From: Natronospira bacteriovora
GTDB taxonomy: Bacteria; Pseudomonadota; Gammaproteobacteria; Natronospirales; Natronospiraceae
DNA: 64,000 nucleotides
Direction of reading: 5' to 3'
NCBI RefSeq assembly: GCF_030848495.1
Contig: NZ_JAVDDT010000007.1
Span: 62,001-126,000, forward strand
Part shown: positions 1 to 64,000 of the stretch, piece by piece
How the letters are laid out: the number at the start of each line of letters is the position of its first letter
Numbering within the stretch: position 1 is the stretch's first letter
The notes under the pieces: generated by a model
Told to the model about the DNA's origin: nothing
The model's database searches: none
The model's input: only the letters and a program-made list of their open reading frames with translations
Position numbers and translations under genes: made by a program

Positions 1-719
1 TCATTTCTGCCGCCGGCGGGCGTGTGGCCAAGCACGGCAATCGGGCCCAGTCCGGCAGTAGCGGCAGTGCCGATGTGCTGGAGAGCCTGGGGGTTCGCAT
101 CGACATGAGCCCGGAAGAAAGCGCGGCCTGCATTGATGGTATCGGTGTCGGCTTTCTGTTCGCTCCCAGTCACCACGCGGCGACCCGCCATGCGGCGGGA
201 CCGCGACGCGAACTGGGAACCCGGACCGTCTTCAATCTGCTCGGCCCCCTGACCAACCCGGCGGGCGCACCCCATCAGATCATGGGCGTGTACGGGCCCG
301 AGTGGGTCGAGCCGATTGCGCGTGTTTTTCAGAATCTGGGTAGCAAGCATGTGCTGGTTTTCCATTCCGAGGATGGCCTGGACGAAATCAGCATTGCAGC
401 GCCCACCCGGATTGCCGAATTGCAGCATGGCGAGGTGAAGACCTGGCGCCTGGATCCGCGGGAATACGGCATTGAGCATGCGAGTCTGGATGCGCTTGTC
501 GTGGACGGGCCGGAGGCCAGCGCTGAGTTGATTCGTCGCGTGCTGGCCGGTGAGTCCGGCCCGGCCAGTGACATGGTGGCGCTGAATGCGGCGGCCGGGA
601 TTCAAGCCTGTGATCGTGCGGCGAGCTTCGGGGAAGCCCTGACGCTGGCCCGAGCGGTGCTGGCGGACGGACGGGCACTGGCTCGGCTGGATGCCCTGCG
701 GGAAAGGAGTGCGGCATGA
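1..719 (+). CDS. trpD: Anthranilate phosphoribosyltransferase TrpD (5' partial)
   Basis: Transfers the phosphoribosyl group of PRPP to anthranilate in tryptophan synthesis. The reading frame is open to the window edge (first full codon at 3), so the N-terminus, including the GTGGD PRPP loop, lies outside. The visible part holds the family motif KHGNR followed by SGSADVLE, then [34 protein letters not shown] and a normal C-terminus. The GTG at 24 is an internal Val codon, not a start. The stop overlaps the trpC start by 4 bases (ATGA), so the two are translationally coupled. Confidence 0.96.
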
Positions 720-1513
720 AGGATACGCCGGATGTGCTGGTCAAGATTCTCGATCGCAAGGCCGAAGAGATTGCCCAGGGCAAGCAGCAATACAGCCTGA
801 GCGCACTGGAGGCCCTGGCCGGCGAGGCGGATGCCGTGCGCAAATTCGTCGAGCCCATTGCGGCGCGTGTTCGTGCATCGCGGCCGGCGGTCATTGCCGA
901 AGTAAAGAAGGCTTCACCCAGCAAGGGCGTACTGCGCGAGAACTTTGACCCGGCCGCCATTGCCGCCAGTTATGCCGACGCCGGTGCCGCCTGCCTGTCG
1001 GTGCTCACCGATCGTGACTTCTTCCAGGGCGATGCCCGCTACCTGCAGCAGGCCCGGGCGGCCTGCGAGCTGCCGGTACTGCGCAAGGACTTTCTCATTG
1101 ACCCCTGGCAGGTGGTGGAAAGCCGCGCCATGGGCGCCGACTGCATTCTGCTGATCGTCGCGGCCCTGTCCGACGGGCAGATGGCCGAACTGGCCGATGT
1201 GGCCCACGCCCAGGGCATGGATGTGCTGGTGGAAGTGCATGATCAGCCAGAGCTTGAACGGGCACTGAAACTGGATCTGCCCCTGCTGGGCATCAACAAC
1301 CGCGACCTGCGCCGTTTCGAAACCCGTCTGGAGACGACCCTGGACCTGCTCGCGCACATCCCGGATGAGCGCATCGTGGTGAGTGAGTCGGGGATTCATG
1401 CTCCGGCCGATGTCCAGCGCCTGAGCGCGGCCGGCGTGCACGCCTACCTGATCGGCGAAGCCTTCATGCGGGCTGAAGACCCGGGGCAGGCCCTGGGGGC
1501 GTTGCTGGATTGA
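716..1513 (+). CDS. trpC: Indole-3-glycerol phosphate synthase TrpC
   Basis: Closes the indole ring from carboxyphenylamino-deoxyribulose phosphate. The 265-residue protein is the monofunctional form, not the TrpC-TrpF fusion of E. coli. It has the TIM-barrel signatures [11 protein letters not shown], the catalytic-lysine segment [32 protein letters not shown] and [12 protein letters not shown]. The start ATG overlaps the trpD stop. It is the last gene of the trp operon; downstream is a repeat-filled gap and the convergent crp gene. Confidence 0.97.
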
Positions 1514-1733
1514 AGAGATTGGGACCACGAGATGGACACGAAATGGACACTAGATAAAAACCTTAAAAATCTAGCCGCGAGATGCACGCGAAATGGACGC
1601 AAGATGAAAGGCGACAAGATTTTTGGCCACAGATGAACACGGATGGACGCAGATGTGGGCCGTGCCTGGTGGGCCGGCGTGCCGCTTCGGAGGGGCCGTG
1701 CGTGACGGTGAGACAGGGTTGGCTACAGGCAGC

Positions 1734-1755
1734 GTGGGAGCGGATTTATCCGCGA
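1734..1755 (+). repeat. REP-like palindrome
   Basis: GTGGGAGCGG, then a GCGGATTTATCCGC hairpin. This matches the general pattern of Pseudomonas/Xanthomonas-type REP sequences (GTGGGAGCGG plus an imperfect palindrome). It pairs in inverted orientation with the copy at 1911-1933. Confidence 0.65.
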
Positions 1756-1910
1756 TTTCAATCACTCGGTTGGCAGGCCGTGTGTTTCCTGAGAGATCCG
1801 TGCCGAGGTCGAGCCGGCATTTTTTTCACAGAGATCACGGAGCGGGAGATTGTTTCGGTTTCGATAAAGCTTGCGTGTCGTCGATGGTGATTTGGCGCTG
1901 GATGGCTTGA

Positions 1911-1933
1911 TCGCGGCTGAAAGCCGCTCCCAC
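1911..1933 (-). repeat. REP-like palindrome, inverted partner
   Basis: On the minus strand it reads GTGGGAGCGGCTTTCAGCCG and continues to CGA. It is the inverted partner of 1734-1755, giving a REP doublet (REPIN/BIME-like) about 155 bases apart inside the trpC/crp element. No RAYT transposase gene is in the window. Confidence 0.65.
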
Positions 1934-2119
1934 AGGGGGGCAGTCAGCACCCGCAGTGCCAAGCCTTATCTTGTGTCCATTTAGTGTTCATTTCGTGGTC
2001 AATATCCCTCATGCCATCCCCAGGCACGGCCCCTCCGAAGCAGCACGGCGGCCCACCAGGCACGGCCCAAATCTAGCGTCCATTTCGCGTGCATCTCGCG
2101 GCTAAAGGTTTTCAGACCG

Positions 2120-2806
2120 TCAATCCCGTCCCCCGCACTCCGACGCCAGTCCTTCGCTGTCCACGCCGGGCCCGGCGCCGAGGACGATGATTTTCTTGCC
2201 TTCGGCCCGGACCAGGCCCTGTTCTTCCAGGGCCTTGAGTACGCGTCCGGCCATTTCTCGTGAGCAGCCCACCAGGCGCCCCAGTTCCTGCCGGCTGAGC
2301 TGGATCTGGATCCCCTCCGGGTGGGTCATGGCATCGGGCTCGCGGCTCATTTCCAGCAGGGCCGCCGCGACCCGGCCGGTCACGTCCAGGAAGACCAGAT
2401 CCCCCAGGCGACGGGTGGTCTTCTGCAGGCGTCGGGCCAGCTGGCGCGCCACGGCAAAGAGAATCTCGGGTTTCTGTGAACACAGGCGCTGGAAGCGGGC
2501 GTAGCTGATCTCGGCGATCTGGCATTCGCTGCGGGTGCGCACGAAGGCGCTGCGGGTGGCTTCGGCATCAAACAGGCCCATTTCGCCGAAGAATTCATTC
2601 TCGTGCAGGTAGGCCACCACCGCCTCATTGCCTTCCTCGTCCTCGATCAGCACGGTGACCGAGCCCTCGACGATGAAATAGAGTGAGTCCGGGGCTGCAC
2701 CGGCATGGATGACCAATTTGCGGGCCGGCAGGCGCCGGACATGGCAGTGCGAGAGGAACCAATCCATGTCTTCGGCCTGCAGCGTGAGGCTGATTTCCTG
2801 GTTCAT
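2120..2806 (-). CDS. crp: CRP/Vfr-family cAMP-responsive transcription regulator
   Basis: A 228-residue regulator with an N-terminal cyclic-nucleotide domain (about residues 15-130) and a C-terminal winged helix (about 165-215). The cAMP-pocket segment FFGEMGLF followed by TRSAFVRTRSECQIAEISYARF-type sequence contains the Arg-Ser pair of true CRP. The recognition helix SRQELGRLVGCSREMAGRVLK closely resembles E. coli CRP, and KTTRRLGDLVFLDVTGRV resembles Vfr. I chose the ATG at 2806 (MNQEIS) because the upstream in-frame extension to 2980 is not CRP-like. It has no cysteine cluster of FNR type, so it is not the oxygen sensor implied by the FNR boxes elsewhere. Confidence 0.93.
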   Translation of the reverse strand: MNQEISLTLQAEDMDWFLSHCHVRRLPARKLVIHAGAAPDSLYFIVEGSVTVLIEDEEGNEAVVAYLHENEFFGEMGLFDAEATRSAFVRTRSECQIAEISYARFQRLCSQKPEILFAVARQLARRLQKTTRRLGDLVFLDVTGRVAAALLEMSREPDAMTHPEGIQIQLSRQELGRLVGCSREMAGRVLKALEEQGLVRAEGKKIIVLGAGPGVDSEGLASECGGRD

Positions 2807-3097
2807 TGCGCTGAATTCCGCCTGTGACAGAGACTGAGGTCGTTCAGTATCAATGGTTTCGAGTTGGCCGTCGCTGGCCTGGGTGCGTCGCTCGATGCCC
2901 TTGATGCTGCGCCCATTCCCTGAGCACATGCGGTTGCCGGCCGCAACCCTTCTTTTACCGCCTGTCGCCCGCCTTGGCAACCGGGCCGCGCTTCGGGCAG
3001 AGTAGGAATTCGGAAAAATTGCTTTTCCCGCACCCCCGCAATCTGGATAATTGGCGGTTCACGCCCGATATTTCCCGCACATCAGAGGACGCGCCGC

Positions 3098-3892
3098 ATG
3101 GACAGGCTTCGGCTGCATGGTTTCAACAATCTGACGAAGACCCTGAGCTTCAATATCTATGACATCTGCTATGCGCGAACCGAGCAGCATCGTCAGGAAT
3201 ACATCGCCTATATCGACGAGGCCTACAATGCCGAGCGCCTGACCCAGATCCTCACGGACGTATCGGACATCATCGGTGCCAATATCCTCAATGTGGCGCG
3301 GCAGGATTACGAGCCGGAGGGCGCTTCCGTGACCATTCTCATTTCCGAGGAGCCGGTGACTGAAGCCGAGGCCGCCAAGCAGGCGCTGGAAGAGCCGGGG
3401 CCGCTGCCGGAAGCCGTGGTGGGGCATCTGGACAAGAGCCATATCACGGTTCATACCTATCCGGAGAGCCATCCCCATGAGGGCATCAGCACCTTCCGTG
3501 CGGATATCGACGTGTCCACCTGTGGCCGCATCAGTCCGCTGAAGGCCCTGAATTATCTGATCCACTCATTCGAATCGGATATCGTGATGTGCGATTACCG
3601 GGTGCGGGGTTTTACCCGTGACGTGGACGGCCACAAGCACTTCATCGATCACGACATCACCTCCATCCAGAACTTCCTCTCCGAGGATACCCGGGAGCGC
3701 TACCAGATGGTGGACGTGAACGTGTATCAGGAAAACATGTTCCACACCAAGATGATGCTCAAGGACTTCGAGCTGAATGATTACCTTTTCGGCATGGGCG
3801 AGAAGGAAGTGAGCGACGAGGAAGCCGACAGGATCGTCGAGCGCGTGGAGCGGGAAATGCAGGAAATCTTCTACGGGCGGGATATGCGATAG
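3098..3892 (+). CDS. speD: S-adenosylmethionine decarboxylase proenzyme SpeD
   Basis: Makes decarboxylated AdoMet for spermidine synthesis. At 264 residues it equals the E. coli enzyme in length. The motif [16 protein letters not shown] holds the self-cleavage site: cleavage between Lys113 and Ser114 would turn the serine into the pyruvoyl cofactor. [11 protein letters not shown] and the conserved C-terminal segment with [10 protein letters not shown] are also present. The stop codon TAG is the first part of a perfect hairpin (3890-3908). It is convergent with coq7. Confidence 0.97.
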
Positions 3893-4045
3893 CGGCCGGA
3901 GGCCGCTAGCTACAAGCCTCAAGCTACAAGCTTCAAGCAGCCCGTACTCTGTTCCTGCTCTCTGCGAGTAGAGGAGTGCCCCTGCGATTCAATCCATTGC
4001 GAGAGACTCTCGGTATGCACTGAGCAGCTTGCAGCTTGTAGCTCA
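3890..4045. repeat. Modular inverted-repeat element filling the speD/coq7 gap
   Basis: It starts with an 8-bp hairpin, TAGCGGCC-GGA-GGCCGCTA (3890-3908), whose first three bases are the speD stop codon. Then come 7-base tandem units of the AAGCTAC/AAGCTTC type (3907-3937). A roughly 85-base non-repeated middle follows, and inverted copies of the same units (4022-4044) run into the coq7 stop codon (TGA, then GCTACAAGC on the minus strand). The element occupies the complete gap between the convergent genes and probably acts as a two-way terminator. Confidence 0.75.
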
Positions 4046-4687
4046 GAGCCGATAGGCGAGGGTCGTCATCACCCGTGAGGCGGCCCACATCATCCCTCTC
4101 ACGGGGGCCGGTAGTTCACTGCCGCCCTCGTTCAGGGCATTTTCCCGGTGCTCATCTTCTTCGGTGTGCATCTGCTGCAGAATGGCCCGACTGCGCTTGT
4201 CTTGGGCGGGAAGCCGGCCCATGTGGTCTTCCAGGTGGTGGCAGACCTGGCGCTCGGTCTCGGCCACGAAGCCCAGGTTCCAGCGATCCCCGAAGGCGCC
4301 GGCCACGGTGCCGATGGTGAAGGCGCCGGTGTACCAGACAGGGGTTAGCTTGCTGGGGCCTTCACCCAGTTCTTCCAGCCTGGCACCGCACCAGGCCAGA
4401 TGATCCACCTCTTCATCCGCGGCTGCCTGCATGCGCTCGGCGACCTGGCGATCCCGGGCCGTCAGTGCCTGTGACTGGTATAGAGCCTGGGCGGCAACTT
4501 CACCGGCGTGATTGATTCGCATCAGCCCGGCCACATGCCGTCGTTCTGACTCACTGAGTTCCGCATCCGGGTGTGCGTTCCCGGGGCTGGGGCGCGCACT
4601 GCGTGTCTGCCCGGCGAACATGGTACGCAGGCCGCGGTCGAGGCCGGAGAGTAACTGATCCAGGGGAGAAAGTGTTCGTTCATTCAT
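4043..4687 (-). CDS. coq7: Coq7-type demethoxyubiquinone hydroxylase
   Basis: Di-iron monooxygenase of ubiquinone synthesis that hydroxylates the 2-polyprenyl-3-methyl-6-methoxy-benzoquinone ring. In the 214 residues the carboxylate/histidine ligand pattern is complete: GEVAAQ (Glu63), EEVDH (Glu93, His96), ETERQ (Glu145) and EEDEH (Glu177, His180). The N-terminal 40 residues are low-complexity. It lies 19 bases downstream of the glcF-like gene on the same strand and is likely cotranscribed. It needs O2, and UbiH at 14.3 kb serves the same pathway. Confidence 0.96.
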   Translation of the reverse strand: MNERTLSPLDQLLSGLDRGLRTMFAGQTRSARPSPGNAHPDAELSESERRHVAGLMRINHAGEVAAQALYQSQALTARDRQVAERMQAAADEEVDHLAWCGARLEELGEGPSKLTPVWYTGAFTIGTVAGAFGDRWNLGFVAETERQVCHHLEDHMGRLPAQDKRSRAILQQMHTEEDEHRENALNEGGSELPAPVRGMMWAASRVMTTLAYRL

Positions 4688-4706
4688 GGGTCACATGATA
4701 ACCCAG

Positions 4707-6008
4707 TCACGCCTTGTCGGGCAGGCTGCGGGCGAGCAGTTCCACGGGATGCAGAACCTCGCAATGCGGCAGGCGCTCGGCAAGCTGGGCCCGCAACTGC
4801 AGTTTGCAGCCGATGTTGCTGGTGATCACCACATCGGGTCTGTGCAGGCAGACCTGATCGGCCAGCGAACGGCCGAGCCGGTCGGCGATATCCGGCTGGG
4901 TCAGAAGGTAGGCGCCGGCCGCGCCACAGCATTGTCCCTTCCCGTCCAGGGTCGTCAGCTCCAGCCCGGGGATCGCCGACAGCAACGCCCGGACGTCATC
5001 GGTTCCGCCCACCACATTGCGATGGCTGCAGGGCTGATGCACCAGGATCCGGGCATGCTGTGCCTTCCAGTCCAGGGAGTGGATCCGATCCAGCCGCGAC
5101 AGATATTGGCTGACATCCCGGACCCGCCCCGCGAAGTTGACGTGAGCGGCGCCGTCATCCAGTTCCGGATACTCCATCAGGGTTGCCGCGCAGCCGGTGG
5201 CGCTGGTCAGAACGGGCGCTTCGCCCGTGAAGGCATTGACGTTACGCGTGCTCAGGCGGGCAGCGCCGGACAGATCACCGCCGTGTTGGGCCAGCGCGCC
5301 GCAGCAGCCCTGGTCCACCGGAATCTGCACTTCATGGCCTGTCGCCTGCAGCAGACGGATGATGGCCGAGCTCACGTCGGGATCAATCTGCTCGGCAATG
5401 CAGCCGAGAAAGAGCTGAACCGGCTTGCCTTGGCCGGATCTCGCGGGACGGGAGGGTGGTGCCTTCCGAGTGGCGGGCAGTCGCCGCTCCAGGCGCTTCA
5501 GGGCCGGCATGAGCGGAAGCACGGCCATTCTCGTCAGGGTGCGCAGGCCCAGGCGTTCACTCCAGCGCAGCAGTGTCACCAGGCGCCGCAGCCAGGCCGG
5601 ACGTGCAAACAGCCAGGCGGCCAGGCGCTCGATGCGGGGACGCGGTCGCTGAGCCGCCAGCAGTGCGCGACCGTGGTCAATGAGGCGGCCGTAGGGAACC
5701 TTGGCCGGGCAGACCGGTTCACAGTTACGACAGCCCAGGCATTGATCCAGGTGCCGGGCCAGCTTTGCCGACGGGTCGAGCTGTTCCGTCGCCAGCCCCT
5801 GCATCAGTGCGATGCGCCCACGCGGTGATTCGCTCTCGTCCTGAAACAGGCGATAGGTGGGGCAATGGGGCAGACACAGGGCGCACTTTACGCAGAGATC
5901 CGCGTCAGCCAGCGGGAATTCCACCCGTCCATTCGCCGCCCGTCCATTCGACTGGGTGGGCCGCTCGGGCATTCGGGCGTGTTTTTGGCTGGGAATGGAG
6001 CGTTTCAT
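4707..6008 (-). CDS. glcF: GlcF-like glycolate oxidase iron-sulfur subunit
   Basis: A 433-residue protein with two 4Fe-4S motifs near the N-terminus (Cys39/42/45/49 in CVKCALCLPHCP; Cys90/93/96/100 in CLGCRNCEPVCP) and two CCG domains (DQGCCGALAQHGG, GQCCGAAGAY). This is the layout of GlcF, which passes electrons from glycolate/lactate flavoproteins to quinone. The start ATG at 6008 (MKRSIPSQ) is preferred to an upstream in-frame start at 6068. No GlcD or GlcE partner lies in the window, so the substrate is open. LutA-type or other heterodisulfide-reductase-like subunits are alternatives. Confidence 0.85.
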   Translation of the reverse strand: MKRSIPSQKHARMPERPTQSNGRAANGRVEFPLADADLCVKCALCLPHCPTYRLFQDESESPRGRIALMQGLATEQLDPSAKLARHLDQCLGCRNCEPVCPAKVPYGRLIDHGRALLAAQRPRPRIERLAAWLFARPAWLRRLVTLLRWSERLGLRTLTRMAVLPLMPALKRLERRLPATRKAPPSRPARSGQGKPVQLFLGCIAEQIDPDVSSAIIRLLQATGHEVQIPVDQGCCGALAQHGGDLSGAARLSTRNVNAFTGEAPVLTSATGCAATLMEYPELDDGAAHVNFAGRVRDVSQYLSRLDRIHSLDWKAQHARILVHQPCSHRNVVGGTDDVRALLSAIPGLELTTLDGKGQCCGAAGAYLLTQPDIADRLGRSLADQVCLHRPDVVITSNIGCKLQLRAQLAERLPHCEVLHPVELLARSLPDKA

Positions 6009-6135
6009 GCGGTTATCATAACGCTTCGGCGCCCATTGGCTGCAGTCGTTCCCAAACGGCGTGCGCACGGCGCGGGAATTTCGTCACTTTCATCGGCGGG
6101 CGACTGCCCCGATACGGCAATTCACGGAGAGGCCA

Positions 6136-6936
6136 TTGCGACAGTCCGGCGCACTCAAAGCCCTTGTTCCCTTCGTTCTCATGGTGCCTTTCTCCGCCCA
6201 GGCTGGTACGGACAGCATCTGGGGCACGGTGGAACGCCCGGATGAGGGGGAAGTGGCCATGAACGAGGAGATTCTCAACGGCGTGCGTTTCGGCGGCCGC
6301 GCGGAACTGAGCTACCAGCAGCTGCGCCGTACCACCGAGCAGGAAATTCTCAATTCCCGGATTCTGCTGGGTTTTGGCAAGGGTGATTGGGGGCATGCCA
6401 TTGAGGCGCGTGCCAACCAGGGCAAGGAGGGGGAGACGACGACGGCCGAGCGCTATCAGCTCAATTTCAAGAGCGAATACAATATTGACGACAACGACTA
6501 CGTTTTCGCGGCCGTCAATTCCGAGAAAAACCGTATCGACAATATTGATCTGCGCACGGTGGAAGCGCTGGGTTATGGTCGTCGCCTGATGCGAACCGAT
6601 CGTCAACAACTGGATACCGAGGTCGGTCTGGGTGCCCGCCAGGTTCGTTTCCGTGATGATCTGCCCACTGAGCGCACCGAGATTCTGCGTCTTGGTCTCG
6701 ACTACGATCTGAAGATGAGTGATTCCGCTCGTCTCAGCCAGACCATCCAGGTGGATCGAGCCCTGGACAGCGAAGAGAATACCCGTTCCGAGTCCATCAC
6801 CTCCGTTTCGGCCTCGCTGGTGGGGGAGCTGGCTCTCACCCTTTCGCTGGAATTCATTCATAACAGCCAGCCTGCATCCCCGGATATCCCGCGCACCCAG
6901 ACGGTGACCAGCGTGGGCCTGAGCTACAGTTTCTGA
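6136..6936 (+). CDS. DUF481 (YdiY-like) outer-membrane protein
   Basis: About 266 residues. A TTG start at 6136 is favoured: GGAG (6126-6129) lies 6 bases upstream, and the protein then begins with a classical signal peptide ending FSAQA. The in-frame GTG at 6061 would add an unlikely 25-residue leader. The mature part has alternating polar/hydrophobic strands and ends in SVGLSYSF with a terminal Phe, as in outer-membrane beta-barrels. It fits the DUF481 / YdiY salt-induced outer-membrane family. No substrate is known. It is transcribed away from glcF. Confidence 0.8.
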   Translation: MRQSGALKALVPFVLMVPFSAQAGTDSIWGTVERPDEGEVAMNEEILNGVRFGGRAELSYQQLRRTTEQEILNSRILLGFGKGDWGHAIEARANQGKEGETTTAERYQLNFKSEYNIDDNDYVFAAVNSEKNRIDNIDLRTVEALGYGRRLMRTDRQQLDTEVGLGARQVRFRDDLPTERTEILRLGLDYDLKMSDSARLSQTIQVDRALDSEENTRSESITSVSASLVGELALTLSLEFIHNSQPASPDIPRTQTVTSVGLSYSF

Positions 6937-6942
6937 ATTGTC

Positions 6943-7251
6943 ATGAGCCATTACCAGCGCCATGCCTTCTTCTGCACCAATCAACGCCGTGACGGCCGGG
7001 CCTGTTGCGGGGATCATGGTGCCTCGGAACTGCGCAAGTACGCTCGGGATCGCCTCCGGGCGCTGGATTTGTCAGGCCCGGGTGGTGTGCGGGCTTCCGC
7101 AGCCGGTTGCATGGATCGCTGCTCGGAGGGCCCGGTGATCGTCGTCTACCCGGAAGGTGTCTGGTACACCTACCTGTCACGGGATGACGTCGACCGGATC
7201 ATTGACGAGCATCTGATCGCCGGGCGCCCGGTGGACGATCTCCGAATCTGA
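6943..7251 (+). CDS. Thioredoxin-like [2Fe-2S] ferredoxin
   Basis: A 102-residue protein of the Shethna-type (thioredoxin-fold) 2Fe-2S ferredoxin family. The four-cysteine pattern is present with Cys11 in FFCTN, Cys21/22 in RACC, and Cys56 and Cys60 in AAGCMDRC, followed by the family segment [14 protein letters not shown]. It starts 6 bases after the DUF481 stop codon. The redox partner is unknown; such proteins are usually encoded alone. Confidence 0.85.
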
Positions 7252-7260
7252 TATTTCCCT

Positions 7261-7279
7261 GGCCCGCGGGCCTTATTTT
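7261..7279 (+). terminator. Possible weak terminator after the ferredoxin gene
   Basis: The palindrome GGCCCGCGGGCC is followed directly by TTATTTT, 10 bases after the ferredoxin stop. The stem is short, so termination may be partial. Confidence 0.4.
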
Positions 7280-7293
7280 CCGGGGTGCGGGGC

Positions 7294-7322
7294 TTGCGGA
7301 GCGTCCGGGGCCGCTGTACAAT
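7294..7322 (+). promoter_or_regulatory. Predicted rplM-rpsI promoter
   Basis: TTGCGG (7294-7299) and TACAAT (7317-7322) are separated by 17 bases. This would start a leader of about 110 bases in front of rplM, where autogenous control by L13 would be expected. Confidence 0.5.
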
Positions 7323-7435
7323 TGCCGCCCTTTAGCGGGAGCTGCGTGCCTCGCCGTCGTTTGGCAGGCCCAAGGGCGCAAGTACGCTCGCCCCGGAAAT
7401 CCCGTAATTTTTCAAGGTGTTGGAGCGGATCCAAG

Positions 7436-7864
7436 ATGAAGACGTTTTCCGCCAAGCCGGAGACTGTAAAGCGTGACTGGTATGTCGTGGACGCCGAAGG
7501 CAAGACCCTCGGTCGTCTGTGCACCGAGATCGCCCGCCGTCTCCGCGGCAAGCACAAGCCCGAATACACGCCTCACGTGGACACCGGCGATTACATCGTC
7601 GTGGTCAACGCCGAGAAGGTGCGCGTGTCCGGCAACAAGGCCCAGGACAAGCAGTACTTCTGGCATACCGGCTATGTGGGTCACATGAAGAGCCGCTCGT
7701 TCTCCGAGATGATCGAAAGACGTCCGGAGCGGGTGATTGAGCTCGCCGTGAAGGGCATGCTGCCCAAGAACCCTCTCGGCCGTCAGATGTATCGGAAGCT
7801 GAAGGTATACGCCGGCCCCGATCATCAGCACGCCGCCCAGCAGCCCAAGCCGCTGGAAGTCTGA
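7436..7864 (+). CDS. rplM: 50S ribosomal protein L13
   Basis: 142 residues, the normal bacterial length, with [31 protein letters not shown] and [23 protein letters not shown] chose the start at 7436 (MKTFSAKP) by homology; an upstream in-frame start at 7322 is not used. It forms the conserved two-gene rplM-rpsI operon (30-base spacer). Confidence 0.98.
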
Positions 7865-7894
7865 ATTTTCCGAGCAGATCGGTAGCGAGAAATC

Positions 7895-8287
7895 ATGGCA
7901 CAGCAACAGTATTACGGCACCGGCCGTCGCAAGACCTCCACCGCCCGCGTTTTCATGCGTCAGGGCAGTGGTCAGATCATCGTCAACGGCAAGCCGCTGG
8001 ACGAATACTTCGGCCGCAAGACTGCCCGGATGATCGTGCGTCAGCCGCTCGAGCGCCTGGAAATGGTCGACAACTTTGACGTCACCATCACCGTGGCCGG
8101 TGGTGGCAGCACCGGCCAGGCCGGCGCCATTCGTCACGGCCTCAGCCGTGCACTGATGGAATACGACGAAGCCCTGCGCAGCTCGCTGCGCCAGGCTGGC
8201 TGGGTCACCCGTGACCCCCGTCAGGTCGAGCGCAAGAAGGTCGGCCTGCGCAAAGCCCGCCGCGCTCCGCAGTTCTCCAAGCGTTAA
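7895..8287 (+). CDS. rpsI: 30S ribosomal protein S9
   Basis: 130 residues with the N-terminal [29 protein letters not shown] and the invariant basic C-terminal tail ending PQFSKR that reaches the ribosomal P site. It is followed 27 bases later by tRNA-Gln, which may be read from the same transcript. Confidence 0.98.
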
Positions 8288-8314
8288 TTGGATTACTGCC
8301 GGTTCCCGGTTTAT

Positions 8315-8388
8315 TGGGGGATCGTCTAACGGCAGGACAGCGGACTCTGACTCCGTCAATCTAGGTTCGAATCCTAGTCCCCCAGCCA
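8315..8388 (+). tRNA. tRNA-Gln (anticodon CTG)
   Basis: A full cloverleaf is visible: acceptor TGGGGGA/TCCCCCA with G discriminator and encoded CCA (8386-8388), D stem GTC/GAC, anticodon stem CGGA/TCCG with loop CTCTGAC (anticodon CTG, reading CAG), and T stem CTAGG/CCTAG around TTCGAAT. Copies of its 3' end recur in the next 330 bases. Confidence 0.97.
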
Positions 8389-8394
8389 TGAAGA

Positions 8395-8420
8395 CCCCAC
8401 CGACCAGGTGGGGTTTTTTT
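8395..8420 (+). terminator. Rho-independent terminator after rpsI / tRNA-Gln
   Basis: CCCCACC, loop GACCA, GGTGGGG, then seven T (8414-8420). Starts 6 bases after the tRNA CCA end. Confidence 0.9.
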
Positions 8421-8445
8421 ATGGCTGGTGGGTTTTATTCGAACC
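8421..8445 (-). repeat. Inverted degenerate copy of the tRNA-Gln 3' end
   Basis: Read on the minus strand it starts GGTTCGAAT and ends CCAGCCAT, as does the tRNA-Gln tail at 8364-8389, with a divergent middle. It begins right after the tRNA terminator. A further GGTTCGAATAA (8519-8529) lies in direct orientation, so the T-arm motif brackets 8435-8529 as an inverted repeat. Confidence 0.55.
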
Positions 8446-8525
8446 TTCGGCCAAGGCAAGCACGGCCCGTCACCAAGCTCGGCCTAGATCGAGGCATACC
8501 CACCCCGAGCGGCACCCCGGTTCGA

Positions 8526-8699
8526 ATAAATTGCCGGGAGCAATTTATCGCGAAGTGCGCAGCACGGAGCCCCGGAGCGCAGCGGAGGGGTGAGGCCTAG
8601 GGAAGGGCCGAACAATAAATCGCCGGGAGCGATTTGTCGCGGAGTGCGCAGCACGGAGTCCGTAGCGACAGCGGAGGACCAGGCGCAGGGAAGCGCCTG
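8526..8699 (+). repeat. Two-unit array of structured, GGA-rich repeats
   Basis: Two diverged direct units of about 85-89 bases (8526-8610 and 8615-8699). Each has a first hairpin with loop CGGGA (8526-8548; 8615-8637), a middle GGA-rich stem and a last hairpin with loop AGGGAA (8594-8609; 8680-8699). Differences between the units are compensatory: T-A (8532/8542) becomes C-G (8621/8631), and C-G (8597/8606) becomes G-C (8685/8694). This argues that the folded form matters. I see no open frame with coding character. This and its flanks are what fills the gap between tRNA-Gln and rpiA. Confidence 0.65.
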
Positions 8700-8701
8700 G
8701 C

Positions 8702-8716
8702 AATCCTAGTCCCCCA
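8702..8716 (+). repeat. Direct 15-bp copy of the tRNA-Gln 3' end
   Basis: AATCCTAGTCCCCCA is identical to tRNA-Gln positions 8370-8384. It could be an att-like scar or the right end of the repeat array. No integrase is nearby. Confidence 0.75.
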
Positions 8717-8744
8717 AAAAGATTGAGCCCGCGATAGCGGGCTC
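8716..8744 (-). terminator. Terminator of rpiA
   Basis: Minus-strand stem GAGCCCGC / GCGGGCTC with a four-base loop (8725-8744), then AATC and five T (8720-8716). On the plus strand no T-run follows, so it should work for the rpiA transcript. Confidence 0.65.
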
Positions 8745-8828
8745 ACCGAATAAAACACGCTTAAGATCTGCACTTCCGCCTCTAGCGCCGGCATTTAGAC
8801 AGCGGCGCGCCAACCGGATCGATTGGAA

Positions 8829-8852
8829 TCGCGGATAAATCCGCTCCTACGG
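8829..8852 (-). repeat. REP-like palindrome near the rpiA 3' end
   Basis: TCGCGGATAAATCCGCTCC followed by TACGG. On the minus strand it reads CCGTAGGAGCGG plus the palindrome, the same family as 1734-1755 and 1911-1933. It lies about 20 bases beyond the rpiA stop. Confidence 0.6.
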
Positions 8853-8873
8853 AGCCCAGACCGAACCAGGTCG

Positions 8874-9536
8874 TCACCGCCGATCAATCCGCTCCACCCC
8901 ATCCTCGCCGCCCAACAGAAGCACATCCGCACCACGGCGGGCGAACAGGCCCACGGTGACCACGCCGGGAATGGCATTGATGGTGTCTTCCAGCTTGATG
9001 GGCTCGGAGATGGTCAGGCCGGAGACGTCAATGATCTGGTTCCCATTGTCGGTAACGAAGCCTTCGCGCCAGTTGGGAATGCCGCCAAGCGCCTTCAGTT
9101 TCCGGGCCACGTAGCTCCGGGCCATGGGAATGACCTCCACCGGCAGAGGAAAGGCCCCCAGGGCGCGCACCAGCTTGCTGCGGTCCGCGATGCAGACGAA
9201 TTTCCGCGAGGCTGCCGCGATGATCTTTTCTCGGGTCAGGGCACCGCCCCCGCCTTTGATCAGCTGCAGGAGGCGATTGCTTTCATCCGCACCGTCCACG
9301 TACAGATCCAGATCACCGCTGCTGTTGAGCTCCATGACCTCGATGCCATGCTCCTGCAGCCGCTGGGTGCTGGCGTCGGAACTGGAGACCGCAGCGCGGA
9401 TACTCGGCCCTTCGGCCGCCAGCAGATCGATGAAATGATTCACGGTGGAGCCCGTTCCGACACCGAGGATGCAGCCTTCCTCGACGAATTTCAGGGCGGC
9501 GCGGGCGGCTTCCCGCTTGGCGGCATCTGAGCTCAT
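8874..9536 (-). CDS. rpiA: Ribose-5-phosphate isomerase A
   Basis: Interconverts ribose-5-phosphate and ribulose-5-phosphate in the pentose phosphate pathway. 220 residues, normal length, with [13 protein letters not shown] (phosphate binding), VDGADESN containing the catalytic acid, [12 protein letters not shown] and the C-terminal [14 protein letters not shown]. It is a single gene with its own terminator and a REP-like repeat behind it. Confidence 0.97.
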
Positions 9537-9672
9537 GCACTGACTCCTGGCTGGGGATCAAGATGAGCCGGCAGTATACCGCCTCCCCTCGGCCGGCCTC
9601 CAGCCATCTCCCTGACGCGGCCATGGGGCAGCCGGCACCCGCTCATGTGTCGCCCGCGTCGCAGCCGGGCAT

Positions 9673-9696
9673 AAAAAAGCCGCCCCGAAGGGCGGC
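9673..9696 (-). terminator. Terminator of the histone-like gene
   Basis: Minus-strand stem GCCGCCC, loop TTCG, GGGCGGC and then TTTTTT (9678-9673), 23 bases after the stop codon. Confidence 0.88.
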
Positions 9697-9718
9697 TTCG
9701 CAGCGGAAATGGCCCGCT

Positions 9719-10210
<492 letters not shown>

Positions 10211-10337
10211 GTTTTACCTCCGAGAGAAGATACTCGCCACTGAGTATATACGACACTTGACAGATTTCCAGGATTGTTATGCATGGATTGTTACAGCGAA
10301 AATCCCTTCATTGCAAATGCCTGACGGAGGCTTGCAT

Positions 10338-10805
10338 TCATTTTCCCCGGCCCATTTTCACGATACGGTTCCACTCTTTCTTGCTGACCGGCGTAATCGA
10401 GAGTCGATTACCGCGTTGCAGGATCTTCATGTCGGCCAACGCATCCTGTTTCTTGAGCTCTGAAAGCGGGATGTAATGGGGGAATTTCTCCACGAAACGC
10501 ACATCCACCATGAACCAGCGCGGTTTGTCCGGGTCACTCTTGGGGTCATAATGGGGATCTTCGGGGTCGAAAGCGGTATGGTCCGGATACCCTTCACGCA
10601 CGATTTCCATGATGCCGGCGACACCTGGCGGCTTGGTGTTGGAATGATAGAAGAGCGCCCGGTCGCCAACTTTCATCTCGTCCCGCATCATGTTCCGTAC
10701 CTGGTAATTGCGGCAACCATCCCAATGAGCTGTTGCGTCAGGACAACGTTCAAGGTCGTCAATGCCAAACTCGTCGGGTTCGGATTTCATCAGCCAGTAC
10801 TGCAT
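10338..10805 (-). CDS. EVE domain (PUA-like) protein, THYN1 family
   Basis: 155 residues starting MQYWLMKSEPDEFGIDDL, with W.G.RNYQVRN and VGDRALFYHSNTKPPGVAGI, the signature of EVE proteins (thymocyte nuclear protein 1 homologues). The fold is known to recognise modified bases; the ligand here is unknown. It is likely the gene upstream of an unlinked histone-like gene rather than an operon partner, since 127 bases separate them. The cyclo-ligase gene ends 64 bases upstream of it. Confidence 0.92.
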   Translation of the reverse strand: MQYWLMKSEPDEFGIDDLERCPDATAHWDGCRNYQVRNMMRDEMKVGDRALFYHSNTKPPGVAGIMEIVREGYPDHTAFDPEDPHYDPKSDPDKPRWFMVDVRFVEKFPHYIPLSELKKQDALADMKILQRGNRLSITPVSKKEWNRIVKMGRGK

Positions 10806-10868
10806 TGCTCGCTTTCTCCTGCTTCAGAAGGGGTGGTTACAAGGTTTACAGCGTACAGGATCCAGTGA

Positions 10869-11450
10869 TCATTCCGGCCGTGTCCAGCCCTGTTCACTGA
10901 TCACGGCATCGAGAGGAACATCCCATGGCATGGATTCGATCCGATCCTGTTCCTGGAAAGCCCAGGCCACGCCAACCAGTCGCGGCCCCGTCCAGTGCTG
11001 CCGCATTCGCCTGAAGGCGAAGGTACGGTCGTAGAAACCCGCCCCCATGCCAATGCGGTTTCCGGCGGCATCAAAGGCGACCAGGGGCGTCAGAACCAGA
11101 TCCAGATGCTGTCCGTCCCGTTCGCGGCCGCCCCGTTGTGGCTCGGCGATGCCGAAACGATTGATTTCCATCACCACGTCGGGAGTCCATTCACGAAAGA
11201 TCATGCGCCTGTCCTGGGTGAGAACCGGCAGATAGATGCGTTTGCCGTGGGAAGTGGCGTGGTGCATCAGTGGTGCAAGGTCGGGCTCTCCACCAAAGGC
11301 CAGGTAGGCGGCCACGTCATGGGCCTTGAGATAATCAGGGGAGGTGACAAGCCGCGTACAGAGGCGATCACTCATGCGACGATGCCATTGGGGCGTCAGC
11401 GCCCGGCGGCGGGAACGCATTCGTCGGCGAATGTCAGTGGCTGACGCCAT
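10869..11450 (-). CDS. fau: 5-formyltetrahydrofolate cyclo-ligase
   Basis: Converts 5-formyl-THF to 5,10-methenyl-THF with ATP. 193 residues with the basic N-terminus RRRMRSRRRAL, the substrate-pocket segment AYLAFGGEPDL, and the nucleotide/phosphate motif RIGMGAGFYDRTF near residues 133-145. It stands immediately downstream of 6S RNA, the conserved gammaproteobacterial zapA-ssrS-ygfA arrangement, and is probably cotranscribed with it. Confidence 0.95.
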   Translation of the reverse strand: MASATDIRRRMRSRRRALTPQWHRRMSDRLCTRLVTSPDYLKAHDVAAYLAFGGEPDLAPLMHHATSHGKRIYLPVLTQDRRMIFREWTPDVVMEINRFGIAEPQRGGRERDGQHLDLVLTPLVAFDAAGNRIGMGAGFYDRTFAFRRMRQHWTGPRLVGVAWAFQEQDRIESMPWDVPLDAVISEQGWTRPE

Positions 11451-11470
11451 TGAGTTTCCCGAAAAAAAGG

Positions 11471-11658
11471 GGCATCTCCCACCTGTGCCGTCACGAGCCT
11501 TCGCCCTTGAACCGATGGTTCAAGTGGGGCCTTCCGCCGTGCCTCAGGCTTTCCGCTCGCTGGCGGACATGCGCACTGGCACCGCAGGTGCAGCCCTTGG
11601 GTATTGCTTAAGGCTCGAGGGGTAACCCAGCCCGTGTCGAACACCGCAGGAGATGCCA
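11471..11658 (-). ncRNA. ssrS: 6S RNA
   Basis: About 188 bases between zapA and the cyclo-ligase gene, the classical ssrS location. The ends pair (GGCATCTCC with GGAGATGCC), leaving a long rod with a central bubble. The 3' half carries CTTGAACC..GGTTCAAG, as in E. coli 6S RNA. 6S RNA binds the sigma70 holoenzyme as a promoter mimic. The exact ends are inferred from the terminal pairing. Confidence 0.88.
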
Positions 11659-11762
11659 GACCATTGGACGCCCTCGGGCGCCACATGTTCCTTGATCTGC
11701 ATTATGGATTTCAAGGCGGGTGACTGCCAGCGGCCGCTGGCACTTTTCGGACGGCCGGGGCA

Positions 11763-12062
11763 TCACTCCGGCTTGCCGGTGACCGAATCCAGACGCTGAT
11801 GGAGTTTGCGCACGCGTTCAAGGGCAGATTCCGCCAGTGCGTTTTCATTGCCCTGTTGGTGCAGCAGGTCATTGGCCATGTTCAGCGCCGCCATGACGGC
11901 AATCCGATCCAGCCCCACCACCCGGCCACTGGCCCGGATCTCGCGCATCAGGCGATCCAGATAGTCGGCTGCCTGCAGCAGCGCCACCCGTTCTTCTTCG
12001 CGACAGGCGAACTGGTATTCCTTTTCCAGGATCCGGACATTGACCTGGGTGGTATCGGACAT
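11763..12062 (-). CDS. zapA: Cell division protein ZapA
   Basis: 99 residues with the N-terminal QVNVRILEKEYQFAC, LDRLMREIRASGRVVGLDRIAVMAALNMANDLL and a C-terminal coiled coil. It stabilises FtsZ bundles at the Z-ring. It lies just downstream of a coiled-coil gene on the same strand (10-base gap) and upstream of 6S RNA. Confidence 0.94.
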   Translation of the reverse strand: MSDTTQVNVRILEKEYQFACREEERVALLQAADYLDRLMREIRASGRVVGLDRIAVMAALNMANDLLHQQGNENALAESALERVRKLHQRLDSVTGKPE

Positions 12063-12072
12063 CGTTGCCAGC

Positions 12073-12303
12073 TCAGGCCTGTTCGAGCGACTTCAGGCGG
12101 CTGATCATGGCCTCGACGCGGTGGCGGGCTTGTTCGTTCTTCTGCAGCAGGGAGGCACGCTCGGTGGCGAGATTGCCCTGTTGTGCCCGCAGAGAGTCAT
12201 TCTCTTCCTTCAGCCGCGCGATTTCCTCGACCAGTTCGTCGATGCGGGCTTCCAGGCGCTCCAGCTCCTGCTGGAGGATTCTCTGTGGGCTGTTTTCGCT
12301 CAT
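12073..12303 (-). CDS. Small coiled-coil protein (TIGR02449 / ZapB-like)
   Basis: 76 residues, almost one continuous heptad-repeat coiled coil (LQQELERLEARIDELVEEIARLKEENDSLR onward, in overlapping segments). The start ATG at 12303 (MSENSP) is preferred to a longer frame from 12492, which would run into the divergent ygfB gene. Small proteins of this type accompany zapA in Pseudomonas and relatives, and a role as a ZapA/FtsZ accessory is inferred. Confidence 0.85.
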   Translation of the reverse strand: MSENSPQRILQQELERLEARIDELVEEIARLKEENDSLRAQQGNLATERASLLQKNEQARHRVEAMISRLKSLEQA

Positions 12304-12414
12304 GCTGGAACTATAGGACGGTGAGCGGCGGGAATCAACTCCGGTCGCCGTCTCGGATCGACAGCAGGATGGTAAACTGACAGGCTGAATGGTCACCCCG
12401 GCTGGAGTCTTCTG

Positions 12415-12990
12415 TTGGATATCCCGAATTTTGACAAGGTCAGCCGCGCGCTGAAACAGATGGAGGGGCTCTCCGAAGCCAGTGAAAGTCACGGCACCCT
12501 CGTGGGGCTGCTGGCCGCTGCGCCGGATGAGAACTGGCGTGATCGCTGGCTGAAGATGTGTCTGAAGGCGGATGACAGTGCTCAGGGTGTGGTATCGATG
12601 CCGGCGGATGCCAGCCCGATCCTGAACGCTGTTTTTGATGGCACGGTTGCCGGACTGGCGGACCTCCAGTTGCGCTTCGAGCCATTGTTACCGGGTGACG
12701 AAGCCCCGCTGGCCGAACGGGCCCGTGCCCTGGGCCTGTGGTCGCAGGGCTTTCTCTATGGTTTCAGCATGGCGCGTCCAGGCCGACACGACAGCCTTCC
12801 ATCCCAGGTCCGCGAGGTGCTGGACGATCTGGCTCGCCTTGCGCAGGTGGAAGCGCCGGAAGGGGAGGGTGATGAGCAGGATGAAGTGGCCTTTGCCGAG
12901 ATCATCGAGTACCTGCGTGTCGCCGCCCAGCTGGTTCATGATGAACTCAGGCTGGCGGCCCCGCAGCCGGACAGTGGCACACGCCACTGA
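12415..12990 (+). CDS. ygfB: UPF0149 (YgfB) family protein
   Basis: 191 residues, all-alpha YgfB/YecA-like family: SESHGTLVGLLAA, the aromatic LGLWSQGFLYGFSMA and EIIEYLRVAAQLVHDEL. The start is TTG at 12415 with GGAG about 9 bases upstream. It heads the conserved ygfB-pepP-ubiH cluster (11-base gap to pepP). Its biochemical role is not settled; in Pseudomonas it has been linked to regulation of cell-wall stress genes. Confidence 0.92.
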   Translation: MDIPNFDKVSRALKQMEGLSEASESHGTLVGLLAAAPDENWRDRWLKMCLKADDSAQGVVSMPADASPILNAVFDGTVAGLADLQLRFEPLLPGDEAPLAERARALGLWSQGFLYGFSMARPGRHDSLPSQVREVLDDLARLAQVEAPEGEGDEQDEVAFAEIIEYLRVAAQLVHDELRLAAPQPDSGTRH

Positions 12991-13001
12991 GGGAGCGAGC
13001 G

Positions 13002-14318
13002 ATGCCGTCCCAGCGTGAGTTTGCCCGACGTCGCCGTCAACTCATGCAGACCATGGGGCCGGGCGCGGTGGCCATCCTGCCTGCCGCGCCGGAGCGGCGG
13101 CGCAGCCGTGACATTTTTCATTCCTATCGCCAGGACAGCGATTTCTGGTATCTCACCGGCTTTGATGAGCCGTCCGCGGTGGCGGTGATTGCACCCGGCC
13201 GGGCGCATGGGGAATACATCCTGTTCTGTCGCGACAAGGATGCTCACCATGAAGCCTGGGATGGGCCCCGGGCCGGTCCTGAAGGCGCGTGTGCGGCCTT
13301 CGGTGCCGATGACGCCTTTCCCATCGATGATCTCAATGACATTCTGCCCGGTCTGCTCGAAGGGCGTGAACGCATCTATTACGCCATGGGCCGGCATCGT
13401 GATTTCGATCAGCGCCTGCTGGCCTGGGTGAATCTCCTGAAGGACAAGGGCGAGGGTGGTCATGAGGCACACCAGATCGTTGCGCTCGACCATGTCCTCC
13501 AGGACATGCGCTGTTACAAGAGCCGGGAGGAGATTCGAGCCTTGCGGAGTGCGGCGGCTGTTTCCGTGGAGGCCCATCTTCGTGCCATGCGGGCCTGTCG
13601 GCCTGGCATGATGGAATACGAGATCGAGGCCGAGTTGCTGCACACTTTCCGCCGCCACGGACTTGAGGCGGCCTATCCCAGCATCGTGGCCGGTGGCCCC
13701 AACGCCTGTACCCTGCATTACATTCACAATCGTGCGCCCCTCAAGGATGGTGATCTGCTCCTCATTGATGCCGGTTGTGAATATGAGCTGTACGCATCGG
13801 ACATCAGTCGCACCTTCCCGGTGAACGGTCGATTCAGCCGCGAACAGCAGGCCCTGTACGAATTGGTGTTGGCATCTCAGGATGCCGCCTTCGAGACCCT
13901 CCGACCCGGGGCCGGCTGGAATGATGCCCATGCACGGGTCATCGAGGTCATCACCCAGGGTCTGGTGGATCTCGGCATACTCGAGGGGCACCCGGATGAG
14001 CTGGTGGCCTCGGAAGCCTATCGCCCCTATTTCATGCACCGGACCGGACATTGGCTGGGCCTGGATGTGCACGATGTGGGTGAGTATCGCGTGGATGGCC
14101 ACTGGCGCCAGCTGGAAGCCGGCATGGTGCTGACAGTGGAACCGGGAATCTACATCAATGCCGACTGTAGCGCGGTTGATGCCCGCTGGCGGGGCATCGG
14201 CATCCGCATCGAGGATGATGTGCTGATCACATCCGAGGGCCATGAGCTGCTCTCCGTTGGTTTGCCACGCAGCGCAAGGGAAGTGGAAGCCGAAATGTCG
14301 GGAGCCAGGGCGGCATGA
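13002..14318 (+). CDS. pepP: Xaa-Pro aminopeptidase PepP
   Basis: Removes N-terminal residues preceding proline. At 438 residues it is close to E. coli PepP (441). The pita-bread fold's five metal ligands are visible: Asp in LLIDAGCEYELYASDISRTFP (two Asp), His in FMHRTGHWLGLDVHDVG, Glu in VEPGIYI and Glu in RIEDDVLIT. An N-terminal creatinase-like domain precedes (FARRRRQLM, DSDFWYLTGF). The stop overlaps the ubiH start by 4 bases. Confidence 0.97.
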   Translation: MPSQREFARRRRQLMQTMGPGAVAILPAAPERRRSRDIFHSYRQDSDFWYLTGFDEPSAVAVIAPGRAHGEYILFCRDKDAHHEAWDGPRAGPEGACAAFGADDAFPIDDLNDILPGLLEGRERIYYAMGRHRDFDQRLLAWVNLLKDKGEGGHEAHQIVALDHVLQDMRCYKSREEIRALRSAAAVSVEAHLRAMRACRPGMMEYEIEAELLHTFRRHGLEAAYPSIVAGGPNACTLHYIHNRAPLKDGDLLLIDAGCEYELYASDISRTFPVNGRFSREQQALYELVLASQDAAFETLRPGAGWNDAHARVIEVITQGLVDLGILEGHPDELVASEAYRPYFMHRTGHWLGLDVHDVGEYRVDGHWRQLEAGMVLTVEPGIYINADCSAVDARWRGIGIRIEDDVLITSEGHELLSVGLPRSAREVEAEMSGARAA

Positions 14319-15577
14319 GCAGGGGCAGCTCAACGCGGAGCGACGTTGATTTTGATGTCCTGATCGCCGGCGGTGGAATGGTCGGTGCGAGTCTGGCGCT
14401 TGCCCTGTCGGTTACCCCATGGCGAATTGGCCTGATTGAACCGGCACCGCTGTCCAGCGGTGAAAACCCCAGTTTCGACGAGCGGGCAACGGCCTTGTCC
14501 TGGTCATCACGCCAGTTTCTCCACAGTGTGGGTCTGTGGGAAACCCTGGCCGACGGAGCCAGTGCCATCCGCCACATCCATGTCTCTGAGCAGGGCCGTT
14601 TCGGCCGTTCGCGCCTGCACGCTGATGATCTTGGCGTTGATGCCCTCGGTCATGTGCTGCCCAACCGCCTGCTGGGTCAGGCACTGTCTGAGCACCTGGC
14701 GGGCTGTGATAACGTCAGCCTGATCAAGGCGGGCGTGAGCGCCATCCAGCGACCGGCAAACAGTGACGAACCCGTCTGCGTGCGGGACAGCGCGGATCGG
14801 GAATGGTGTGCCGATCTTGTGGTGGTGGCGGATGGTGCGCGCTCTCGGCTACGGGACGCCCTGGGGATTCCCGCTCAGACCGTGCGCTTCCCCCATGTGG
14901 CTTTGGTGGCTAATCTGGAAGTTGAAAGACCGCATCAGGGCTGGGCCTTCGAGCGTTTCACGCCGCAGGGGCCCATGGCCCTGCTGCCCTTGCCGGAGGC
15001 CGACGGTGTCCGGCACCGCATGAACCTGGTCATGAGTCTTGCACGGGAGGAGGCGGAAGCCTGTCAGCAGATGGATGCGTCCCGCTTGCTGGGGGAGCTG
15101 CGAGCGCGCTTCGGCTCCCACCTGGGCGCATTCCGGGCAATAGGGGAACGCTCGGTCTATCCCCTGTTCCAGGTTCGCGCCCGTCGCCTGGTGGATGAGC
15201 GAGTGGTGCTGGCGGGCAATGCCGCCATGTCTCTGCATCCGGTGGCCGGACAGGGTTTCAACCTGGCCTTGCGCGGGATTGGGGATCTGGCGGAACGGCT
15301 GATTGAAACGGCCGCTCAGTCCGGTGACCCTGGATCGCCGACACTGCTGCAGACCCATGCCCGTGAGCGTGACCGTGATATTGCCTGGACAGGCAGCTGG
15401 ACCCGGGGTCTGGTGGAGGGTTTTACACTGGCATTGCCCGGGGTCGGCCCATTGCGAAGCACCGCTCTGTTGGGTCTTGATCGCCTCGGCCCGCTTCGGC
15501 GCTGGTTTGTGCGCCAGGCCATGGGTCGGAAGGTCGGCCTGTCACGCCTGTCGCGAGGTGTTGCCCCCAGGCGTTGA
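14315..15577 (+). CDS. ubiH: 2-octaprenyl-6-methoxyphenol hydroxylase UbiH
   Basis: FAD monooxygenase of ubiquinone synthesis. Its 420 residues have the three flavin-hydroxylase signatures: the GxGxxG motif in LIAGGGMVGASLALAL (residues about 11-26), the DG motif in VVVADGARSRLRDALG and the NADPH/FAD motif GNAAMSLHPVAGQGFNLALRG. FDERATALSW is typical of UbiH/VisC. It is the last gene of ygfB-pepP-ubiH; its stop is 8 bases from that of the convergent antiporter. Ubiquinone synthesis also uses coq7 at 4.0 kb. Confidence 0.94.
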   Translation: MSRGSSTRSDVDFDVLIAGGGMVGASLALALSVTPWRIGLIEPAPLSSGENPSFDERATALSWSSRQFLHSVGLWETLADGASAIRHIHVSEQGRFGRSRLHADDLGVDALGHVLPNRLLGQALSEHLAGCDNVSLIKAGVSAIQRPANSDEPVCVRDSADREWCADLVVVADGARSRLRDALGIPAQTVRFPHVALVANLEVERPHQGWAFERFTPQGPMALLPLPEADGVRHRMNLVMSLAREEAEACQQMDASRLLGELRARFGSHLGAFRAIGERSVYPLFQVRARRLVDERVVLAGNAAMSLHPVAGQGFNLALRGIGDLAERLIETAAQSGDPGSPTLLQTHARERDRDIAWTGSWTRGLVEGFTLALPGVGPLRSTALLGLDRLGPLRRWFVRQAMGRKVGLSRLSRGVAPRR

Positions 15578-15585
15578 AGCCGGCA

Positions 15586-17295
15586 TCAGAGCAGTTTGAG
15601 ACCCACCTTTTCCGGTTGATCGCCGTTCATCTTTCGAATGACCAGCTCAACCGAATCAATCCGGACCCGGTCACCCACCACTGGCTTGCCGAAGCGGTCA
15701 ATGAGGAATTCCGCAGCCGTCTGATCTTCGCTGCCCTCGGGGGGAGTAATCCCGTACATGGCAGCCACATCGGAAAGCCGGGCGGCTCCATCCAGAGTGA
15801 ATTCACCAAAGAAGCGCCGATCATCCGCCAGCTGTGGAGCCTCTCTGGAAACGAACAGTCGATCCAGCAGCTCCAGATGCTTCAGGGGTGTTACCAGGTA
15901 TATGGTGTCCCTCACGTCCAGTGAGGTGATTTCCTCCGGGCCCTTCAGTTCATCCCGCCGGATGACGAGCACCGGTTTGACGCCATCCGGCAGCACCAGG
16001 CGCTGGGGATCCCGACCATGGGCGGAAGACCCTTTCTCGACCTGATAGCCGGCCAACTCATAATCCGGCTGGCCCGGTAGATCCAGTTCCACTCGCTGTA
16101 CCAGATGGGTCTTGGCCGGGATCTGTACCTGAAGCAGGCGTGCAACGGGCGTGAGACTCCAGCCTTGAATGATCAGAGAGACCAGAACCACGAAGAAGGC
16201 CACATTGAAGAATATCTGTGCCTCGGGAATGCCCGCCAGCAGGGGGAAAATGGCCAGAATGATCGGCACGGCCCCACGCAGGCCCACCCAGCCGATGAAG
16301 GTCTGTTCCCGCAATGCGAAGCGGAAGGGGATCAGACTGAGGAAGACCGCAATGGGACGGGCGATGAAGATCAGCACCAGGGCGATCAGTAGCGCCGGCA
16401 GTGCCACATGGAGCAACTCACTGGGGGTGACCAGAAGCCCCAGCATCAGAAACATGACAATCTGACTGATCCAGGCCATGCCATCGTGGAAGCGTCGGAT
16501 GTTCTGAACCGACTGTACCCGAGTGTTGCCCAGTACGATCCCGGCCAGATAGATGGCCAGAAAGCCACTGCCACCGACCATGGCAGTGGCGCCGAAGATC
16601 AACAGGCCGGCCGCCAGGGCCAGCAGGGGGTACAGGCCGGGTGTCAGGGGCAGGGCATTGACGCTGCGTGCCGCCAGCCACGCTCCCCCAAGCCCCATGA
16701 TGGCGCCCAGGCCCATCTGGCGAATGAATTCGATACTGATCAGCCAGTCCAGCTGCTTCTGGCCGGAGATGATCAACTCCACCATGACCAGGGTCAGGAA
16801 GATGGCCATGGGGTCGTTGCTGCCGGATTCGATCTCCAGCGTGGCCCCCACACGCTGTTGCAGTTCCAATTTCGAGGTGTGCAGCAGGGAAAACACGGCC
16901 GCCGCGTCCGTGGAGCCGATGATGGCGCCCATCAGCAGGCCGTAAATCCAGTGCAGTTCCAGCAGCCAGGCGGCGAACAGGCCGGTAATGACGGCGGTGA
17001 TCAACACCCCCACGCTGGCCAGGGAAATGGCGGGTTTCAGGCCGACACGGAAACTGGAGGTGGAGGTGCGAAGGCCGCCGTCGAACAGGATGATGGCCAG
17101 CGCCAGACTGCCAATCAGGTGGGCGGTCTGGATATCATCGAAGCGAATACCCAGGCCTTCCTCGCCCAGCATCATGCCGATGACCAGAAAGACCAGCAGC
17201 AGCGGGGCGCCCAGACGTGCGGAGATGATGCTGGCCAGGATGCTGACCAGAAAGATCATGCCAATGAAGAGTATGACCTGATTGGTGATTTCCAT
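15586..17295 (-). CDS. nhaP2: K+/H+ antiporter NhaP2 (CvrA) type
   Basis: 569 residues: about 12 membrane segments in the first 390 residues with the CPA1 signature (TSTSSFRVGLKPA, MGAIIGSTDAAAVFSLL, ESGSNDPMAIFLT), then a cytosolic TrkA-C/RCK-C domain and a CorC/HlyC-like tail as in NhaP2. Exports K+ (or Na+) in exchange for protons at the inner membrane; the ion cannot be fixed from sequence. It is a single gene. Confidence 0.92.
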   Translation of the reverse strand: MEITNQVILFIGMIFLVSILASIISARLGAPLLLVFLVIGMMLGEEGLGIRFDDIQTAHLIGSLALAIILFDGGLRTSTSSFRVGLKPAISLASVGVLITAVITGLFAAWLLELHWIYGLLMGAIIGSTDAAAVFSLLHTSKLELQQRVGATLEIESGSNDPMAIFLTLVMVELIISGQKQLDWLISIEFIRQMGLGAIMGLGGAWLAARSVNALPLTPGLYPLLALAAGLLIFGATAMVGGSGFLAIYLAGIVLGNTRVQSVQNIRRFHDGMAWISQIVMFLMLGLLVTPSELLHVALPALLIALVLIFIARPIAVFLSLIPFRFALREQTFIGWVGLRGAVPIILAIFPLLAGIPEAQIFFNVAFFVVLVSLIIQGWSLTPVARLLQVQIPAKTHLVQRVELDLPGQPDYELAGYQVEKGSSAHGRDPQRLVLPDGVKPVLVIRRDELKGPEEITSLDVRDTIYLVTPLKHLELLDRLFVSREAPQLADDRRFFGEFTLDGAARLSDVAAMYGITPPEGSEDQTAAEFLIDRFGKPVVGDRVRIDSVELVIRKMNGDQPEKVGLKLL

Positions 17296-17377
17296 GCCAG
17301 GCGCGCTGGGCGCAATCCTCCCGTCCGATTTGGCTTCTTCTTTATCTCTTTATGGGACGATCGCTGGGTCGCGTCAA

Positions 17378-17407
17378 GCCGCCTGTCCGCGCAAACGGAC
17401 AGGCGGC
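17378..17407 (-). terminator. Strong hairpin terminator after gdhB
   Basis: A perfect 12-bp stem GCCGCCTGTCCG / CGGACAGGCGGC with loop CGCAAA, 29 bases after the gdhB stop. There is no clear T-run, so factor-independent termination is uncertain. Confidence 0.6.
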
Positions 17408-17435
17408 CGGCGATGAGAGCCGATCATGGCGGGGC

Positions 17436-20400
17436 TCAGGCGTGTTCCACCTGCGCCAGCTTGCGGATCTCCTGCAGGGCGACGGAGACCGTGGCGAAAT
17501 CCAGGCCACCCACATTCTGCATGTCACCGATGATGCGCATGGCATGCATCACGCGCTCATCGTTCTCCGCGCACCAGGCATCTGCCCGCTCATTGGGTGG
17601 CAGCTCTTCGTCCTCGGTTACATCCAGCACGATGGCAGTGAGATCACGGCGATAGCTGAAGAGGTTCTCCCGCAGGGTCCCGCGGGCCACGGACTGCCAG
17701 TGACCTTCGGCCGGCAGGGCTTCGATCTCCTCCCGGATCCAGTCCAGATGCAGATGGCTGCCCACATCGAAATAGACCTTGGCCACGGTGAGTATGTCCA
17801 TTTCGCGTTGATGGGCCACCTCCACCAGATCGAGACCGGAATAGAGGTATTCCATGACAGCAACCTGGCGGGCCAGCGGTTCCGGCACAGCCATGTCCGT
17901 GAACTGCTGGATGTTCTGGCCGATGCGGCTGATTTCCACCTGAGGCAGCAGTTCCATGAGGCCATCGCGCATGGTAGCGATGCCCTCCTGGAAGAAGCTG
18001 ACCCGCTCGGCGATGTCCAGGCGACGCTCCGGCCGGTTGAGCAGCCAGCGAGTGGCATTGCGCAACAGGCGACCAATTTGAACCATCATGGAAATCTGGA
18101 TGCTGGCCGGTACCCGATTGTCGAGCCCTTCGACGGCCTGCCAGAGTTCGCGCACACCGAAAGCCTCCCGGGCAATGGTGTAGGCCCGGGTTACGGAAGC
18201 ATGATCCGCACCGGTGTCGTCGCGCATGCGCTGGGAGAAGCTTGGCCCCATGCGGTTCACCATGCTGTTGGTGATGCTGGTGGCGATGATCTCCCGGCGC
18301 AGGCGGTGCTGCTCCATGTAATCCTGGTACTTGTCACGCAGGGGCGTGGGGAAGTAGTTGCTCAGTTCCCGGGCCAGATAGGTGTCCTCCGGCACATCGG
18401 ACGCCAGCAAATCGGAGTAGATGTCATTCTTGGCATAGGCCAGGAGAATCGACAGCTCCGGTCGTGTCAGGCCACGCCCGGACTTGCGCAGCTCGTTGAT
18501 GCCTTCATCGTCCGGCAGATACTCCAGGGAGCGATTGAGGTCACCGCTGCGCTCCAGCACGCGGATCAGATGCACATGCTCGTTGAGGCGGTTGGCCGCT
18601 TGCGCTTCGGTAAAGGACAGCGCCTGGGTCTGCAGGTAGTTGTCCCGCAGAACCTGGTTGGATACTTCGCTGGTCATGTCCATGAACAGTTTGTCGCGCT
18701 GCTTGGGTTTCAGCCCACCATCGGCCATCACCATGCTCAGCAGGATCTTGATGTTCACTTCCCGGTCGGAACAGTCCACGCCACCGGAGTTGTCGATGAA
18801 GTCGGTGTTGATCCGGCCACCACGCTGGGCATATTCAATTCGGCCAAGCTGGGTGAGGCCCAGGTTGCCGCCCTCACCCACCACGCGGCAGCGCAGGGCG
18901 GAGCCGTTGATGCGCACGCCGTCATTGGCCCGATCACCCACGTCGGCGTGGGTCTCGTCCACCGACTTCACATAGGTGCCGATGCCGCCATTCCAGATCA
19001 GGTCCACCGGCGACTTGAGGATGGCGCGGATCAGTTCCTGCGGTGTCATGCGGCTCTCTTCCACGTCCAGCATCTCCCGCACTTCCTTTGGCAGGGTGAT
19101 GCTCTTGGCGCTGCGGGAGAAGACACCGCCACCCCTGGAGATCAGTTCCTTGTTGTAGTCATCCCAGGTGGAACGAGGAAGCTTGAACAGTCGTTCGCGC
19201 TCCTTGAAGCTTGCCTCCGGATCCGGATCCGGATCCAGGAAGATGTGCATGTGGTTGAAGGCGGCCTTGAGCTTGATGTGCCGTGACAGCAGCATGCCGT
19301 TGCCGAACACGTCACCGCCCATGTCACCGATGCCCACCACGGAGAAATCCTGGTTCTGACAGTCGATGCCCATTTCCCGGAAATGGCGCTTGACGGACTC
19401 CCAGGCACCCTTGGCAGTGATGCCCATCTTCTTGTGGTCATATCCCACCGAGCCGCCAGACGCGAAGGCATCGCCCAGCCAGAAGTCGTATTCGGCGGAG
19501 ACGGCATTGGCCAGGTCGGAGAAGGTGGCTGTGCCCTTGTCGGCAGCCACCACCAGATAGGGGTCATCATCATCGTGGCGGACACAGGCCGGCGGCGGCA
19601 CGATCTTGCCGTCCTTGAGGTTGTCGGTGATGTCCAGCAGGCCGCGGATGAAGTCCTTGTAGCAGTTTTCCACCTCGGCCATCATCGCCTCGCGGGTGGC
19701 ATTGCGTGGCGGCTGCTTGACCACGAAACCACCCTTGGCACCCATGGGCACGATCAGGGTGTTCTTCACCTGTTGTGCCTTCATCAGGCCCAGCACTTCG
19801 GTACGGAAATCCTCCCGCCGGTCGGACCAGCGCAGACCACCACGGGCCACCTTGCCACCACGCAGGTGAACACCCTCGACTCTGGGTGAGTAAAGGAAGA
19901 TCTCATAGGCCGGCTTCGGCAGGGGCAGCTCCGGCACCTTGGCCGGATCGAACTTGAAGGAGACATAGGACTTCCAGTCGCCATCCTGGCCCTGCTGGTA
20001 GAAGTTGGTACGCAGGGTGGCGCGGATGACGCCGAGGTAGGCGCGCAGGATGCGATCGGCATCGAGGCTGGATACGTCTTCCAGGGCATTGCCGATGCGC
20101 TCGGCGAGTTCACGACAGCCGGCGCCCCGATCACCGTCGAAGTCCGGGTCAAAGGCTGTTTCGAACAGGGCCACCAGATCCCGGGTAATGGCGGTGTTTC
20201 CGACCAGGATGTCCTCCATGTAGTTCTGACTGAAGGGCAGGCCGGTCTGGCTCAGGTACTTGCAGTAGGCGCGCAGAATGACCACCTGCCGCCAGTCCAG
20301 TTCCGCCGACAGCACCAGGCGATGGAATCCGTCGTTCTCGGCATCCCCGTTCCAGGTGCGTTCAAAGGCATCCTGGAAAATCTCGCGGACAGCTTCCAGG

Positions 20401-22271
20401 TCCACGTCCTCACCCGTGGCGTTGATCATTTCCACGTCCTGAATCCAGACGATGGAGAGATCACCCAGCTCGATTTCATAGGGACGTTCGGCGATGACCT
20501 TCACGCCCATGTTTTCCAGCATGGGCAGGATGTCGGAAATCGGGATGGGCTGTTCGCGGCGGAAGATCTTGAAGCGCAGCAGGTTCTTCAGATGCGGTTT
20601 GGGCCGGTACAGGCTCATGCGGATGCTGTCGTCATCCTGCAGCAGATCCATTTTCTGCACATCGTAGGCCGCCGCCTCGGGCGTCACGTCTTCCTGATAG
20701 GCGGCCGGGAAGCAGTTGGCGTAGCGCCGGTGCAGTTTCAGGCCCTGCTCCTCGCCCAGTCGATCCACCAGAATATCGCGCAGGTGATCCTGCCAGGAGC
20801 GCACCACGTATTCGATCTTCTCCTCGATGTCCGCAACGCTGAACTCCGGGGTCGTCCAGGGCTGGGTGCGCACGATGATGTGTGCACGGGCGAGGATGGA
20901 TTCGTCGATTTCCACCGTGGATTCCGTACCCAGGCCGTTGAGCTCACCTTTCAGAATGGCCTGAATGTGCTCGCGCACCTGGGTGTTGTAGCGTTCCCTT
21001 GGCACGTAGACGAGGCAGGAATAGAAGCGCCCGAAGGCATCACGGCGGATGAACAGCTTGACCCGCTGGCGTTCCTGCAGCTGCACGATGCCGGTGCTGA
21101 TGTCATACAGTTCGTCCACCGTGCTCTGGAACAGCTCATCCCGTGGGTAGGTCTCGAGAATGTGCAGCAATGCCTTGCCAGCATGGCTGGCGTTGGGAAG
21201 TCGGGCCTTTCTGATGACCGCATCCACCTTCCTGCGCAGAATCGGGATGTCCCGCGGACTACGGCTGTAGGCCGAGGAGGTGAACAGGCCGAGGAAACGG
21301 CGTTCACCGAGTACATTGCCTTCGTCATCGAAGGTCTTGATGCTGACGTAATCAAGATAGCTGGGGCGGTGAACGGTGGAGAAGGAGTTCGCCTTGGTGA
21401 TGACCAACAGCTCGGAAGACAGTGCGTGTTCGTGGACCTGCTCGGGCAGGTCGCGGGGCTCACTCTTCTCCCGCTCCTTGCTGAGGATGCCGAGACCGCT
21501 CTTGTGAACCGGCAGCAGTCGCAGATGCCCGCCTTTGTGATCGAGTCGGTATTCCTGGTAGCCAAGGAAGGTGAAGTGGTTGGATTCCATCCACTCCAGG
21601 AAATTGATCACTTCGCGGATATCGCTGCTGGTCTTGGGGGGATCGGTTTCCAGTTCCACGCGAATTTGATTGGCCTTCTGGCGCATCTCCGACCAGTCTT
21701 CAACCGCCATGCGGACATCATCCAGCACCCGAAGCAGCTCCTGGCGAAGATCTTCCAGGCGCTCTTCATCGGTTTCCCGGTCGATTTCGATCTGCTGCCA
21801 GGATTCCACGAAGCCCTTGTCACCCATGTCCGCGCCAGGTTCCACGGCACTGCGCAGACGGCCCTTGGGCGTGCGATCCACCTGCACCAGCGGATGCACG
21901 GTCAGATGGATGGTGAAGCCCTTGCGATTGAGGGCCATGGACAGGGAGTCCACCAGGAAAGGCATGTCATCGGTGACCACTTCCACCACGGTGTGCTGGG
22001 ATTCCCAGCCATCCTGTTTCCGATCCGGGTTGTAGATGCGGATGCTGGGTTCGCCCGGCACACGGTCACGGCCGAACTTCCAGTGGGCCAGGGCGGCTCC
22101 GGCCAGATCCTTCGGGGTGCGCGTGGCCAGATCTTCCCGGGCCACGGCGCGGAAGAAGTGCCGGATAAAGGTCTCATGCTGGTCAGAGAACCGGTCGCCG
22201 AGCATGTCGCGGGCGGCCGAAATGATCTGTGGGGTGCGGGCGCGTCTTGCGGAGCTTTTCTTTGCCACCAT
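17436..22271 (-). CDS. gdhB: NAD-specific glutamate dehydrogenase, 180-kDa class
   Basis: Oxidises glutamate to 2-oxoglutarate, mainly catabolic. The 1611-residue size is diagnostic of the GDH-180 family. The long N-terminal regulatory region (ACT-like segments) precedes the catalytic domain, where VPMGAKGGFVVK carries the catalytic Lys region and GIGDMGGDVFGNGML the NAD-binding glycines. The C-terminal helical domain ends LAQVEHA. AAGGA lies 7 bases before the ATG. It is a single gene, transcribed in the same direction as the pyruvate dehydrogenase operon but separated from it by a terminator. Confidence 0.97.
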   Translation of the reverse strand: MVAKKSSARRARTPQIISAARDMLGDRFSDQHETFIRHFFRAVAREDLATRTPKDLAGAALAHWKFGRDRVPGEPSIRIYNPDRKQDGWESQHTVVEVVTDDMPFLVDSLSMALNRKGFTIHLTVHPLVQVDRTPKGRLRSAVEPGADMGDKGFVESWQQIEIDRETDEERLEDLRQELLRVLDDVRMAVEDWSEMRQKANQIRVELETDPPKTSSDIREVINFLEWMESNHFTFLGYQEYRLDHKGGHLRLLPVHKSGLGILSKEREKSEPRDLPEQVHEHALSSELLVITKANSFSTVHRPSYLDYVSIKTFDDEGNVLGERRFLGLFTSSAYSRSPRDIPILRRKVDAVIRKARLPNASHAGKALLHILETYPRDELFQSTVDELYDISTGIVQLQERQRVKLFIRRDAFGRFYSCLVYVPRERYNTQVREHIQAILKGELNGLGTESTVEIDESILARAHIIVRTQPWTTPEFSVADIEEKIEYVVRSWQDHLRDILVDRLGEEQGLKLHRRYANCFPAAYQEDVTPEAAAYDVQKMDLLQDDDSIRMSLYRPKPHLKNLLRFKIFRREQPIPISDILPMLENMGVKVIAERPYEIELGDLSIVWIQDVEMINATGEDVDLEAVREIFQDAFERTWNGDAENDGFHRLVLSAELDWRQVVILRAYCKYLSQTGLPFSQNYMEDILVGNTAITRDLVALFETAFDPDFDGDRGAGCRELAERIGNALEDVSSLDADRILRAYLGVIRATLRTNFYQQGQDGDWKSYVSFKFDPAKVPELPLPKPAYEIFLYSPRVEGVHLRGGKVARGGLRWSDRREDFRTEVLGLMKAQQVKNTLIVPMGAKGGFVVKQPPRNATREAMMAEVENCYKDFIRGLLDITDNLKDGKIVPPPACVRHDDDDPYLVVAADKGTATFSDLANAVSAEYDFWLGDAFASGGSVGYDHKKMGITAKGAWESVKRHFREMGIDCQNQDFSVVGIGDMGGDVFGNGMLLSRHIKLKAAFNHMHIFLDPDPDPEASFKERERLFKLPRSTWDDYNKELISRGGGVFSRSAKSITLPKEVREMLDVEESRMTPQELIRAILKSPVDLIWNGGIGTYVKSVDETHADVGDRANDGVRINGSALRCRVVGEGGNLGLTQLGRIEYAQRGGRINTDFIDNSGGVDCSDREVNIKILLSMVMADGGLKPKQRDKLFMDMTSEVSNQVLRDNYLQTQALSFTEAQAANRLNEHVHLIRVLERSGDLNRSLEYLPDDEGINELRKSGRGLTRPELSILLAYAKNDIYSDLLASDVPEDTYLARELSNYFPTPLRDKYQDYMEQHRLRREIIATSITNSMVNRMGPSFSQRMRDDTGADHASVTRAYTIAREAFGVRELWQAVEGLDNRVPASIQISMMVQIGRLLRNATRWLLNRPERRLDIAERVSFFQEGIATMRDGLMELLPQVEISRIGQNIQQFTDMAVPEPLARQVAVMEYLYSGLDLVEVAHQREMDILTVAKVYFDVGSHLHLDWIREEIEALPAEGHWQSVARGTLRENLFSYRRDLTAIVLDVTEDEELPPNERADAWCAENDERVMHAMRIIGDMQNVGGLDFATVSVALQEIRKLAQVEHA

Positions 22272-22454
22272 GAGTGAATCCTTGAACTGGCAGTCGGGTC
22301 AGCGGGGGTGTGATGTCGCCGTAAAATGTGAAAACGGGCCGGTCCCGAACGGGCCAGCCCGACACCCAGGCGAACTGCCCCGATTCTAACGGGTTTTCGC
22401 CGCTTAATGTATGGGGATACGGGGGATTTTTGCCGGATTCAAACGGAAAGGCAA

Positions 22455-22487
22455 TAAAAAACCCCGGCAGCCGTTGGCCACCGGGGT
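22455..22487 (-). terminator. Terminator of the pyruvate dehydrogenase operon
   Basis: Minus-strand ACCCCGG ... CCGGGGT stem (22487-22461) followed by TTTTTT (22461-22456), 31 bases past the E2 stop codon. Confidence 0.88.
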
Positions 22488-22517
22488 TCGCTTGCTTGCT
22501 GCGCTTTCAGTCGTCGC

Positions 22518-24104
22518 TCAGAACGGCTTCTGCAGGTCGTCGATGACGGCCTTGAGGAAGCGACAGGCTTCGCCGCCGGTGAGGCAGCGGTGGTCGAAGG
22601 TGACCGACAGGGGAATGCGCTTGTGGCATTCCATGCCGCCCATGACCGCCACCACATCGTGGCGAATGCCACCGGTGCCGAGAATGGCCACCTGGGGTGG
22701 CACCACCACCGGCGTGGCGTAGCGGCCGGCCATCATGCCGAAGTTCGACAGGGTGATGGTCGGATCCTTCATGTCTTCCGGCGCCACGCTGCGATCGCGG
22801 GTGGCCTGCTTGACGGCATTGAGCTTCTGGCGAAGCCCGGCCGCATCGGTCTGATCCACCTGGCGCAGCACCGGCACGATCAGACCGTCCGGGGTGTCCA
22901 CGGCCATGGCCACATCCACGTTCTCGTGCAGGATGCGCTCCCGCTTCTCACCGTCATACCAGGCGTTCATGCCCGGTTCGGCGCGCACGCCGGCCACCAG
23001 GGCGCGGATGATGCGGCCGGTGATGTCCTGCCCGGGCTGCCAGTAATGGATGTCGGCATCGTCGAACAGGGTGCAGGCGGCCACCTGGTCGCGGGAGGCG
23101 GACATGCTCATGTGCATGGCACGGCGCGGGCCACGAATGGGCTGCGGCACGCCGTAGTCCACGTCGTCCCGTGGCGGGGCCATCGGCGTTTCCATGCCAC
23201 CGGCAAAACCCATGGCCGGTGCCGGGGCAGCCGCAGTCGGGCGACGGGCACCACCGGAGGCGGCGGCCTTTTCCACGTCGGCCGCAGTGACCTGACCCTT
23301 GTTGCCGGTCGCTGGGACCCGGCTGAGGTCCACGTCCAGCTCTTTCGCCAGGCGGCGCACGGCGGGCAGGGCCTTGACCTTGCCGGTGCCGCCCCGCTTG
23401 CGCTTCTTGCGCACGATCGCGGTCTCGGTGAGCTCCTCGTCGGAGGTGGTCATCTTGCCAACCACGCTGCCCGCGTCCTCACGCTCGCCGTCGTCCTTGG
23501 CGGGCTCGGCCTTGGCCGGGGCTTCGTCACCGCCGTCGGCGGCCCCGAAGGTCACCAGCGGCTTGCCCACTTCCACCACATCGCCGTTCCTGGCGTGCAG
23601 CTTGCCGATGACGCCGTTCTCGGGCGAGGGGACATCCACCACGGCCTTGGCGGTTTCCACCGCCACCAGCGGATCATCCACCTTCACTTCATCGCCTTCG
23701 GCCACTTTCCATTCGACGATCTCGGCGTCCTGCAGGCCTTCGCCCAGATCGGGCAGGTTGAAGACCACGCCACCGCCCGTGGCGGCCGCCTTCTTCTTGG
23801 CCGGCTTGGCTTCCGCCGGCTTCTCGGCCTTGGCTTCGGCGGGCGCGGGCTCGGCATCGCCGCTGTCCGGCTCACCATCGAAATCCACCAGGGGCTTGCC
23901 CACTTCCACCACATCGCCGTTCCTGGCGTACAGCTTGGTGATGGTGCCGCTCTCGGGTGAGGGCACATCCACCACCGCCTTGGCGGTTTCTACCGCCAGC
24001 AGCGGGTCATCCACATTGACCGTATCGCCGACCTTGACCTTCCATTCGACGATCTCGGCGTCCTGCAGGCCTTCGCCCAGGTCCGGGAGATTGAAAGTCT
24101 TCAT
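22518..24104 (-). CDS. pdhC: Pyruvate dehydrogenase E2 with two lipoyl domains
   Basis: Core acyltransferase of a 2-oxoacid dehydrogenase complex. In 528 residues there are two lipoyl domains (lipoyl Lys42 and Lys153, both in VETAKAVVDVPSP), Ala/Pro/Lys linkers, an E3-binding domain (about 244-280, ALPAVRRLAKELDVDLSRV) and the catalytic domain. The active-site segment reads DHRCLTGGEA (His505), so the Asp of the usual HxxxDG motif is Thr509. It lies 4 bases after pdhB. Substrate pyruvate is favoured over branched-chain acids from the operon form but not proven. E3 is not in the window. Confidence 0.9.
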   Translation of the reverse strand: MKTFNLPDLGEGLQDAEIVEWKVKVGDTVNVDDPLLAVETAKAVVDVPSPESGTITKLYARNGDVVEVGKPLVDFDGEPDSGDAEPAPAEAKAEKPAEAKPAKKKAAATGGGVVFNLPDLGEGLQDAEIVEWKVAEGDEVKVDDPLVAVETAKAVVDVPSPENGVIGKLHARNGDVVEVGKPLVTFGAADGGDEAPAKAEPAKDDGEREDAGSVVGKMTTSDEELTETAIVRKKRKRGGTGKVKALPAVRRLAKELDVDLSRVPATGNKGQVTAADVEKAAASGGARRPTAAAPAPAMGFAGGMETPMAPPRDDVDYGVPQPIRGPRRAMHMSMSASRDQVAACTLFDDADIHYWQPGQDITGRIIRALVAGVRAEPGMNAWYDGEKRERILHENVDVAMAVDTPDGLIVPVLRQVDQTDAAGLRQKLNAVKQATRDRSVAPEDMKDPTITLSNFGMMAGRYATPVVVPPQVAILGTGGIRHDVVAVMGGMECHKRIPLSVTFDHRCLTGGEACRFLKAVIDDLQKPF

Positions 24105-24108
24105 GGCC

Positions 24109-25086
24109 TTAGTCCTCCAGAGTCCGCTGCACGGCGTCCTTGATGCGAGCCACCGACGGCAGGTACTGCTTTTCCAGCTTGAACAGCGGCATGGTCACAT
24201 CGTAGCCGGTGACACGCTGAACCGGGGCCTTGAGGTCATAAATGCCCTTCTCGGCCAGGTTGGCGGCAATCTCGGCGCCCACACCCACATTACGCGGGGC
24301 TTCATGCACGATCACGGCACGCCCGGTCTTCTCCACGGATTCCAGAATGGTGTCCATGTCCAGCGGGGCGATGGTGGCCACATCGATCACTTCGCAGCTG
24401 ATGCCCTCGGCTTCCAGCTCCTTGGCGGCCTGCAGGGTTTCATGCATGGCCGGTGCCCAGGAGATCAGGGTCACGTCGGTGCCTTCCTTGAGCACGAAGC
24501 AGACATCCAGGGGCAGGGCCTCGCCGTTGTCTTCCACTTCCTGCTTCACCATCCGGTACAGGCGGTTGGGCTCGAAGAAGATCACCGGATCCGGGCAGCG
24601 GATGGCCGCCAGCAGCAGACCGTAGGCGCGCTGCGGGGAAGACGGAATCACGGTGCGCAGGCCCGGAATGTGGGCGAACAGCGCCTCGGTGCTCTCCGAG
24701 TGGTGCTCGGGGGCGTGGATACCGCCGCCGAAGGGCGCACGGATCACCAGCGGGCAGCTCAGGCGGCCACGGGTGCGGTTCCGCAGGCGGGCGGCGTGGG
24801 AAATGATGTGGTCGAAGCCCGGATAGATGAAACCGGAGAACTGGATCTCCGCCACCGGGCGCAGGCCCTGGGCGGCCATGCCCACGCCCATGCCGGTGAT
24901 CATGGATTCCGCCAGCGGGGTGTCCATGACCCGGTTCTCGCCGAAGCGTTCCTGCAGGCCGGCCGTGGCCCGGAAGACCCCGCCGTTGACGCCTACGTCT
25001 TCGCCAAAGACCACGACCCGGTCGTCGTTCTCCAGCTCGTGAGCCATGGCCATGTTCACGGCATCAATAAGAGTGACCTTAGCCAT
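24109..25086 (-). CDS. pdhB: Pyruvate dehydrogenase E1 beta subunit
   Basis: 325-residue beta subunit of the heterotetrameric E1. It has EDVGVNGGVFRAT (with the ThDP-activating Glu in VVVFGEDVG), TPLAESMITGMGVGMA, the cation loop segment GRLSCPLVIRAPFGGG and the C-terminal IYDLKAPVQRVTGYDVTMP. It overlaps the pdhA stop by 8 bases and precedes E2 by 4 bases, so the three genes are one operon. Confidence 0.95.
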   Translation of the reverse strand: MAKVTLIDAVNMAMAHELENDDRVVVFGEDVGVNGGVFRATAGLQERFGENRVMDTPLAESMITGMGVGMAAQGLRPVAEIQFSGFIYPGFDHIISHAARLRNRTRGRLSCPLVIRAPFGGGIHAPEHHSESTEALFAHIPGLRTVIPSSPQRAYGLLLAAIRCPDPVIFFEPNRLYRMVKQEVEDNGEALPLDVCFVLKEGTDVTLISWAPAMHETLQAAKELEAEGISCEVIDVATIAPLDMDTILESVEKTGRAVIVHEAPRNVGVGAEIAANLAEKGIYDLKAPVQRVTGYDVTMPLFKLEKQYLPSVARIKDAVQRTLED

Positions 25087-26152
25087 TGCGACGGGCCTCC
25101 TTGATAGCGATTTCCCGCTGCTCGCTGAGCGGATCGGTCAATTCCTCGAAGTGATAATCGAACATGTCTTCCACGCCCGGGGCCTCGATGGACTGGTATT
25201 CCACCACGGCGGCATCCACTTCCTTCTTGCACTCTTCCAGCAGAACCTTTTCCTGATCCTCGTCCCACCAGCCCTGATCGGTGATGTACTGACGCAGGCG
25301 GATCAGCGGCTCCTTCTTGCGCTCGGCTTCCACTTCATCGTCTGAGCGGTAGCGGCGGGCATCATCCGCGGTGGTGTGGTCGTGCAGGCGATAGGTCAGC
25401 ATTTCGACGAAGGTCGGGCCCTTGCCCTCGCGGGCCTTGTGCAGGGCGTTCTGCATCACGTCGCGCACGGCCACGATATCGTTGCCGTCCACCTGCACGC
25501 AGTCCATGCCCGCGGCAATGCCCTTCTGGGCCAGGGTTTCACAGGCGGTCTGCTTGGACAGGGGCACGGAGATGGCCCACTTGTTGTTCACCGTCACGCC
25601 CACGAAGGGCAGCTGCCAGGCACCGGCGGCGTTGAGGGCCTCGTAGAAATCGCCCTCGGAGGTGCCACCATCGCCGATCACGGTCACGGCGGCGCGTTTC
25701 TCGCCCCGGTACTTGAAGGCCATGGCGGAGCCGGCGGCATGCAGGTACTGGGTGGCGATGGGCACACACCAGGGGAAGTCGTGCTGGGGGCCGGAGAAGT
25801 TCGAGCCACGCTCGTCGCCGCCCCAGTAGAGCAGCACTTCGGACATCTTCACGCCGCGCATGAACTGGGCACCGTACTCCCGGTACATGGGGCAGAAAGC
25901 GTCCTCCTCGATCATGGCTGCGCCGATGCCCACGTGGGCCGCTTCGTGGCCGAGGCAGGATGCGTAGGTGCCGAGCTTGCCGGTCCGCTGCAGGGCGATG
26001 GCCTTGGTGTCGAAGACCCGCACCTTGGTCATCATCTTGTACAGCTTCAGCAGTTCTTCCTTGTCAGCCCACTTGGGCAGGTCCTTGACCGGCTTGCCTT
26101 TCGGGTCCAGGAACTGCTCGAAGGGGATCTCGAACGTCGCCGCGATACTCAC
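25079..26152 (-). CDS. pdhA: Pyruvate dehydrogenase E1 alpha subunit
   Basis: 357 residues from a GTG start at 26152, chosen because GGGAGG stands 7 bases upstream and the protein then begins SIAATFEIPFEQFLD. The longer in-frame extension to 26710 has no family similarity. ThDP-binding GDGGTSEGDFYEALNAAGAWQ (split over GDGGTSEG and NAAGAW), the YREYGAQFMRG substrate segment and the phosphorylation-loop-like RLHDHTTADDARRYR are present. It decarboxylates pyruvate and acetylates the E2 lipoyl groups. Confidence 0.94.
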   Translation of the reverse strand: MSIAATFEIPFEQFLDPKGKPVKDLPKWADKEELLKLYKMMTKVRVFDTKAIALQRTGKLGTYASCLGHEAAHVGIGAAMIEEDAFCPMYREYGAQFMRGVKMSEVLLYWGGDERGSNFSGPQHDFPWCVPIATQYLHAAGSAMAFKYRGEKRAAVTVIGDGGTSEGDFYEALNAAGAWQLPFVGVTVNNKWAISVPLSKQTACETLAQKGIAAGMDCVQVDGNDIVAVRDVMQNALHKAREGKGPTFVEMLTYRLHDHTTADDARRYRSDDEVEAERKKEPLIRLRQYITDQGWWDEDQEKVLLEECKKEVDAAVVEYQSIEAPGVEDMFDYHFEELTDPLSEQREIAIKEARRNG

Positions 26153-26780
26153 TGGCTTACCTCCCGTGATGAGGGGCTGGCGTCGTCTGGCCGGCCCCGT
26201 AACGGTTTTGCCCCGCCGCTGGCCATACCTCCGCCGGTGAAAGCACCGGGCGGGGCGGGCAGCGGCATCAGGCTCCCGCCCGTTTCTGCCATCCGCAGGA
26301 AATCTGGTCTGGGAAACGGGGTTGAACGACGGCCCCTGCCCGGCGGCGTTGCCGGGGGTGGGAGCCGACACTATATATATGTCCGGCACACCGATTTGGC
26401 CTTTCCCGGGCGGCCCGCAGGGCGCTCGAAAAAGGACCACGTCGGGCGCGGCCGCGCGAAGTTTAGCAAAACCCGCCCCGCCCCGCATTCGAACGCCCGT
26501 TTGAAGTCCGGGGCGGGATGTAATCAGGCGCTTATCGAGACCGCTTCTCTCGACAGCCCCACCGTTTTCAGCAAGGAGGCCGGGTGGGGTGGCAGGGTTG
26601 CCCAGCCCTGGGGAGCGATACCCATGCCTTGGGCCTCCTTTCTGAAAAGGGTGGGGGAGTGAGAAAAGCGGCTTCGATGGGCGTGGTTTGGCTTGAGGGG
26701 TGGTTTGCAATTTCTACCCGGCGGTGGGGCGTGTATAGTTCCCCTCCAGCATCAGTTACGCATCCTCAGGAGAGCAGGGC
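26153..26780. other. 628-base divergent region between pdhA and kynA
   Basis: No convincing gene. It holds the pdhA leader and, at 26372-26380, an A/T run (minus-strand TATATATAG) that could be a -10 element for pdhA. Near kynA there is a long hairpin (26565-26648) and a TATAGT at 26734-26739, 42 bases before the kynA start. Base composition is as GC-rich as the genes, so open frames here are expected by chance. Confidence 0.5.
26565..26648. repeat. Long inverted repeat upstream of kynA
   Basis: Arms TTTTCAGCAAGGAGGCC (26565-26581) and GGCCTCCTTTCTGAAAA (26632-26648) match at 16 of 17 positions. The 50-base interior can pair further (GGGT/ACCC, CAGGG/CCCTG). It could be a terminator-like or regulatory leader structure for either kynA or pdhA. 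Confidence 0.7.
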
Positions 26781-27620
26781 ATGTCCAACCGGCGGGATCT
26801 GGAAGCGGGTATTTCCACCGATCTGAAGGATCGGCTCACCTATTCAGGCTATCTCGGCCTGGATCGGCTGCTGGACGCCCAGCACCCCCTCTCCGACCCG
26901 CCCCACCACGACGAGATGCTTTTCATCATTCAGCATCAGACCTCCGAGCTCTGGATCAAGCTGATGCTCCATGAGCTGAGTGCCGCCCTCAGGCACGTGC
27001 AGGAGGATCGCCTGGAGCCCTGTTTCAAGATCATGGCCCGCGTGAAGCTCATTCAGCGCCAGCTGTTCGAGCAATGGGCCGTGCTGGAGACCCTGACGCC
27101 CTCCGAGTATGCCGAGTTCCGCGGCGTGCTGGGCGGTTCCTCCGGCTTCCAGTCGCCCCAGTATCGGGGCCTGGAATTCCTACTTGGCAACAAGAACGCC
27201 GACATGCTCAAGGTCTTTGAGCACGAGCCCGAGACCCATGCCTGGCTGAGCGGGATCCTCAACAGCCCCAGCCTGTACGACGAGTTTTTGCGCTATCTCG
27301 CCCGCCGTGGCCATGGCGTGCCGGCCGAGAAGATCGAGCGCGACTGGGCCGAGCCCTACGAGTCCCACCCCGGCGTGACCGAGGTCTTCCGCCGCATCTA
27401 CAGTGACACCGCCAACCACTGGGATGCCTACGAAATGGCCGAAAAGTTGCTGGATATCGAGGAAAGCTTCCAGCTCTGGCGCTTCCGCCACATGAAGACG
27501 GTGGAGCGCATTATCGGTCACAAGACTGGCACCGGCGGCTCCTCCGGGGTGTCCTTCCTCAAGCGGGCCCTGGATCTGCAGTTCTTCCCGGAGCTGATCG
27601 AGGTTCGCACCGAACTCTGA
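26781..27620 (+). CDS. kynA: Tryptophan 2,3-dioxygenase
   Basis: Haem dioxygenase opening the indole ring to N-formylkynurenine. Its 279 residues carry [34 protein letters not shown] (distal-site His and substrate contacts), [21 protein letters not shown], the proximal-His segment [14 protein letters not shown] and the mobile GTGGSSG loop. AGGAG precedes the ATG. No kynurenine hydrolase or formamidase is in the window. Confidence 0.97.
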
Positions 27621-27654
27621 ATACTCTCGACGCGGGCCGGCTTCCAGCACGAAT

Positions 27655-27668
27655 TTGATCCAGGACAA
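27655..27668 (+). promoter_or_regulatory. Possible degenerate FNR/ANR-type box
   Basis: TTGATCCAGGACAA matches TTGAT-N4-ATCAA at 8 of 10 positions, 66 bases before the DUF2946-like ATG. The -10 expected about 32 bases downstream is poor (ATTAAG), so the call is weak. Confidence 0.3.
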
Positions 27669-27733
27669 GGTTTAAGGCGTCCTTGATCATTAAGCTGATC
27701 ATCAGAAATTGCCACAGGTCTTTGAAACAGCCC

Positions 27734-28144
27734 ATGAGAACGGTTGCCTCACGCACTCTGCTATTGCTGTTGCTGAGCCTTTCGCTCGCAACGCGCGCCG
27801 TGGTGCCGCTGGGCTTCATGCCGGGGCAGGGAAGCTGGCTCGAGTTCTGTCCGGATCAGGGCTGGGATACCGCCTTTCTTGAACGTGTCCAGCAAGGGGA
27901 CGTTCACCCGGACCACGATCATCACCACCATCATGGCCATGGGCCTCACTCGGATCAGGCCGAGGCCACGGCTCCCCATTGCCCCTGGTCGCCGCTGGCC
28001 AGTGACTACGCCCTGATCGATACCGCGCTTGCAGCGCAGGCGCCTGATCTTCTCCCCATCCTCCGGCAATCCGAGGGGGCGGCCATCCCGGCGTCCATCG
28101 GCTTGCGCCTGCCGCCCGTTCGCGCACCACCCCACCGTCTCTGA
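27734..28144 (+). CDS. Histidine-rich exported protein (DUF2946-like)
   Basis: About 136 residues from the ATG at 27734. A TTG start at 27683 would add 17 residues before the signal sequence. The N-terminal hydrophobic segment TLLLLLLSLSLATRAVV is a signal peptide or anchor. PLGFMPG and the metal-binding-looking HPDHDHHHHHGHGPHSDQ are followed by CPWSPLASDYAL. DUF2946 proteins often adjoin TonB-dependent copper receptors, as here. A periplasmic copper-handling role is inferred. Confidence 0.72.
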   Translation: MRTVASRTLLLLLLSLSLATRAVVPLGFMPGQGSWLEFCPDQGWDTAFLERVQQGDVHPDHDHHHHHGHGPHSDQAEATAPHCPWSPLASDYALIDTALAAQAPDLLPILRQSEGAAIPASIGLRLPPVRAPPHRL

Positions 28145-28203
28145 CTCGAGATCAACCTGCCAACTGGCAGGACGCTATCAAGAATCCGACCAGAGGACGG
28201 AGC

Positions 28204-30237
28204 ATGAAGACCTATCTGATTGCCGCCCTGACGGGAGTGCTCGCCTGCGCCCCGGTCTGGGCAGAAACCCGGAATGAAACACCGCCCGAAGACAACGGCC
28301 ATGCCCATGATCACAGCCACATGCTGGCCCAGGCCGAAGCCATGCGACAGGCCCTGCGACTGGACACCATCGTGGTGACCGCGCCGGTGATGCTGGATCC
28401 CTATCGCCTTTTCATTGATCCCCGCCAGCCACAGGTGGGCATGCCGGCCCATGATGGCGGTGCCTATCTCAAGACCATCCCCGGCTTTTCACTCAGCCGC
28501 AAGGGCGGCACCAGTGGTGACCCTGCCCTGCGTGGTCTCGGTGGTTCACGGCTGAACATTCTGTTGGATGATGCCCAGATACTGGGTGGCTGCGGTGGAC
28601 GCATGGATCCGCCCACCGCCTATGTCTATCCCGAGGCCTATGAACGCATCGAGGTCATCAAGGGGCCCCAGTCGGTTCGCTATGGGGCGAGCAGTGCGGG
28701 GGTGGTGCGCTTCGAGCGTGAGCGCAGCCGTTTCCATGAAACCACCACCGAGGGTTATGCCGGCTTCACCGCGGGCAGCTTCGGGCGACGGGATTTCACC
28801 GCTGAGGTGACATCCGGTGGGCCGACAGGCTTTGCCCGTCTGATCGCCACCACCTCCACTCAGGATGACTATCGTGATGGCGATGGTGAGCAGGTGCATT
28901 CCGCCTATCAGCGCTGGAGCAACACCCTGGTACTGGGGTGGACCCCGGATAGCCTGACGCACGTGGAGTTCAGTCACGACCGCAGTGATGCCCAGGCGGC
29001 CTATGACGATCGCGGCATGGATGGCAGTCGCTTTGCGCGCAGCGGCTACAGCCTGCGTGCCTCCCGCCAGGACATCAACGGCTGGCTGGATGAACTGGAG
29101 GGGGTGCTGTTCCACAACGAAATTGATCACGTCATGGACAACTACACTCTGCGGGCACCGCCCATGATGCCCATGGTGAGTTACCCGGACCGCCGCACCC
29201 ACGGCCTGCGGGCAACGGCGACCGTGACCCCGGCCGAACGCTGGCAGATGGATCTGGGTGTCGACTGGATGGAGAACCGGCACCGGGGCAATCGCCTGAT
29301 GGGCTCGGATGCCTTCACCTTTCGCGATGTGCCGCGAGAGGACACGGCCGAGTTCCTCGACTACGGTGTGTTCCTGGAAGGCGAGCGCATGATCACGCCA
29401 CGCAGCCGTTTCAATATGGGCTTGCGCGCCGATCGCTCGCGGGCCACGGCCCTGGACGATGATGGCTTCGGCGGTGCAGAGCCGGGCAGTCGCGAGCAGT
29501 CGGATCAGCACAGTGCCTTTATCCGCTATAGCCAGGACATGGCCACGCGTCCCTTGACCCTGTTTGTGGGGCTGGGCCACGCCGAGCGTGCCCCGGATTT
29601 CTGGGAGCGTCGGCGGGTGTTCGACCTGGACGACGAGTCGCTTACCCAGCTGGATCTGGGCCTGCAATACCGGGGGAGCGCCGTGACGGTGAATGTGGCG
29701 CTCTTCTACGGGCTGATTCGGGATCACATTCTGATCATCGAGCCCGGCCGGGAAGACCGGGAGGCGCGCAATGTGGATGCCAGCACGCAGGGTGGCGAGC
29801 TGGATGTGGTGTATCGCCTGAGCGACCACTGGAAGTTCAACTCCAGTCTGGTGTGGTTGCGCAGCAGCAATGACAGCGATGACAGGGCGCTGGCTCAGAC
29901 GCCCCCTGGCGAGATCACCCTCGGCCTGGCCCACGAGAACGACCATTACTTCAGTGGTCTGCATCTTCGGGCCGTCGCCAAACAGGACCGCATTCACCCG
30001 GGCTACGGCACCATCTATGGTCTGGACAGTGAAGAAACCCCGGGCTTCGCGGTGTTGTCGGCCTATGCCGGTCGCCATCTCAGCGATGAGCTGCGTCTGA
30101 GTATCGGGGTCGACAATCTGCTGGATCGGGCCTACGCCGAGCATATTCAGCGGGGTGAGGCCGAGCTTGGTGCCCTGGAAGGGCGGATTCCCGAGCCGGG
30201 GCGGACCGTCTGGCTGCGTCTGGCCGCTTCATTCTGA
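28204..30237 (+). CDS. oprC: TonB-dependent copper receptor (OprC/NosA family)
   Basis: A 677-residue outer-membrane receptor. Signal peptide residues 1-20 (ending VWA), a His-rich N-terminus (HAHDHSHM), a plug domain with IPGFSLSRKGGTSGDPALRG and the copper-receptor hallmark ILGGCGGRMDPPTAYVYPE, then a 22-strand-type barrel ending WLRLAASF. In Pseudomonas stutzeri the homologue NosA supplies copper for nitrous oxide reductase. The nos genes start about 1.3 kb downstream, which fits the same role. Confidence 0.93.
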   Translation: MKTYLIAALTGVLACAPVWAETRNETPPEDNGHAHDHSHMLAQAEAMRQALRLDTIVVTAPVMLDPYRLFIDPRQPQVGMPAHDGGAYLKTIPGFSLSRKGGTSGDPALRGLGGSRLNILLDDAQILGGCGGRMDPPTAYVYPEAYERIEVIKGPQSVRYGASSAGVVRFERERSRFHETTTEGYAGFTAGSFGRRDFTAEVTSGGPTGFARLIATTSTQDDYRDGDGEQVHSAYQRWSNTLVLGWTPDSLTHVEFSHDRSDAQAAYDDRGMDGSRFARSGYSLRASRQDINGWLDELEGVLFHNEIDHVMDNYTLRAPPMMPMVSYPDRRTHGLRATATVTPAERWQMDLGVDWMENRHRGNRLMGSDAFTFRDVPREDTAEFLDYGVFLEGERMITPRSRFNMGLRADRSRATALDDDGFGGAEPGSREQSDQHSAFIRYSQDMATRPLTLFVGLGHAERAPDFWERRRVFDLDDESLTQLDLGLQYRGSAVTVNVALFYGLIRDHILIIEPGREDREARNVDASTQGGELDVVYRLSDHWKFNSSLVWLRSSNDSDDRALAQTPPGEITLGLAHENDHYFSGLHLRAVAKQDRIHPGYGTIYGLDSEETPGFAVLSAYAGRHLSDELRLSIGVDNLLDRAYAEHIQRGEAELGALEGRIPEPGRTVWLRLAASF

Positions 30238-30247
30238 GTGGATGGTC

Positions 30248-30286
30248 AGGACGCATCATCCGGATCATTGCCGGGTGATGCGTCCT
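30248..30286 (+). terminator. Long hairpin after the copper receptor gene
   Basis: AGGACGCATCA ... TGATGCGTCCT with inner CCGG pairs, 10 bases after the stop. The stem is almost perfect over 16 bp but lacks a T-run. Confidence 0.55.
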
Positions 30287-30289
30287 GAA

Positions 30290-30330
30290 TTGTCCTGGAT
30301 CAAGGCGCACGCCGTGTATTGCGCCACAAT
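30290..30330 (+). promoter_or_regulatory. Predicted FNR/ANR-type promoter of the hydrolase gene
   Basis: TTGTCCTGGATCAA (30290-30303; 8 of 10 matches to TTGAT-N4-ATCAA) lies 31 bases (centre to centre) upstream of CACAAT (30325-30330). That is the class II spacing also seen at 31491-31532 and 42670-42711. Confidence 0.5.
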
Positions 30331-30363
30331 GACGGCATCATCAACGGGCGAGGAGAGCGAGCC

Positions 30364-31044
30364 GTGTTTGAACAGCAGGATATGTCCACTATGGAGGTAT
30401 TCACTCGGCGAGAAGTGCAGGCGGCGACAATCTGGCTGCATGGCCTGGGTGTGAACGCCAGCGACCTGAACGCCGTGATCAAGAATCTGAGCCAGTCGCG
30501 AGAGATGGGGCTTCACTACCTGGCACCCAATGCCCCCATGCGGCGAATCAGTGTGGATGAAGAGCGTCCGGCTCGGGCCTGGTTCGATGTCCTGGGTCAG
30601 CCGGGGGAGGCGCCGGAAGATTGCGACGGAATTGAGGAAAGCGCCCGCTTTCTGGTGGATATCCTGCAGCGTGAAGCCGAGCGGGGCATTCCTTCCGGCA
30701 AGACCGTGCTGGCCGGGTTCTCACAGGGTGCTTCCATGGCGCTGCATGTTGGTCTGCGACACGAACAGCCGCTGGCCGGCATCATTGCCCTGTCCGGTGA
30801 GCTGGTGCTTGCCGATGAGCTGCCAGAGGCGGCCAGCTCGGCCAACGGGAACACGCCCATTCTCATGATGCATGGGCAGGATGACGAAGTGGTTCCGGTG
30901 GAAGCGGCCCGGCGCAGTCGTGATCACCTGCTCGCACTTGGGTATTCGGTCGAGTGGCAAGAGTACCCGGTCGGACACAGTCTGAGCCCGGAGCAGATCG
31001 AGCGGATCGATCAGTGGATGATGGATGTGTTGAGCGCCGACTGA
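30364..31044 (+). CDS. Alpha/beta hydrolase, carboxylesterase/phospholipase (EstB/YpfH) family
   Basis: 226 residues from a GTG at 30364, chosen because AGGAG is 8 bases upstream. A TTG at 30319 is the longer alternative. Catalytic triad: Ser in LAGFSQGASMAL, Asp in MHGQDDEVVP and His in PVGHSLSPEQ; IWLHGLGVNASDL forms the oxyanion region. A cytosolic serine esterase with unknown substrate. It sits between the copper receptor and the nos genes behind an FNR-type box. Confidence 0.9.
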   Translation: MFEQQDMSTMEVFTRREVQAATIWLHGLGVNASDLNAVIKNLSQSREMGLHYLAPNAPMRRISVDEERPARAWFDVLGQPGEAPEDCDGIEESARFLVDILQREAERGIPSGKTVLAGFSQGASMALHVGLRHEQPLAGIIALSGELVLADELPEAASSANGNTPILMMHGQDDEVVPVEAARRSRDHLLALGYSVEWQEYPVGHSLSPEQIERIDQWMMDVLSAD

Positions 31045-31051
31045 CTGCCTT

Positions 31052-31405
31052 TCAGTCCCCCTCCATTTCGCGGCTGGGCATGAGCCAGCTCTCGTCCGGT
31101 TCATGCCCGGCGGCGGTGGCCTCCTGATAGGCAATCAGGAAGTGATCAAGCACATCGTCAACGGCTTCGCGAACGCTGGCGTAGTCGTCCTTTTCCGTTA
31201 CATCCGGGCTGCCCATTCCGGGTGCCTGCAGGTAATGGCTTTGCTCGGTTTCGAAACGCGCATTCCCTGGGCCACCGTAGATACGAAGGTGAATCGTCTC
31301 CGGGATGCCGTCGAGTCGAAAGCGAAATTCCTCCACAAGCTGACGGGCGGCGACGATCCCGTCTCGTCTGAACCCTTCCAACCCACTGTCTTGCGTTCTG
31401 CTCAT
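31052..31405 (-). CDS. Conserved-looking hypothetical protein
   Basis: 117 residues, not recognised. AAGGAG lies 8 bases before the ATG, and codon usage resembles neighbouring genes, so it is likely real. Features: RDGIVAARQLVEEFRFRLDGIPETIHLRIYGG-like segment (possible beta-alpha domain), an acidic C-terminal half (DVTEKDDYASVREAVDDVLDHF) and no signal or membrane segment. It is convergent with the hydrolase (7-base gap) and divergent from the nos cytochrome. Confidence 0.65.
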   Translation of the reverse strand: MSRTQDSGLEGFRRDGIVAARQLVEEFRFRLDGIPETIHLRIYGGPGNARFETEQSHYLQAPGMGSPDVTEKDDYASVREAVDDVLDHFLIAYQEATAAGHEPDESWLMPSREMEGD

Positions 31406-31490
31406 GTGAATGACTCCTTCTGATGGGGGAGGCCGCAGATCACTGCTCCAGGCCCGGTTTCGAGTAAAGCACAGGGAATCAAGTCAAAAC

Positions 31491-31532
31491 TTGTTCCAGA
31501 TCAAGTACGGACCGGCGCGCTTGAACCACAAT
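31491..31532 (+). promoter_or_regulatory. FNR/DNR-type promoter of the nos cluster
   Basis: TTGTTCCAGATCAA (31491-31504) matches TTGAT-N4-ATCAA at 9 of 10 positions. CACAAT (31527-31532) is 32 bases downstream, centre to centre, as in class II FNR promoters. A start near 31539 would give a roughly 40-base leader to the cytochrome gene. Confidence 0.72.
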
Positions 31533-31579
31533 ATGCGTAACAAAGATGCGCAATAATTCAGTGGAGAGTATGCAACGTC

Positions 31580-31903
31580 ATGAAAAATCTCAATAAAACA
31601 ATTCCTCTCTTCTTCGCCGCCCTGTGTCTGGGTGCCACCGCCCACGCCGAGCCGGGCGACAAGGATCGTGGCGAGGCCCGGGCCGCTACCTGTGCAGGCT
31701 GTCACGGTCAGGGCGGGAACAGCAGCATCCCCAGCCTGTACCCGAGCATCGCCGGCATGCCGGCCGCGGAGATGGAGGCGGCGCTCAAGGCCTTCCGGGA
31801 CGGCGAACGGGATGATCCCCAGATGGCGCCCCAGGCCACACACCTGAGCGATCAGGATATCCGCGATCTTGCGGCCTATTACGAGGCCCAGGAACGGAAA
31901 TAG
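31580..31903 (+). CDS. Small class I cytochrome c of the nos cluster
   Basis: 107 residues: signal peptide ending GATAHA, then a single CAGCH haem c site (about residues 38-42) and the axial Met in DPQMAPQATHLSDQDI. A periplasmic c553-type electron carrier, first gene of the nos cluster and 26 bases before nosR; it may donate electrons to NosZ, as NosC-like cytochromes are proposed to do. Confidence 0.9.
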   Translation: MKNLNKTIPLFFAALCLGATAHAEPGDKDRGEARAATCAGCHGQGGNSSIPSLYPSIAGMPAAEMEAALKAFRDGERDDPQMAPQATHLSDQDIRDLAAYYEAQERK

Positions 31904-31929
31904 GGCTGTTCACTCACCTCCACCATCGA

Positions 31930-34092
31930 GTGCAGGGAATGTCACGAGTTGTCATTGCAATACTCTTGCTGCTTGCCGGTGCGCCGGCGGCTGCCTTTGA
32001 ACAGGTTCGGGAGGAAGGCCGCGAGGCCTTCTTCCCGGATGCGGATCGTTTCGAGGTGGTGGATGGCGAACCCCCGGTGGAAGTGGCGTGGCGTGGTGAC
32101 GACCGCATAGGCCTGATCTTCGAGACCAATGATGTCTCACCCATACCGGCCTATTCCGGCAAGCCCGTGAACATGTTCGTGGGCATGGATCTGTCCGGCA
32201 CGGTCACAGGCGTTCGTGTGCTTGATCATGAAGAGCCCATCATGCTCGTCGGGATCCCGGAACGCCGTCTTCAGGAGTTCGTTGACCAGTACGTGGGGCA
32301 GAGCATCCGTGACCGCGTTCGTGTCGGGCTCTCGGCTCGTCAGCGGGAAGGCTACAACTACGTTGATGCCGTCTCCGGCGCCACCGTGACCGTAGTGGTC
32401 ATGGGGGAGGCCATCATGCAGGCGGCCCGTCGGGTTGCCGTGGCCCAAGGGCTGGTGGATCCGGATGCGGTTGCCGTTGCGCCGCCGGCCACGGTCCGCA
32501 TGGATCGCTTCGAAACCAGAACCTGGCGTGAGCTACGTGAACTGGAGGCTATCGGTCGCCTGCACCTCGCCTGGGGTGAGGTCGATGAGGCCTTTGAAGG
32601 GACGGACGCCGAAGGTGTGGATACCGCGCCCGAAGGGCGCGAAGACGAGACCTTCATTGAGCTTTACGCAGCCTACCTTAATACACCCACAACCGGCCGC
32701 AATCTCCTGGGGCAGGCGGCCTATGACCGCCTCATGGACCGCCTTTCGGAGGGTGAACACGCCATTTATCTGATGGCAGACGGTCGATATTCCTTCAAGG
32801 GATCCGGTTTCGTGCGGGGTGGCATCTTCGACCGAATTCAGGTTCACCAGGGCGAGACGGCCATCCAGTTTCGCGATACCGATCTGGTGCGGGCTTCACG
32901 CCCGGAAGCAGAGGGCAGCCCCTCCTTCGTCGAGCGCGACATCTTCATCATCCGTTCCGAGCATGAATTCAACCCCGGCAAGCCCTGGGAGCTTGATCTG
33001 CTGGTTCGGCGCCAGGTGGGCGCACTGGAATCCGAGTTCGTGAATTTTCCGCTGGACATGAATCCGGTGGAGGCCTGGTTCGATTATCCCGAACCGCAAC
33101 GGAGCATTGCCGAGGAGAGCGATCGCCCATTGTGGGTCAGTGTCTGGGAGGATCGGGTTGTCCACATCGTGGTGCTGGGCGCAGGCCTGCTGCTGCTGAC
33201 GTTCATCCTCCTCTTTCAGGACTGGCTTGCCCGCCGACCGCGCCTGTTGCACCGCCTGCGTACCGGCTTCCTGATCTACACCGTGGTGTTCATCGGCTGG
33301 TATGCCCTGGCCCAGCTGTCGGTGGTCAATATATTCACCTTCAGTAACGCTCTGTTCACCGATTTCCAGTGGTCCACCTTCCTGATGGACCCCATGATGT
33401 TCATCATGTGGACCTTCGTCGCCGCCACACTCCTGCTGTGGGGCCGGGGTGTTTATTGCGGCTGGCTATGCCCCTTCGGTGCCATGCAGGAACTGATCAA
33501 TGAAGCCTCTCGCAAGCTCAAGATTCCCCAATGGGAGTTGCCCTTCTTCATTCATGAGCGCCTCTGGTCACTCAAGTACCTGATTCTGCTCCTTCTGTTC
33601 GGTATCTCACTGCATTCTCTCGCTACTGCAGAAGTTTATGCCGAGGTTGAGCCCTTCAAGACCGCGGTGACCATGCGCTGGCAGCGGGAATGGGGTTTCG
33701 TGCTCTACGCCGTCATCCTGCTGGCCATTTCCATCGTCAATCGTAAATTCTTCTGCCGCTACATGTGCCCCCTGGGTGCCGGCTTGGCCATCCCGGCCCG
33801 CCTGCGGCTGTTTGACTGGCTCAAGCGCCACAAGGAGTGCGGCTCCCCATGCCAGATCTGTGCCCATGAATGCGAAGTGCAGGCCATTCATCCGGACGGT
33901 CGTATCAATCCGAATGAATGTCATTACTGCCTGGATTGCCAGGTGACCTACTGGAATGACCAGAAATGTCCGCCCATGATCCTGCGCCGCAAGCGCAAGG
34001 AAAAGGCGGCCCGTGTTTCATCCGCCAGCAAGCCTACTGAAGTGCCTCTGAAGCGGATGGATATCAAGCCGGCCAAACCGGCCAAAACGTGA
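31930..34092 (+). CDS. nosR: NosR, membrane flavo-iron-sulfur protein for N2O reduction
   Basis: 720 residues. Signal peptide, then a periplasmic FMN-binding domain with the flavinylation motif DAVSGATVT (Thr as flavin attachment site), several membrane helices, a CGWLCPFGAMQEL polyferredoxin-like CxxxCP site and two C-terminal 4Fe-4S clusters (CGSPCQICAHEC, CHYCLDCQVTYW). Needed for nosZ expression and activity. The start is GTG at 31930 or ATG at 31939; neither has a good ribosome-binding site. No ApbE/NosX flavin transferase lies in the window. Confidence 0.96.
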   Translation: MQGMSRVVIAILLLLAGAPAAAFEQVREEGREAFFPDADRFEVVDGEPPVEVAWRGDDRIGLIFETNDVSPIPAYSGKPVNMFVGMDLSGTVTGVRVLDHEEPIMLVGIPERRLQEFVDQYVGQSIRDRVRVGLSARQREGYNYVDAVSGATVTVVVMGEAIMQAARRVAVAQGLVDPDAVAVAPPATVRMDRFETRTWRELRELEAIGRLHLAWGEVDEAFEGTDAEGVDTAPEGREDETFIELYAAYLNTPTTGRNLLGQAAYDRLMDRLSEGEHAIYLMADGRYSFKGSGFVRGGIFDRIQVHQGETAIQFRDTDLVRASRPEAEGSPSFVERDIFIIRSEHEFNPGKPWELDLLVRRQVGALESEFVNFPLDMNPVEAWFDYPEPQRSIAEESDRPLWVSVWEDRVVHIVVLGAGLLLLTFILLFQDWLARRPRLLHRLRTGFLIYTVVFIGWYALAQLSVVNIFTFSNALFTDFQWSTFLMDPMMFIMWTFVAATLLLWGRGVYCGWLCPFGAMQELINEASRKLKIPQWELPFFIHERLWSLKYLILLLLFGISLHSLATAEVYAEVEPFKTAVTMRWQREWGFVLYAVILLAISIVNRKFFCRYMCPLGAGLAIPARLRLFDWLKRHKECGSPCQICAHECEVQAIHPDGRINPNECHYCLDCQVTYWNDQKCPPMILRRKRKEKAARVSSASKPTEVPLKRMDIKPAKPAKT

Positions 34093-34113
34093 GTAGAACG
34101 GGAGAGTGAGCTC

Positions 34114-36030
34114 ATGCCTGATCGGAAGAAGGAAATCGACAAAGCGAAGGAGGAGGCGGTTGCCGAAAATCCCGGCCGCCGCAAGTTCCTGGGCGTAACG
34201 GCCACCGTGGGTGCCCTGGGCATGACCGGCGCCACGGGTGCCGGCCTGATGCTGGGTGGCAGCGGCAAGGCGGAAGCACGGAGCCGTGGCAATGGTGGAA
34301 ATGACATTCACGTGGCACCCGGTGAGCTGGATGAATACTACGGCTTCTGGAGTGGCGGCCACTCCGGCGAAGTCAGGGTCTACGGCGTGCCGTCCATGCG
34401 CGAGATCATGCGTATCCCGGTGTTCAACCACTGTTCCGCCTCGGGCTGGGGAATGACCGATGAATCGAAGCGGATCATGGGTGATTCCCACCGATTCACC
34501 AATGGCGACGCCCACCACCCTCATGTGAGCTATACGGATGGTAGCCACGATGGACGCTACCTGTTCATCAACGACAAGGCCAACACACGTGTGGCGCGCA
34601 TTCGTCTGGATGTGTTCAAGACCGACAAGATGGTCACGGTCCCCAACGCTCAGGCCATCCACGGACTTCGGCTGCAGAAGGCACCGAAGACCGGATATGT
34701 CTTCGCGAATGGCGAGTACATCATTCCGCAGCCGAACGATGGCCGTGATCTGAATGATCCGGAGAAGTACTGGACGCTCTGGTCGGCAATCGATGCGGAA
34801 AGCATGGAAGTGAAGTGGCAGGTCATGGTCGATGGCAACCTGGATAACATGGATGCAGACTATACCGGCAAGTATGCTGCCGCCACCTGCTACAACTCCG
34901 AAAAGGCAATCACGCTCGCCGGCAAGATGCGCGCAGAGCGGGATTGGGTGGTCGTGTTCAATATCGAGCGCATCGAGGCGGCCGTTCGCAATGGCAATTT
35001 CCGCACCATCGGTGACTCGGACGTGCCCGTGGTGGATGGCCGCAAGGGCTCTGAAGTGACCCGCTACATTCCGGTACCGAAGAACCCTCATGGTCTGAAC
35101 ACTTCCACCGACGGCAAGTACTTCATTGCGGCGGGCAAGTTGTCGCCCACCGTCACCATGATCCAGATCGACAAGCTGGATGACCTTTTCGCCGGAAACC
35201 TCTCGGACGAACGGGACGTGGTGGCCGCCGAGCCGGAGCTGGGCCTTGGGCCGCTGCACACCACCTTCGATGGCCGTGGCAATGCCTATACCACTCTCTT
35301 CCTGGATAGTCAGGTCGTGAAGTGGAACATGGATCGGGCGGTGCGCAACTACAACGGCGAAGATGTTGACTACATCATCCAGAAGCTGGACGTGCATTAT
35401 CAGCCGGGCCATAACCATGCAACCCTGGCAGAGTCCAAGGATGCCGATGGCAAGTGGCTGTTCTCGCTGAACAAGTTCTCCAAGGATCGCTTCCTGCCGG
35501 TGGGGCCGCTGCATGCGGAAAATGACCAGATGATCGACATCTCCGGTGACGAGATGAAGCTGGTCCACGACACTCCCACCTTCGCCGAGCCCCATGATGC
35601 GGTCATCATCCGGCGCGATCAGATCACCACGTCGCAGATCTGGCGGCGGGACGATCCCTACTTCGCTGAAACCATCGAGATGGCGAAGAAGGATGGTGTC
35701 AACGTGGATCGTGACAACAAGATCATTCGGGACGGCAACAAGGTGCGTGTCTACATGACCTCCATCGCCCCCAATTTCGGCATCACCGAGTTCAAGGTGA
35801 AGCAGGGTGATGAAGTCACTGTGGTGGTTACCAACCTGGATCGTATCGAGGACCTGAGCCACGGGTTCTGCCTGGTGGATCATGGCGTCAGCATGGAAGT
35901 CAGCCCACAGCAGACGGCCTCCATTACGTTCAAGGCGGATAAGCCTGGCGTCTTCTGGTACTACTGCAACTGGTTCTGCCACGCCCTGCACATGGAAATG
36001 GGCGGCCGGATGCTTGTCGAGAAGGCCTGA
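34114..36030 (+). CDS. nosZ: Nitrous oxide reductase NosZ, clade I (Tat-exported)
   Basis: Reduces N2O to N2 in the periplasm. 638 residues with a twin-arginine signal (GRRKFLG, about residues 20-27), a seven-bladed propeller carrying CuZ histidines (DAHHPHVS, about 131-138; [40 protein letters not shown]) and a C-terminal cupredoxin with the CuA motif [12 protein letters not shown] (Cys618, Cys622, His626, Met629). The Tat signal marks clade I. The tatA at 39.7 kb and nosDFYL maturation genes support it. Confidence 0.98.
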
Positions 36031-36086
36031 AGTACATCGCGCCGCGGAGGGCAGGGATGCCCTCCGCTCGCATGAGATGGATTGAA

Positions 36087-37379
36087 ATGAAACAACTGTT
36101 CCTTGGTTTGTGCCTGAGCCTTCTGAGCCTGGCCCTTTGGGCCGGCGAGGAAGGTCTACCCGTGGCGCCAGGGGAATTGTCGAATCTACTGGCCACGGCG
36201 GAGCCTGGCAGTACGCTGGTGCTTGAGCCCGGGGTTCATCCGGGGGGTGTGCGTATCGAGACCTCCATTACCCTGAAAGCCATGGAAGGTGCCGTCCTTG
36301 ACGGTTTCGCCAATGGCACGGTGCTCGATATCGCGGCGCCCAACGTGACCGTCAGTGGTGTGCATCTGCGCAATGACGGTGCCAATCTAACCCGCATGGA
36401 TGCCGTCATTTTCGTGGCGGCCGATGCCACTGGCGTCCGGCTGCTCGATAATCGGATCGAGGCAAGAGGGTTCGGCATCTGGCTGGATGGCTCCCAGGAT
36501 GCCGTGGTGCGCGGGAATCGCATCAGTGGTGATCCTGCTCTCCGTTCCCAGGATCGTGGCAACGGGATACATCTGTTCAATGTTCGCAATGCGCTTGTCG
36601 AGAACAATGAGGTCTGGTTGGCCCGTGACGGAATTTACATTGACGTAAGCAACGAGAATCGCCTGATTGGCAATTTTCTGCACAATCAGCGTTATGGCAT
36701 CCACTACATGTACTCCCACCACAATGAGGTGCGCGGCAATCGAACCCGGGAGAACCGGACGGGTTTTGCGCTCATGTCTTCCACGCATCTCGAAATCATT
36801 GATAACCATGCTGATGGTGACGAGGGTTACGGCTTCCTTCTCAACGACGTGACCAGTTCACGCATTGAAGGTAATACCGCCCGAAATATCCGTCACAGCA
36901 CCAACCCCGGTGGCGGCTCTGCGATTCGGGGTGGGGAAGGCAAGGCCATGTTCGTCTACAACGCCCAGTTCAATTCCATTCGCCGCAATGTGCTGGCTTA
37001 TACCGATATCGGGATCCATCTGACAGCCGGCTCGGAAGGGAACGAGATTTCCGAGAACGCGCTTCTGAGTAATCGCACTCAGGTCATGTATGTGGCAACC
37101 CGGAAACAGGAATGGTCCGTTGACGGCCGTGGAAACTACTGGAGCGATTACATGGGTTGGGACCTGAACGGTGATGGAATTGGCGACACCCCCCATCAGC
37201 CCAACGACTCCGTGGATCGTATTCTCTGGACGTACCCCATGGCCAGAGTGCTCATGAACAGCCCAGCGGTCCAGCTGTTGCGATGGGTGCAACGTGAGTT
37301 CCCCGTGCTGCGCCCGTCAGGTGTGACCGATAGCGCCCCACTGATGCGCCCACCTCGTTCCCTGGAGGAATTCGAATGA
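36087..37379 (+). CDS. nosD: NosD periplasmic copper/sulfur-centre maturation protein
   Basis: 430 residues from the ATG at 36087 (MKQLFLGLCLSL, a normal signal peptide); the in-frame start at 36057 would add ten residues before it. The mature part is a right-handed parallel beta-helix of NosD/CASH repeats (NVTVSGVHLRNDG, GNGIHLFNVRNALVENNEVW, NRLIGNFLHNQRYGIHYMYSHHN in overlapping pieces). It works with NosF-NosY in assembling CuZ. The stop overlaps the nosF start (ATGA). Confidence 0.95.
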   Translation: MKQLFLGLCLSLLSLALWAGEEGLPVAPGELSNLLATAEPGSTLVLEPGVHPGGVRIETSITLKAMEGAVLDGFANGTVLDIAAPNVTVSGVHLRNDGANLTRMDAVIFVAADATGVRLLDNRIEARGFGIWLDGSQDAVVRGNRISGDPALRSQDRGNGIHLFNVRNALVENNEVWLARDGIYIDVSNENRLIGNFLHNQRYGIHYMYSHHNEVRGNRTRENRTGFALMSSTHLEIIDNHADGDEGYGFLLNDVTSSRIEGNTARNIRHSTNPGGGSAIRGGEGKAMFVYNAQFNSIRRNVLAYTDIGIHLTAGSEGNEISENALLSNRTQVMYVATRKQEWSVDGRGNYWSDYMGWDLNGDGIGDTPHQPNDSVDRILWTYPMARVLMNSPAVQLLRWVQREFPVLRPSGVTDSAPLMRPPRSLEEFE

Positions 37380-38326
37380 ATGCCGCGGTAGAACTCCACA
37401 AAGTCACCCGTCGATTCGGTCCGCTGGAGGCAGTCAAGGAACTGGATCTCGTGGTGGAAGCGGGTGAGGTATTGGGACTGCTCGGCCACAATGGTGCCGG
37501 CAAGTCCACCACGATGAAGATGATGCTGGGTGTGCTGGCACCCACCGGTGGCCAGGTGCGGGTATTGGGTGAGGACCCCCGTGGGCGCCATGCGGATCGG
37601 TTGCGACTCAAGCTGGGCTACCTGCCGGAGAACGTCAGTTTCTATGACAATCTCAGCGGTCGTGAAGTCCTGCGTTATTTTGCCCGCCTCAAGCGGGTTG
37701 CCATCCCCCGGGCGGATACCATGCTGGAGCGGGTGGGCCTGGGTCATGCGGCCGACCGCCGCGTGCGCACGTATTCCAAGGGCATGCGTCAGCGTCTGGG
37801 CCTGGCCCAGGCGCTGCTGGGAGAGCCCCGTCTGCTGTTGCTGGACGAGCCCACTGTCGGGCTGGATCCCATGGCCACCCGTGACGTGTACACGATGATT
37901 GACGAGCTGCGCGGCAATGGCAGCAGCGTCATTCTCTGTTCCCACGTGCTGCCGGGCGTGGAGCGGCATATTGACCGGGTGGCGATCCTGGCTCAGGGCC
38001 GCCTGCTGGCTTCGGGCAGCATTGAAGCCCTCCGGAAAGAGGCCGGTCTACCCCTGCGCATTCAAGCTCGCAGCACTCAGCTCAATGGCAATCTGCGCCA
38101 GCGCCTGGGTGAGCGCATATTGAGTATGGAAGACATGGGTGGTGAGCAGATCGTGTTGACGACCTCGGCCGACCAGAAGCTTGAGGTCATGCGTATCCTG
38201 CTGGACAGCCCCGATGTTCACGATCTGAGCGTTGAGCACCCCAGTCTGGAAAATCTCTATGCCCATTTTGACGCTCAGGTGACGGGTGAACGGGCCGGAC
38301 GGATGGAGGGGCATGGACATGCGTGA
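37376..38326 (+). CDS. nosF: NosF ABC transporter ATPase
   Basis: 316 residues with Walker A GHNGAGKST, Q-loop region YLPENVSFYDNLSG, signature YSKGMRQRLGLAQ, Walker B LLLLDEPTVGLD and switch His in ILCSHVLPG. It powers the NosY permease for NosZ copper-sulfur centre assembly. It overlaps nosD by 4 bases and nosY by 8. Confidence 0.96.
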   Translation: MNAAVELHKVTRRFGPLEAVKELDLVVEAGEVLGLLGHNGAGKSTTMKMMLGVLAPTGGQVRVLGEDPRGRHADRLRLKLGYLPENVSFYDNLSGREVLRYFARLKRVAIPRADTMLERVGLGHAADRRVRTYSKGMRQRLGLAQALLGEPRLLLLDEPTVGLDPMATRDVYTMIDELRGNGSSVILCSHVLPGVERHIDRVAILAQGRLLASGSIEALRKEAGLPLRIQARSTQLNGNLRQRLGERILSMEDMGGEQIVLTTSADQKLEVMRILLDSPDVHDLSVEHPSLENLYAHFDAQVTGERAGRMEGHGHA

Positions 38327-39149
38327 AGTATTGATTGTGGCCGGAAAGGAGTTTCGTGACGGTCTGCGCAACCGCTGGATCATCGCCATTACGCTGGCCT
38401 TTGCTCTGCTGGCATTGGGCCTGGCCTGGGTGGGGGCGGCGGCCTCCGGTGAGATCGGTTTTACCCGTATTTCCACCACGATTGTCAGTCTGGCCAGTCT
38501 TGCCGTGTTTCTGATTCCCCTGATTGCCCTGATGCTTGCCTATGACAGCATCGTGGGAGAGGAAGAAAAGGGAACGCTTCTGCTGCTGATGACCTATCCC
38601 CTGAGCCGGGTGGCCCTGCTGGCGGGAAAGTTTATCGGGCATGGGGGCATTCTCGCACTGTCCACGCTGCTGGGTTTTGGCATCGCCGCAGCCGCCATTG
38701 CCGCCCTGTCGGAGGGTGCCTATCTGTCCGAGATGGCAGGGCCTTTTGCCCTGTTCATCCTCAGTGCCATTCTTCTGGGCTGGGCCTTCCTGGCCGTTGC
38801 CTATCTGATCAGCGTGCTGACGCGGGAGAAGGCGCGTGCCGCCGGGCTGGCGCTGCTCGCCTGGTTCCTCTTCGTGCTGGTCTATGACCTGGCACTGCTG
38901 GGCCTGCTGGTGGGGACTGAGGGGCGTATCGATGGCGGATTGTTTCGCATTCTGCTGCTGCTCAACCCCACCGATGTCTTTCGAATCATCAATCTGACCG
39001 GCTTCGAGGAAGCGGCCGCGGCCAGTGGCATGCTTTCGGTCGTGGCCGAGCAGGGCTACGCCGTTGGCAATCTGCTGCTGATCCTGCTGGCCTGGGCGGT
39101 TGTTCCCCTGTTGGCGGCAGCCGGTCTGTTTGCTGCCCGTCGCAGCTGA
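38319..39149 (+). CDS. nosY: NosY ABC transporter permease
   Basis: 276 residues, the usual NosY length, from the ATG at 38319; GGAGGG lies 8 bases upstream. ATG at 38313 and GTG at 38286 are less likely. About six membrane helices and the ABC-2 permease motif YDSIVGEEEKGTLLLLMTYPL. It partners NosF at the inner membrane. Confidence 0.95.
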   Translation: MREVLIVAGKEFRDGLRNRWIIAITLAFALLALGLAWVGAAASGEIGFTRISTTIVSLASLAVFLIPLIALMLAYDSIVGEEEKGTLLLLMTYPLSRVALLAGKFIGHGGILALSTLLGFGIAAAAIAALSEGAYLSEMAGPFALFILSAILLGWAFLAVAYLISVLTREKARAAGLALLAWFLFVLVYDLALLGLLVGTEGRIDGGLFRILLLLNPTDVFRIINLTGFEEAAAASGMLSVVAEQGYAVGNLLLILLAWAVVPLLAAAGLFAARRS

Positions 39150-39164
39150 TCAAAGGAGGAATAC

Positions 39165-39665
39165 ATGGGTTCCAGACGAGATGCTCTTATACTGCTGGCC
39201 GGTCTGCCTGCCTTGATGTTGATGGCTTGTGGCGACGGCAGGGAAGCGGCAGCCAACTGCAAGGCCGTCACTCTGAGCGATGAGCATGATTGTGCCCTGT
39301 GTGGCATGACCGTGGTGCGTCATCCCGGGCCCAAGGGGCAGGCCTGTCTGCGCAATGGGGACATTCTGCCCTTCTGCTCAACCAGCGACCTGCTTTCCTG
39401 GGCCTGGCAGCCGGAGTCCGGACCAGCGATCGAGGCCCTGTTCGTGCATGACCTGTCCCGCACGGATTGGGAATCGCCGTCGGATGAGACCTACGTGTTG
39501 GCCGGCGATGCCTGGTACGTGGCCGGCCATCAACGACGTGGTGCCATGGGCTATCCTCCGGCGCCCTTCACGGAGAGAGCCGATGCCGAGGCCTTTGCCG
39601 AACAGCATGGCGGACGTGTCTACACCTTCAACGATCTGAGTTTTGACATCATTCGGGGCCGCTGA
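39165..39665 (+). CDS. nosL: NosL copper-delivery lipoprotein
   Basis: 166 residues with a lipobox (LMLMAC, lipidated Cys near residue 22), CALCGMTVVRHPGPKGQ (copper-binding Cys/Met region), and PEDETYVLAGD-like and GYPPAPF segments of the NosL family. It delivers Cu(I) to apo-NosZ from the periplasmic membrane face. A strong AAGGAGG precedes the ATG, 15 bases after nosY. Confidence 0.94.
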   Translation: MGSRRDALILLAGLPALMLMACGDGREAAANCKAVTLSDEHDCALCGMTVVRHPGPKGQACLRNGDILPFCSTSDLLSWAWQPESGPAIEALFVHDLSRTDWESPSDETYVLAGDAWYVAGHQRRGAMGYPPAPFTERADAEAFAEQHGGRVYTFNDLSFDIIRGR

Positions 39666-39710
39666 GCGCGATCGGTGACGACGCCGTTACACGGCGCAGG
39701 AGTGCAAATT

Positions 39711-39977
39711 ATGGGTATCGGTGGAATTGGCATCTGGCAGCTGTTGATCGTGCTGGCCATCGTGGTGCTGCTGTTTGGCACCAAGCGTCTGCGGAGCCTG
39801 GGCAGTGACCTGGGTGGGGCGCTCAAGGGTTTCAAGGGCGCCATGCGTGAAGTGGATGAGGTGGAAAAGGACGTTCGCGAGGCCGGCGAGGAAGTAAGTG
39901 CGGATGTTCCGCGTCTTGCCGCGGAAGAGCGGGCTTCATCGTCGCAGAAGGACACGGCGGTGGAAAAGACTTCCTAG
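39711..39977 (+). CDS. tatA: TatA/TatE-family twin-arginine translocase subunit
   Basis: 88 residues from the ATG at 39711 (AGGAG 8 bases upstream). A short N-terminal membrane helix ([17 protein letters not shown]) is followed by the amphipathic [21 protein letters not shown] and an acidic tail. A nos-linked tatA/E is known from P. stutzeri, and here it is the last gene of the cluster, fitting Tat export of NosZ. No tatB or tatC follows. Confidence 0.94.
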
Positions 39978-40006
39978 CGACCCACCAGGGGTAGCCCCTT
40001 TCCTTG

Positions 40007-40029
40007 GCAGCCGCCAGTGTCGCGGCTGC
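40007..40029. terminator. Hairpin between tatA and the convergent oxidoreductase
   Basis: GCAGCCGC, loop CAGTGTC, GCGGCTGC, 30 bases after tatA and 23 bases beyond the convergent beta-subunit stop. No T-run on either strand. Confidence 0.45.
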
Positions 40030-40051
40030 GGAGGGAGGACCTTGCGAGGCT

Positions 40052-40891
40052 CTACACCTGGAAAGCGGCCTCGATCTCCTGAAGCTGTTCAATGGGCCTT
40101 TCCGGGGCCGCCCGATGGGCGACGTCCTGCCGATAAAGCAGGCCGGTCGTGAAGCCGTCGTTTTCCAGCAATTGTTGATAGGCCTCCCCGCGATTCGCCG
40201 TTTCACGGAATCCCGCGTGTACCTGCTTTTTGTATTGCATCTGCTCCGGCCGGAAAGTGGGGCAGGGGCTCAGTATCTGCAGGAAGGCAAAGCCGGGGTG
40301 GCGAATTCCCTCACTGATGAGCTCCGCCAGGCCGTTGGGGTCGCCCGAGAAGGCGCGGGCGATGAAACCGCAGCCCGCGGCCAATGCCACTTCCAGCGGC
40401 TGGAAAGGGGCCTGATCGGTTCCGTCCGGCTGCATCTGGCTTTCATCCCATCCTGCCTCGGTGGTAGGTGAGGGTTGCCCCTTGGTCATGCCGTAGACGG
40501 CATTGTCCATCACCAGATAGGTCACATTGGCATCCCGACGACAGGCGTGCAGGAAATGATTGCCCCCGATGGAAAAACCGTCTCCATCACCACCCGCTGC
40601 CAGCACCGTGAGATCCGGCCGGCTCAGGGCCAGCCCGGTGGCCACCGGCAGGGCACGCCCGTGGGCACCGTGAAACCCGTAGCTGCGCGTGTAGGCTGGA
40701 ATCCGGGATGAGCAGCCAATACCGGAAATGAAGGCCACTTCATGGGAGGGGATGGCCAGCGTGGACAGTGCCTTGGTTACGGCATTCAGCACCCCGAAAT
40801 CACCACAGCCGGGGCACCAAACCGGCTTCAGGCCTGACTTGTAATCCTTCGGCTTGCAGGGGCGGTCAACGGAGTGAATGGGCAGGTTCAT
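40052..40891 (-). CDS. 2-oxoacid:ferredoxin oxidoreductase, beta subunit
   Basis: A 279-residue ThDP-binding subunit: WCPGCGDFGVLNAVTKAL, ISGIGCSSRIPAY, HGRALPVATGLALSRPDL, the ThDP/Mg motif GGDGDGFSIGGNHFLH and VMDNAVYGMTKGQPSPTT. This is the KorB/PorB family (2-oxoglutarate or pyruvate to acyl-CoA plus reduced ferredoxin). Two-subunit enzymes with this arrangement often use 2-oxoglutarate; the substrate is not proven. It overlaps the alpha gene by 4 bases. Confidence 0.93.
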   Translation of the reverse strand: MNLPIHSVDRPCKPKDYKSGLKPVWCPGCGDFGVLNAVTKALSTLAIPSHEVAFISGIGCSSRIPAYTRSYGFHGAHGRALPVATGLALSRPDLTVLAAGGDGDGFSIGGNHFLHACRRDANVTYLVMDNAVYGMTKGQPSPTTEAGWDESQMQPDGTDQAPFQPLEVALAAGCGFIARAFSGDPNGLAELISEGIRHPGFAFLQILSPCPTFRPEQMQYKKQVHAGFRETANRGEAYQQLLENDGFTTGLLYRQDVAHRAAPERPIEQLQEIEAAFQV

Positions 40892-42633
40892 GCGGCCAGC
40901 TCCCGGATGGCATGAAGGATTTCACCGGGCCGGAGGTTGATGGGGCCCGGCCGGTGCAGGGTGTGACGGTGTGGTGGCAGCTCGTAGTTGGCCCGCAGAT
41001 AATGCTCGAACTGTCGGCCGTGACTCTGTTCCACCACCAGCAAGCGCTCCACGCCGGACAGTGTCTCCTGCATGTGCTCGGGCAGTGCCGGAGCCAGCAG
41101 GCGCAGCGAGATCAGCCGCACCTGCATGCCCTCCGCCCGGGCCTGGGACAGGGCTTCACGAACCGGCCCGGTCAGGGAACCCCAGGTGAGAATGGCCAGG
41201 GGTGCGTCACCGTCCACATCCGCCCAGCGTTTGCCATAGTCATGCGCCAGCAGCTTGTCGCGCCGTCGATCCAGCTGCTCGATATGGTCTTCCGCCAGGC
41301 TGGATGGCCGCCCCTTGCGATCGTGGCTCAGCCCTTCGGCGGTGTATTCGCCACCCACGGTGCCCGGGATGGCCATGGCGGGCACATGAGCCTGGCCGGG
41401 GCCATAGCGTTCGTAGTCAGCCTCGGGAGCGGTCGCAACGTTGCGTGCTGTCATCGGGCCGGTCTCCCCGGGTGCGGCAATGACTGCCCGGGTCTGCGCC
41501 AGACTCTGGTCATTCAGAACAATGGCCGGACATTGCAGGGCCTCGGCCAGGTCCAGGCTCCACTGGGTGGTGTGGACGCAATCCTCGATGCTGTTGGGGG
41601 CGATCACCAGATGTGGCGCGTCACCGTGTGTCCCGTACAGGGCCAGATTGAGGTCGGATTGCTCGGAGCGGGTCGGAATGCCGGTGGATGGGCCACCACG
41701 CATGACATTGATGATCACGACGGGGGTCTCCGAGGCGACGGCGAGACCGATGGATTCGCTCATCAGTGACAGTCCGGGGCCGGAGGTGGCGGTCATGGCA
41801 CGCTTGCCACCAAAGGAGGCGCCAAGACACATATTGATGGTCGCCAGTTCGTCTTCGGCCTGTACCAGCTGGCCCCCGAGTCGGGGCAGCTGTCCGGCCA
41901 GCCATTCCACGATGTCGGTGGACGGTGTGATGGGATAGGCGGCGCAGAATGCCAGCCCACCCCTGAGGGCCCCGGTGGCAGCCGCCTCATTGCCGGAGAT
42001 CAGCCAACGTCCGCCAGCGGCCCTCCCGTCGGCCGGTGGCAGCTCGATGCCGGCTCCGTCATTGAGCCGATCGGCCTGGTCGCAGCCGGCGTGCAGACTC
42101 TCCCTGGCCGCTGTCAGCACCGTCTCTCCCTTGCTGGAAAGGCCGCCACAGACCGTGTCTTCCAGCAGGGCACGTGGCAGACCCGCCAGGCCGGACAGAA
42201 ATCCCAGGCCGATCATGTTGCTCCGCCCACCGGGGATCCCCTTCGCCAGCTCAGCCAGAGGAAGTGCCAACTGCCGGGCGTTGCTCTCGAGGATGAAATC
42301 GGGAATCGCGCCCTGAGCCGGATCGAAGATGACCAGGCTGGCTTCATCCAGGGGGAGTTCAGCCCGGAAGCGCTCGACATTGATCCAATCCAGCGCCATC
42401 AGTACGTCAATGCGGTCGCCCTGGTTCTGGACTGGCCAGTTCGCCAGGCGCAGCAGGGCGGCGGCCTCTCCACCGCGGATCTGAGGCCCGTATGAGCGCC
42501 CCATCACCCCGTGGAGGCCGTGACGCGCCGCAGCCTTCAGCAGCATCTCGCCGGCGCTCATCACGCCGCTGCCGCCACTGCCGGTCAGCGCGATGGAGAG
42601 CGAGCTGGGTTTGGATTCGGCGGGTGGGGACAC
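40888..42633 (-). CDS. 2-oxoacid:ferredoxin oxidoreductase, fused gamma-alpha subunit
   Basis: 581 residues: N-terminal gamma domain (about 10-195; GSGGSGVMSAGEMLLKAA, GRSYGPQIRGGEAA) fused to the alpha (pyrimidine-binding) domain (about 205-581; ISGNEAAATGALRGGLAFCAAYPITPSTDI, TSGPGLSLMSESIGLA and RGGPSTGIPTRSEQSDL). The first gene of a two-gene operon behind a perfect FNR-type box. No cysteine-rich delta domain is encoded, so it depends on external ferredoxin. It would act beside pyruvate dehydrogenase or the TCA cycle under low oxygen. Confidence 0.93.
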   Translation of the reverse strand: MSPPAESKPSSLSIALTGSGGSGVMSAGEMLLKAAARHGLHGVMGRSYGPQIRGGEAAALLRLANWPVQNQGDRIDVLMALDWINVERFRAELPLDEASLVIFDPAQGAIPDFILESNARQLALPLAELAKGIPGGRSNMIGLGFLSGLAGLPRALLEDTVCGGLSSKGETVLTAARESLHAGCDQADRLNDGAGIELPPADGRAAGGRWLISGNEAAATGALRGGLAFCAAYPITPSTDIVEWLAGQLPRLGGQLVQAEDELATINMCLGASFGGKRAMTATSGPGLSLMSESIGLAVASETPVVIINVMRGGPSTGIPTRSEQSDLNLALYGTHGDAPHLVIAPNSIEDCVHTTQWSLDLAEALQCPAIVLNDQSLAQTRAVIAAPGETGPMTARNVATAPEADYERYGPGQAHVPAMAIPGTVGGEYTAEGLSHDRKGRPSSLAEDHIEQLDRRRDKLLAHDYGKRWADVDGDAPLAILTWGSLTGPVREALSQARAEGMQVRLISLRLLAPALPEHMQETLSGVERLLVVEQSHGRQFEHYLRANYELPPHRHTLHRPGPINLRPGEILHAIRELAA

Positions 42634-42669
42634 GGTCCATCCTCGGGCTCAGTGTTAGATTAGAAAATC

Positions 42670-42711
42670 ATTATGAAGGCCCGGGTCTGAAATTGGCTTG
42701 ATCTGGATCAA
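42670..42711 (-). promoter_or_regulatory. FNR-activated promoter of the 2-oxoacid:ferredoxin oxidoreductase
   Basis: TTGATCTGGATCAA (42698-42711) is a perfect FNR/ANR palindrome. On the minus strand CATAAT (42675-42670) lies exactly 32 bases from the box centre, the class II geometry, giving a start near 42663 and a 30-base leader. Confidence 0.75.
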
Positions 42712-42729
42712 TAGAAGCGAGGCGGGTGC

Positions 42730-42759
42730 CTGACGGCCGGAGCCCGCCTTCGGTATAAT
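42730..42759 (+). promoter_or_regulatory. hppD promoter
   Basis: Consensus TATAAT (42754-42759) with CTGACG (42730-42735) 18 bases upstream. The predicted start near 42766 puts the FNR-type box of the divergent operon at about -62, a class I position, so shared control is possible. Confidence 0.7.
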
Positions 42760-42876
42760 GGCCGCAACCGCATTTCTCTGGCGGCACATCCCGACCAGCG
42801 CCGGGCCCGGAACAAGCCGGGAGGGGCGGCGTTCGTCGTGGTGCCGCATTCTGTGACTTTCCAACGGAGAGCGATC

Positions 42877-43935
42877 ATGAGCGAACAGTACGACAACCCC
42901 ATGGGGACCGATGGTTTTGATTTCGTCGAGTACGCGGCGCCGGAACCGCAGCTGCTGCACGATCTCTTCAAGGCCATGGGCTTTACCGCCGTGGCCAAGC
43001 ACAAGAAGCGCAATGTCACCCTGTATCGCCAGAACGACAGCAACTTCCTGGTGAACGAGGAGCCCGGCAGCTTCGCCGAAGATTTCGCCAGGGAACACGG
43101 CCCCTGCGCGACCGGCTTTGCGATCCGCGTCAAGGACGCCGATCACGCCATCAAGCTGGCCCTGGAAAAGGGTGCCACCCAGTTTGGCAAGAAGCCCGAG
43201 ACCCTGGCCGTGGATGCGCCGGCCATCGAAGGCATCGGTGGCAGTGCCCTCTACCTGGTGGATCAGTACGGTGACCAGGGCGACCTCTACGAGGATCAGT
43301 TCGACTTCTTCGAAGGCGTGGAAAAGCGGCCCAAGGGCTTCGGTCTGGATTATGTGGATCACCTGACCCACAACGTCCACTACGGCAACATGGACGAGTG
43401 GTGCAAGTTCTACGAGGATCTCTTCAACTTCCGTCAGATCCGCTACTTCGACATCAAGGGCAAGAAAACCGGCCTGAACTCCCGGGCCATGACCAGCCCG
43501 GACGGCATGGTGCGGATTCCGATCAACGAGTCCTCGGATGACAAGTCCCAGATCGTCGAGTACCTGAACGAGTACAATGGCGAGGGTATCCAGCACATTG
43601 CCCTGTTCACCGACAACATCTACGACACCGTGGAGAACCTGCGCAGCAAGGGTATCGACTTCCTGGATACCCCGGATGCCTACTACGAGCTGATCGACGA
43701 GCGCATCCCCAACCACGGCCAGCCCGTGGACAAGATGCAGGACCTGCGCCTGCTGATTGACGCTGACCAGGAGCACAAGGACCGTCTGCTGCTGCAGATC
43801 TTCACCAAGAACGTCATCGGCCCGATCTTCTTCGAGATCATCCAGCGCAAGGGCAATGAAGGCTTCGGTGAAGGCAACTTCACCGCCCTGTTCGAAGCCA
43901 TCGAGCGCGACCAGGAGAAGCGGGGCGTTCTCTAA
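42877..43935 (+). CDS. hppD: 4-hydroxyphenylpyruvate dioxygenase
   Basis: Turns 4-hydroxyphenylpyruvate into homogentisate with O2. 352 residues from the ATG at 42877 (GGAG upstream); an in-frame start at 42838 is not used. The vicinal-oxygen-chelate fold shows the iron ligands in YVDHLTHNVH (His), EGIQHIALFT (His) and FFEIIQRKGNEGFGEGNF (Glu). It is the first of the tyrosine-degradation genes, with hmgA, fahA and maiA following in pathway-compatible order. Confidence 0.97.
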   Translation: MSEQYDNPMGTDGFDFVEYAAPEPQLLHDLFKAMGFTAVAKHKKRNVTLYRQNDSNFLVNEEPGSFAEDFAREHGPCATGFAIRVKDADHAIKLALEKGATQFGKKPETLAVDAPAIEGIGGSALYLVDQYGDQGDLYEDQFDFFEGVEKRPKGFGLDYVDHLTHNVHYGNMDEWCKFYEDLFNFRQIRYFDIKGKKTGLNSRAMTSPDGMVRIPINESSDDKSQIVEYLNEYNGEGIQHIALFTDNIYDTVENLRSKGIDFLDTPDAYYELIDERIPNHGQPVDKMQDLRLLIDADQEHKDRLLLQIFTKNVIGPIFFEIIQRKGNEGFGEGNFTALFEAIERDQEKRGVL

Positions 43936-43937
43936 AG

Positions 43938-44030
43938 AGTGAACAGATGAAAGTGAACAGTGAACAGATGGGGCGGGCGTAGCCCGCCCGCTTCTTCCTG
44001 TTTACTGGGAACTGTTCACTGGGGACTCTT
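43938..44030. repeat. Modular inverted-repeat element between hppD and hmgA
   Basis: Left arm: three GTGAACAG units (43939-43968). Centre: a perfect 8-bp hairpin GGGCGGGC-GTA-GCCCGCCC (43971-43989). Right arm: inverted ACTGGGAACTGTTCACTGGG units. It begins 3 bases after the hppD stop. This is the short version of the elements at 46414, 55495 and 60021 and lacks their GGCCGTGCC core. The hairpin may terminate or attenuate between hppD and hmgA. Confidence 0.8.
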
Positions 44031-44077
44031 AATTGGTGAGCAGGTATTTGAGTCATTGACCTGTAAGGGGTAGATCG

Positions 44078-45388
44078 ATGGCAATGAATGGAACGAAGGG
44101 CTATATGACTGGCTTCGGCAGCGAGTTTGCCACCGAGGCAGTCGAAGGGGCCTTGCCGGAAGGGCAGAACTCGCCGCAGCGGCCGCCTCATGGGCTGTAT
44201 GCCGAGCAACTGTCGGGTACGGCCTTTACCGCGCCTCGTCACCGTAACCTTCGCAGCTGGCTGTACCGGATCCGTCCGGCGGTGATTCATGGCGAGTTTC
44301 GTCAGATCAAGGAAGGCAGCTTTCACAACCGCTTTGACGAAGTGCCGCCCACACCCAATCAGCTGCGCTGGGGCAAGCTGCCCATGCCCAAGGGCAAGGT
44401 GGATTTCGTCGATGGCCTGTTCACCATGGCCGGCAACGGTTCAGCGGCTTCCCAGTCCGGCATTGCCGTCTATCAGTATCTCGCCAACCGCTCCATGGAA
44501 GATCGTTTCTTCTATAGCGCCGATGGCGAGTTCCTGATCGTGCCCCAGCAGGGCCGGCTTCGCCTGGACAGCGAAATGGGTGTGCTCGAAATCGAGCCGC
44601 AGGAGATTGCCGTCATTCCCCGCGGGGTGCGGTTCCGGGTGGTGCTGCTGGATGATGTGGCCCGCGGGTATGTGGCCGAGAACTTCGGTGCGGCCCTGCA
44701 ACTGCCGGATCTGGGCCCCATCGGCGCCAACGGGCTTGCCAACCCGCGCGACTTCCTCTACCCGGAAGCCGCCTGGGAGGATGAGGAAGGTGATTTCGAA
44801 CTGGTGGCCAAGTTCCAGGGTCATCTGTGGTCGGCGTCAATCGGCCATTCACCCCTGGATGTGGTGGCCTGGCACGGCAACTACGCGCCCTACAAGTATG
44901 ATCTTCGCCGTTTCAATACCATCGGCTCGATCAGCTATGACCACCCGGATCCGTCCATCTTCACCGTGTTGACTTCGCCCTCGGGCAAGCCCGGTGTGGC
45001 CAATATGGATTTCGTGATCTTCGGGCCGCGCTGGCTGGTGATGGAAGACAGCTTCCGTCCACCCTGGTATCACCGCAACATCATGAGTGAGTTCATGGGG
45101 CTCATTCATGGCGAATACGATGCCAAGGAAGCCGATGAGGAAGGTGGCTTCGCACCGGGTGGTTCCAGCCTGCACAACTGCATGTCCGGCCACGGGCCGG
45201 ATGCCGGCAGCTTCGAGAAGGCCACCGCGGCCGATACCTCGAAACCCCAGAAGATCGAAGACACCATGGCCTTCATGTTCGAGACCTGTCTTACCTACAG
45301 GCCCACAAAACAGGCCATGGAAAGCCCGGCCCTGCACAAGAACTACCAGGACTGCTGGAAAGGGCTGAAGAAACACTTCAAGGGCTGA
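44078..45388 (+). CDS. hmgA: Homogentisate 1,2-dioxygenase
   Basis: Ring-cleaving iron dioxygenase giving maleylacetoacetate. Its 436 residues show [14 protein letters not shown], the cupin core, and the iron ligands in [18 protein letters not shown] (His and Glu) and [12 protein letters not shown] (His). AAGGGG precedes the ATG. An O2-dependent step of tyrosine degradation. Confidence 0.97.
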
Positions 45389-45437
45389 CCGTAACGCATT
45401 CAGTCAGCCCTAAACGAACTTGCAAGGAGTTTTTCAA

Positions 45438-46418
45438 ATGAAACTGGCATCCCTGAAAAAGGGTCGTGATGGCGAGCTGATCATCGTCAGCCGTGATCTC
45501 AAGCAGGCCGTGAAGGCCAGTGATATTGCCCCGACGCTGCAGGCCGCCCTGGAAGACTGGGCCACTGTGGAGTCGAAGCTCAAGGCGCGTTTCGATGAGC
45601 TGGAGGCCGGCAAGGCCGAGGGCAGCTTTGCCTTCACGCAGGATGAAGTGGCCGCCGTGCTGCCGCGCAACTTCCAGTTCCTGGATGGCAGCGCCTACCT
45701 GCCCCACGTGGAGCGGGTCCGCAAGGCTCGTGGTGCCGAGCTGCCGCCCCAACTGCTGGACGATCCCCTGATGTACCAGGCCGTCAACGATGGTTATGAC
45801 AGCCCGCGGGATCCCATCCGGGTGGCCAGTGAAGACTATGGCATCGACTTCGAGTCCGAAGTGGGTGTGATCGTGGATGATGTGCCCATGGGCGTCTCCG
45901 AGGAAGAGGCCGGCAAGCACATCAAGCTGATCCTGATCCTCAACGACGTGTCCCTGCGCAAGCTGATTCCGGCCGAACTGGCCAAGGGCTTTGGCTTCAT
46001 TCACGGCAAGCCTCGGTCCGCACTTTCTCCGGTCGCCATCACCCCGGATGAGCTGGGCGAAGCCTGGCAGGGCTACAAGGTTCATCTGCCACTGATCACC
46101 CATTACAAGGGTGAAGAATTCGGGCGCCCGAACTGTGGTGTGGACATGCAGTTCAGCTTTGCCCGCCTGGTGGCCCATGCCGCCAAGACCCGGCCGCTGG
46201 CTGCCGGTACCCTGGTGGGCTCCGGCACCATTGCCAACCGGGACGAGTCCCTGGGTTCCTCCTGCCTGGCCGAGAAGAACGTGCTGGAAGTCATCAACGA
46301 AGGCGAGGCCAAGACCGGCTTCATGAAGTTCGGTGACACCGTGAAGATCGAAATGCTGAATGCCGATGGCCATTCCATTTTCGGATCCATCGAGCAGACG
46401 GTGGAACAGTATAAGTGA
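45438..46418 (+). CDS. fahA: Fumarylacetoacetate hydrolase
   Basis: Cleaves fumarylacetoacetate to fumarate and acetoacetate. 326 residues from the ATG at 45438 (AAGGAG 10 bases upstream); the frame opens at 45420 without a good start. Metal ligands are seen in DYGIDFESEVGVI (Asp, Glu, Glu), and the C-terminal part has SGTIANRDESLGSSCLAEKN and FMKFGDTVKIEM. The stop codon is read from the first unit of the downstream repeat (AAG TGA ACAG). Confidence 0.95.
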   Translation: MKLASLKKGRDGELIIVSRDLKQAVKASDIAPTLQAALEDWATVESKLKARFDELEAGKAEGSFAFTQDEVAAVLPRNFQFLDGSAYLPHVERVRKARGAELPPQLLDDPLMYQAVNDGYDSPRDPIRVASEDYGIDFESEVGVIVDDVPMGVSEEEAGKHIKLILILNDVSLRKLIPAELAKGFGFIHGKPRSALSPVAITPDELGEAWQGYKVHLPLITHYKGEEFGRPNCGVDMQFSFARLVAHAAKTRPLAAGTLVGSGTIANRDESLGSSCLAEKNVLEVINEGEAKTGFMKFGDTVKIEMLNADGHSIFGSIEQTVEQYK

Positions 46419-46599
46419 ACAGTGAACAGTTCCCAGTGAACAGCAGGCCGTGCCCACGGAGTTGCCGTGCCGCTTCGGCAGGGCAGCACACACCCAAGGC
46501 TTAGAAGTCAACAGTAGACAAGCCGTGAATGCACGGCGAGCCTGTTCACTGGGAACTGGGAACTGGGAACTGGGAACTGGGAACTGGGAACTGTTCACT
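46414..46599. repeat. Modular inverted-repeat element between fahA and maiA
   Basis: Left arm AGTGAACAGTGAACAGTTCC and further GTGAACAG (46414-46444); core GGCCGTGCCCACGG...GTGCCGCTTCGGCAGGGC (46446-46484); right arm with five 7-base GAACTGG units and CTGTTCACT (46549-46599). It overlaps the fahA stop and ends 6 bases before the maiA ribosome-binding site (AGGAGG). Confidence 0.85.
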
Positions 46600-46616
46600 C
46601 TCTATAGGAGGCCGGG

Positions 46617-47279
46617 ATGAAGCTGTATACCTACTGGCGCAGTACCGCCGCCTACCGGGTTCGCATTGCCCTGCACCTGAAAGGGCTGCGCTGTGAGCAG
46701 GAGCCCGTGCATCTGGTCAAGGATGGCGGCGAGCAGAACAAGGGTGAGTACCGTGCCGTGAATCCCCAGGGGCTGGTGCCAACACTGGTGGATGGCGGGC
46801 ATGTGATTACCCAGTCGCTGGCCATCCTCGAGTATCTGGAAGAAAAGCACCCGGAGCCGGCGCTGCTGCCATCAAACCCTGTGGAGCGTGCCAGAGTTCG
46901 CAGCCTTGCCCAGATCATTGCCTGTGAGGTTCATCCCCTGAACAATCTGCGGGTATTGCAGTACCTGGGTAATGAGCTGGATCTGGGAGAGCGTCAGAAG
47001 AAGCACTGGTATCACCACTGGCTGGAGCAGGGGCTGAAGCCTCTGGAGCGCCGTCTGGCCAATGAGACCCGCACCGGCCGTTTCTGCCACGGTGATTCCG
47101 TGACCATGGCCGATCTGTGTCTGGTGCCGCAGCTCTACAATGCCCGTCGCTTCGAGTTTCCCCTGGATGATTATCCGACGCTGCGTCGTATTGACGAGGC
47201 CTGCCGCGAACTCAATGCCTTCCGGGCCTCCGCCCCGGAAGCCCAGCCGGATGCGATCAATCCTGATGAGCCCCGCTGA
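46617..47279 (+). CDS. maiA: Maleylacetoacetate isomerase (zeta-class GST)
   Basis: Isomerises maleylacetoacetate to fumarylacetoacetate with glutathione. 220 residues with the zeta-GST N-terminus LYTYWRSTAAYRVRIALHLKG (catalytic Ser in RSTAAYR), NPQGLVPTLVDGG and ITQSLAILEYLEE, then the helical C-terminal domain with YCHGDSVTMADL-type FCHGDSVTMADLCLVPQ. AGGAGG precedes the ATG. Completes the hppD-hmgA-fahA-maiA set. Confidence 0.96.
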   Translation: MKLYTYWRSTAAYRVRIALHLKGLRCEQEPVHLVKDGGEQNKGEYRAVNPQGLVPTLVDGGHVITQSLAILEYLEEKHPEPALLPSNPVERARVRSLAQIIACEVHPLNNLRVLQYLGNELDLGERQKKHWYHHWLEQGLKPLERRLANETRTGRFCHGDSVTMADLCLVPQLYNARRFEFPLDDYPTLRRIDEACRELNAFRASAPEAQPDAINPDEPR

Positions 47280-47577
47280 ACCTGGCAAGCTTGATCGGGC
47301 GGGCTTCCTCATCAGTGTGGCGGGAACGCTCATGGCCGTGTTCGCCAGTTGCCTGCTGCTCTACACCTCGGCACTGATCATCACCCAGAGCCTGTTACCC
47401 GCCCTTCGGGCCGATGAGCCCGGCTTGGCACGGGCTGCCTTTCTTGGTCTGGAGTTCAACGGTTACGCTGTCCTCTTTGCCGCGGCGGCCTATCTGCTTT
47501 TGGGCTTCATTGCGCTGGCACTGGCAAACCGGCAGGCCCGGCGCGCCAGAGGCCTCTGGCAGCAGCGTAATTCCTGA
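47266..47577 (+). CDS. Small membrane protein of unknown function
   Basis: About 103 residues from the ATG at 47266, overlapping the maiA end by 14 bases. Two predicted membrane helices (GFLISVAGTLMAVFASCLLLY and YAVLFAAAAYLLLGFIALALA) with a basic C-terminus (NRQARRARGLWQQRNS). Not recognised. Its position between maiA and fadE suggests translation from the same mRNA. The longer frame from 47140 lies inside maiA and is not used. Confidence 0.6.
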   Translation: MSPAEPGKLDRAGFLISVAGTLMAVFASCLLLYTSALIITQSLLPALRADEPGLARAAFLGLEFNGYAVLFAAAAYLLLGFIALALANRQARRARGLWQQRNS

Positions 47578-47619
47578 TTCCGGGCGCGCTCGGAAATCCG
47601 TTTCCTGGAGAGTGAATCA

Positions 47620-50112
47620 ATGATGGAAATCTGGCTTCAATCCCAGCCCCTCTGGTGGTCCGCAATCGTGCTGTTGCTGCTCGGCGCGACCCTGTTTTCC
47701 GTTTCGCGCTGGCTATGGACGCCGCTGCTTCTGCTGCTGGCCGGCGGCATGGTCTGGATGACGGAAATGGCGGTGGTCAGTGCCGTTGTGCTGTTCCTGG
47801 TCGCGATTGTTCCAGCCCTGCTTGCCTTGCTGGGCCCACTGCGCCGCCTGGTCCTGGTGAGGCCGATGATGGCCTTCTATCGCCGTGCCATGCCGGAGAT
47901 TTCGGATACCGAGAGGGCCGCGCTGGAAGCGGGCAGTACCTGGTGGGATGCGGAGCTGTTTACTGGCCGGCCGGACTGGAATCAGCTGCTTCGCTTTCCG
48001 AAGGCCACGCTCAGCAAGGAAGAACGGGATTTTCTGGATGGCCCCACCGAACGTCTGTGCGCGCTGCTGGACGATTACAAGATCGACAATGTCACCCGGG
48101 ATCTGCCCCAGGAGGCCTGGGACCTGATTCGTTCCGAACGCTTCTTCGGCATGGTCATTCCCAGGGAGTATGGCGGCCTGGGTTTTTCCCAGTATGGGCA
48201 TGCGGCGGTGGTCATGAAGATCGCCAGCCGCAGCATCAGCGCCGCCCTTACCGTCATGATTCCCAATTCCGTTGGGCCGGCGAAGCTGTTGCTCAAGTAC
48301 GGCAGCACCGCTCAGAAGCAGTATTACATTCCCCGCCTGGCAAGGGCCGAGGACATTCCCTGCTTTGCGCTGACGAGCAATGACGCCGGCAGCGATGCGG
48401 GCTCACTGCAGGATTCAGGGGTGGTCTGCAAACAGGACCATGCAGGGCAGCAGGATGTATTGGGTATCCGCCTGAACTTTGACAAGCGTTACATCACCCT
48501 GGCACCGGTCGCGACCCTTCTGGGTGTGGCCTTTCGACTGCAGGATCCGGAAGGCCTCTTGGGCGGCGAGAAGGAGCTGGGCATTACCCTGGCGCTGGTG
48601 CCCGCGGATGCGCCCGGCGTGGAAAAGGGTTACCGCCACGATCCCAATCAGATGTCCTTCATGAACGGTCCTGTTCGTGGCAAGGATGTGTTCATTCCTC
48701 TGGAGAACATCATCGGCGGCCGGGAGTTCGTCGGCCGCGGCTGGCGGATGCTCATGGAAAGCCTGACCGACGGGCGCGCCATTTCCCTGCCGGCCCTGAG
48801 TACGGCCACGGCCAAGACCAGCCATCGTCTGGCGACGGCCTATGCCCGGGTGCGAGAGCAGTTCGGCGTGGCCATCGCCGATTTTGAAGGCATTCAGGAG
48901 AAGCTGGGCCGGCTGGCGGGCAATACCCACGCCATGGATGCGGCCCGACTGGTGACACTGGCGGCTCTGGATGAGGGGCACAAGCCCTCGGTCATCTCGG
49001 CCATCATGAAGTACAACATGACCGAGCGTGCCCGGGACGCCGTCAACGATGCGGTAGAGATCCATGGTGGGGCGGCCGTGTGCCTCGGTCCTCGCAACCC
49101 GCTTGGCCAGTTCCAGCGTTTCCCGGCCATTGGCATTACGGTTGAGGGTCATAACATCCTGACCCGAACCTTGATTACCTTCGGTCAGGGTGCCATCCGT
49201 TGTCACCCTCATCTTCTGGATGAACTGAACGCGGTTCAGGGTCAGGTATCGGGTTCACCCCTGAAGGCGTTTGACCGCGCCTTGTGCGGGCATGTGGGCC
49301 ATGCCCTTGGCAACGGGCTGCGTGCTGTCGTGCTGGGTTTGACGGATGGACGTTTCAGCGCTGCACCGGCGACGGCTCCCCGCTCCCTGCGCCGCTGGTA
49401 CCGACGCCTGAACCGGGCTTCGGCCAGCTTTGCCGTGATTACTGATCTGCTTTTGCTCAGCTATCGGGGTGAGCTCAAGCGCAAGGAACAACTCTCCGGC
49501 CGCATGGCGGATGCCCTAAGCCAGCTTTACCTGGCCTCAACCGTACTCAAGCACGCCCACGATCGTGACTATCCGCAGGCCACGGCTGACGCCATGAACT
49601 GGGCACTGCATGACAGCCTGGCCCGCTTTCATCGCGCCATTGATACCCTGTCGCGCAATGTGGGCGGTTTCACCGGCTGGCTGATTCGGCGGCTTGCCTT
49701 TCCCGTGGGAGGTCGCTGGCATGACGTTCCCGACGCACTGGTGAGAAGTCTGGCGGCGAGTGTGAGTCATGGTGGCGAAGCGCGCGCGCTGCTGAGCGAG
49801 GGGATGTACATTCCGCCGGCCGGCAGTGCTGATCGCATGGACGTGCTGGAACAGGCCATGCGGGCAATGGAAGAAAGCGCCGGTTTGCGGCGCAAGCTTC
49901 GGAAAGCAATTCGCAAGGGGGCGGTCACCCCGATCCTGGGCGACTACAAAGCAACCGTGGAAGCGGCCCAGGCAGCGGGTCTTGTCGATGACCGTGAAGC
50001 CCGTCAGCTGATTCGCACCGAGGAGCTACGGTTCGAGGCGATTCGCGTTGATGAGTTTGCCGAGCTGGGAAGCCGCCTTGAAGAGGGAGGCCGGGTTTCC
50101 GGCATGGGGTGA
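47620..50112 (+). CDS. fadE: FadE-type acyl-CoA dehydrogenase
   Basis: First step of fatty-acid beta-oxidation; electrons go to ETF. 830 residues, the long FadE type (E. coli about 814) with two N-terminal membrane helices (residues about 10-65), PREYGGLGFSQYGHAAVV, LLKYGSTAQKQYYIPRLA, CFALTSNDAGSDAGSL, the catalytic-region EIHGGAAVCLGPRNPLG, and the FadE-specific C-terminal domain. The etfBA and ETF-QO genes downstream complete its electron route. Confidence 0.96.
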   Translation: MMEIWLQSQPLWWSAIVLLLLGATLFSVSRWLWTPLLLLLAGGMVWMTEMAVVSAVVLFLVAIVPALLALLGPLRRLVLVRPMMAFYRRAMPEISDTERAALEAGSTWWDAELFTGRPDWNQLLRFPKATLSKEERDFLDGPTERLCALLDDYKIDNVTRDLPQEAWDLIRSERFFGMVIPREYGGLGFSQYGHAAVVMKIASRSISAALTVMIPNSVGPAKLLLKYGSTAQKQYYIPRLARAEDIPCFALTSNDAGSDAGSLQDSGVVCKQDHAGQQDVLGIRLNFDKRYITLAPVATLLGVAFRLQDPEGLLGGEKELGITLALVPADAPGVEKGYRHDPNQMSFMNGPVRGKDVFIPLENIIGGREFVGRGWRMLMESLTDGRAISLPALSTATAKTSHRLATAYARVREQFGVAIADFEGIQEKLGRLAGNTHAMDAARLVTLAALDEGHKPSVISAIMKYNMTERARDAVNDAVEIHGGAAVCLGPRNPLGQFQRFPAIGITVEGHNILTRTLITFGQGAIRCHPHLLDELNAVQGQVSGSPLKAFDRALCGHVGHALGNGLRAVVLGLTDGRFSAAPATAPRSLRRWYRRLNRASASFAVITDLLLLSYRGELKRKEQLSGRMADALSQLYLASTVLKHAHDRDYPQATADAMNWALHDSLARFHRAIDTLSRNVGGFTGWLIRRLAFPVGGRWHDVPDALVRSLAASVSHGGEARALLSEGMYIPPAGSADRMDVLEQAMRAMEESAGLRRKLRKAIRKGAVTPILGDYKATVEAAQAAGLVDDREARQLIRTEELRFEAIRVDEFAELGSRLEEGGRVSGMG

Positions 50113-50120
50113 GTGAGCAA

Positions 50121-50142
50121 GCGCCCGGCTCCCGCCGGGCGC
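50121..50142. terminator. Hairpin between fadE and the convergent small gene
   Basis: Perfect 8-bp stem GCGCCCGG / CCGGGCGC with loop CTCCCG, 8 bases after the fadE stop. No T-run. Confidence 0.5.
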
Positions 50143-50167
50143 GCAGGCCTGGAGCGGAAGGCTCCTG

Positions 50168-50635
50168 TCACTCCGCCGTCGGGGGTTCCTTCCGGATTCC
50201 CTGCCAAAGCTCGTCACGCTTGGCGAGTTCATACAGTTTCTCGGCTTGCTTCTGAAACTGCTCTTCGATGCTCTTGTAATCGATCTGACCTTTCTGTCCG
50301 CCCTGTTCGGCCGCGGATCCGATACGCGCCCCATTCAGTTGCCAGCGCATGGAGAAGTGTTTGGCGGCTTCCCTTGGATCCTTGGCCGCCTTCAGCTCTA
50401 CCACGTCCGGGGTGACGTCTTCGCCACCGATAACCCAGACCTTTCTTTGCGGGGTGTCTTCTTGCCAGGCGACACCCAGCAGGATCTGTCCCGGCATGGC
50501 CCATCTCGCTTCTACCCGCGCATGGCCCTTGAAGATGCCCTTCTGCACCAGTCGGCGAGCCAGATCCTGAGCGACTTTCTCGCCCCACGCCTTGATGGCT
50601 TCCGGATTGTCCAGTTTTTCCTGTTCCTCACGCAT
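50168..50635 (-). CDS. Uncharacterised cytosolic protein, possibly DUF4826
   Basis: 155 residues from the ATG at 50635 (MREEQEKLDNPEAIKAWGEK). The longer frame to 50752 runs into zapE and is not used. Mixed alpha/beta, with RLVQKGIFKGHARVEARWAMPGQILLGVAW and GEDVTPDVVELKAAKDPREAAKHFSMRWQL in overlapping pieces; no signal or membrane segment. The DUF4826 assignment is from memory of the pattern and uncertain. It is downstream of zapE (10-base gap) in the same direction. Confidence 0.75.
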   Translation of the reverse strand: MREEQEKLDNPEAIKAWGEKVAQDLARRLVQKGIFKGHARVEARWAMPGQILLGVAWQEDTPQRKVWVIGGEDVTPDVVELKAAKDPREAAKHFSMRWQLNGARIGSAAEQGGQKGQIDYKSIEEQFQKQAEKLYELAKRDELWQGIRKEPPTAE

Positions 50636-50645
50636 CTCGATTCCC

Positions 50646-51767
50646 TCAAGGTTGATGGGGTAGGGCCAGATAGTCTCTTGTCTGCATCTCCAGCAGTCGG
50701 CTATGCGTACGCTCGAACTCGAAGCGAAGCTTCCGGCCCTGATACAGTTCATCCAGCGGCGCCGCCGCTGAAATGATCATTTTCACATTGCGATCATAGA
50801 ATTCATCGACCAGGGCAATGAAGCGCCGGGCCGCGTTTTCCTGGGTTGTACCCATTACAGGCACATCGGACAGTAGTACCGTGTGATATTCATGAGCCAG
50901 GTCGATGTAGTCATTCTGGCTTCTCGGTCCGTCGCACAGCGCATCGAAATCAAACCAGGCCACGCCGTCGCCTTCGCCCCTTGCGGGGATATGGCGGCCG
51001 AGGATCTCGATATCAAGACCACCTTCCTCGCCATCCGGGGCCAGGCCCCGGAAGGCACTCCGGATCAGCTCCTCAGCCTGCCGATCCAGTGGTGAGTGAA
51101 AGATCTCGGCCTTTTCCAGTACGCGCAGTCGATAGTCCGTGCCTCCGTCTACGTTCAGCACGCGAGTATGTTGCTTGATGGCCTCAATGGCAGGCATGAA
51201 GCGTTGACGCTGAAGGCCATTGAGATACAGCTTGTCGGGTGGAATATTGGAGGTGGCAACCAGTGAAATGCCACGCCTGAACAGTGCCTTGAGCAGACCG
51301 CCCAGAATCATGGCATCCGCCACGTCGGAGACGAAAAACTCGTCGAAACAGAGCACCCGGGTATCTCGGGCGATGTCATCGGCTATCGCTTCCAGTGGAT
51401 ACTGGCGGTCACCATGGCGCTTGAGGCCGTCATGGGCCTGGCGCATGAAACGGTGGAAGTGCAGACGCCGTTTCTCCTCAAAGGGCAGACTGTCATGGAA
51501 AATGTCCATGAGATGCGTCTTGCCCCGGCCTACGCCACCCCACATGTAGAGTCCCTGAACCGGAGACAGGTCACGGGCCGGCCCCAGGTACCTTCGACGC
51601 AAGCCGTGGAGCCAGCCTGTCCGGTATCTGAGCAGCTCGCGATAGACCGTGTCCAGGGCGTCAACGGCCTTTTCCTGAGCCGAATCCCGCTCGAAACCGG
51701 CGGCAATATCCGCCTCCCACCGTGCCTTGGGGCCATCAGCCGCCGCTTGGTTCACGGCCCTGTTCAT
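50646..51767 (-). CDS. zapE: Cell division ATPase ZapE (AFG1 family)
   Basis: 373 residues with Walker A MWGGVGRGKTHLMDIF, Walker B VLCFDEFFVSDVADAM, a sensor/arginine-finger region SLVATSNIPPDKLY and the AFG1 C-terminal part (DEFYDRNVKMIISAAAPLDELY). It modulates Z-ring stability under low-oxygen or stress conditions in E. coli. It is 11 bases downstream of the acetoacetyl-CoA synthetase gene. Confidence 0.95.
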   Translation of the reverse strand: MNRAVNQAAADGPKARWEADIAAGFERDSAQEKAVDALDTVYRELLRYRTGWLHGLRRRYLGPARDLSPVQGLYMWGGVGRGKTHLMDIFHDSLPFEEKRRLHFHRFMRQAHDGLKRHGDRQYPLEAIADDIARDTRVLCFDEFFVSDVADAMILGGLLKALFRRGISLVATSNIPPDKLYLNGLQRQRFMPAIEAIKQHTRVLNVDGGTDYRLRVLEKAEIFHSPLDRQAEELIRSAFRGLAPDGEEGGLDIEILGRHIPARGEGDGVAWFDFDALCDGPRSQNDYIDLAHEYHTVLLSDVPVMGTTQENAARRFIALVDEFYDRNVKMIISAAAPLDELYQGRKLRFEFERTHSRLLEMQTRDYLALPHQP

Positions 51768-51778
51768 GCCGTGTTTCC

Positions 51779-53737
<1,959 letters not shown>

Positions 53738-53763
53738 AGTGCGGTCCTTTATGGGCAGCGACT

Positions 53764-54702
53764 TCAGTCGAGCGCCCTTTCCAGTTCCGGAATGATCTCG
53801 AACAGATCCCCCACCAGGCCAATATCGGCAATCTCGAAGATGGGGGCGTCGGGATCCTTGTTCACGGCCACGATGGTGCCGGCATCCTTGATGCCGGTGA
53901 CATGCTGGATGGCACCGGAAATGCCAAAGCAGATGTAAAGCTCAGGGGCAACGATCTTGCCGGTCTGGCCCACCTGCATGTCATTGGGCACGAAGCCGGC
54001 ATCCACGGCCGCGCGGGAAGCGCCCACGCCGGCACCCAGCTTGTCGGCGATGCGATAGATGATCTCGAAGTTTTCCTTGTTGCCCACACCGCGACCACCG
54101 GAGACCACGCGCTGTGCGGATTGCAGGTCCGGGCGGTCGCTCTTGTGCACTTCCAGATCCACGAAGCGGGTGTGCGTGGGCAATTCCACATCCAGGGCCT
54201 TGTCCGTGATCTGGGCGCTGCCACCGGTCTTTGCGTCCTTGAAAGAGGCGGTGCGAATGGTGCCGGTGACGACGGTATCGGAGGGCGCCTTGACGGTGAC
54301 GATCACGTTGTTGGCATAGATGGGCCGCTTGAAACTGTGGGCATCCAGCACTTCCATGATGTCGCTCACCTGGGGCGAATTGAGCAGGGCGGCCACGCGC
54401 GGCATCACATCCTTGCCGAAGGTGGTCGAGGGCATGAAGACGTGGCTGTAGCCATCCGCCAGTGCCTTGATCTGCGGGGCCAGCGTGGCGGCCAGTAGGT
54501 GTTCGTTCTCTTCGCGTTCCACCTTGATGACGGTGTCGGTGCCTTCCAGCGCGGCCGCCTGTTCGGCTATCTCGCCGGCGTTGGCCGCGAAGACGGCGAT
54601 GTCCACGGGGTGCCCGACGGCCAACGCCGCTGTCAGTGACTTGGCGGTGGAGGGGTTGAGTTTCTTGCCGTCATGTTCGGCGATCAGTAGCGTGCGGCTC
54701 AT
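53764..54702 (-). CDS. etfA: Electron transfer flavoprotein alpha subunit
   Basis: 312 residues with the FAD-binding C-terminal domain: [36 protein letters not shown] (in pieces), [25 protein letters not shown] and [26 protein letters not shown]. Accepts electrons from FadE and other acyl-CoA dehydrogenases. It overlaps etfB by one base (TAATG). Confidence 0.97.
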
Positions 54703-55448
54703 TACAGCACTCCCCGTTCTTTCAGTTCGCTCACCAGTTCTTCAACGGATTCCACCTTGTGTCCGCCCTTGCGTTCGGGTGGCGCCTCGTGGGTCTGGAT
54801 CTCCAGCACCGGTGGTGTTTCGACACCCAGCTCGTCCAGCGGGCGGGTATCCAGCGGTTTGCGCTTGGCCTTCATGATGTCCGGCATCTTGACGAAGCGC
54901 GGCTCGTTCAGGCGCAGGTCCGTGGTGACCACGGCCGGCAGATCGATTTCGATGGTTTCCAGGCCGGCATCCACCTCGCGGGTGGCCCGGGCCTTGCCGT
55001 CCGTGAATTCCAGCCTGGAGGTGAAGGTGGCCTGGGGGCGATCCCACAGTGCGGCGAGCATCTGGCCAGTCTGATTGGCATCATCGTCGATCGCCTGCTT
55101 GCCCATCAGCACCAGGTCGGTGCCTTCCTCTTCACGAATCTTGAGTAGCACACGGGCAGCCAAGGGCGGCTGAACCAGCTCATCGGTCTCCACCAGAATG
55201 GCTCTGTCGGCGCCCATGGCCAGGGCTGTACGCAGCTGTTGCTGGGCCGCGCCCACCCCGATGGTCACGGCGATGACCTCTTCCGCCTCACCCCGGTCAC
55301 GGATGCGCAGGGCTTCTTCCAGCGCGATCTCGTCGAAGGGATTGATGCTCATCTTCACGCCATCGGTGACCACACCGCTGCCATCGCGATTCACCTTGGC
55401 CTTGATGTTGTAGTCGATGGTTCGTTTTATGGGAACCAGGATTTTCAT
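54702..55448 (-). CDS. etfB: Electron transfer flavoprotein beta subunit
   Basis: 248 residues starting MKILVPIKRTIDYNIK, with VKMSINPFDEIALEEALRI, the AMP-binding-region LVLMGKQAIDDDANQTGQMLAALW and a C-terminal PLDELGVETPPV segment. The first gene of etfBA. A modular repeat element stands 46 bases upstream, between it and ETF-QO. Confidence 0.97.
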   Translation of the reverse strand: MKILVPIKRTIDYNIKAKVNRDGSGVVTDGVKMSINPFDEIALEEALRIRDRGEAEEVIAVTIGVGAAQQQLRTALAMGADRAILVETDELVQPPLAARVLLKIREEEGTDLVLMGKQAIDDDANQTGQMLAALWDRPQATFTSRLEFTDGKARATREVDAGLETIEIDLPAVVTTDLRLNEPRFVKMPDIMKAKRKPLDTRPLDELGVETPPVLEIQTHEAPPERKGGHKVESVEELVSELKERGVL

Positions 55449-55494
55449 TAAGTTGGTCCTCGTTGCGGGTTCGCGTGTTTGTTTCTATTCAGGG

Positions 55495-55690
55495 AAGTGA
55501 ACAGTTCCCTGATGGGAAGTGAACAGTTCCCAGTTCCCAGTGAACAGTAGGGCCGTAGCCCGTGAAGTTGCGGTGCCGCTTCGGCAAGGCCCCGGTAGGG
55601 AACCTCTGATTTTGAAATGGCAACGGTGTCTCAGGAACCAGTAGGCCCTTCGGTTGGCTCGGCCAGCTGTTCACTGGGAACTGTTCACTA
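55495..55690. repeat. Modular inverted-repeat element between etfB and ETF-QO
   Basis: Left arm AAGTGAACAGTTCCC repeats (55495-55546), core GGCCGTAGCCCGTG...GTGCCGCTTCGGCAAGGCC (55551-55590), and a roughly 75-base tail ending in the inverted arm CTGTTCACTGGGAACTGTTCACT (split at 55667-55690). The right end is 3 bases from the ETF-QO stop codon. Confidence 0.85.
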
Positions 55691-55692
55691 AT

Positions 55693-57294
55693 CTACAGAT
55701 TCTGGTAATTCGGCCCTGAGCCCCCCTCGGGCGTCACCCAGTCGATGATCTGGTACGGATCCTTGATGTCGCAGGCCTTGCAGTGAACGCAGTTGGCGGC
55801 ATTGATCTGCAGGCGCTTATTGCCGTCTTCTTCAACCATCTCGTATACGTTGGCCGGGCAGAATTTGGTGCAGGGGTTTCCGAACTCCTCGGCACAGCGG
55901 GTTACGCAGATGTCGGTGTCGCGCACCTTGAGGTGCACCGGCTGGCTTTCATCATGGGCCGTGGCCGCATGGAAGACCGAGGCCAGGCGATCCCGGGGCG
56001 GCAGCTCGCGAGCCACCCAGTGGCGTTCCACCGCTTCCGGCTGCTCCTTCAGCTGTCTGAGCTGGGCGTGGTCGGCGTGATTCCCCAGCGTTCGCGGCAG
56101 CTTGCCGAAGGTGACGGTCTCCACCGCGGCGGTGAAAAGCCCTCGCCAAAGACCCTTGTTGAAACCCGGGCGGATGTTGCGAACCTTTTTCAGTTCCCGA
56201 CCCGCCGCGGAGGCCCGGAAGCGGGCGTCGAAACCGGCCGTATCGGCCTTCTCATGCCAATGATCGGCCGCTTCCATGCCGGAGCGAATGGCCTGGTGGA
56301 TGCCCTTGATCTTGGGCACGTTCAGGGTGCCGGCGGCATCGCCGATCAGCAGCGCGCCGGGCATGTCCATGGTGGGCAGGGACTGCCAGCCACCCTCGAC
56401 GATGCTGCGCGCCCCGGCGGAAATGATCTCGCCGCCCTCCAGAAGCTTCTTCATTTCCGGGTGGTGCTTGAACTGCTGGAAGGCCTCAAAGGGGGAGAAG
56501 TGCGGGTCTTCATAATCCAGACCAACCACGAAACCAATGTAGACCTGGTCGTTTTCCAGGTGATAGACAAAGGAGCCGCCGTAGGTCCGGCTGTCCAGGG
56601 GCCAGCCCTGGCTGTGCTGGATCTTGCCGGGTTCGCCGCAGCCCTCCGGCAGCTGCCAGAGCTCCTTCATGCCCAGGCCATAGGTCTGGGGAGAGGCCTT
56701 GCCGTCCAGCTCGTACTTCTGGATCAGGGTCTTGGAGACGTTGCCGCGGCAGCCCTCCGCGAGCACGGTGAGTCCGGCATGAATATCCACCCCCGGGGCG
56801 AAGTTGGGGCCCGGTGAACCATCGGCCTGCAGGCCCATGTCCCCGCAACGCACCCCCATGACAGCGCCATCGCCGTCGAAAAGTGCCTCGGCGGCGGGGA
56901 AGCCGGGGAAGACGTCGATGTCCAGGCTCTCCGCTTTCTCCGCCAGGCGGCGGTTGAGCGCGCCCAGGGAAACGATGAAGTTGCCGTGGTTCTTCATCTG
57001 CGGCGGCGTGGGCAGCCGGTAGCGTTTCTGCGGTGTGAAGAAGAGAAACTCGTCCTTGCCGGCGGGGACACAGACTTCGGGCGGGTTGTCCCGCCATTCC
57101 GGCCACAGGGTATCCAGGGCACCGGGTTCCATGACCGCGCCCGAGAGGCTGTGGGAGCCGATTTCCGCGCCTTTCTCCAGGACACAGATGCTGGTGTCGG
57201 GATTGAGCTGGCGCAGGCGGATCGCAAAGGACAGACCGGCCGGGCCGGCGCCCACCACCACTACATCGTATTCCATCACATCGCGTTCGGACAT
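55693..57294 (-). CDS. Electron transfer flavoprotein:ubiquinone oxidoreductase
   Basis: 533 residues. N-terminal FAD motif VVVGAGPAGLSFAIRL, SGAVMEPGALDTLWPEW, the ubiquinone-binding region with GCRGNVSKTLIQKYEL, GALLIGDAAGTLNVPKIKG and a C-terminal 4Fe-4S cluster (CVTRCAEEFGNPCTKFCP region and CVHCKACDIKDP). Takes electrons from EtfAB to quinone at the inner membrane. It is upstream of etfBA in the same direction, but the repeat element lies between. Confidence 0.96.
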   Translation of the reverse strand: MSERDVMEYDVVVVGAGPAGLSFAIRLRQLNPDTSICVLEKGAEIGSHSLSGAVMEPGALDTLWPEWRDNPPEVCVPAGKDEFLFFTPQKRYRLPTPPQMKNHGNFIVSLGALNRRLAEKAESLDIDVFPGFPAAEALFDGDGAVMGVRCGDMGLQADGSPGPNFAPGVDIHAGLTVLAEGCRGNVSKTLIQKYELDGKASPQTYGLGMKELWQLPEGCGEPGKIQHSQGWPLDSRTYGGSFVYHLENDQVYIGFVVGLDYEDPHFSPFEAFQQFKHHPEMKKLLEGGEIISAGARSIVEGGWQSLPTMDMPGALLIGDAAGTLNVPKIKGIHQAIRSGMEAADHWHEKADTAGFDARFRASAAGRELKKVRNIRPGFNKGLWRGLFTAAVETVTFGKLPRTLGNHADHAQLRQLKEQPEAVERHWVARELPPRDRLASVFHAATAHDESQPVHLKVRDTDICVTRCAEEFGNPCTKFCPANVYEMVEEDGNKRLQINAANCVHCKACDIKDPYQIIDWVTPEGGSGPNYQNL

Positions 57295-57486
57295 GAATCC
57301 CCCTCAGATCGGGTCCGGGTGTGTCGCCCCGGCCAGGGCCGGCGGCAAAGACAAGACGCCAATTCTAACGGAGGCAGGGTGTGATTTCAGCCGAGCCGGC
57401 CCGGTTTGAGGCCGTCTGGGTGGCTGTATTGGGCAAAAATGGCGCCTCAACCGTGCTCGGGCGCGCAATCGGCCTGGTTCGAGCGT

Positions 57487-58668
57487 TCAGGCGGCCAGCA
57501 GCTGGTCGCTGATGAATCGCATCAGCCGGCTGTGGTCCCAGTCGGGTGGATCCAGGCTGCGTATCCGTCGCGGATGACGTGGCAGGGACAGGTCGGTCAG
57601 GTTCCAGCGGGTTTTCGCGCCGTTTCCGCGGCGCATGGCAATGATCGGGTTGAGTCTTGCTTCCGGTTTGCTGTCCACCACCACGGCCCGGGAACCGTTA
57701 TCGAGTGATACACAGGTGCCTGCCGGGTAGATGCCCATCAGGAGCACGAAGGACTGCACCAGTTCAGGGTCCCAGCGGTGCCCGGCCTGGCGGGCGAGCT
57801 CGAGCATGGCCCGGTAGCCGGACATGGCTGGAAAGCCGGGGCGGCTCATGGTCATGGCGTCGTAGGCATTGACCAGGCCGATGACACGCACGGGCTGTTC
57901 GATCTGCTCGCCTCGCAGTCCGTCGGGAAAACCGCTGCCATCGAGACGTTCCTGGTGATTGCGCACCATTGTGAGCACCCGGGGGTGCAGGCCGCAATCC
58001 TGCAGCAATTTGTGGCCGTAGACCGGCGCCTGCTGAATCTGTTTCCACTCCGTCGAACTCAATGGTGCCTGTTTACTGAGAAGACGAGGAGGCAGGCAGA
58101 GCTTGCCCACATCATGCAGCAACCCGCCCAGTGCCATTTCGGCCTGTTGCCAGGTTTCCATCTTCAACGCCTGGCCCATCATGATTGCCAGGGTGCAGAC
58201 ATTGACCGAGTGCTCGGCCAGGGTGTCTTCATGTTCACGCAGGGTGAGCAACCAGCGGGCCACTTGCGGATAGGCGGTTACCTGGGTGTGTAACTCGGTA
58301 ACGGCGGGGGCCAGTTCGTCCAGATCCAGCTGGCTATACTTGCGCAGGCGGGTGTTCACCCGTGTGCAGGCATCCAGGGCCATCTCGCGGGCCTGGCCAA
58401 GGGCTTCCAGGCCATCCTTGAACTGCCGTTTGAGTGGTGCCAGGTCGGAGCAGGTGGCTTCCGGCCGAGACGCTGTTTCAACCGCCACACGGGATCGCTC
58501 GCAATCAACCCAGACATGGCGACAATAGGTCCTTAGGGTTTCAAGCTCATTGTGGCTGGTAATTTCGAAGCCCTGGAACAGAAACGGTGTTTCTACCCAG
58601 GGACGATCCAGGGCGCTGACGTAATGCCCCGGTTGCAAGGCTTCGACGGGAATGTATTGCACTGCCAT
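57487..58668 (-). CDS. HD-GYP domain protein, probable cyclic-di-GMP phosphodiesterase
   Basis: 393 residues: an N-terminal DUF3391-like domain (VQYIPVEALQPGHYVSALDRPWVETPFLFQGF, in pieces) and an HD-GYP domain with EHSVNVCTLAIMMG, the metal motif GLLHDVGKLCLP and NHQERLDGSGFPDGL. The signature GYP is GFP here, and HHE is NHQE. Cyclic-di-GMP hydrolysis is likely but the substitutions leave activity uncertain. The C-terminal 100 residues resemble other DUF3391/HD-GYP proteins. Confidence 0.9.
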   Translation of the reverse strand: MAVQYIPVEALQPGHYVSALDRPWVETPFLFQGFEITSHNELETLRTYCRHVWVDCERSRVAVETASRPEATCSDLAPLKRQFKDGLEALGQAREMALDACTRVNTRLRKYSQLDLDELAPAVTELHTQVTAYPQVARWLLTLREHEDTLAEHSVNVCTLAIMMGQALKMETWQQAEMALGGLLHDVGKLCLPPRLLSKQAPLSSTEWKQIQQAPVYGHKLLQDCGLHPRVLTMVRNHQERLDGSGFPDGLRGEQIEQPVRVIGLVNAYDAMTMSRPGFPAMSGYRAMLELARQAGHRWDPELVQSFVLLMGIYPAGTCVSLDNGSRAVVVDSKPEARLNPIIAMRRGNGAKTRWNLTDLSLPRHPRRIRSLDPPDWDHSRLMRFISDQLLAA

Positions 58669-59004
58669 TGCCGGTCTTTCCTCCCCTTTTGGCTGAAAGG
58701 ATCAGCCTTTTGACGCTCCCGGCATCCATTCTTCCTTTCTTATTGGCAGTCCGTGCCCCCAAGTGGAGCGGTATCGCTTGATCAGAATGTTCCCCCTTCG
58801 AGTCAAGGCGGCCCTGATTCTTATCTGAACCTAGGAGTCGATTAACCATAAGTCCAGTGATTCTGGGCAAGTCGGGTGACTTACCGTGAACGGTCTGACA
58901 GTCGGTGATTCGATCCCGATCAATGGTGCATGAATGTAGAAAAGGTATTCACATGTTGAGTGCTGTCAGGCACGACAGTCACCCTCCATTTCATTCCACT
59001 GAAA
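58669..59004. other. 336-base gap between the HD-GYP and SafE-like genes
   Basis: No gene or repeat family member seen. In the HD-GYP leader the minus strand can form GGCTGA-TCCTT-TCAGCC (58707-58691). Its loop UCCUU could pair with the ribosome-binding GGGGAGG about 5 bases downstream, suggesting possible translational control. Composition is lower in GC than the genes around it, as expected for a promoter region. Confidence 0.45.
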
Positions 59005-59751
59005 TCATGGATCGATTGAATGGCATTCAAGGGCAGCGTGGGAGTGGTCGGATGCTTCGTGCTCACCCTGGATGTGGCTGACTGGGAAAACGGCCGTCCA
59101 CAAGCCAAAGCCGATCAGCAGGGCACCGGCCGTGCGGCGGAAGGTGGTGGTCTGCCGTAGCCGGTTGATCTGTCCGCCCATCATGGTGGTGCCGGTCATG
59201 GCTGGCAGGGTGCCGAGGCCGAAGGCGAGCATGATGGCTCCCCCGGTGAGTGGGTCACCGGAGACCGCGGCCGCGAGGACCAGGGTGTAGACCAGGCCAC
59301 AGGGCAGCCAGCCCCAGAGGGCGCCCAGGGCGAGGGCATGCAAGGGGGTTCGCGGAGGCAGGAAGCGCCGGGCCAGCGGTGCCAGTTTTTGCCAGACGCG
59401 CCCGCCGAGCTGCTCGATGCGGCGCAGTCCGCTCCAGTTAAAGGCCAGCTGGAAACCGATGGCCAGCAGGATCAGGGCCGTGGCAATGCGCAGGGTACCG
59501 GCCCAGTGGGGCAGGGAAAGGGCGGCCCCGCCCAGCGCCACCAGGGCGGCCGCCGCGGTACCAATGAGCATGTAGCTACCCACCCGGCCCAGGTTGTAGA
59601 GCAGGGCATTGATACCGCCTCTGAGACGATGCTCGCCGGCCCCACCGGCCATTCCCAGTGCCCCGGCGATACCGCCGCACATGCCAAGGCAGTGGGCACT
59701 GCCGGCCAGACCGGCCAGGAAAGCCGCCAAGAGGGTGATCTCAGCGCCCAT
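59005..59751 (-). CDS. SafE/TauE-like membrane protein of the cco cluster
   Basis: About 248 residues from the ATG at 59751 (MGAEITLLAAFLAGLAGSAHCLGMCGG). ATGs at 59760 and 59763 directly follow AGGAGG and are alternatives. Six or more helices with the CLGMCGG motif and a second AAAVSGDPLTGGAIMLAFGLGTLP half; His-rich C-terminus. Proteins of this DsbD-like/sulfite-exporter family regularly follow ccoS and are proposed to handle metals for cbb3 oxidase. It overlaps ccoS by 11 bases. Confidence 0.88.
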   Translation of the reverse strand: MGAEITLLAAFLAGLAGSAHCLGMCGGIAGALGMAGGAGEHRLRGGINALLYNLGRVGSYMLIGTAAAALVALGGAALSLPHWAGTLRIATALILLAIGFQLAFNWSGLRRIEQLGGRVWQKLAPLARRFLPPRTPLHALALGALWGWLPCGLVYTLVLAAAVSGDPLTGGAIMLAFGLGTLPAMTGTTMMGGQINRLRQTTTFRRTAGALLIGFGLWTAVFPVSHIQGEHEASDHSHAALECHSIDP

Positions 59752-59983
59752 GGCCGGCATCATCCTCCTGTCCGTCACGCCCCTCGCTGTCCGCTTCCGT
59801 CGTCGACGTACCGCGACTGGCCCGACGGTGCCGCCGTTCCTCCCGATCCTCATCCATCAGGACGGACCACGCCGGGCTGTCCAGATCATCGTATTGCCCG
59901 CTGCGCACCGCCCAGAAAAAGGCGGCAATGGCCAGGCCGATGAGGATGATGCCGATGGGGATGGAGACAAAAATGATGTTCAT
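59741..59983 (-). CDS. ccoS: CcoS, cbb3 oxidase maturation protein
   Basis: 80 residues: one N-terminal helix (IIFVSIPIGIILIGLAIAAFFWAV) followed by the family motif SGQYDDLDSPAWSVLMDEDRE and a longer-than-usual acidic/basic tail. Needed for insertion of cofactors into cbb3 oxidase in Rhodobacter. A 174-base repeat element separates it from ccoI. Confidence 0.93.
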   Translation of the reverse strand: MNIIFVSIPIGIILIGLAIAAFFWAVRSGQYDDLDSPAWSVLMDEDREERRHRRASRGTSTTEADSEGRDGQEDDAGHGR

Positions 59984-60020
59984 GGCTTCATAGCGATTGT
60001 TGCCAATAATGGGCGGTGAT

Positions 60021-60194
60021 AGTGAACAGTTCCCAGTTCCCAGTGAACAGCTGGCCGTGCCCGTGAAAATGCCCTGCCGCTATGGCAGGACCGTGCCAAT
60101 TTGAGGCTTTGTGTGGCACCAGCATTTCAGGAAACAGGAGGCTGTTCGGCGGGCACAGCCAGCTGTTCACTGGGAACTGCTCACTGTTCACTTG
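60021..60194. repeat. Modular inverted-repeat element between ccoS and ccoI
   Basis: Left arm AGTGAACAGTTCCCAGTTCC and CAGTGAACAG (60021-60050), core GGCCGTGCCCGTGAAAATGC...CTGCCGCTATGGCAGG (60053-60097), right arm CTGTTCACTGGGAACTG and TCACTGTTCACTT (60163-60194). The right end forms the last codons and stop of ccoI (AGT GAA CAG TGA). Confidence 0.85.
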
Positions 60195-62640
60195 TTTTTC
60201 CCAACCGCCGCGCATTCAAGACCACCACCACCGAACTCAGGGTCATGCCGGCGGCGGCCACGTAAGGCGCCACCAGGCCCAGTGCGGCCAGGGGCAGCAT
60301 GCTGGCATTGTACGTGGCCGAGAAGGCCAGGTTCTGGCGGATGGTTCTCAGGGTGCGTCGGGCAGCACTGACGCCGTCGGCGATGCTACCCAGGCGGTCG
60401 CCGAGGGAAATCATGCCGGCGCTGGTCTGGGCCAGGGCCGTACCCTGGTTGAGCGCGGCCGAAATATTCGCGCCGGCCAGGACAGGGGCATCATTGATGC
60501 CGTCGCCCACCATGAGCACGATGGCACCGTCCTTCTGCAGTTCACGCACGCGCTCGAGCTTGTCTTCCGGGCTCATGCGGGCCTGCCAATGGCTGATACC
60601 GATGGCTGAAGCCGTCCGGCGAACGGGTTCGACGGCATCCCCACTGAGGATCTCCAGCTGCAGCCCGAGCGCCTTCAACCGTGCCATGGTCTCGGTGGCA
60701 TCGTCGCGCAAGGGATCATCCAGGCGGAATAGCGCGATGGCACCCGCTTCGCTGCCGAGCGCCACCCAGGCCTCGTCCAGCTCGTTCTTGTCCAGGCCGT
60801 GGGTGGCGGACAGTTCGGCCACCCAGTCCGGCCGCCCGATGCGATGGCGCCGGCCGTGAATCATGCCTTCCACGCCCTGGCCACGGTGGGTCTCCACAGC
60901 GTCGGCCGAGACGTTGCCCCGGCCCGAATCGAAGGCCCGCGCCAGGGGGTGCTCCGAACCCTTTTCCAGAGCCGCGGCCAGTGCCCGGGCATCGCTTTCG
61001 CCGTGATTGCCCAGTGTCCGGGTTTCCACGATGCGCAACTCGCCTCGGGTCAGGGTGCCGGTCTTGTCCAGGACGACATGGGTCACCTTGGCCAGGGTTT
61101 CCAGGGCATCGGAACGGGTGACCAGCAACCCGCGGCCGGCCATGTGATTGGTGCCGGCCGCCAGGGCGGTGGGCGTGGCCAGGGACAGGGCGCAGGGGCA
61201 GGTGGCGATCAGCATGGCCAGGGTGACCGGGAAGGCCATGGCCGGATTCACATGCCACCAGATCGCAAAGACCGTGGCCGAGGCGATCAGCACCAGGGTG
61301 ACGAAGACCCGGGCCACACGGTCGGCCAGACGGGTCAGGCCGGGGCGTTCGGCCTGGGCACGACTGAGCAGGCGACCGATGTGCGCCACGGTGCCATCCT
61401 GCCCGGTGCGGGTGACCCGCACCGTGACCGGATGGGAAACATTGAGGCTGCCACCGATCAGGGGGTCACCGGCGCCGCGGCTCAGGGGTCGGGATTCGCC
61501 GGTGAGCATGGATTCATCCACCCGGGTGTCACCCGCCAGCAGTACCCCATCGGCCGGAATGGTGCTGCCCGGGCGGACCAGGACGCGATCGCCCACACGC
61601 AGTTCCCGGACCGGCACCTGTTCTTCCCCTTCCCCGTCATTCAGGCGAATGGCGGTATCCGGCACCAGCCTGGCCAGGGCATCGGTAGTGGCATTGGCGC
61701 GATGCCGGGCCGCCATTTCCACATAGCGTGCCACCAGCAGAAAGAAGGTGAACATGGCGATGGAGTCGAAATACACCTCCGGGCCGCCGAAGAAGGTGAC
61801 CCAGGCACTGGCGAAGTAGCCGGTGCCGATGGCCAGTGACACCGGTACATCCATGCCCGGCGCCAGGTTCTTCAGGTCCCGGATGGCGCCCATGAAGATG
61901 GGCAGGCCGGCGTAAAGAATCACCGGGGTGGCCACCAGCAGGCTGACCAGGCGCAGGAACTGCTCATGGCTGGCTTCCATGCCGTGAAACTGGCCGGCGT
62001 ACAGGGCCACGGCGAACATCATCGCCTGCATCATGCCGAGGCCGGCCACGATCAGGCGGCGCATGGCGGATCGGCGTTCCTTCTGGGCCTGGGAGTCGGC
62101 GGCTTCGGGCAGCACCGGCTGCGGCTGGTAGCCAAGGCGGCTCATGTGCCCCATGAGATGGCTCAGGCGGACGCGATCCGGCCGCCAGCGCAGCAGGGCA
62201 CGCCCGGTGGCCGGATTGACCCGGATTTCCTCAACGCCCTCGGCATCGTCCAGGCTGCGCTCGATCAGCCAGCCACAGGCCGCACAATAGAGACCGTCCA
62301 CCAGCAGGGCGGCCTCGCGGCTGCCGTCAGCATGCTGATGGGTGAAATCTTCCTGAATGCGTTCTTCATCGAATCGGCAAAAGGCCTGGCTGTCCAGCGG
62401 CGTGTCTTCAGGCCGGCCGGTGGCTTCCGGGCGGTAGCGGTAAAAGGCATCCAGGCCGGAATCCAGGATCAGGCTGGCCACGGCCTGACAGCCGTGACAG
62501 CAGACCGGCTGATCCTCCTCGTCAATCCGCACCCGCAGATCCAGCCCTTCCGGTACGGCTTCGCCGCAGTGAAAGCAGTCAATGGTGCTGTGGTGATCCG
62601 CAGCCCCGGCGGTGCCCCGGCTGGACAAGGACACAGTCAC
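60181..62640 (-). CDS. ccoI: CcoI/CtpA-type copper P1B-ATPase for cbb3 oxidase
   Basis: 819 residues. N-terminal Cys-rich part (CFHCGEAVPEG, CCHGCQAVASLI), a metal-binding domain with GLYCAACGWLIE, eight membrane helices with the transport motif TCPCALSLATP, the phosphorylation site VLDKTGTLTRGE and the hinge GDGINDAPVLAGAN. Exports Cu(I) to the periplasm for cbb3 assembly. Its last three codons and stop lie within the downstream repeat. Two bases separate it from ccoH. Confidence 0.95.
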   Translation of the reverse strand: MTVSLSSRGTAGAADHHSTIDCFHCGEAVPEGLDLRVRIDEEDQPVCCHGCQAVASLILDSGLDAFYRYRPEATGRPEDTPLDSQAFCRFDEERIQEDFTHQHADGSREAALLVDGLYCAACGWLIERSLDDAEGVEEIRVNPATGRALLRWRPDRVRLSHLMGHMSRLGYQPQPVLPEAADSQAQKERRSAMRRLIVAGLGMMQAMMFAVALYAGQFHGMEASHEQFLRLVSLLVATPVILYAGLPIFMGAIRDLKNLAPGMDVPVSLAIGTGYFASAWVTFFGGPEVYFDSIAMFTFFLLVARYVEMAARHRANATTDALARLVPDTAIRLNDGEGEEQVPVRELRVGDRVLVRPGSTIPADGVLLAGDTRVDESMLTGESRPLSRGAGDPLIGGSLNVSHPVTVRVTRTGQDGTVAHIGRLLSRAQAERPGLTRLADRVARVFVTLVLIASATVFAIWWHVNPAMAFPVTLAMLIATCPCALSLATPTALAAGTNHMAGRGLLVTRSDALETLAKVTHVVLDKTGTLTRGELRIVETRTLGNHGESDARALAAALEKGSEHPLARAFDSGRGNVSADAVETHRGQGVEGMIHGRRHRIGRPDWVAELSATHGLDKNELDEAWVALGSEAGAIALFRLDDPLRDDATETMARLKALGLQLEILSGDAVEPVRRTASAIGISHWQARMSPEDKLERVRELQKDGAIVLMVGDGINDAPVLAGANISAALNQGTALAQTSAGMISLGDRLGSIADGVSAARRTLRTIRQNLAFSATYNASMLPLAALGLVAPYVAAAGMTLSSVVVVLNARRLGKTSEQ

Positions 62641-62642
62641 CG

Positions 62643-63236
62643 TCAGATATCCTCAGGGTTCCAGCGCAGATCAGGGTGGCTTGGTGCGCGCCGATCTCCG
62701 TTCTGGTCACGGGTCGGGTGAATCTCCAGATGATCCTCGTGCACATCCAGGGCCGAGGCCAGCCGCCAGTCGCCTTCCATCGGTTCCAGACGCACATAAT
62801 GCCGACCGATGACCGGCTTGCCGATGTGACCGCGATACAGCCCCGTGCCATCGGCTTCCAATTCCAGCCTGCGGTCACGGCGTGCGTGGGTGGCATGGGA
62901 GAGATAGAGTTTGAGACGCTCGGGGGTGTCGTCACCGCCCTGCAGATGAACCGTGATCTGGCCGTCGGCACGACCCACCACGAAACTGGCTTCCAGTCCC
63001 AGCTCACCGGCCCGCCGTTCCAGAGCGAAATCCTTGTGGATGGCGCGTCCGGCCTGATAATAGTTGTCCACCACCTTGTCGTCGCCCTGGGTGACCGCCG
63101 TGTACAAGAGGCTGAGGCCAACGACAATGGAGGCCATGGGGGGCGCAAGGACGAACCAGAACCAGAACTGGCGCCAGGCCGGTGCCGGCTTTGCGGAATC
63201 CCTGTTTGCGGCTTTCATTCGCTTCACCTCGTTCAA
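62643..63236 (-). CDS. ccoH: CcoH/FixH, cbb3 oxidase assembly protein
   Basis: 197 residues with one N-terminal helix (FWFWFVLAPPMASIVVGLSLLYTAV) and the FixH domain (DDKVVDNYYQAGRAIHKDFALERRA in pieces; GHIGKPVIGRHYVRLEPMEGDWRLA). It overlaps ccoG by 4 bases (ATGA). It helps assemble the cbb3 subunits in the inner membrane. Confidence 0.94.
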   Translation of the reverse strand: MNEVKRMKAANRDSAKPAPAWRQFWFWFVLAPPMASIVVGLSLLYTAVTQGDDKVVDNYYQAGRAIHKDFALERRAGELGLEASFVVGRADGQITVHLQGGDDTPERLKLYLSHATHARRDRRLELEADGTGLYRGHIGKPVIGRHYVRLEPMEGDWRLASALDVHEDHLEIHPTRDQNGDRRAPSHPDLRWNPEDI

Positions 63237-64000
63237 TCGGGCATCGGGCCGTGGAATCGGGCTCGACTGCGGCTGAAGACCGAGGGATCGTCCTCGGCCA
63301 CCAGTCTGAATTCAATGGGATTGCCCGGTCCGGAGACGGCATCACGCGCTACGCGCACGCGAGCAGTGACATTGTCCGTGCCACCGGGGCCAAGGCGGAT
63401 GGTTTCCGGTCGGGTGATGACTTCCATTCCATCCAGACCACTCACTTCCAGCCGGAAGTGGCGTTCCTCCATGCGCTTGTTGAGAATCCGCAGGCTGTAG
63501 ACATTTTCCAGCGTCTGGAAATCCACTTCCCGGTACATCACATTGCGGTCCGCCAACACTTCCATGTTGACCTCGCTACGCAGTGTGATGCCGGTGACGG
63601 CGCCGGCCATCAACAGCAGCAGCAGGGTGCCGTAGATGAAAACTCGTGGTCGCAGGATGCGGGATGGTTTCCCTTCCAGCGCGTTTTCCGTGGTATAGCG
63701 GATCAGGCCGCGGGGATAGTCCATCTTGTCCATCACCTGATCACAGGCATCGATACAGGCCGCGCAGGCAATGCATTCGTATTGGAGTCCCTTGCGGATG
63801 TCGATGCCGGTGGGGCAGGCCTGAACGCAGAGGTTGCAGTCGATGCAGTCGCCCAGGCCTTTCTCCTGCGGGTTCACACCACGGGAGCGCCCGCCGCGTG
63901 GCTCTCCGCGCTGTTCATCGTAGGAAATGATCAGGGTATTGCGGTCAAACATCGCGCTCTGGAAGCGCGCATAGGGACACATGTAAATGCACACCTGCTC
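63233..64000 (-). CDS. ccoG: CcoG (RdxA-like) polyferredoxin, N-terminus outside the window
   Basis: 255 residues visible; the frame is open to the window edge. Present are CIYMCPYARFQSAMFD, two 4Fe-4S motifs in GDCIDCNLCVQACPTGIDIRKGLQYECIACAACIDAC (in pieces), a membrane helix (VFIYGTLLLLLMAGAV) and the C-terminal Ig-like IG_CcoG domain. Reduces Cu(II) for cbb3 assembly in Rhodobacter. The ccoNOQP structural genes would be expected just beyond the edge. Confidence 0.95.
   Translation of the reverse strand, partial: EQVCIYMCPYARFQSAMFDRNTLIISYDEQRGEPRGGRSRGVNPQEKGLGDCIDCNLCVQACPTGIDIRKGLQYECIACAACIDACDQVMDKMDYPRGLIRYTTENALEGKPSRILRPRVFIYGTLLLLLMAGAVTGITLRSEVNMEVLADRNVMYREVDFQTLENVYSLRILNKRMEERHFRLEVSGLDGMEVITRPETIRLGPGGTDNVTARVRVARDAVSGPGNPIEFRLVAEDDPSVFSRSRARFHGPMPD

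Follow-up and report, generated by a model that had tools for sequence, protein, structure and literature searches.

Two hairpin units with GGA loops stand behind a tRNA-Gln gene of Natronospira bacteriovora, and the question they raise is whether they form part of an RNA that titrates CsrA or a repeat shaped at the level of DNA. The window, that is, the whole stretch of DNA analysed, comprises 64,000 nucleotides of contig NZ_JAVDDT010000007.1, and coordinates given without another label are positions in it. The tRNA-Gln gene (anticodon ctg; 8315-8388, + strand) is intact and has the T-loop TTCGAAT. It is separated from the units by a terminator-like hairpin (8395-8420, +), CCCCACC-gacca-GGTGGGG followed by seven T, which was absent from the output of a consensus terminator scanner; a folding energy of -20.0 kcal/mol was obtained for a 35-base stretch around it. 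A complement of the tRNA 3' end, ATGGCTGG (8421-8428), is followed by an inverted copy of the tRNA T-arm, ATTCGAACCT (8437-8446, - strand), with an exact stretch of 10 nt where the largest among 200 shuffles was 9. This inverted arm is just 10 nt in exact length and lies 73 nt from the heptamer GGTTCGA (8519-8525, +), which forms the left flank of the units, corresponds to the 5' half of a second T-arm, and has the insertion point after its A. Two element copies follow on the + strand, copy 1 at 8525-8613 and copy 2 at 8614-8701, and the right flank AATCCTAGTCCCCCA (8702-8716, +) is an exact 15-nt duplicate of the 3' part of tRNA-Gln (8370-8384). Both the repeated tRNA end and the inverted T-arm had been missed by the first-pass annotation. 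Beyond them lies a terminator-like site on the - strand (8724-8745), which probably belongs to the - strand gene upstream of it (8874-9536), presumably rpiA. No promoter-like site was seen in 8200-8900 by a scan covering the sigma-70 type alone. Elsewhere in the window, 6S RNA (RF00013) was found at 11472-11655 (-) with 74.9 bits, and an ORF of 163 aa, rich in Lys and Ala and with numerous KKAS repeats, which we take to be histone H1-like in composition, was found at 9719-10210 (-).

The two units are real repeats with a start-to-start distance of 89 bp, and their first 48 nt are identical at 43 of 48 positions. In copy 1, hairpin H1 has the stem 8526-8534/8540-8548 and the loop CGGGA (8535-8539), and hairpin H3 has the stem 8594-8598/8605-8609 and the loop AGGGAA (8599-8604); in copy 2, the corresponding parts are 8615-8623/8629-8637 with CGGGA (8624-8628) and 8680-8686/8693-8699 with AGGGAA (8687-8692). 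Both loops had been named at first pass and were borne out by folding, and the three paired changes reported there are present: T-A at 8532/8542 versus C-G at 8621/8631, C-G at 8597/8606 versus G-C at 8685/8694, and T-G at 8598/8605 versus C-G at 8686/8693. The estimate of about five GGA triplets per unit was likewise accurate, with five in unit 1 and six in unit 2; among the 89-nt stretches of the window, 2.8% have at least five and 0.9% at least six. Two copies alone are weak evidence of constraint, since the folding energy is unremarkable for unit 1 (z of -0.81 on the + and -1.64 on the - strand) and moderate for unit 2 (-2.71 and -4.75, respectively). Selection for structure, the explanation originally offered, was examined in larger alignments. 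In alignment A1, which comprised nine copies from the same genome and was made without reference to structure, though the structure was derived from A1 itself, 98.1% of cells were paired and 14 of 24 pairs had changed on both sides, a number of double changes reached by none of 500 shuffles; with partners slid by one to three columns, 30-39% of cells were paired. In alignment A4, which was fitted to the structure by a covariance model, double changes were found at 16 of 19 pairs among 64 distinct rows, again reached by none of 500 shuffles. The hairpins are under clear constraint. The alternative that had been set beside the RNA reading, a purely DNA-level repeat, is nevertheless the better reading.

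Eighteen copies from five genomes served to build a covariance model of the unit, R1. All 18 carry GGA loops, so that the matches of R1 lean to GGA, and some weak matches near the cut-off may be false. The two window copies score 87.7 and 86.7 bits. A DNA search of the same genome had yielded seven further matches, each adjoining a tRNA gene; with R1 the genome contained 28 copies, of which 12 lie in or beside ACGACA/CGATTA hexamer arrays, outside duplicated tRNA ends (loci L150-L158, L162 and L163, with two copies in L158). These arrays recur in the genome around terminators after genes and as large inverted repeats. At E<=1e-3, R1 has matches in 38 of 114 genomes, and at E<=1e-4 in 14 of a sample of 200 from across the phylum, the genome itself being counted both times. 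The sample used below comprises 143 re-scored copies in 35 genomes, namely 128 of 142 listed matches and 15 weaker ones from the same loci; 13 listed matches (G026:C207, G043:C14, G052, G111:C170, G071:C5, G060:C9, G027:C16:29465, G102:C52, G062, G014:C304, G065:C47, G054 and G079:C12) and the contig-end copy L133 were left out. Of the 143 copies, 66 stand on the 3' side of a tRNA, at a distance of up to 700 bp. In G003, a genome of the same family, copies stand in REP-like palindromes (L135, L139), and the flanks of these insertions rebuild the empty sequence GACAGGA/ATGTC, where the slash, here and below, marks the junction. Many copies in G046 (L209, L239, L242, L243, L248, L272 and others) have near-identical flanks, GCGCAGGA on the left and ACCGCAGTGTATGTGGAAATACATGAGGATTCCGAG on the right of the junction, and another repeat is the standard target in that genome. 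The element ends in GGCA in the window and more commonly in GARYA elsewhere.

The junctions follow a simple motif. The last base of the left flank is A in 137 of 141 copies, and at 136 distinct junctions its last three bases are CGA at 69, ACA at 16, GGA at 15, and TGA and AGA at 11 each; the first base of the right flank is A in 120 of 136. For the 66 copies with an upstream tRNA, the letter after TTCGA (or TTCAA) was compared with the strand of the element. Where the T-loop reads TTCGAA, element and tRNA share a strand in 45 of 46 cases, the exception (L157) being in a hexamer array; where another letter follows TTCGA, the element is on the opposite strand in 19 of 20 (exception L280). TTCGAA offers TCGA/A on the tRNA strand, whereas TTCGAG, TTCGAC and TTCGAT offer it only on the other. 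The strand of the element is thus a property of the DNA target, which speaks for DNA insertion at NGA/A and is the strongest single argument against a co-transcribed regulatory array. Hairpin apices were rejected as a general target, since outside tRNAs the stems at junctions are shorter than in controls (3.27 versus 3.67 bp, 74 copies); an apex preference holds at best for tRNAs (4.19 versus 3.77 bp, 63 copies).

At tRNA genes the order of parts is an intact tRNA, a terminator, an inverted T-arm, a short loop, GGTTCGA, the element, and the tRNA 3' end again. Among 49 of the 66 tRNA-linked copies (those 25-160 bp behind the tRNA, with L157 excluded), the repeated tRNA 3' end beyond the element outscored every one of 200 shuffles in 37 cases, and the inverted T-arm before it did so in 28 only. 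An inverted T-arm as a general feature behind tRNAs was considered; among 35 different tRNA genes inspected in the same genome (a separate tRNA count found 43), the arm is clear almost only beside the element or beside an apparent decayed relic of it, as at tRNA-Lys ttt (L168) and tRNA-Phe (L177). Such modules form tandem arrays at tRNA-Lys (L006), at tRNA-Arg (L165) and in L281; in the last (G060, 450-1401), two element types alternate behind the tRNA, one with GGA loops and the other with AGC and GATA loops. In L130 and L138 the element has entered a tRNA-Ser copy at its anticodon loop, and in L206 (G103) a copy adjoins a tmRNA gene, apparently within a duplicate of the end of the tmRNA T-arm. 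In L275 and L279 the left flank equals a tRNA-Ser-like 5' part up to the D-loop, which suggests that D-loops may be entered as well. From this anatomy, snap-back synthesis at the tRNA terminator was considered as a possible source of the alternation of tRNA end, terminator, inverted end, loop, T-arm half, element and tRNA end.

Taken as a whole, the units are probably copies of a small non-autonomous mobile DNA element with the target NGA/A, likely moved by an enzyme. Dispersal, nesting, and presence or absence within the genus all point to mobility. L233 has a nested pair: the outer copy, inserted in a palindrome at GGA/A, holds the inner one in its H1 loop (again at GGA/A). At the site between rpsI and tRNA-Gln, the window has two copies, whereas G001 of the same genus has one and G002, also of the genus, has none; in G003 a REP-like repeat holds a copy instead, and G100, which is more distant, has one. 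The dispersed copies at a common motif are thus accompanied by a recoverable empty site, the tRNA-Gln site of G002, as is found for MITE-like elements. The element would be 60-90 bp long with two or three hairpins and would insert between NGA (or ACA) and a following A on the strand that bears the motif, with a target duplication of about one base at most. tRNA T-loops (TTCGA/A) would be its commonest landmark here, and copies would be seen in a partial second tRNA 3' end beside an intact tRNA because insertions that break a tRNA are selected against. Its movement would depend on an enzyme acting in trans, the hairpins would be recognised as DNA, and H1 and H3 with their NNGGA and ANGGAN loops would most likely be the recognition marks of that enzyme.

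The search for a mobilising enzyme, which covered Y1_Tnp as its sole candidate, found none, and no autonomous relative came to light. The possibility that a RAYT (Y1 transposase) mobilises the element as a repeat of the REP/BIME type agrees with the short palindromes and with the lack of a long target duplication, and Y1_Tnp is weakly associated with the element, being present in 28 of 38 genomes with it versus 39 of 76 without it (Fisher p=0.027, a test that ignores genome size and kinship). It is nonetheless unlikely, and as a sole explanation it was rejected: the only Y1_Tnp of the genome has another palindrome at its flanks (GTGGGAGAGGCTTTAGCC...) and so does not present itself as a cognate RAYT, and 10 of the 38 element-bearing genomes, the 100% complete G007 among them, had no Y1_Tnp match. 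Inspection by eye revealed no tag of the GTAG type.

A rival explanation in terms of RNA draws on the repeats behind E. coli tyrT, which have been known for decades and which Rfam classes as a cis-regulatory RNA. The units would then be an RtT-type RNA, a by-product of the tRNA precursor that functions during amino-acid starvation or in tRNA processing, and the hairpins would have been selected as RNA. The architecture is shared with E. coli tyrT/tyrV, and the RtT model aligned end to end with four loci at 38.3 (L219), 36.1 (L260), 31.6 (L213) and 27.1 bits (L207). In Actinobacillus pleuropneumoniae, RNAs of the RtT family close to tRNA genes for Asn and Lys were detected on Northern blots, according to the part of that work consulted (PMC4986893). 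All of these scores, however, are below the gathering cut-off of 45 bits, and no match to the model was obtained at the window locus up to E=5, for which reasons membership of RtT is not claimed. The copies on the opposite strand and those away from tRNAs speak against such an RNA, and the terminator-like hairpin at 8395-8420 argues against co-transcription and processing with the tRNA. We consider this account quite improbable.

The first-pass annotation had suggested a CsrA sponge, in which CsrA/RsmA is titrated by the GGA loops of RNA transcribed from the units, in the manner of CsrB/RsmZ. What stood of this suggestion is that GGA is kept in covarying hairpin loops: among 143 copies, 133 have it in the loop of H1 and 135 in that of H3, counts that are inflated because all R1 training copies had GGA. 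The commonest H3 loop with its closing pair, C-AGGGAT-G, resembles the CsrA SELEX consensus RUACARGGAUGU, which was found mostly in six-base loops according to the portion of the report seen (PMC7652899). CsrA is encoded in the genome itself and in 33 of the 38 element-bearing genomes (the genome itself counted), but it is no commoner with the element (33/38 versus 60/76 genomes, p=0.44), a comparison that is uninformative; the five genomes that have the element but no csrA match prove nothing, since three are 75-84% complete, one is 7% contaminated and one is 90% complete. What found no support is the sponge as the reason for the hairpins. The strand obeys the DNA target, and since both GGA loops are kept in 18 of 20 opposite-strand copies versus 40 of 46 same-strand copies, whether a copy is sense to the tRNA transcript has no apparent influence on them. 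Copies also stand in REP-like repeats, in hexamer arrays and inside each other; non-GGA relatives exist, namely E. coli RtT and two of the four L281 modules; and the Rfam Csr/Rsm families gave no match in the whole window at the gathering threshold. With the terminator-like hairpin between tRNA and units and no sigma-70-like site seen around them, a dedicated CsrA sponge is very unlikely. The loops resemble the insertion target GGA/A, which offers a possible DNA-level reason for GGA.

The ANGGAN loop of H3, by its likeness to CsrA ligands, may bind CsrA. It is conceivable, though rather a long shot, that a class-wide mobile element, with E. coli RtT as one offshoot, carries a ready-made CsrA ligand C-ANGGAN-G. 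Were this so, every copy that lands behind a tRNA or gene would seed a CsrA-binding hairpin into a read-through transcript, and transposition would feed the Csr network. A copy was observed behind the tRNA-Ser(gct) that follows csrA in several genomes (L164, L134, L201, L225, L223, L227); in G000, csrA is at C7:158451-158606 and the element at 158933-159009. This adjacency may be coincidence, as other Ser tRNAs carry insertions too.

As far as the evidence goes, then, the feature is real and constrained, and it reflects DNA mobility rather than a CsrA sponge. Hairpin covariation together with GGA loops is insufficient for calling a CsrA sponge, since a mobile DNA element can yield both.

Among known systems, CsrB/CsrC and RsmX/Y/Z share GGA in hairpin loops with the element, and differ from it in that no sigma-70-like site was seen around the units, the strand of the element is set by the DNA target, and its copies are dispersed, singly or in tandem. 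AaHKsRNA22 (RF02902, an Aggregatibacter sRNA) gave full-length alignments to L213 (24.4 bits) and L206 (28.8 bits), but both scores are below its cut-off of 39.8 and the window locus had no match. A search of the literature found no description of the element as a mobile family. The enterobacterial RU-1/2/3 repeats and MITEs are likewise short non-coding mobile repeats; RU-1/2/3, which measure 103-168 bp in the sections available to us (PMC2759123), are set beside the element by description and not by sequence. BIME/REP repeats are also small, dispersed, intergenic and palindromic, and some are rtT-similar: in the excerpts consulted, rtT-like repeats of Enterobacteria are assigned to BIMEs (PMC2965389). 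They differ in sequence, and REP-like repeats are here among the targets of the element. Variation in the number of rtT tandem repeats in Salmonella is likewise described in the part of the source seen (PMC2658671).

The closest likeness is to RtT itself (RF00391; E. coli tyrT/tyrV, rttR/tpr), which stands behind a tRNA with an inverted T-arm, GGTTCGA, hairpins and a tRNA 3' end, and forms tandem copies. At the window locus, the unit behind the tRNA is closed by the copied tRNA 3' end (8702-8716, equal to 8370-8384), and the inverted T-arm (8437-8446) and GGTTCGA (8519-8525) precede the hairpins in the same way. The E. coli loops, in contrast, lack GGA, R1 scores 8.6 bits on the E. coli sequence, and the element also occurs in REP-like repeats, in hexamer arrays and on either strand. 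The RtT repeats of E. coli end in GAGTA/ATCC (GAATA/ATCC in the tyrT copy), after which the tRNA 3' end follows. Kinship between the two is probable, and we infer common descent. If RtT and the element are one family, the NGA/A target and the T-loop strand rule would explain the place and direction of the E. coli repeats, and their origin becomes testable.

Follow-up and report, generated by a model that had tools for sequence, protein, structure and literature searches.

What are the elements that lie between protein genes of Natronospira bacteriovora, e.g. at positions 55495-55690 of the window, i.e. of the whole 64,000-nucleotide stretch analysed here (C7:62001-126000 of the genome G000, which comprises 3.0 Mb in 15 contigs), and by what are they spread and kept uniform? 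The initial annotation had described four gaps (1521-2117, 46414-46599, 55495-55690 and 60021-60194) with related cores between inverted tandem-repeat arms, and had taken them for a mobile or templated family, MITE-like or REP-like, that combines a shared core with exchangeable arms and is spread by an unlinked enzyme.

Architecture of the repeat-bounded elements

The four gaps are organised as described, including the two inverted cores of the first one, the trp element, whose interior also contains one REP pair. The elements at 3890-4045 and 43938-44027 have the arms-hairpin-arms layout without the core, as had likewise been noted. In window coordinates (plus or minus gives the strand, all other features being unstranded; G001 and G002 are sister genomes) the parts are:

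1521..2117: trp element, composite, with 11-mer arms, of the GxxExxY-type family; site empty in G002
1526-1550, 1576-1611, 1628-1655, 1973-2001, 2071-2106: arms of the trp element
1657..1703, plus: forward core copy of the trp element, GGGCCGTGCC..GCGTGCCGCTTCGG..
2021..2068, minus: inverted core copy of the trp element
3908..4043: element of the 7-mer kind whose arms (AGCTACA/AGCTTCA) belong to the family found in G002; site empty in G002
43938..44027: short element with AGTGAAC heptamer arms and a short GC hairpin, without the family core; AGCTGCA-type arms at the same site in G002
46414..46443: left arm of the fah-maiA element; site empty in G002
46444..46540, plus: core of the fah-maiA element
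46541..46599: right arm of the fah-maiA element, consisting of 8 heptamers; in G001 it is 35 bp shorter
55496..55511: additional outer partial arm of the 55495 element, AGTGAACAGTTCCCTG, outside the main left arm
55518..55547: left arm of the 55495 element, 4 heptamers, AGTGAAC AGTTCCC AGTTCCC AGTGAAC AG
55548..55666, plus: core of the 55495 element in forward orientation, GGCCGT..GGTGCCGCTTCGG..CAGGAACCAGTAGGC..GGCTCGGCC
55667..55689: right arm of the 55495 element, inverted heptamers CTGTTCACTGGGAACTGTTCACT, predicted to pair with the left arm (z=-5.8 for the fold)
60021..60050: left arm of the ccoI-ccoS element
60051..60162, plus: core of the ccoI-ccoS element
60163..60192: right arm of the ccoI-ccoS element

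The arm units of the AGTGAAC family are 7 bp long and read AGTGAAC or AGTTCCC inward on the left arm and the reverse complement on the right; exact copies of these two make up 94% of the arm units (n=190), and most arms have four units. Hairpin folding via the arms, with the complementary ends forming the stem, is predicted for three elements (z = -5.8, -6.4 and -10.4). Searched genome-wide, the elements prove to be a dispersed family: the heptamer pattern CAGTTCCCAGTTCCC has 30 exact matches in G000 versus 0 for the reversed-pattern control, and at least about 37 elements with AGTGAAC/AGTTCCC arms, 80-230 bp long, were catalogued, copy counts being lower bounds as they derive from searches and fetched stretches of G000. 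With the 55495 element as query, full-length copies were recovered at 71-77% identity and E-values down to 7.7e-28. Family members in G000 have near-identical arms and differing cores. Many cores were found in reverse orientation, and at C4:71145, C4:76491, C4:289600, C1:438698 and C7:57611 the AGTGAAC-family arms are retained around an unrelated core.

The 11-bp arms of the trp element belong to a separate and more numerous family on C4, C5, C6 and C8. After removal of the selecting motif, 43 cores of this family reached a mean score of 28.7 versus 16.7 for dinucleotide shuffles, and 93% of them exceeded the maximum of 860 shuffles, which relates them to the core of the 7-mer family. As the core is common to both arm families in G000, the arms are exchangeable, and the proposal of a shared core with exchangeable arms is borne out in a stronger form than originally put forward. 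The two families appear to occupy largely different contigs of G000 (C1/C3/C7 for the AGTGAAC 7-mer family, C4/C5/C6/C8 for the 11-mer family).

The elements sit within operons (ccoI-ccoS, etfQO-etfB, fah-maiA). Intrinsic terminators were rejected as an explanation, in agreement with the earlier view that these are not ordinary terminators, on the basis of these positions and of 14 terminator-like sites in the region versus 13.3 expected from shuffled sequence; among the elements only the one at 43938 has a weak terminator match (GC stem and T run). A structured-RNA core was also rejected (RNAalifold -2.9 kcal/mol, no covariation), and the Rfam matches in the window are a 6S RNA (RF00013, 11472-11655) and a tRNA, with nothing else. 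At 46414-46599 the element parts the fah and maiA genes and is followed by a Shine-Dalgarno-like AGGAGG; the genes flanking this site in G002 overlap by stop/start (ATGA).

Positions and arms in sister genomes

The window is syntenic with C2 of the sister species G002, in which empty sites are indeed found at three of the six window positions (1521, 3890 and 46414). The other three (43938, 55495 and 60021) hold AGCTGCA/AGCTACA-type arms and different cores, and the 55495 site in G001 carries a third arm type, AGCTACG. Four elements were found in the part of G002 that is syntenic, and three of them use window sites, for which the chance probability is roughly estimated at 0.01 (34 gaps). The flanks are 70-90% identical and, at the empty sites, too diverged for a target-site duplication to be defined from G002 or G001.

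About 10 of the 13 AGTGAAC-arm elements of G001 lie at sites orthologous to G000. At orthologous sites of these two genomes identity amounts to 98.9% for the arms (430/435), 83.5% for the cores (599/717) and 86-88% for the flanks (arm versus core, p=5e-20; arm versus near flank, p=1e-15); whole 7-bp units have been gained and lost, and one core has been replaced (C3:177204). The orthologous positions and the identities of arms, cores and flanks show that the elements are old and positionally stable in the genus, that the arms are constrained or homogenised and that the cores are free. AGTGAAC arms are nearly invariant within the family and at orthologous sites and change mainly by whole 7-bp units. 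Cores diverge, invert and get replaced, and the unit sequence varies by species and locus. No comparable copies of the 11-mer family were found in the two sister genomes.

Two further observations come from the same comparison. About 15 kb (window 27616-42883) are missing at the syntenic position of G002, where the adjacent blocks are 0.2 kb apart, making this segment a candidate genomic island. A coding repeat at 9806-10074 (15 bp x 17.9 copies) is present in G002, too.

Genes carried between the arms

A PF05635 search revealed four S23/IVP genes in G000, all encoding TIGR02436 four-helix-bundle proteins. One of them, L062 (C3:170229; 111.6 bits against PF05635/TIGR02436, cut-off 33.8), lies inside AGTGAAC/AGTTCCC arms; the window elements themselves are ORF-less.

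G000:C3:170117-170632: ORF-bearing 7-mer copy with the S23 gene L062, family arms and the core start of the gene-less elements

Short tandem arrays flank all four S23 genes and are inverted and matching in three, e.g. as AGTTCTG/AGTGCTG arrays around L061 and CGTTGT-type hexamers around L064. At L063 the units differ, GAGGACT repeats on one flank facing a separate GAGTGAGGCGT-type repeat on the opposite flank, so that it is not a clean inverted pair. In G002 no S23 gene is detectable, though 7-mer elements are present, so the arms persist without S23. A phage origin was rejected, as no S23 relative of L062 occurs among 50,697 phage records, and so was a defence system, as there is no PADLOC match.

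The association of S23 genes with such arrays extends to many phyla. A first sample, selected by similarity to the S23 proteins of G000 from 84,980 species genomes, comprised 80 loci, 78 of which had enough flank. Inverted matching arrays surround the gene at 51 of these 78 loci, 45 of them with period 7, versus 47 of 940 control windows of the same loci, only 4 of them with period 7, and 216 of 1954 mismatched-locus controls (left flank of one locus, right flank of another). An independent draw from 299 Pseudomonadota genomes gave inverted arrays at 29 of 48 S23 loci (26 with period 7) versus 3 of 121 controls (1 with period 7); the strict two-sided test is failed by 27 of 78 and 19 of 48 S23 loci, respectively. 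The unit sequence differs from locus to locus, and unit similarity climbs with S23 identity (about 3.5 of 7 positions at 20-50%, 4.8 at 60-70%). Units read inward contain AG rather than CT at 35 versus 8 loci (p=4e-5). In another proteobacterium both 23S rRNA genes harbour an S23 gene with inverted heptamer arms (L256/L257; G189:C1:1863760 and 2100178) at the place of the classical intervening sequence (IVS), the sole rDNA case in the sample. On cyanobacterial plasmids S23 genes have arms such as AGTAGGG, GGGAACA and GGGTGTA, which resemble the long-known repeats called STRRs. On the Anabaena plasmid pANA02 (NC_019429.1; L268) an S23 gene with GTGACAG heptamer arms is located between cas6 and cas4; it is probably not a cas gene but an element that has inserted there.

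A second protein family accompanies the longer arms. Four PF13366 GxxExxY genes of the genus are each enclosed by inverted arms about 9-11 bp long, and in one of them, L303 (G000:C13; TIGR04256, 137 bits), the 11-mer arms are exactly those of the trp type and a core end is present. Its translation shows, by eye, the D..ELK expected for a PD-(D/E)XK protein; the full GxxExxY..D..ExK regular expression was too strict, matching 15 of 33 loci and missing L303. In flanking complementarity 30 of the 33 GxxExxY loci exceed every control, with periods of 8-11 and never 7, and period 7 is found in 71 of 80 S23 hits versus 0 of 25 GxxExxY hits (p=5e-17). At the sequence level, the protein family thus pairs with the arm period (S23 with 7, GxxExxY with 8-11) in other bacteria, too. 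No transposase was found inside the ORF-bearing copies of either kind.

A structure model of S23 built from 73 relatives (mean pLDDT 94) matches 2gsc (Xcc0516) and 2rld, followed by Avd (4dwl/8ube; TM 0.62-0.74), and 13 of the 73 relatives match bAvd, too. By its title, the paper on the Xcc0516 structure (Lin 2006, among the references of PMC3936711) deals with five assembled four-helix bundles. The L062 protein is acidic, with a pI of 5.6 versus a family median of 8.9.

Discussion

We consider it probable that the elements are MITE-like, gene-less representatives of a class of small, selfish-looking hairpins with inverted short-tandem-repeat arrays at both ends, whose ORF-bearing copies carry S23 or GxxExxY genes. 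In G000, copies with the same arms encode an S23/IVP protein in the 7-mer family and a GxxExxY PD-(D/E)XK protein in the 11-mer family, and with the arrangement in G189 a classical 23S rRNA IVS is one rDNA-resident form of the class. The first interpretation as a whole is partly supported: the dispersed, gene-less family stands, the REP-like part does not, and instead of an unlinked enzyme there are linked candidate proteins, S23/IVP and the GxxExxY nuclease fold, which are not transposases. Against this reading stand the facts that family arms are borne by just a single S23 copy and a single GxxExxY copy, that the 7-mer elements of G002 persist with no S23 gene detectable, which speaks against a strict need for S23, that part of the S23 loci fail the strict two-sided test, that the first S23 sample was selected by similarity, that no target-site duplication could be defined and that the L062 protein is acidic; the conserved arms could alternatively have a local function at each site.

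As to the mechanism, the movement of the elements and the upkeep of arm uniformity, we infer that recognition is specific, each small protein binding the arms of the family to which it belongs. The S23 pentamer would contact the repeats at fixed spacing, on a single strand or a hairpin; by analogy, repeats that vary in sequence but keep a 7-bp spacing would suit a ring-shaped protein touching regularly spaced bases. The GxxExxY protein may cut, and insertion would be rare and proceed via host replication or repair. Uniform arms would result if arms that are no longer recognised cease to function or to be recopied, slippage may alter the unit number, and the cores would be passengers swapped by recombination through the arms.

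The class has likenesses to several known systems. Like the elements here, 23S rRNA IVSs can contain an S23/IVP ORF between complementary ends and exist in ORF-less versions, and they have been described as selfish, possibly transposition remnants (PMC4990558); unlike them, the elements here are many-copy, have periodic multi-unit arms and, in the window, are dispersed between protein genes rather than located in rRNA genes. Cyanobacterial STRRs and other heptameric SSRs (GGGAATC in Xanthomonas, GGGGATT in Nostoc, TAACTGA in Beggiatoaceae) are also 7-base, intergenic, sometimes inverted pairs, and conserved in position among relatives; such repeats have been reported before without being explained (PMC4692102, which includes the Nostoc heptamers, and PMC4679880). 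These reports make no connection to S23 genes, whereas units of this kind are present here at the S23 loci of cyanobacterial plasmids. MITEs are likewise short and ORF-less with conserved inverted ends and a variable interior, but share terminal repeats with a transposase-bearing parent, whereas the ends here are tandem arrays, the ORF-bearing copies encode S23 or GxxExxY proteins and no transposase, and no target-site duplication is established. In the open-access literature, to which the search was confined, we found no report tying S23 or GxxExxY genes to the repeats, no published link between IVSs and heptamer arrays and no 23S IVS described together with a mobile element.

Selected mRNA structure or a regulon is possible as the cause of arm maintenance, and each is also a rival explanation of the elements as a whole, although either would leave both protein associations unexplained. 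According to the first, the arms are SSRs that arose by slippage and stem extension, were retained for their structure in the mRNA (as a means of stability or operon polarity) and never had a mobile ancestor. Length changes by whole units, positions within operons and arms more conserved than coding flanks are in line with this idea, as is the attribution of heptamer SSR abundance to slippage in earlier work, as related in PMC4679880. Nevertheless, we regard it as unlikely, since it does not account for the association of one gene family per period, the identical units at about 37 unlinked sites or the core common to two arm families. According to the second, a regulatory protein or RNA binds to the arms, with S23 as target or regulator rather than mobility factor; here the conservation of arms at fixed orthologous sites, the TAACTGA-repeat binding protein proposed by MacGregor 2015 and the 83% of heptamer sites common to two xanthomonads (Rehm 2015) have to be set against unrelated units at the same sites in sister species, neighbouring genes unrelated in function and the occurrence of S23 inside 23S rRNA genes as well, so that a regulon seems quite improbable.

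An RNA-templated, i.e. reverse-transcribed, element related to diversity-generating retroelements is very unlikely: the fold that S23 has in common with Avd, and the relatives matching bAvd, are the likeness, but a reverse transcriptase, template and variable repeat are missing here, with no RVT_1 domain in the 97%-complete G000, and the core is without base-pair covariation. An RNA-templated origin of the arms is accordingly without support.

REP/BIME-type elements moved by a RAYT (TnpA-REP) transposase, which are intergenic hairpins in bacterial chromosomes, too, and for which one Y1_Tnp gene per genome of the genus is available, are hardly credible and were rejected, as the elements have multi-unit arrays as arms and are not linked to the Y1 transposase, which is flanked by ordinary REPs (GTGGGAGNGGCTTTAGCC..) without heptamer arms and thus goes with a different REP.

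L214 (G000:C5:201536), L213 and L212: RAYT genes, one per genome, with GTGGGAG/GTAGGAG REP flanks

REPs of this GTGGGAG/GTAGGAG type sit inside several element cores as separate insertions.

More broadly, and only tentatively, much of the unexplained intergenic excess of 7-base (and 9-11-base) tandem repeats might be debris of previously unrecognised selfish elements without transposase. A dedicated small protein, an S23/Avd-fold pentamer or a GxxExxY nuclease, would then read a periodic array by its repeat length, which is particular to that protein, and not by a fixed sequence; the rDNA branch would be formed by the 23S rRNA IVSs, and arms would be rewritten genome-wide when one family replaces another; we hold this wider view to be possible, though rather doubtful. 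The class of repeat-bounded hairpin elements links three puzzles, i.e. what the S23 and GxxExxY families, which are very widespread, do, how 23S rRNA IVSs arose and why bacteria have an excess of heptamer tandem repeats, and offers a simple rule, namely that the protein family goes with the repeat period. S23 genes have previously been found in rRNA insertions of CPR bacteria (PMC11270868) and in cas loci (PMC3936711), and those in CRISPR-cas loci, of which one was checked, may be inserted elements instead of cas genes. Likewise, some of the unexplained 7-base repeats scattered in bacterial genomes may have their origin in such elements.
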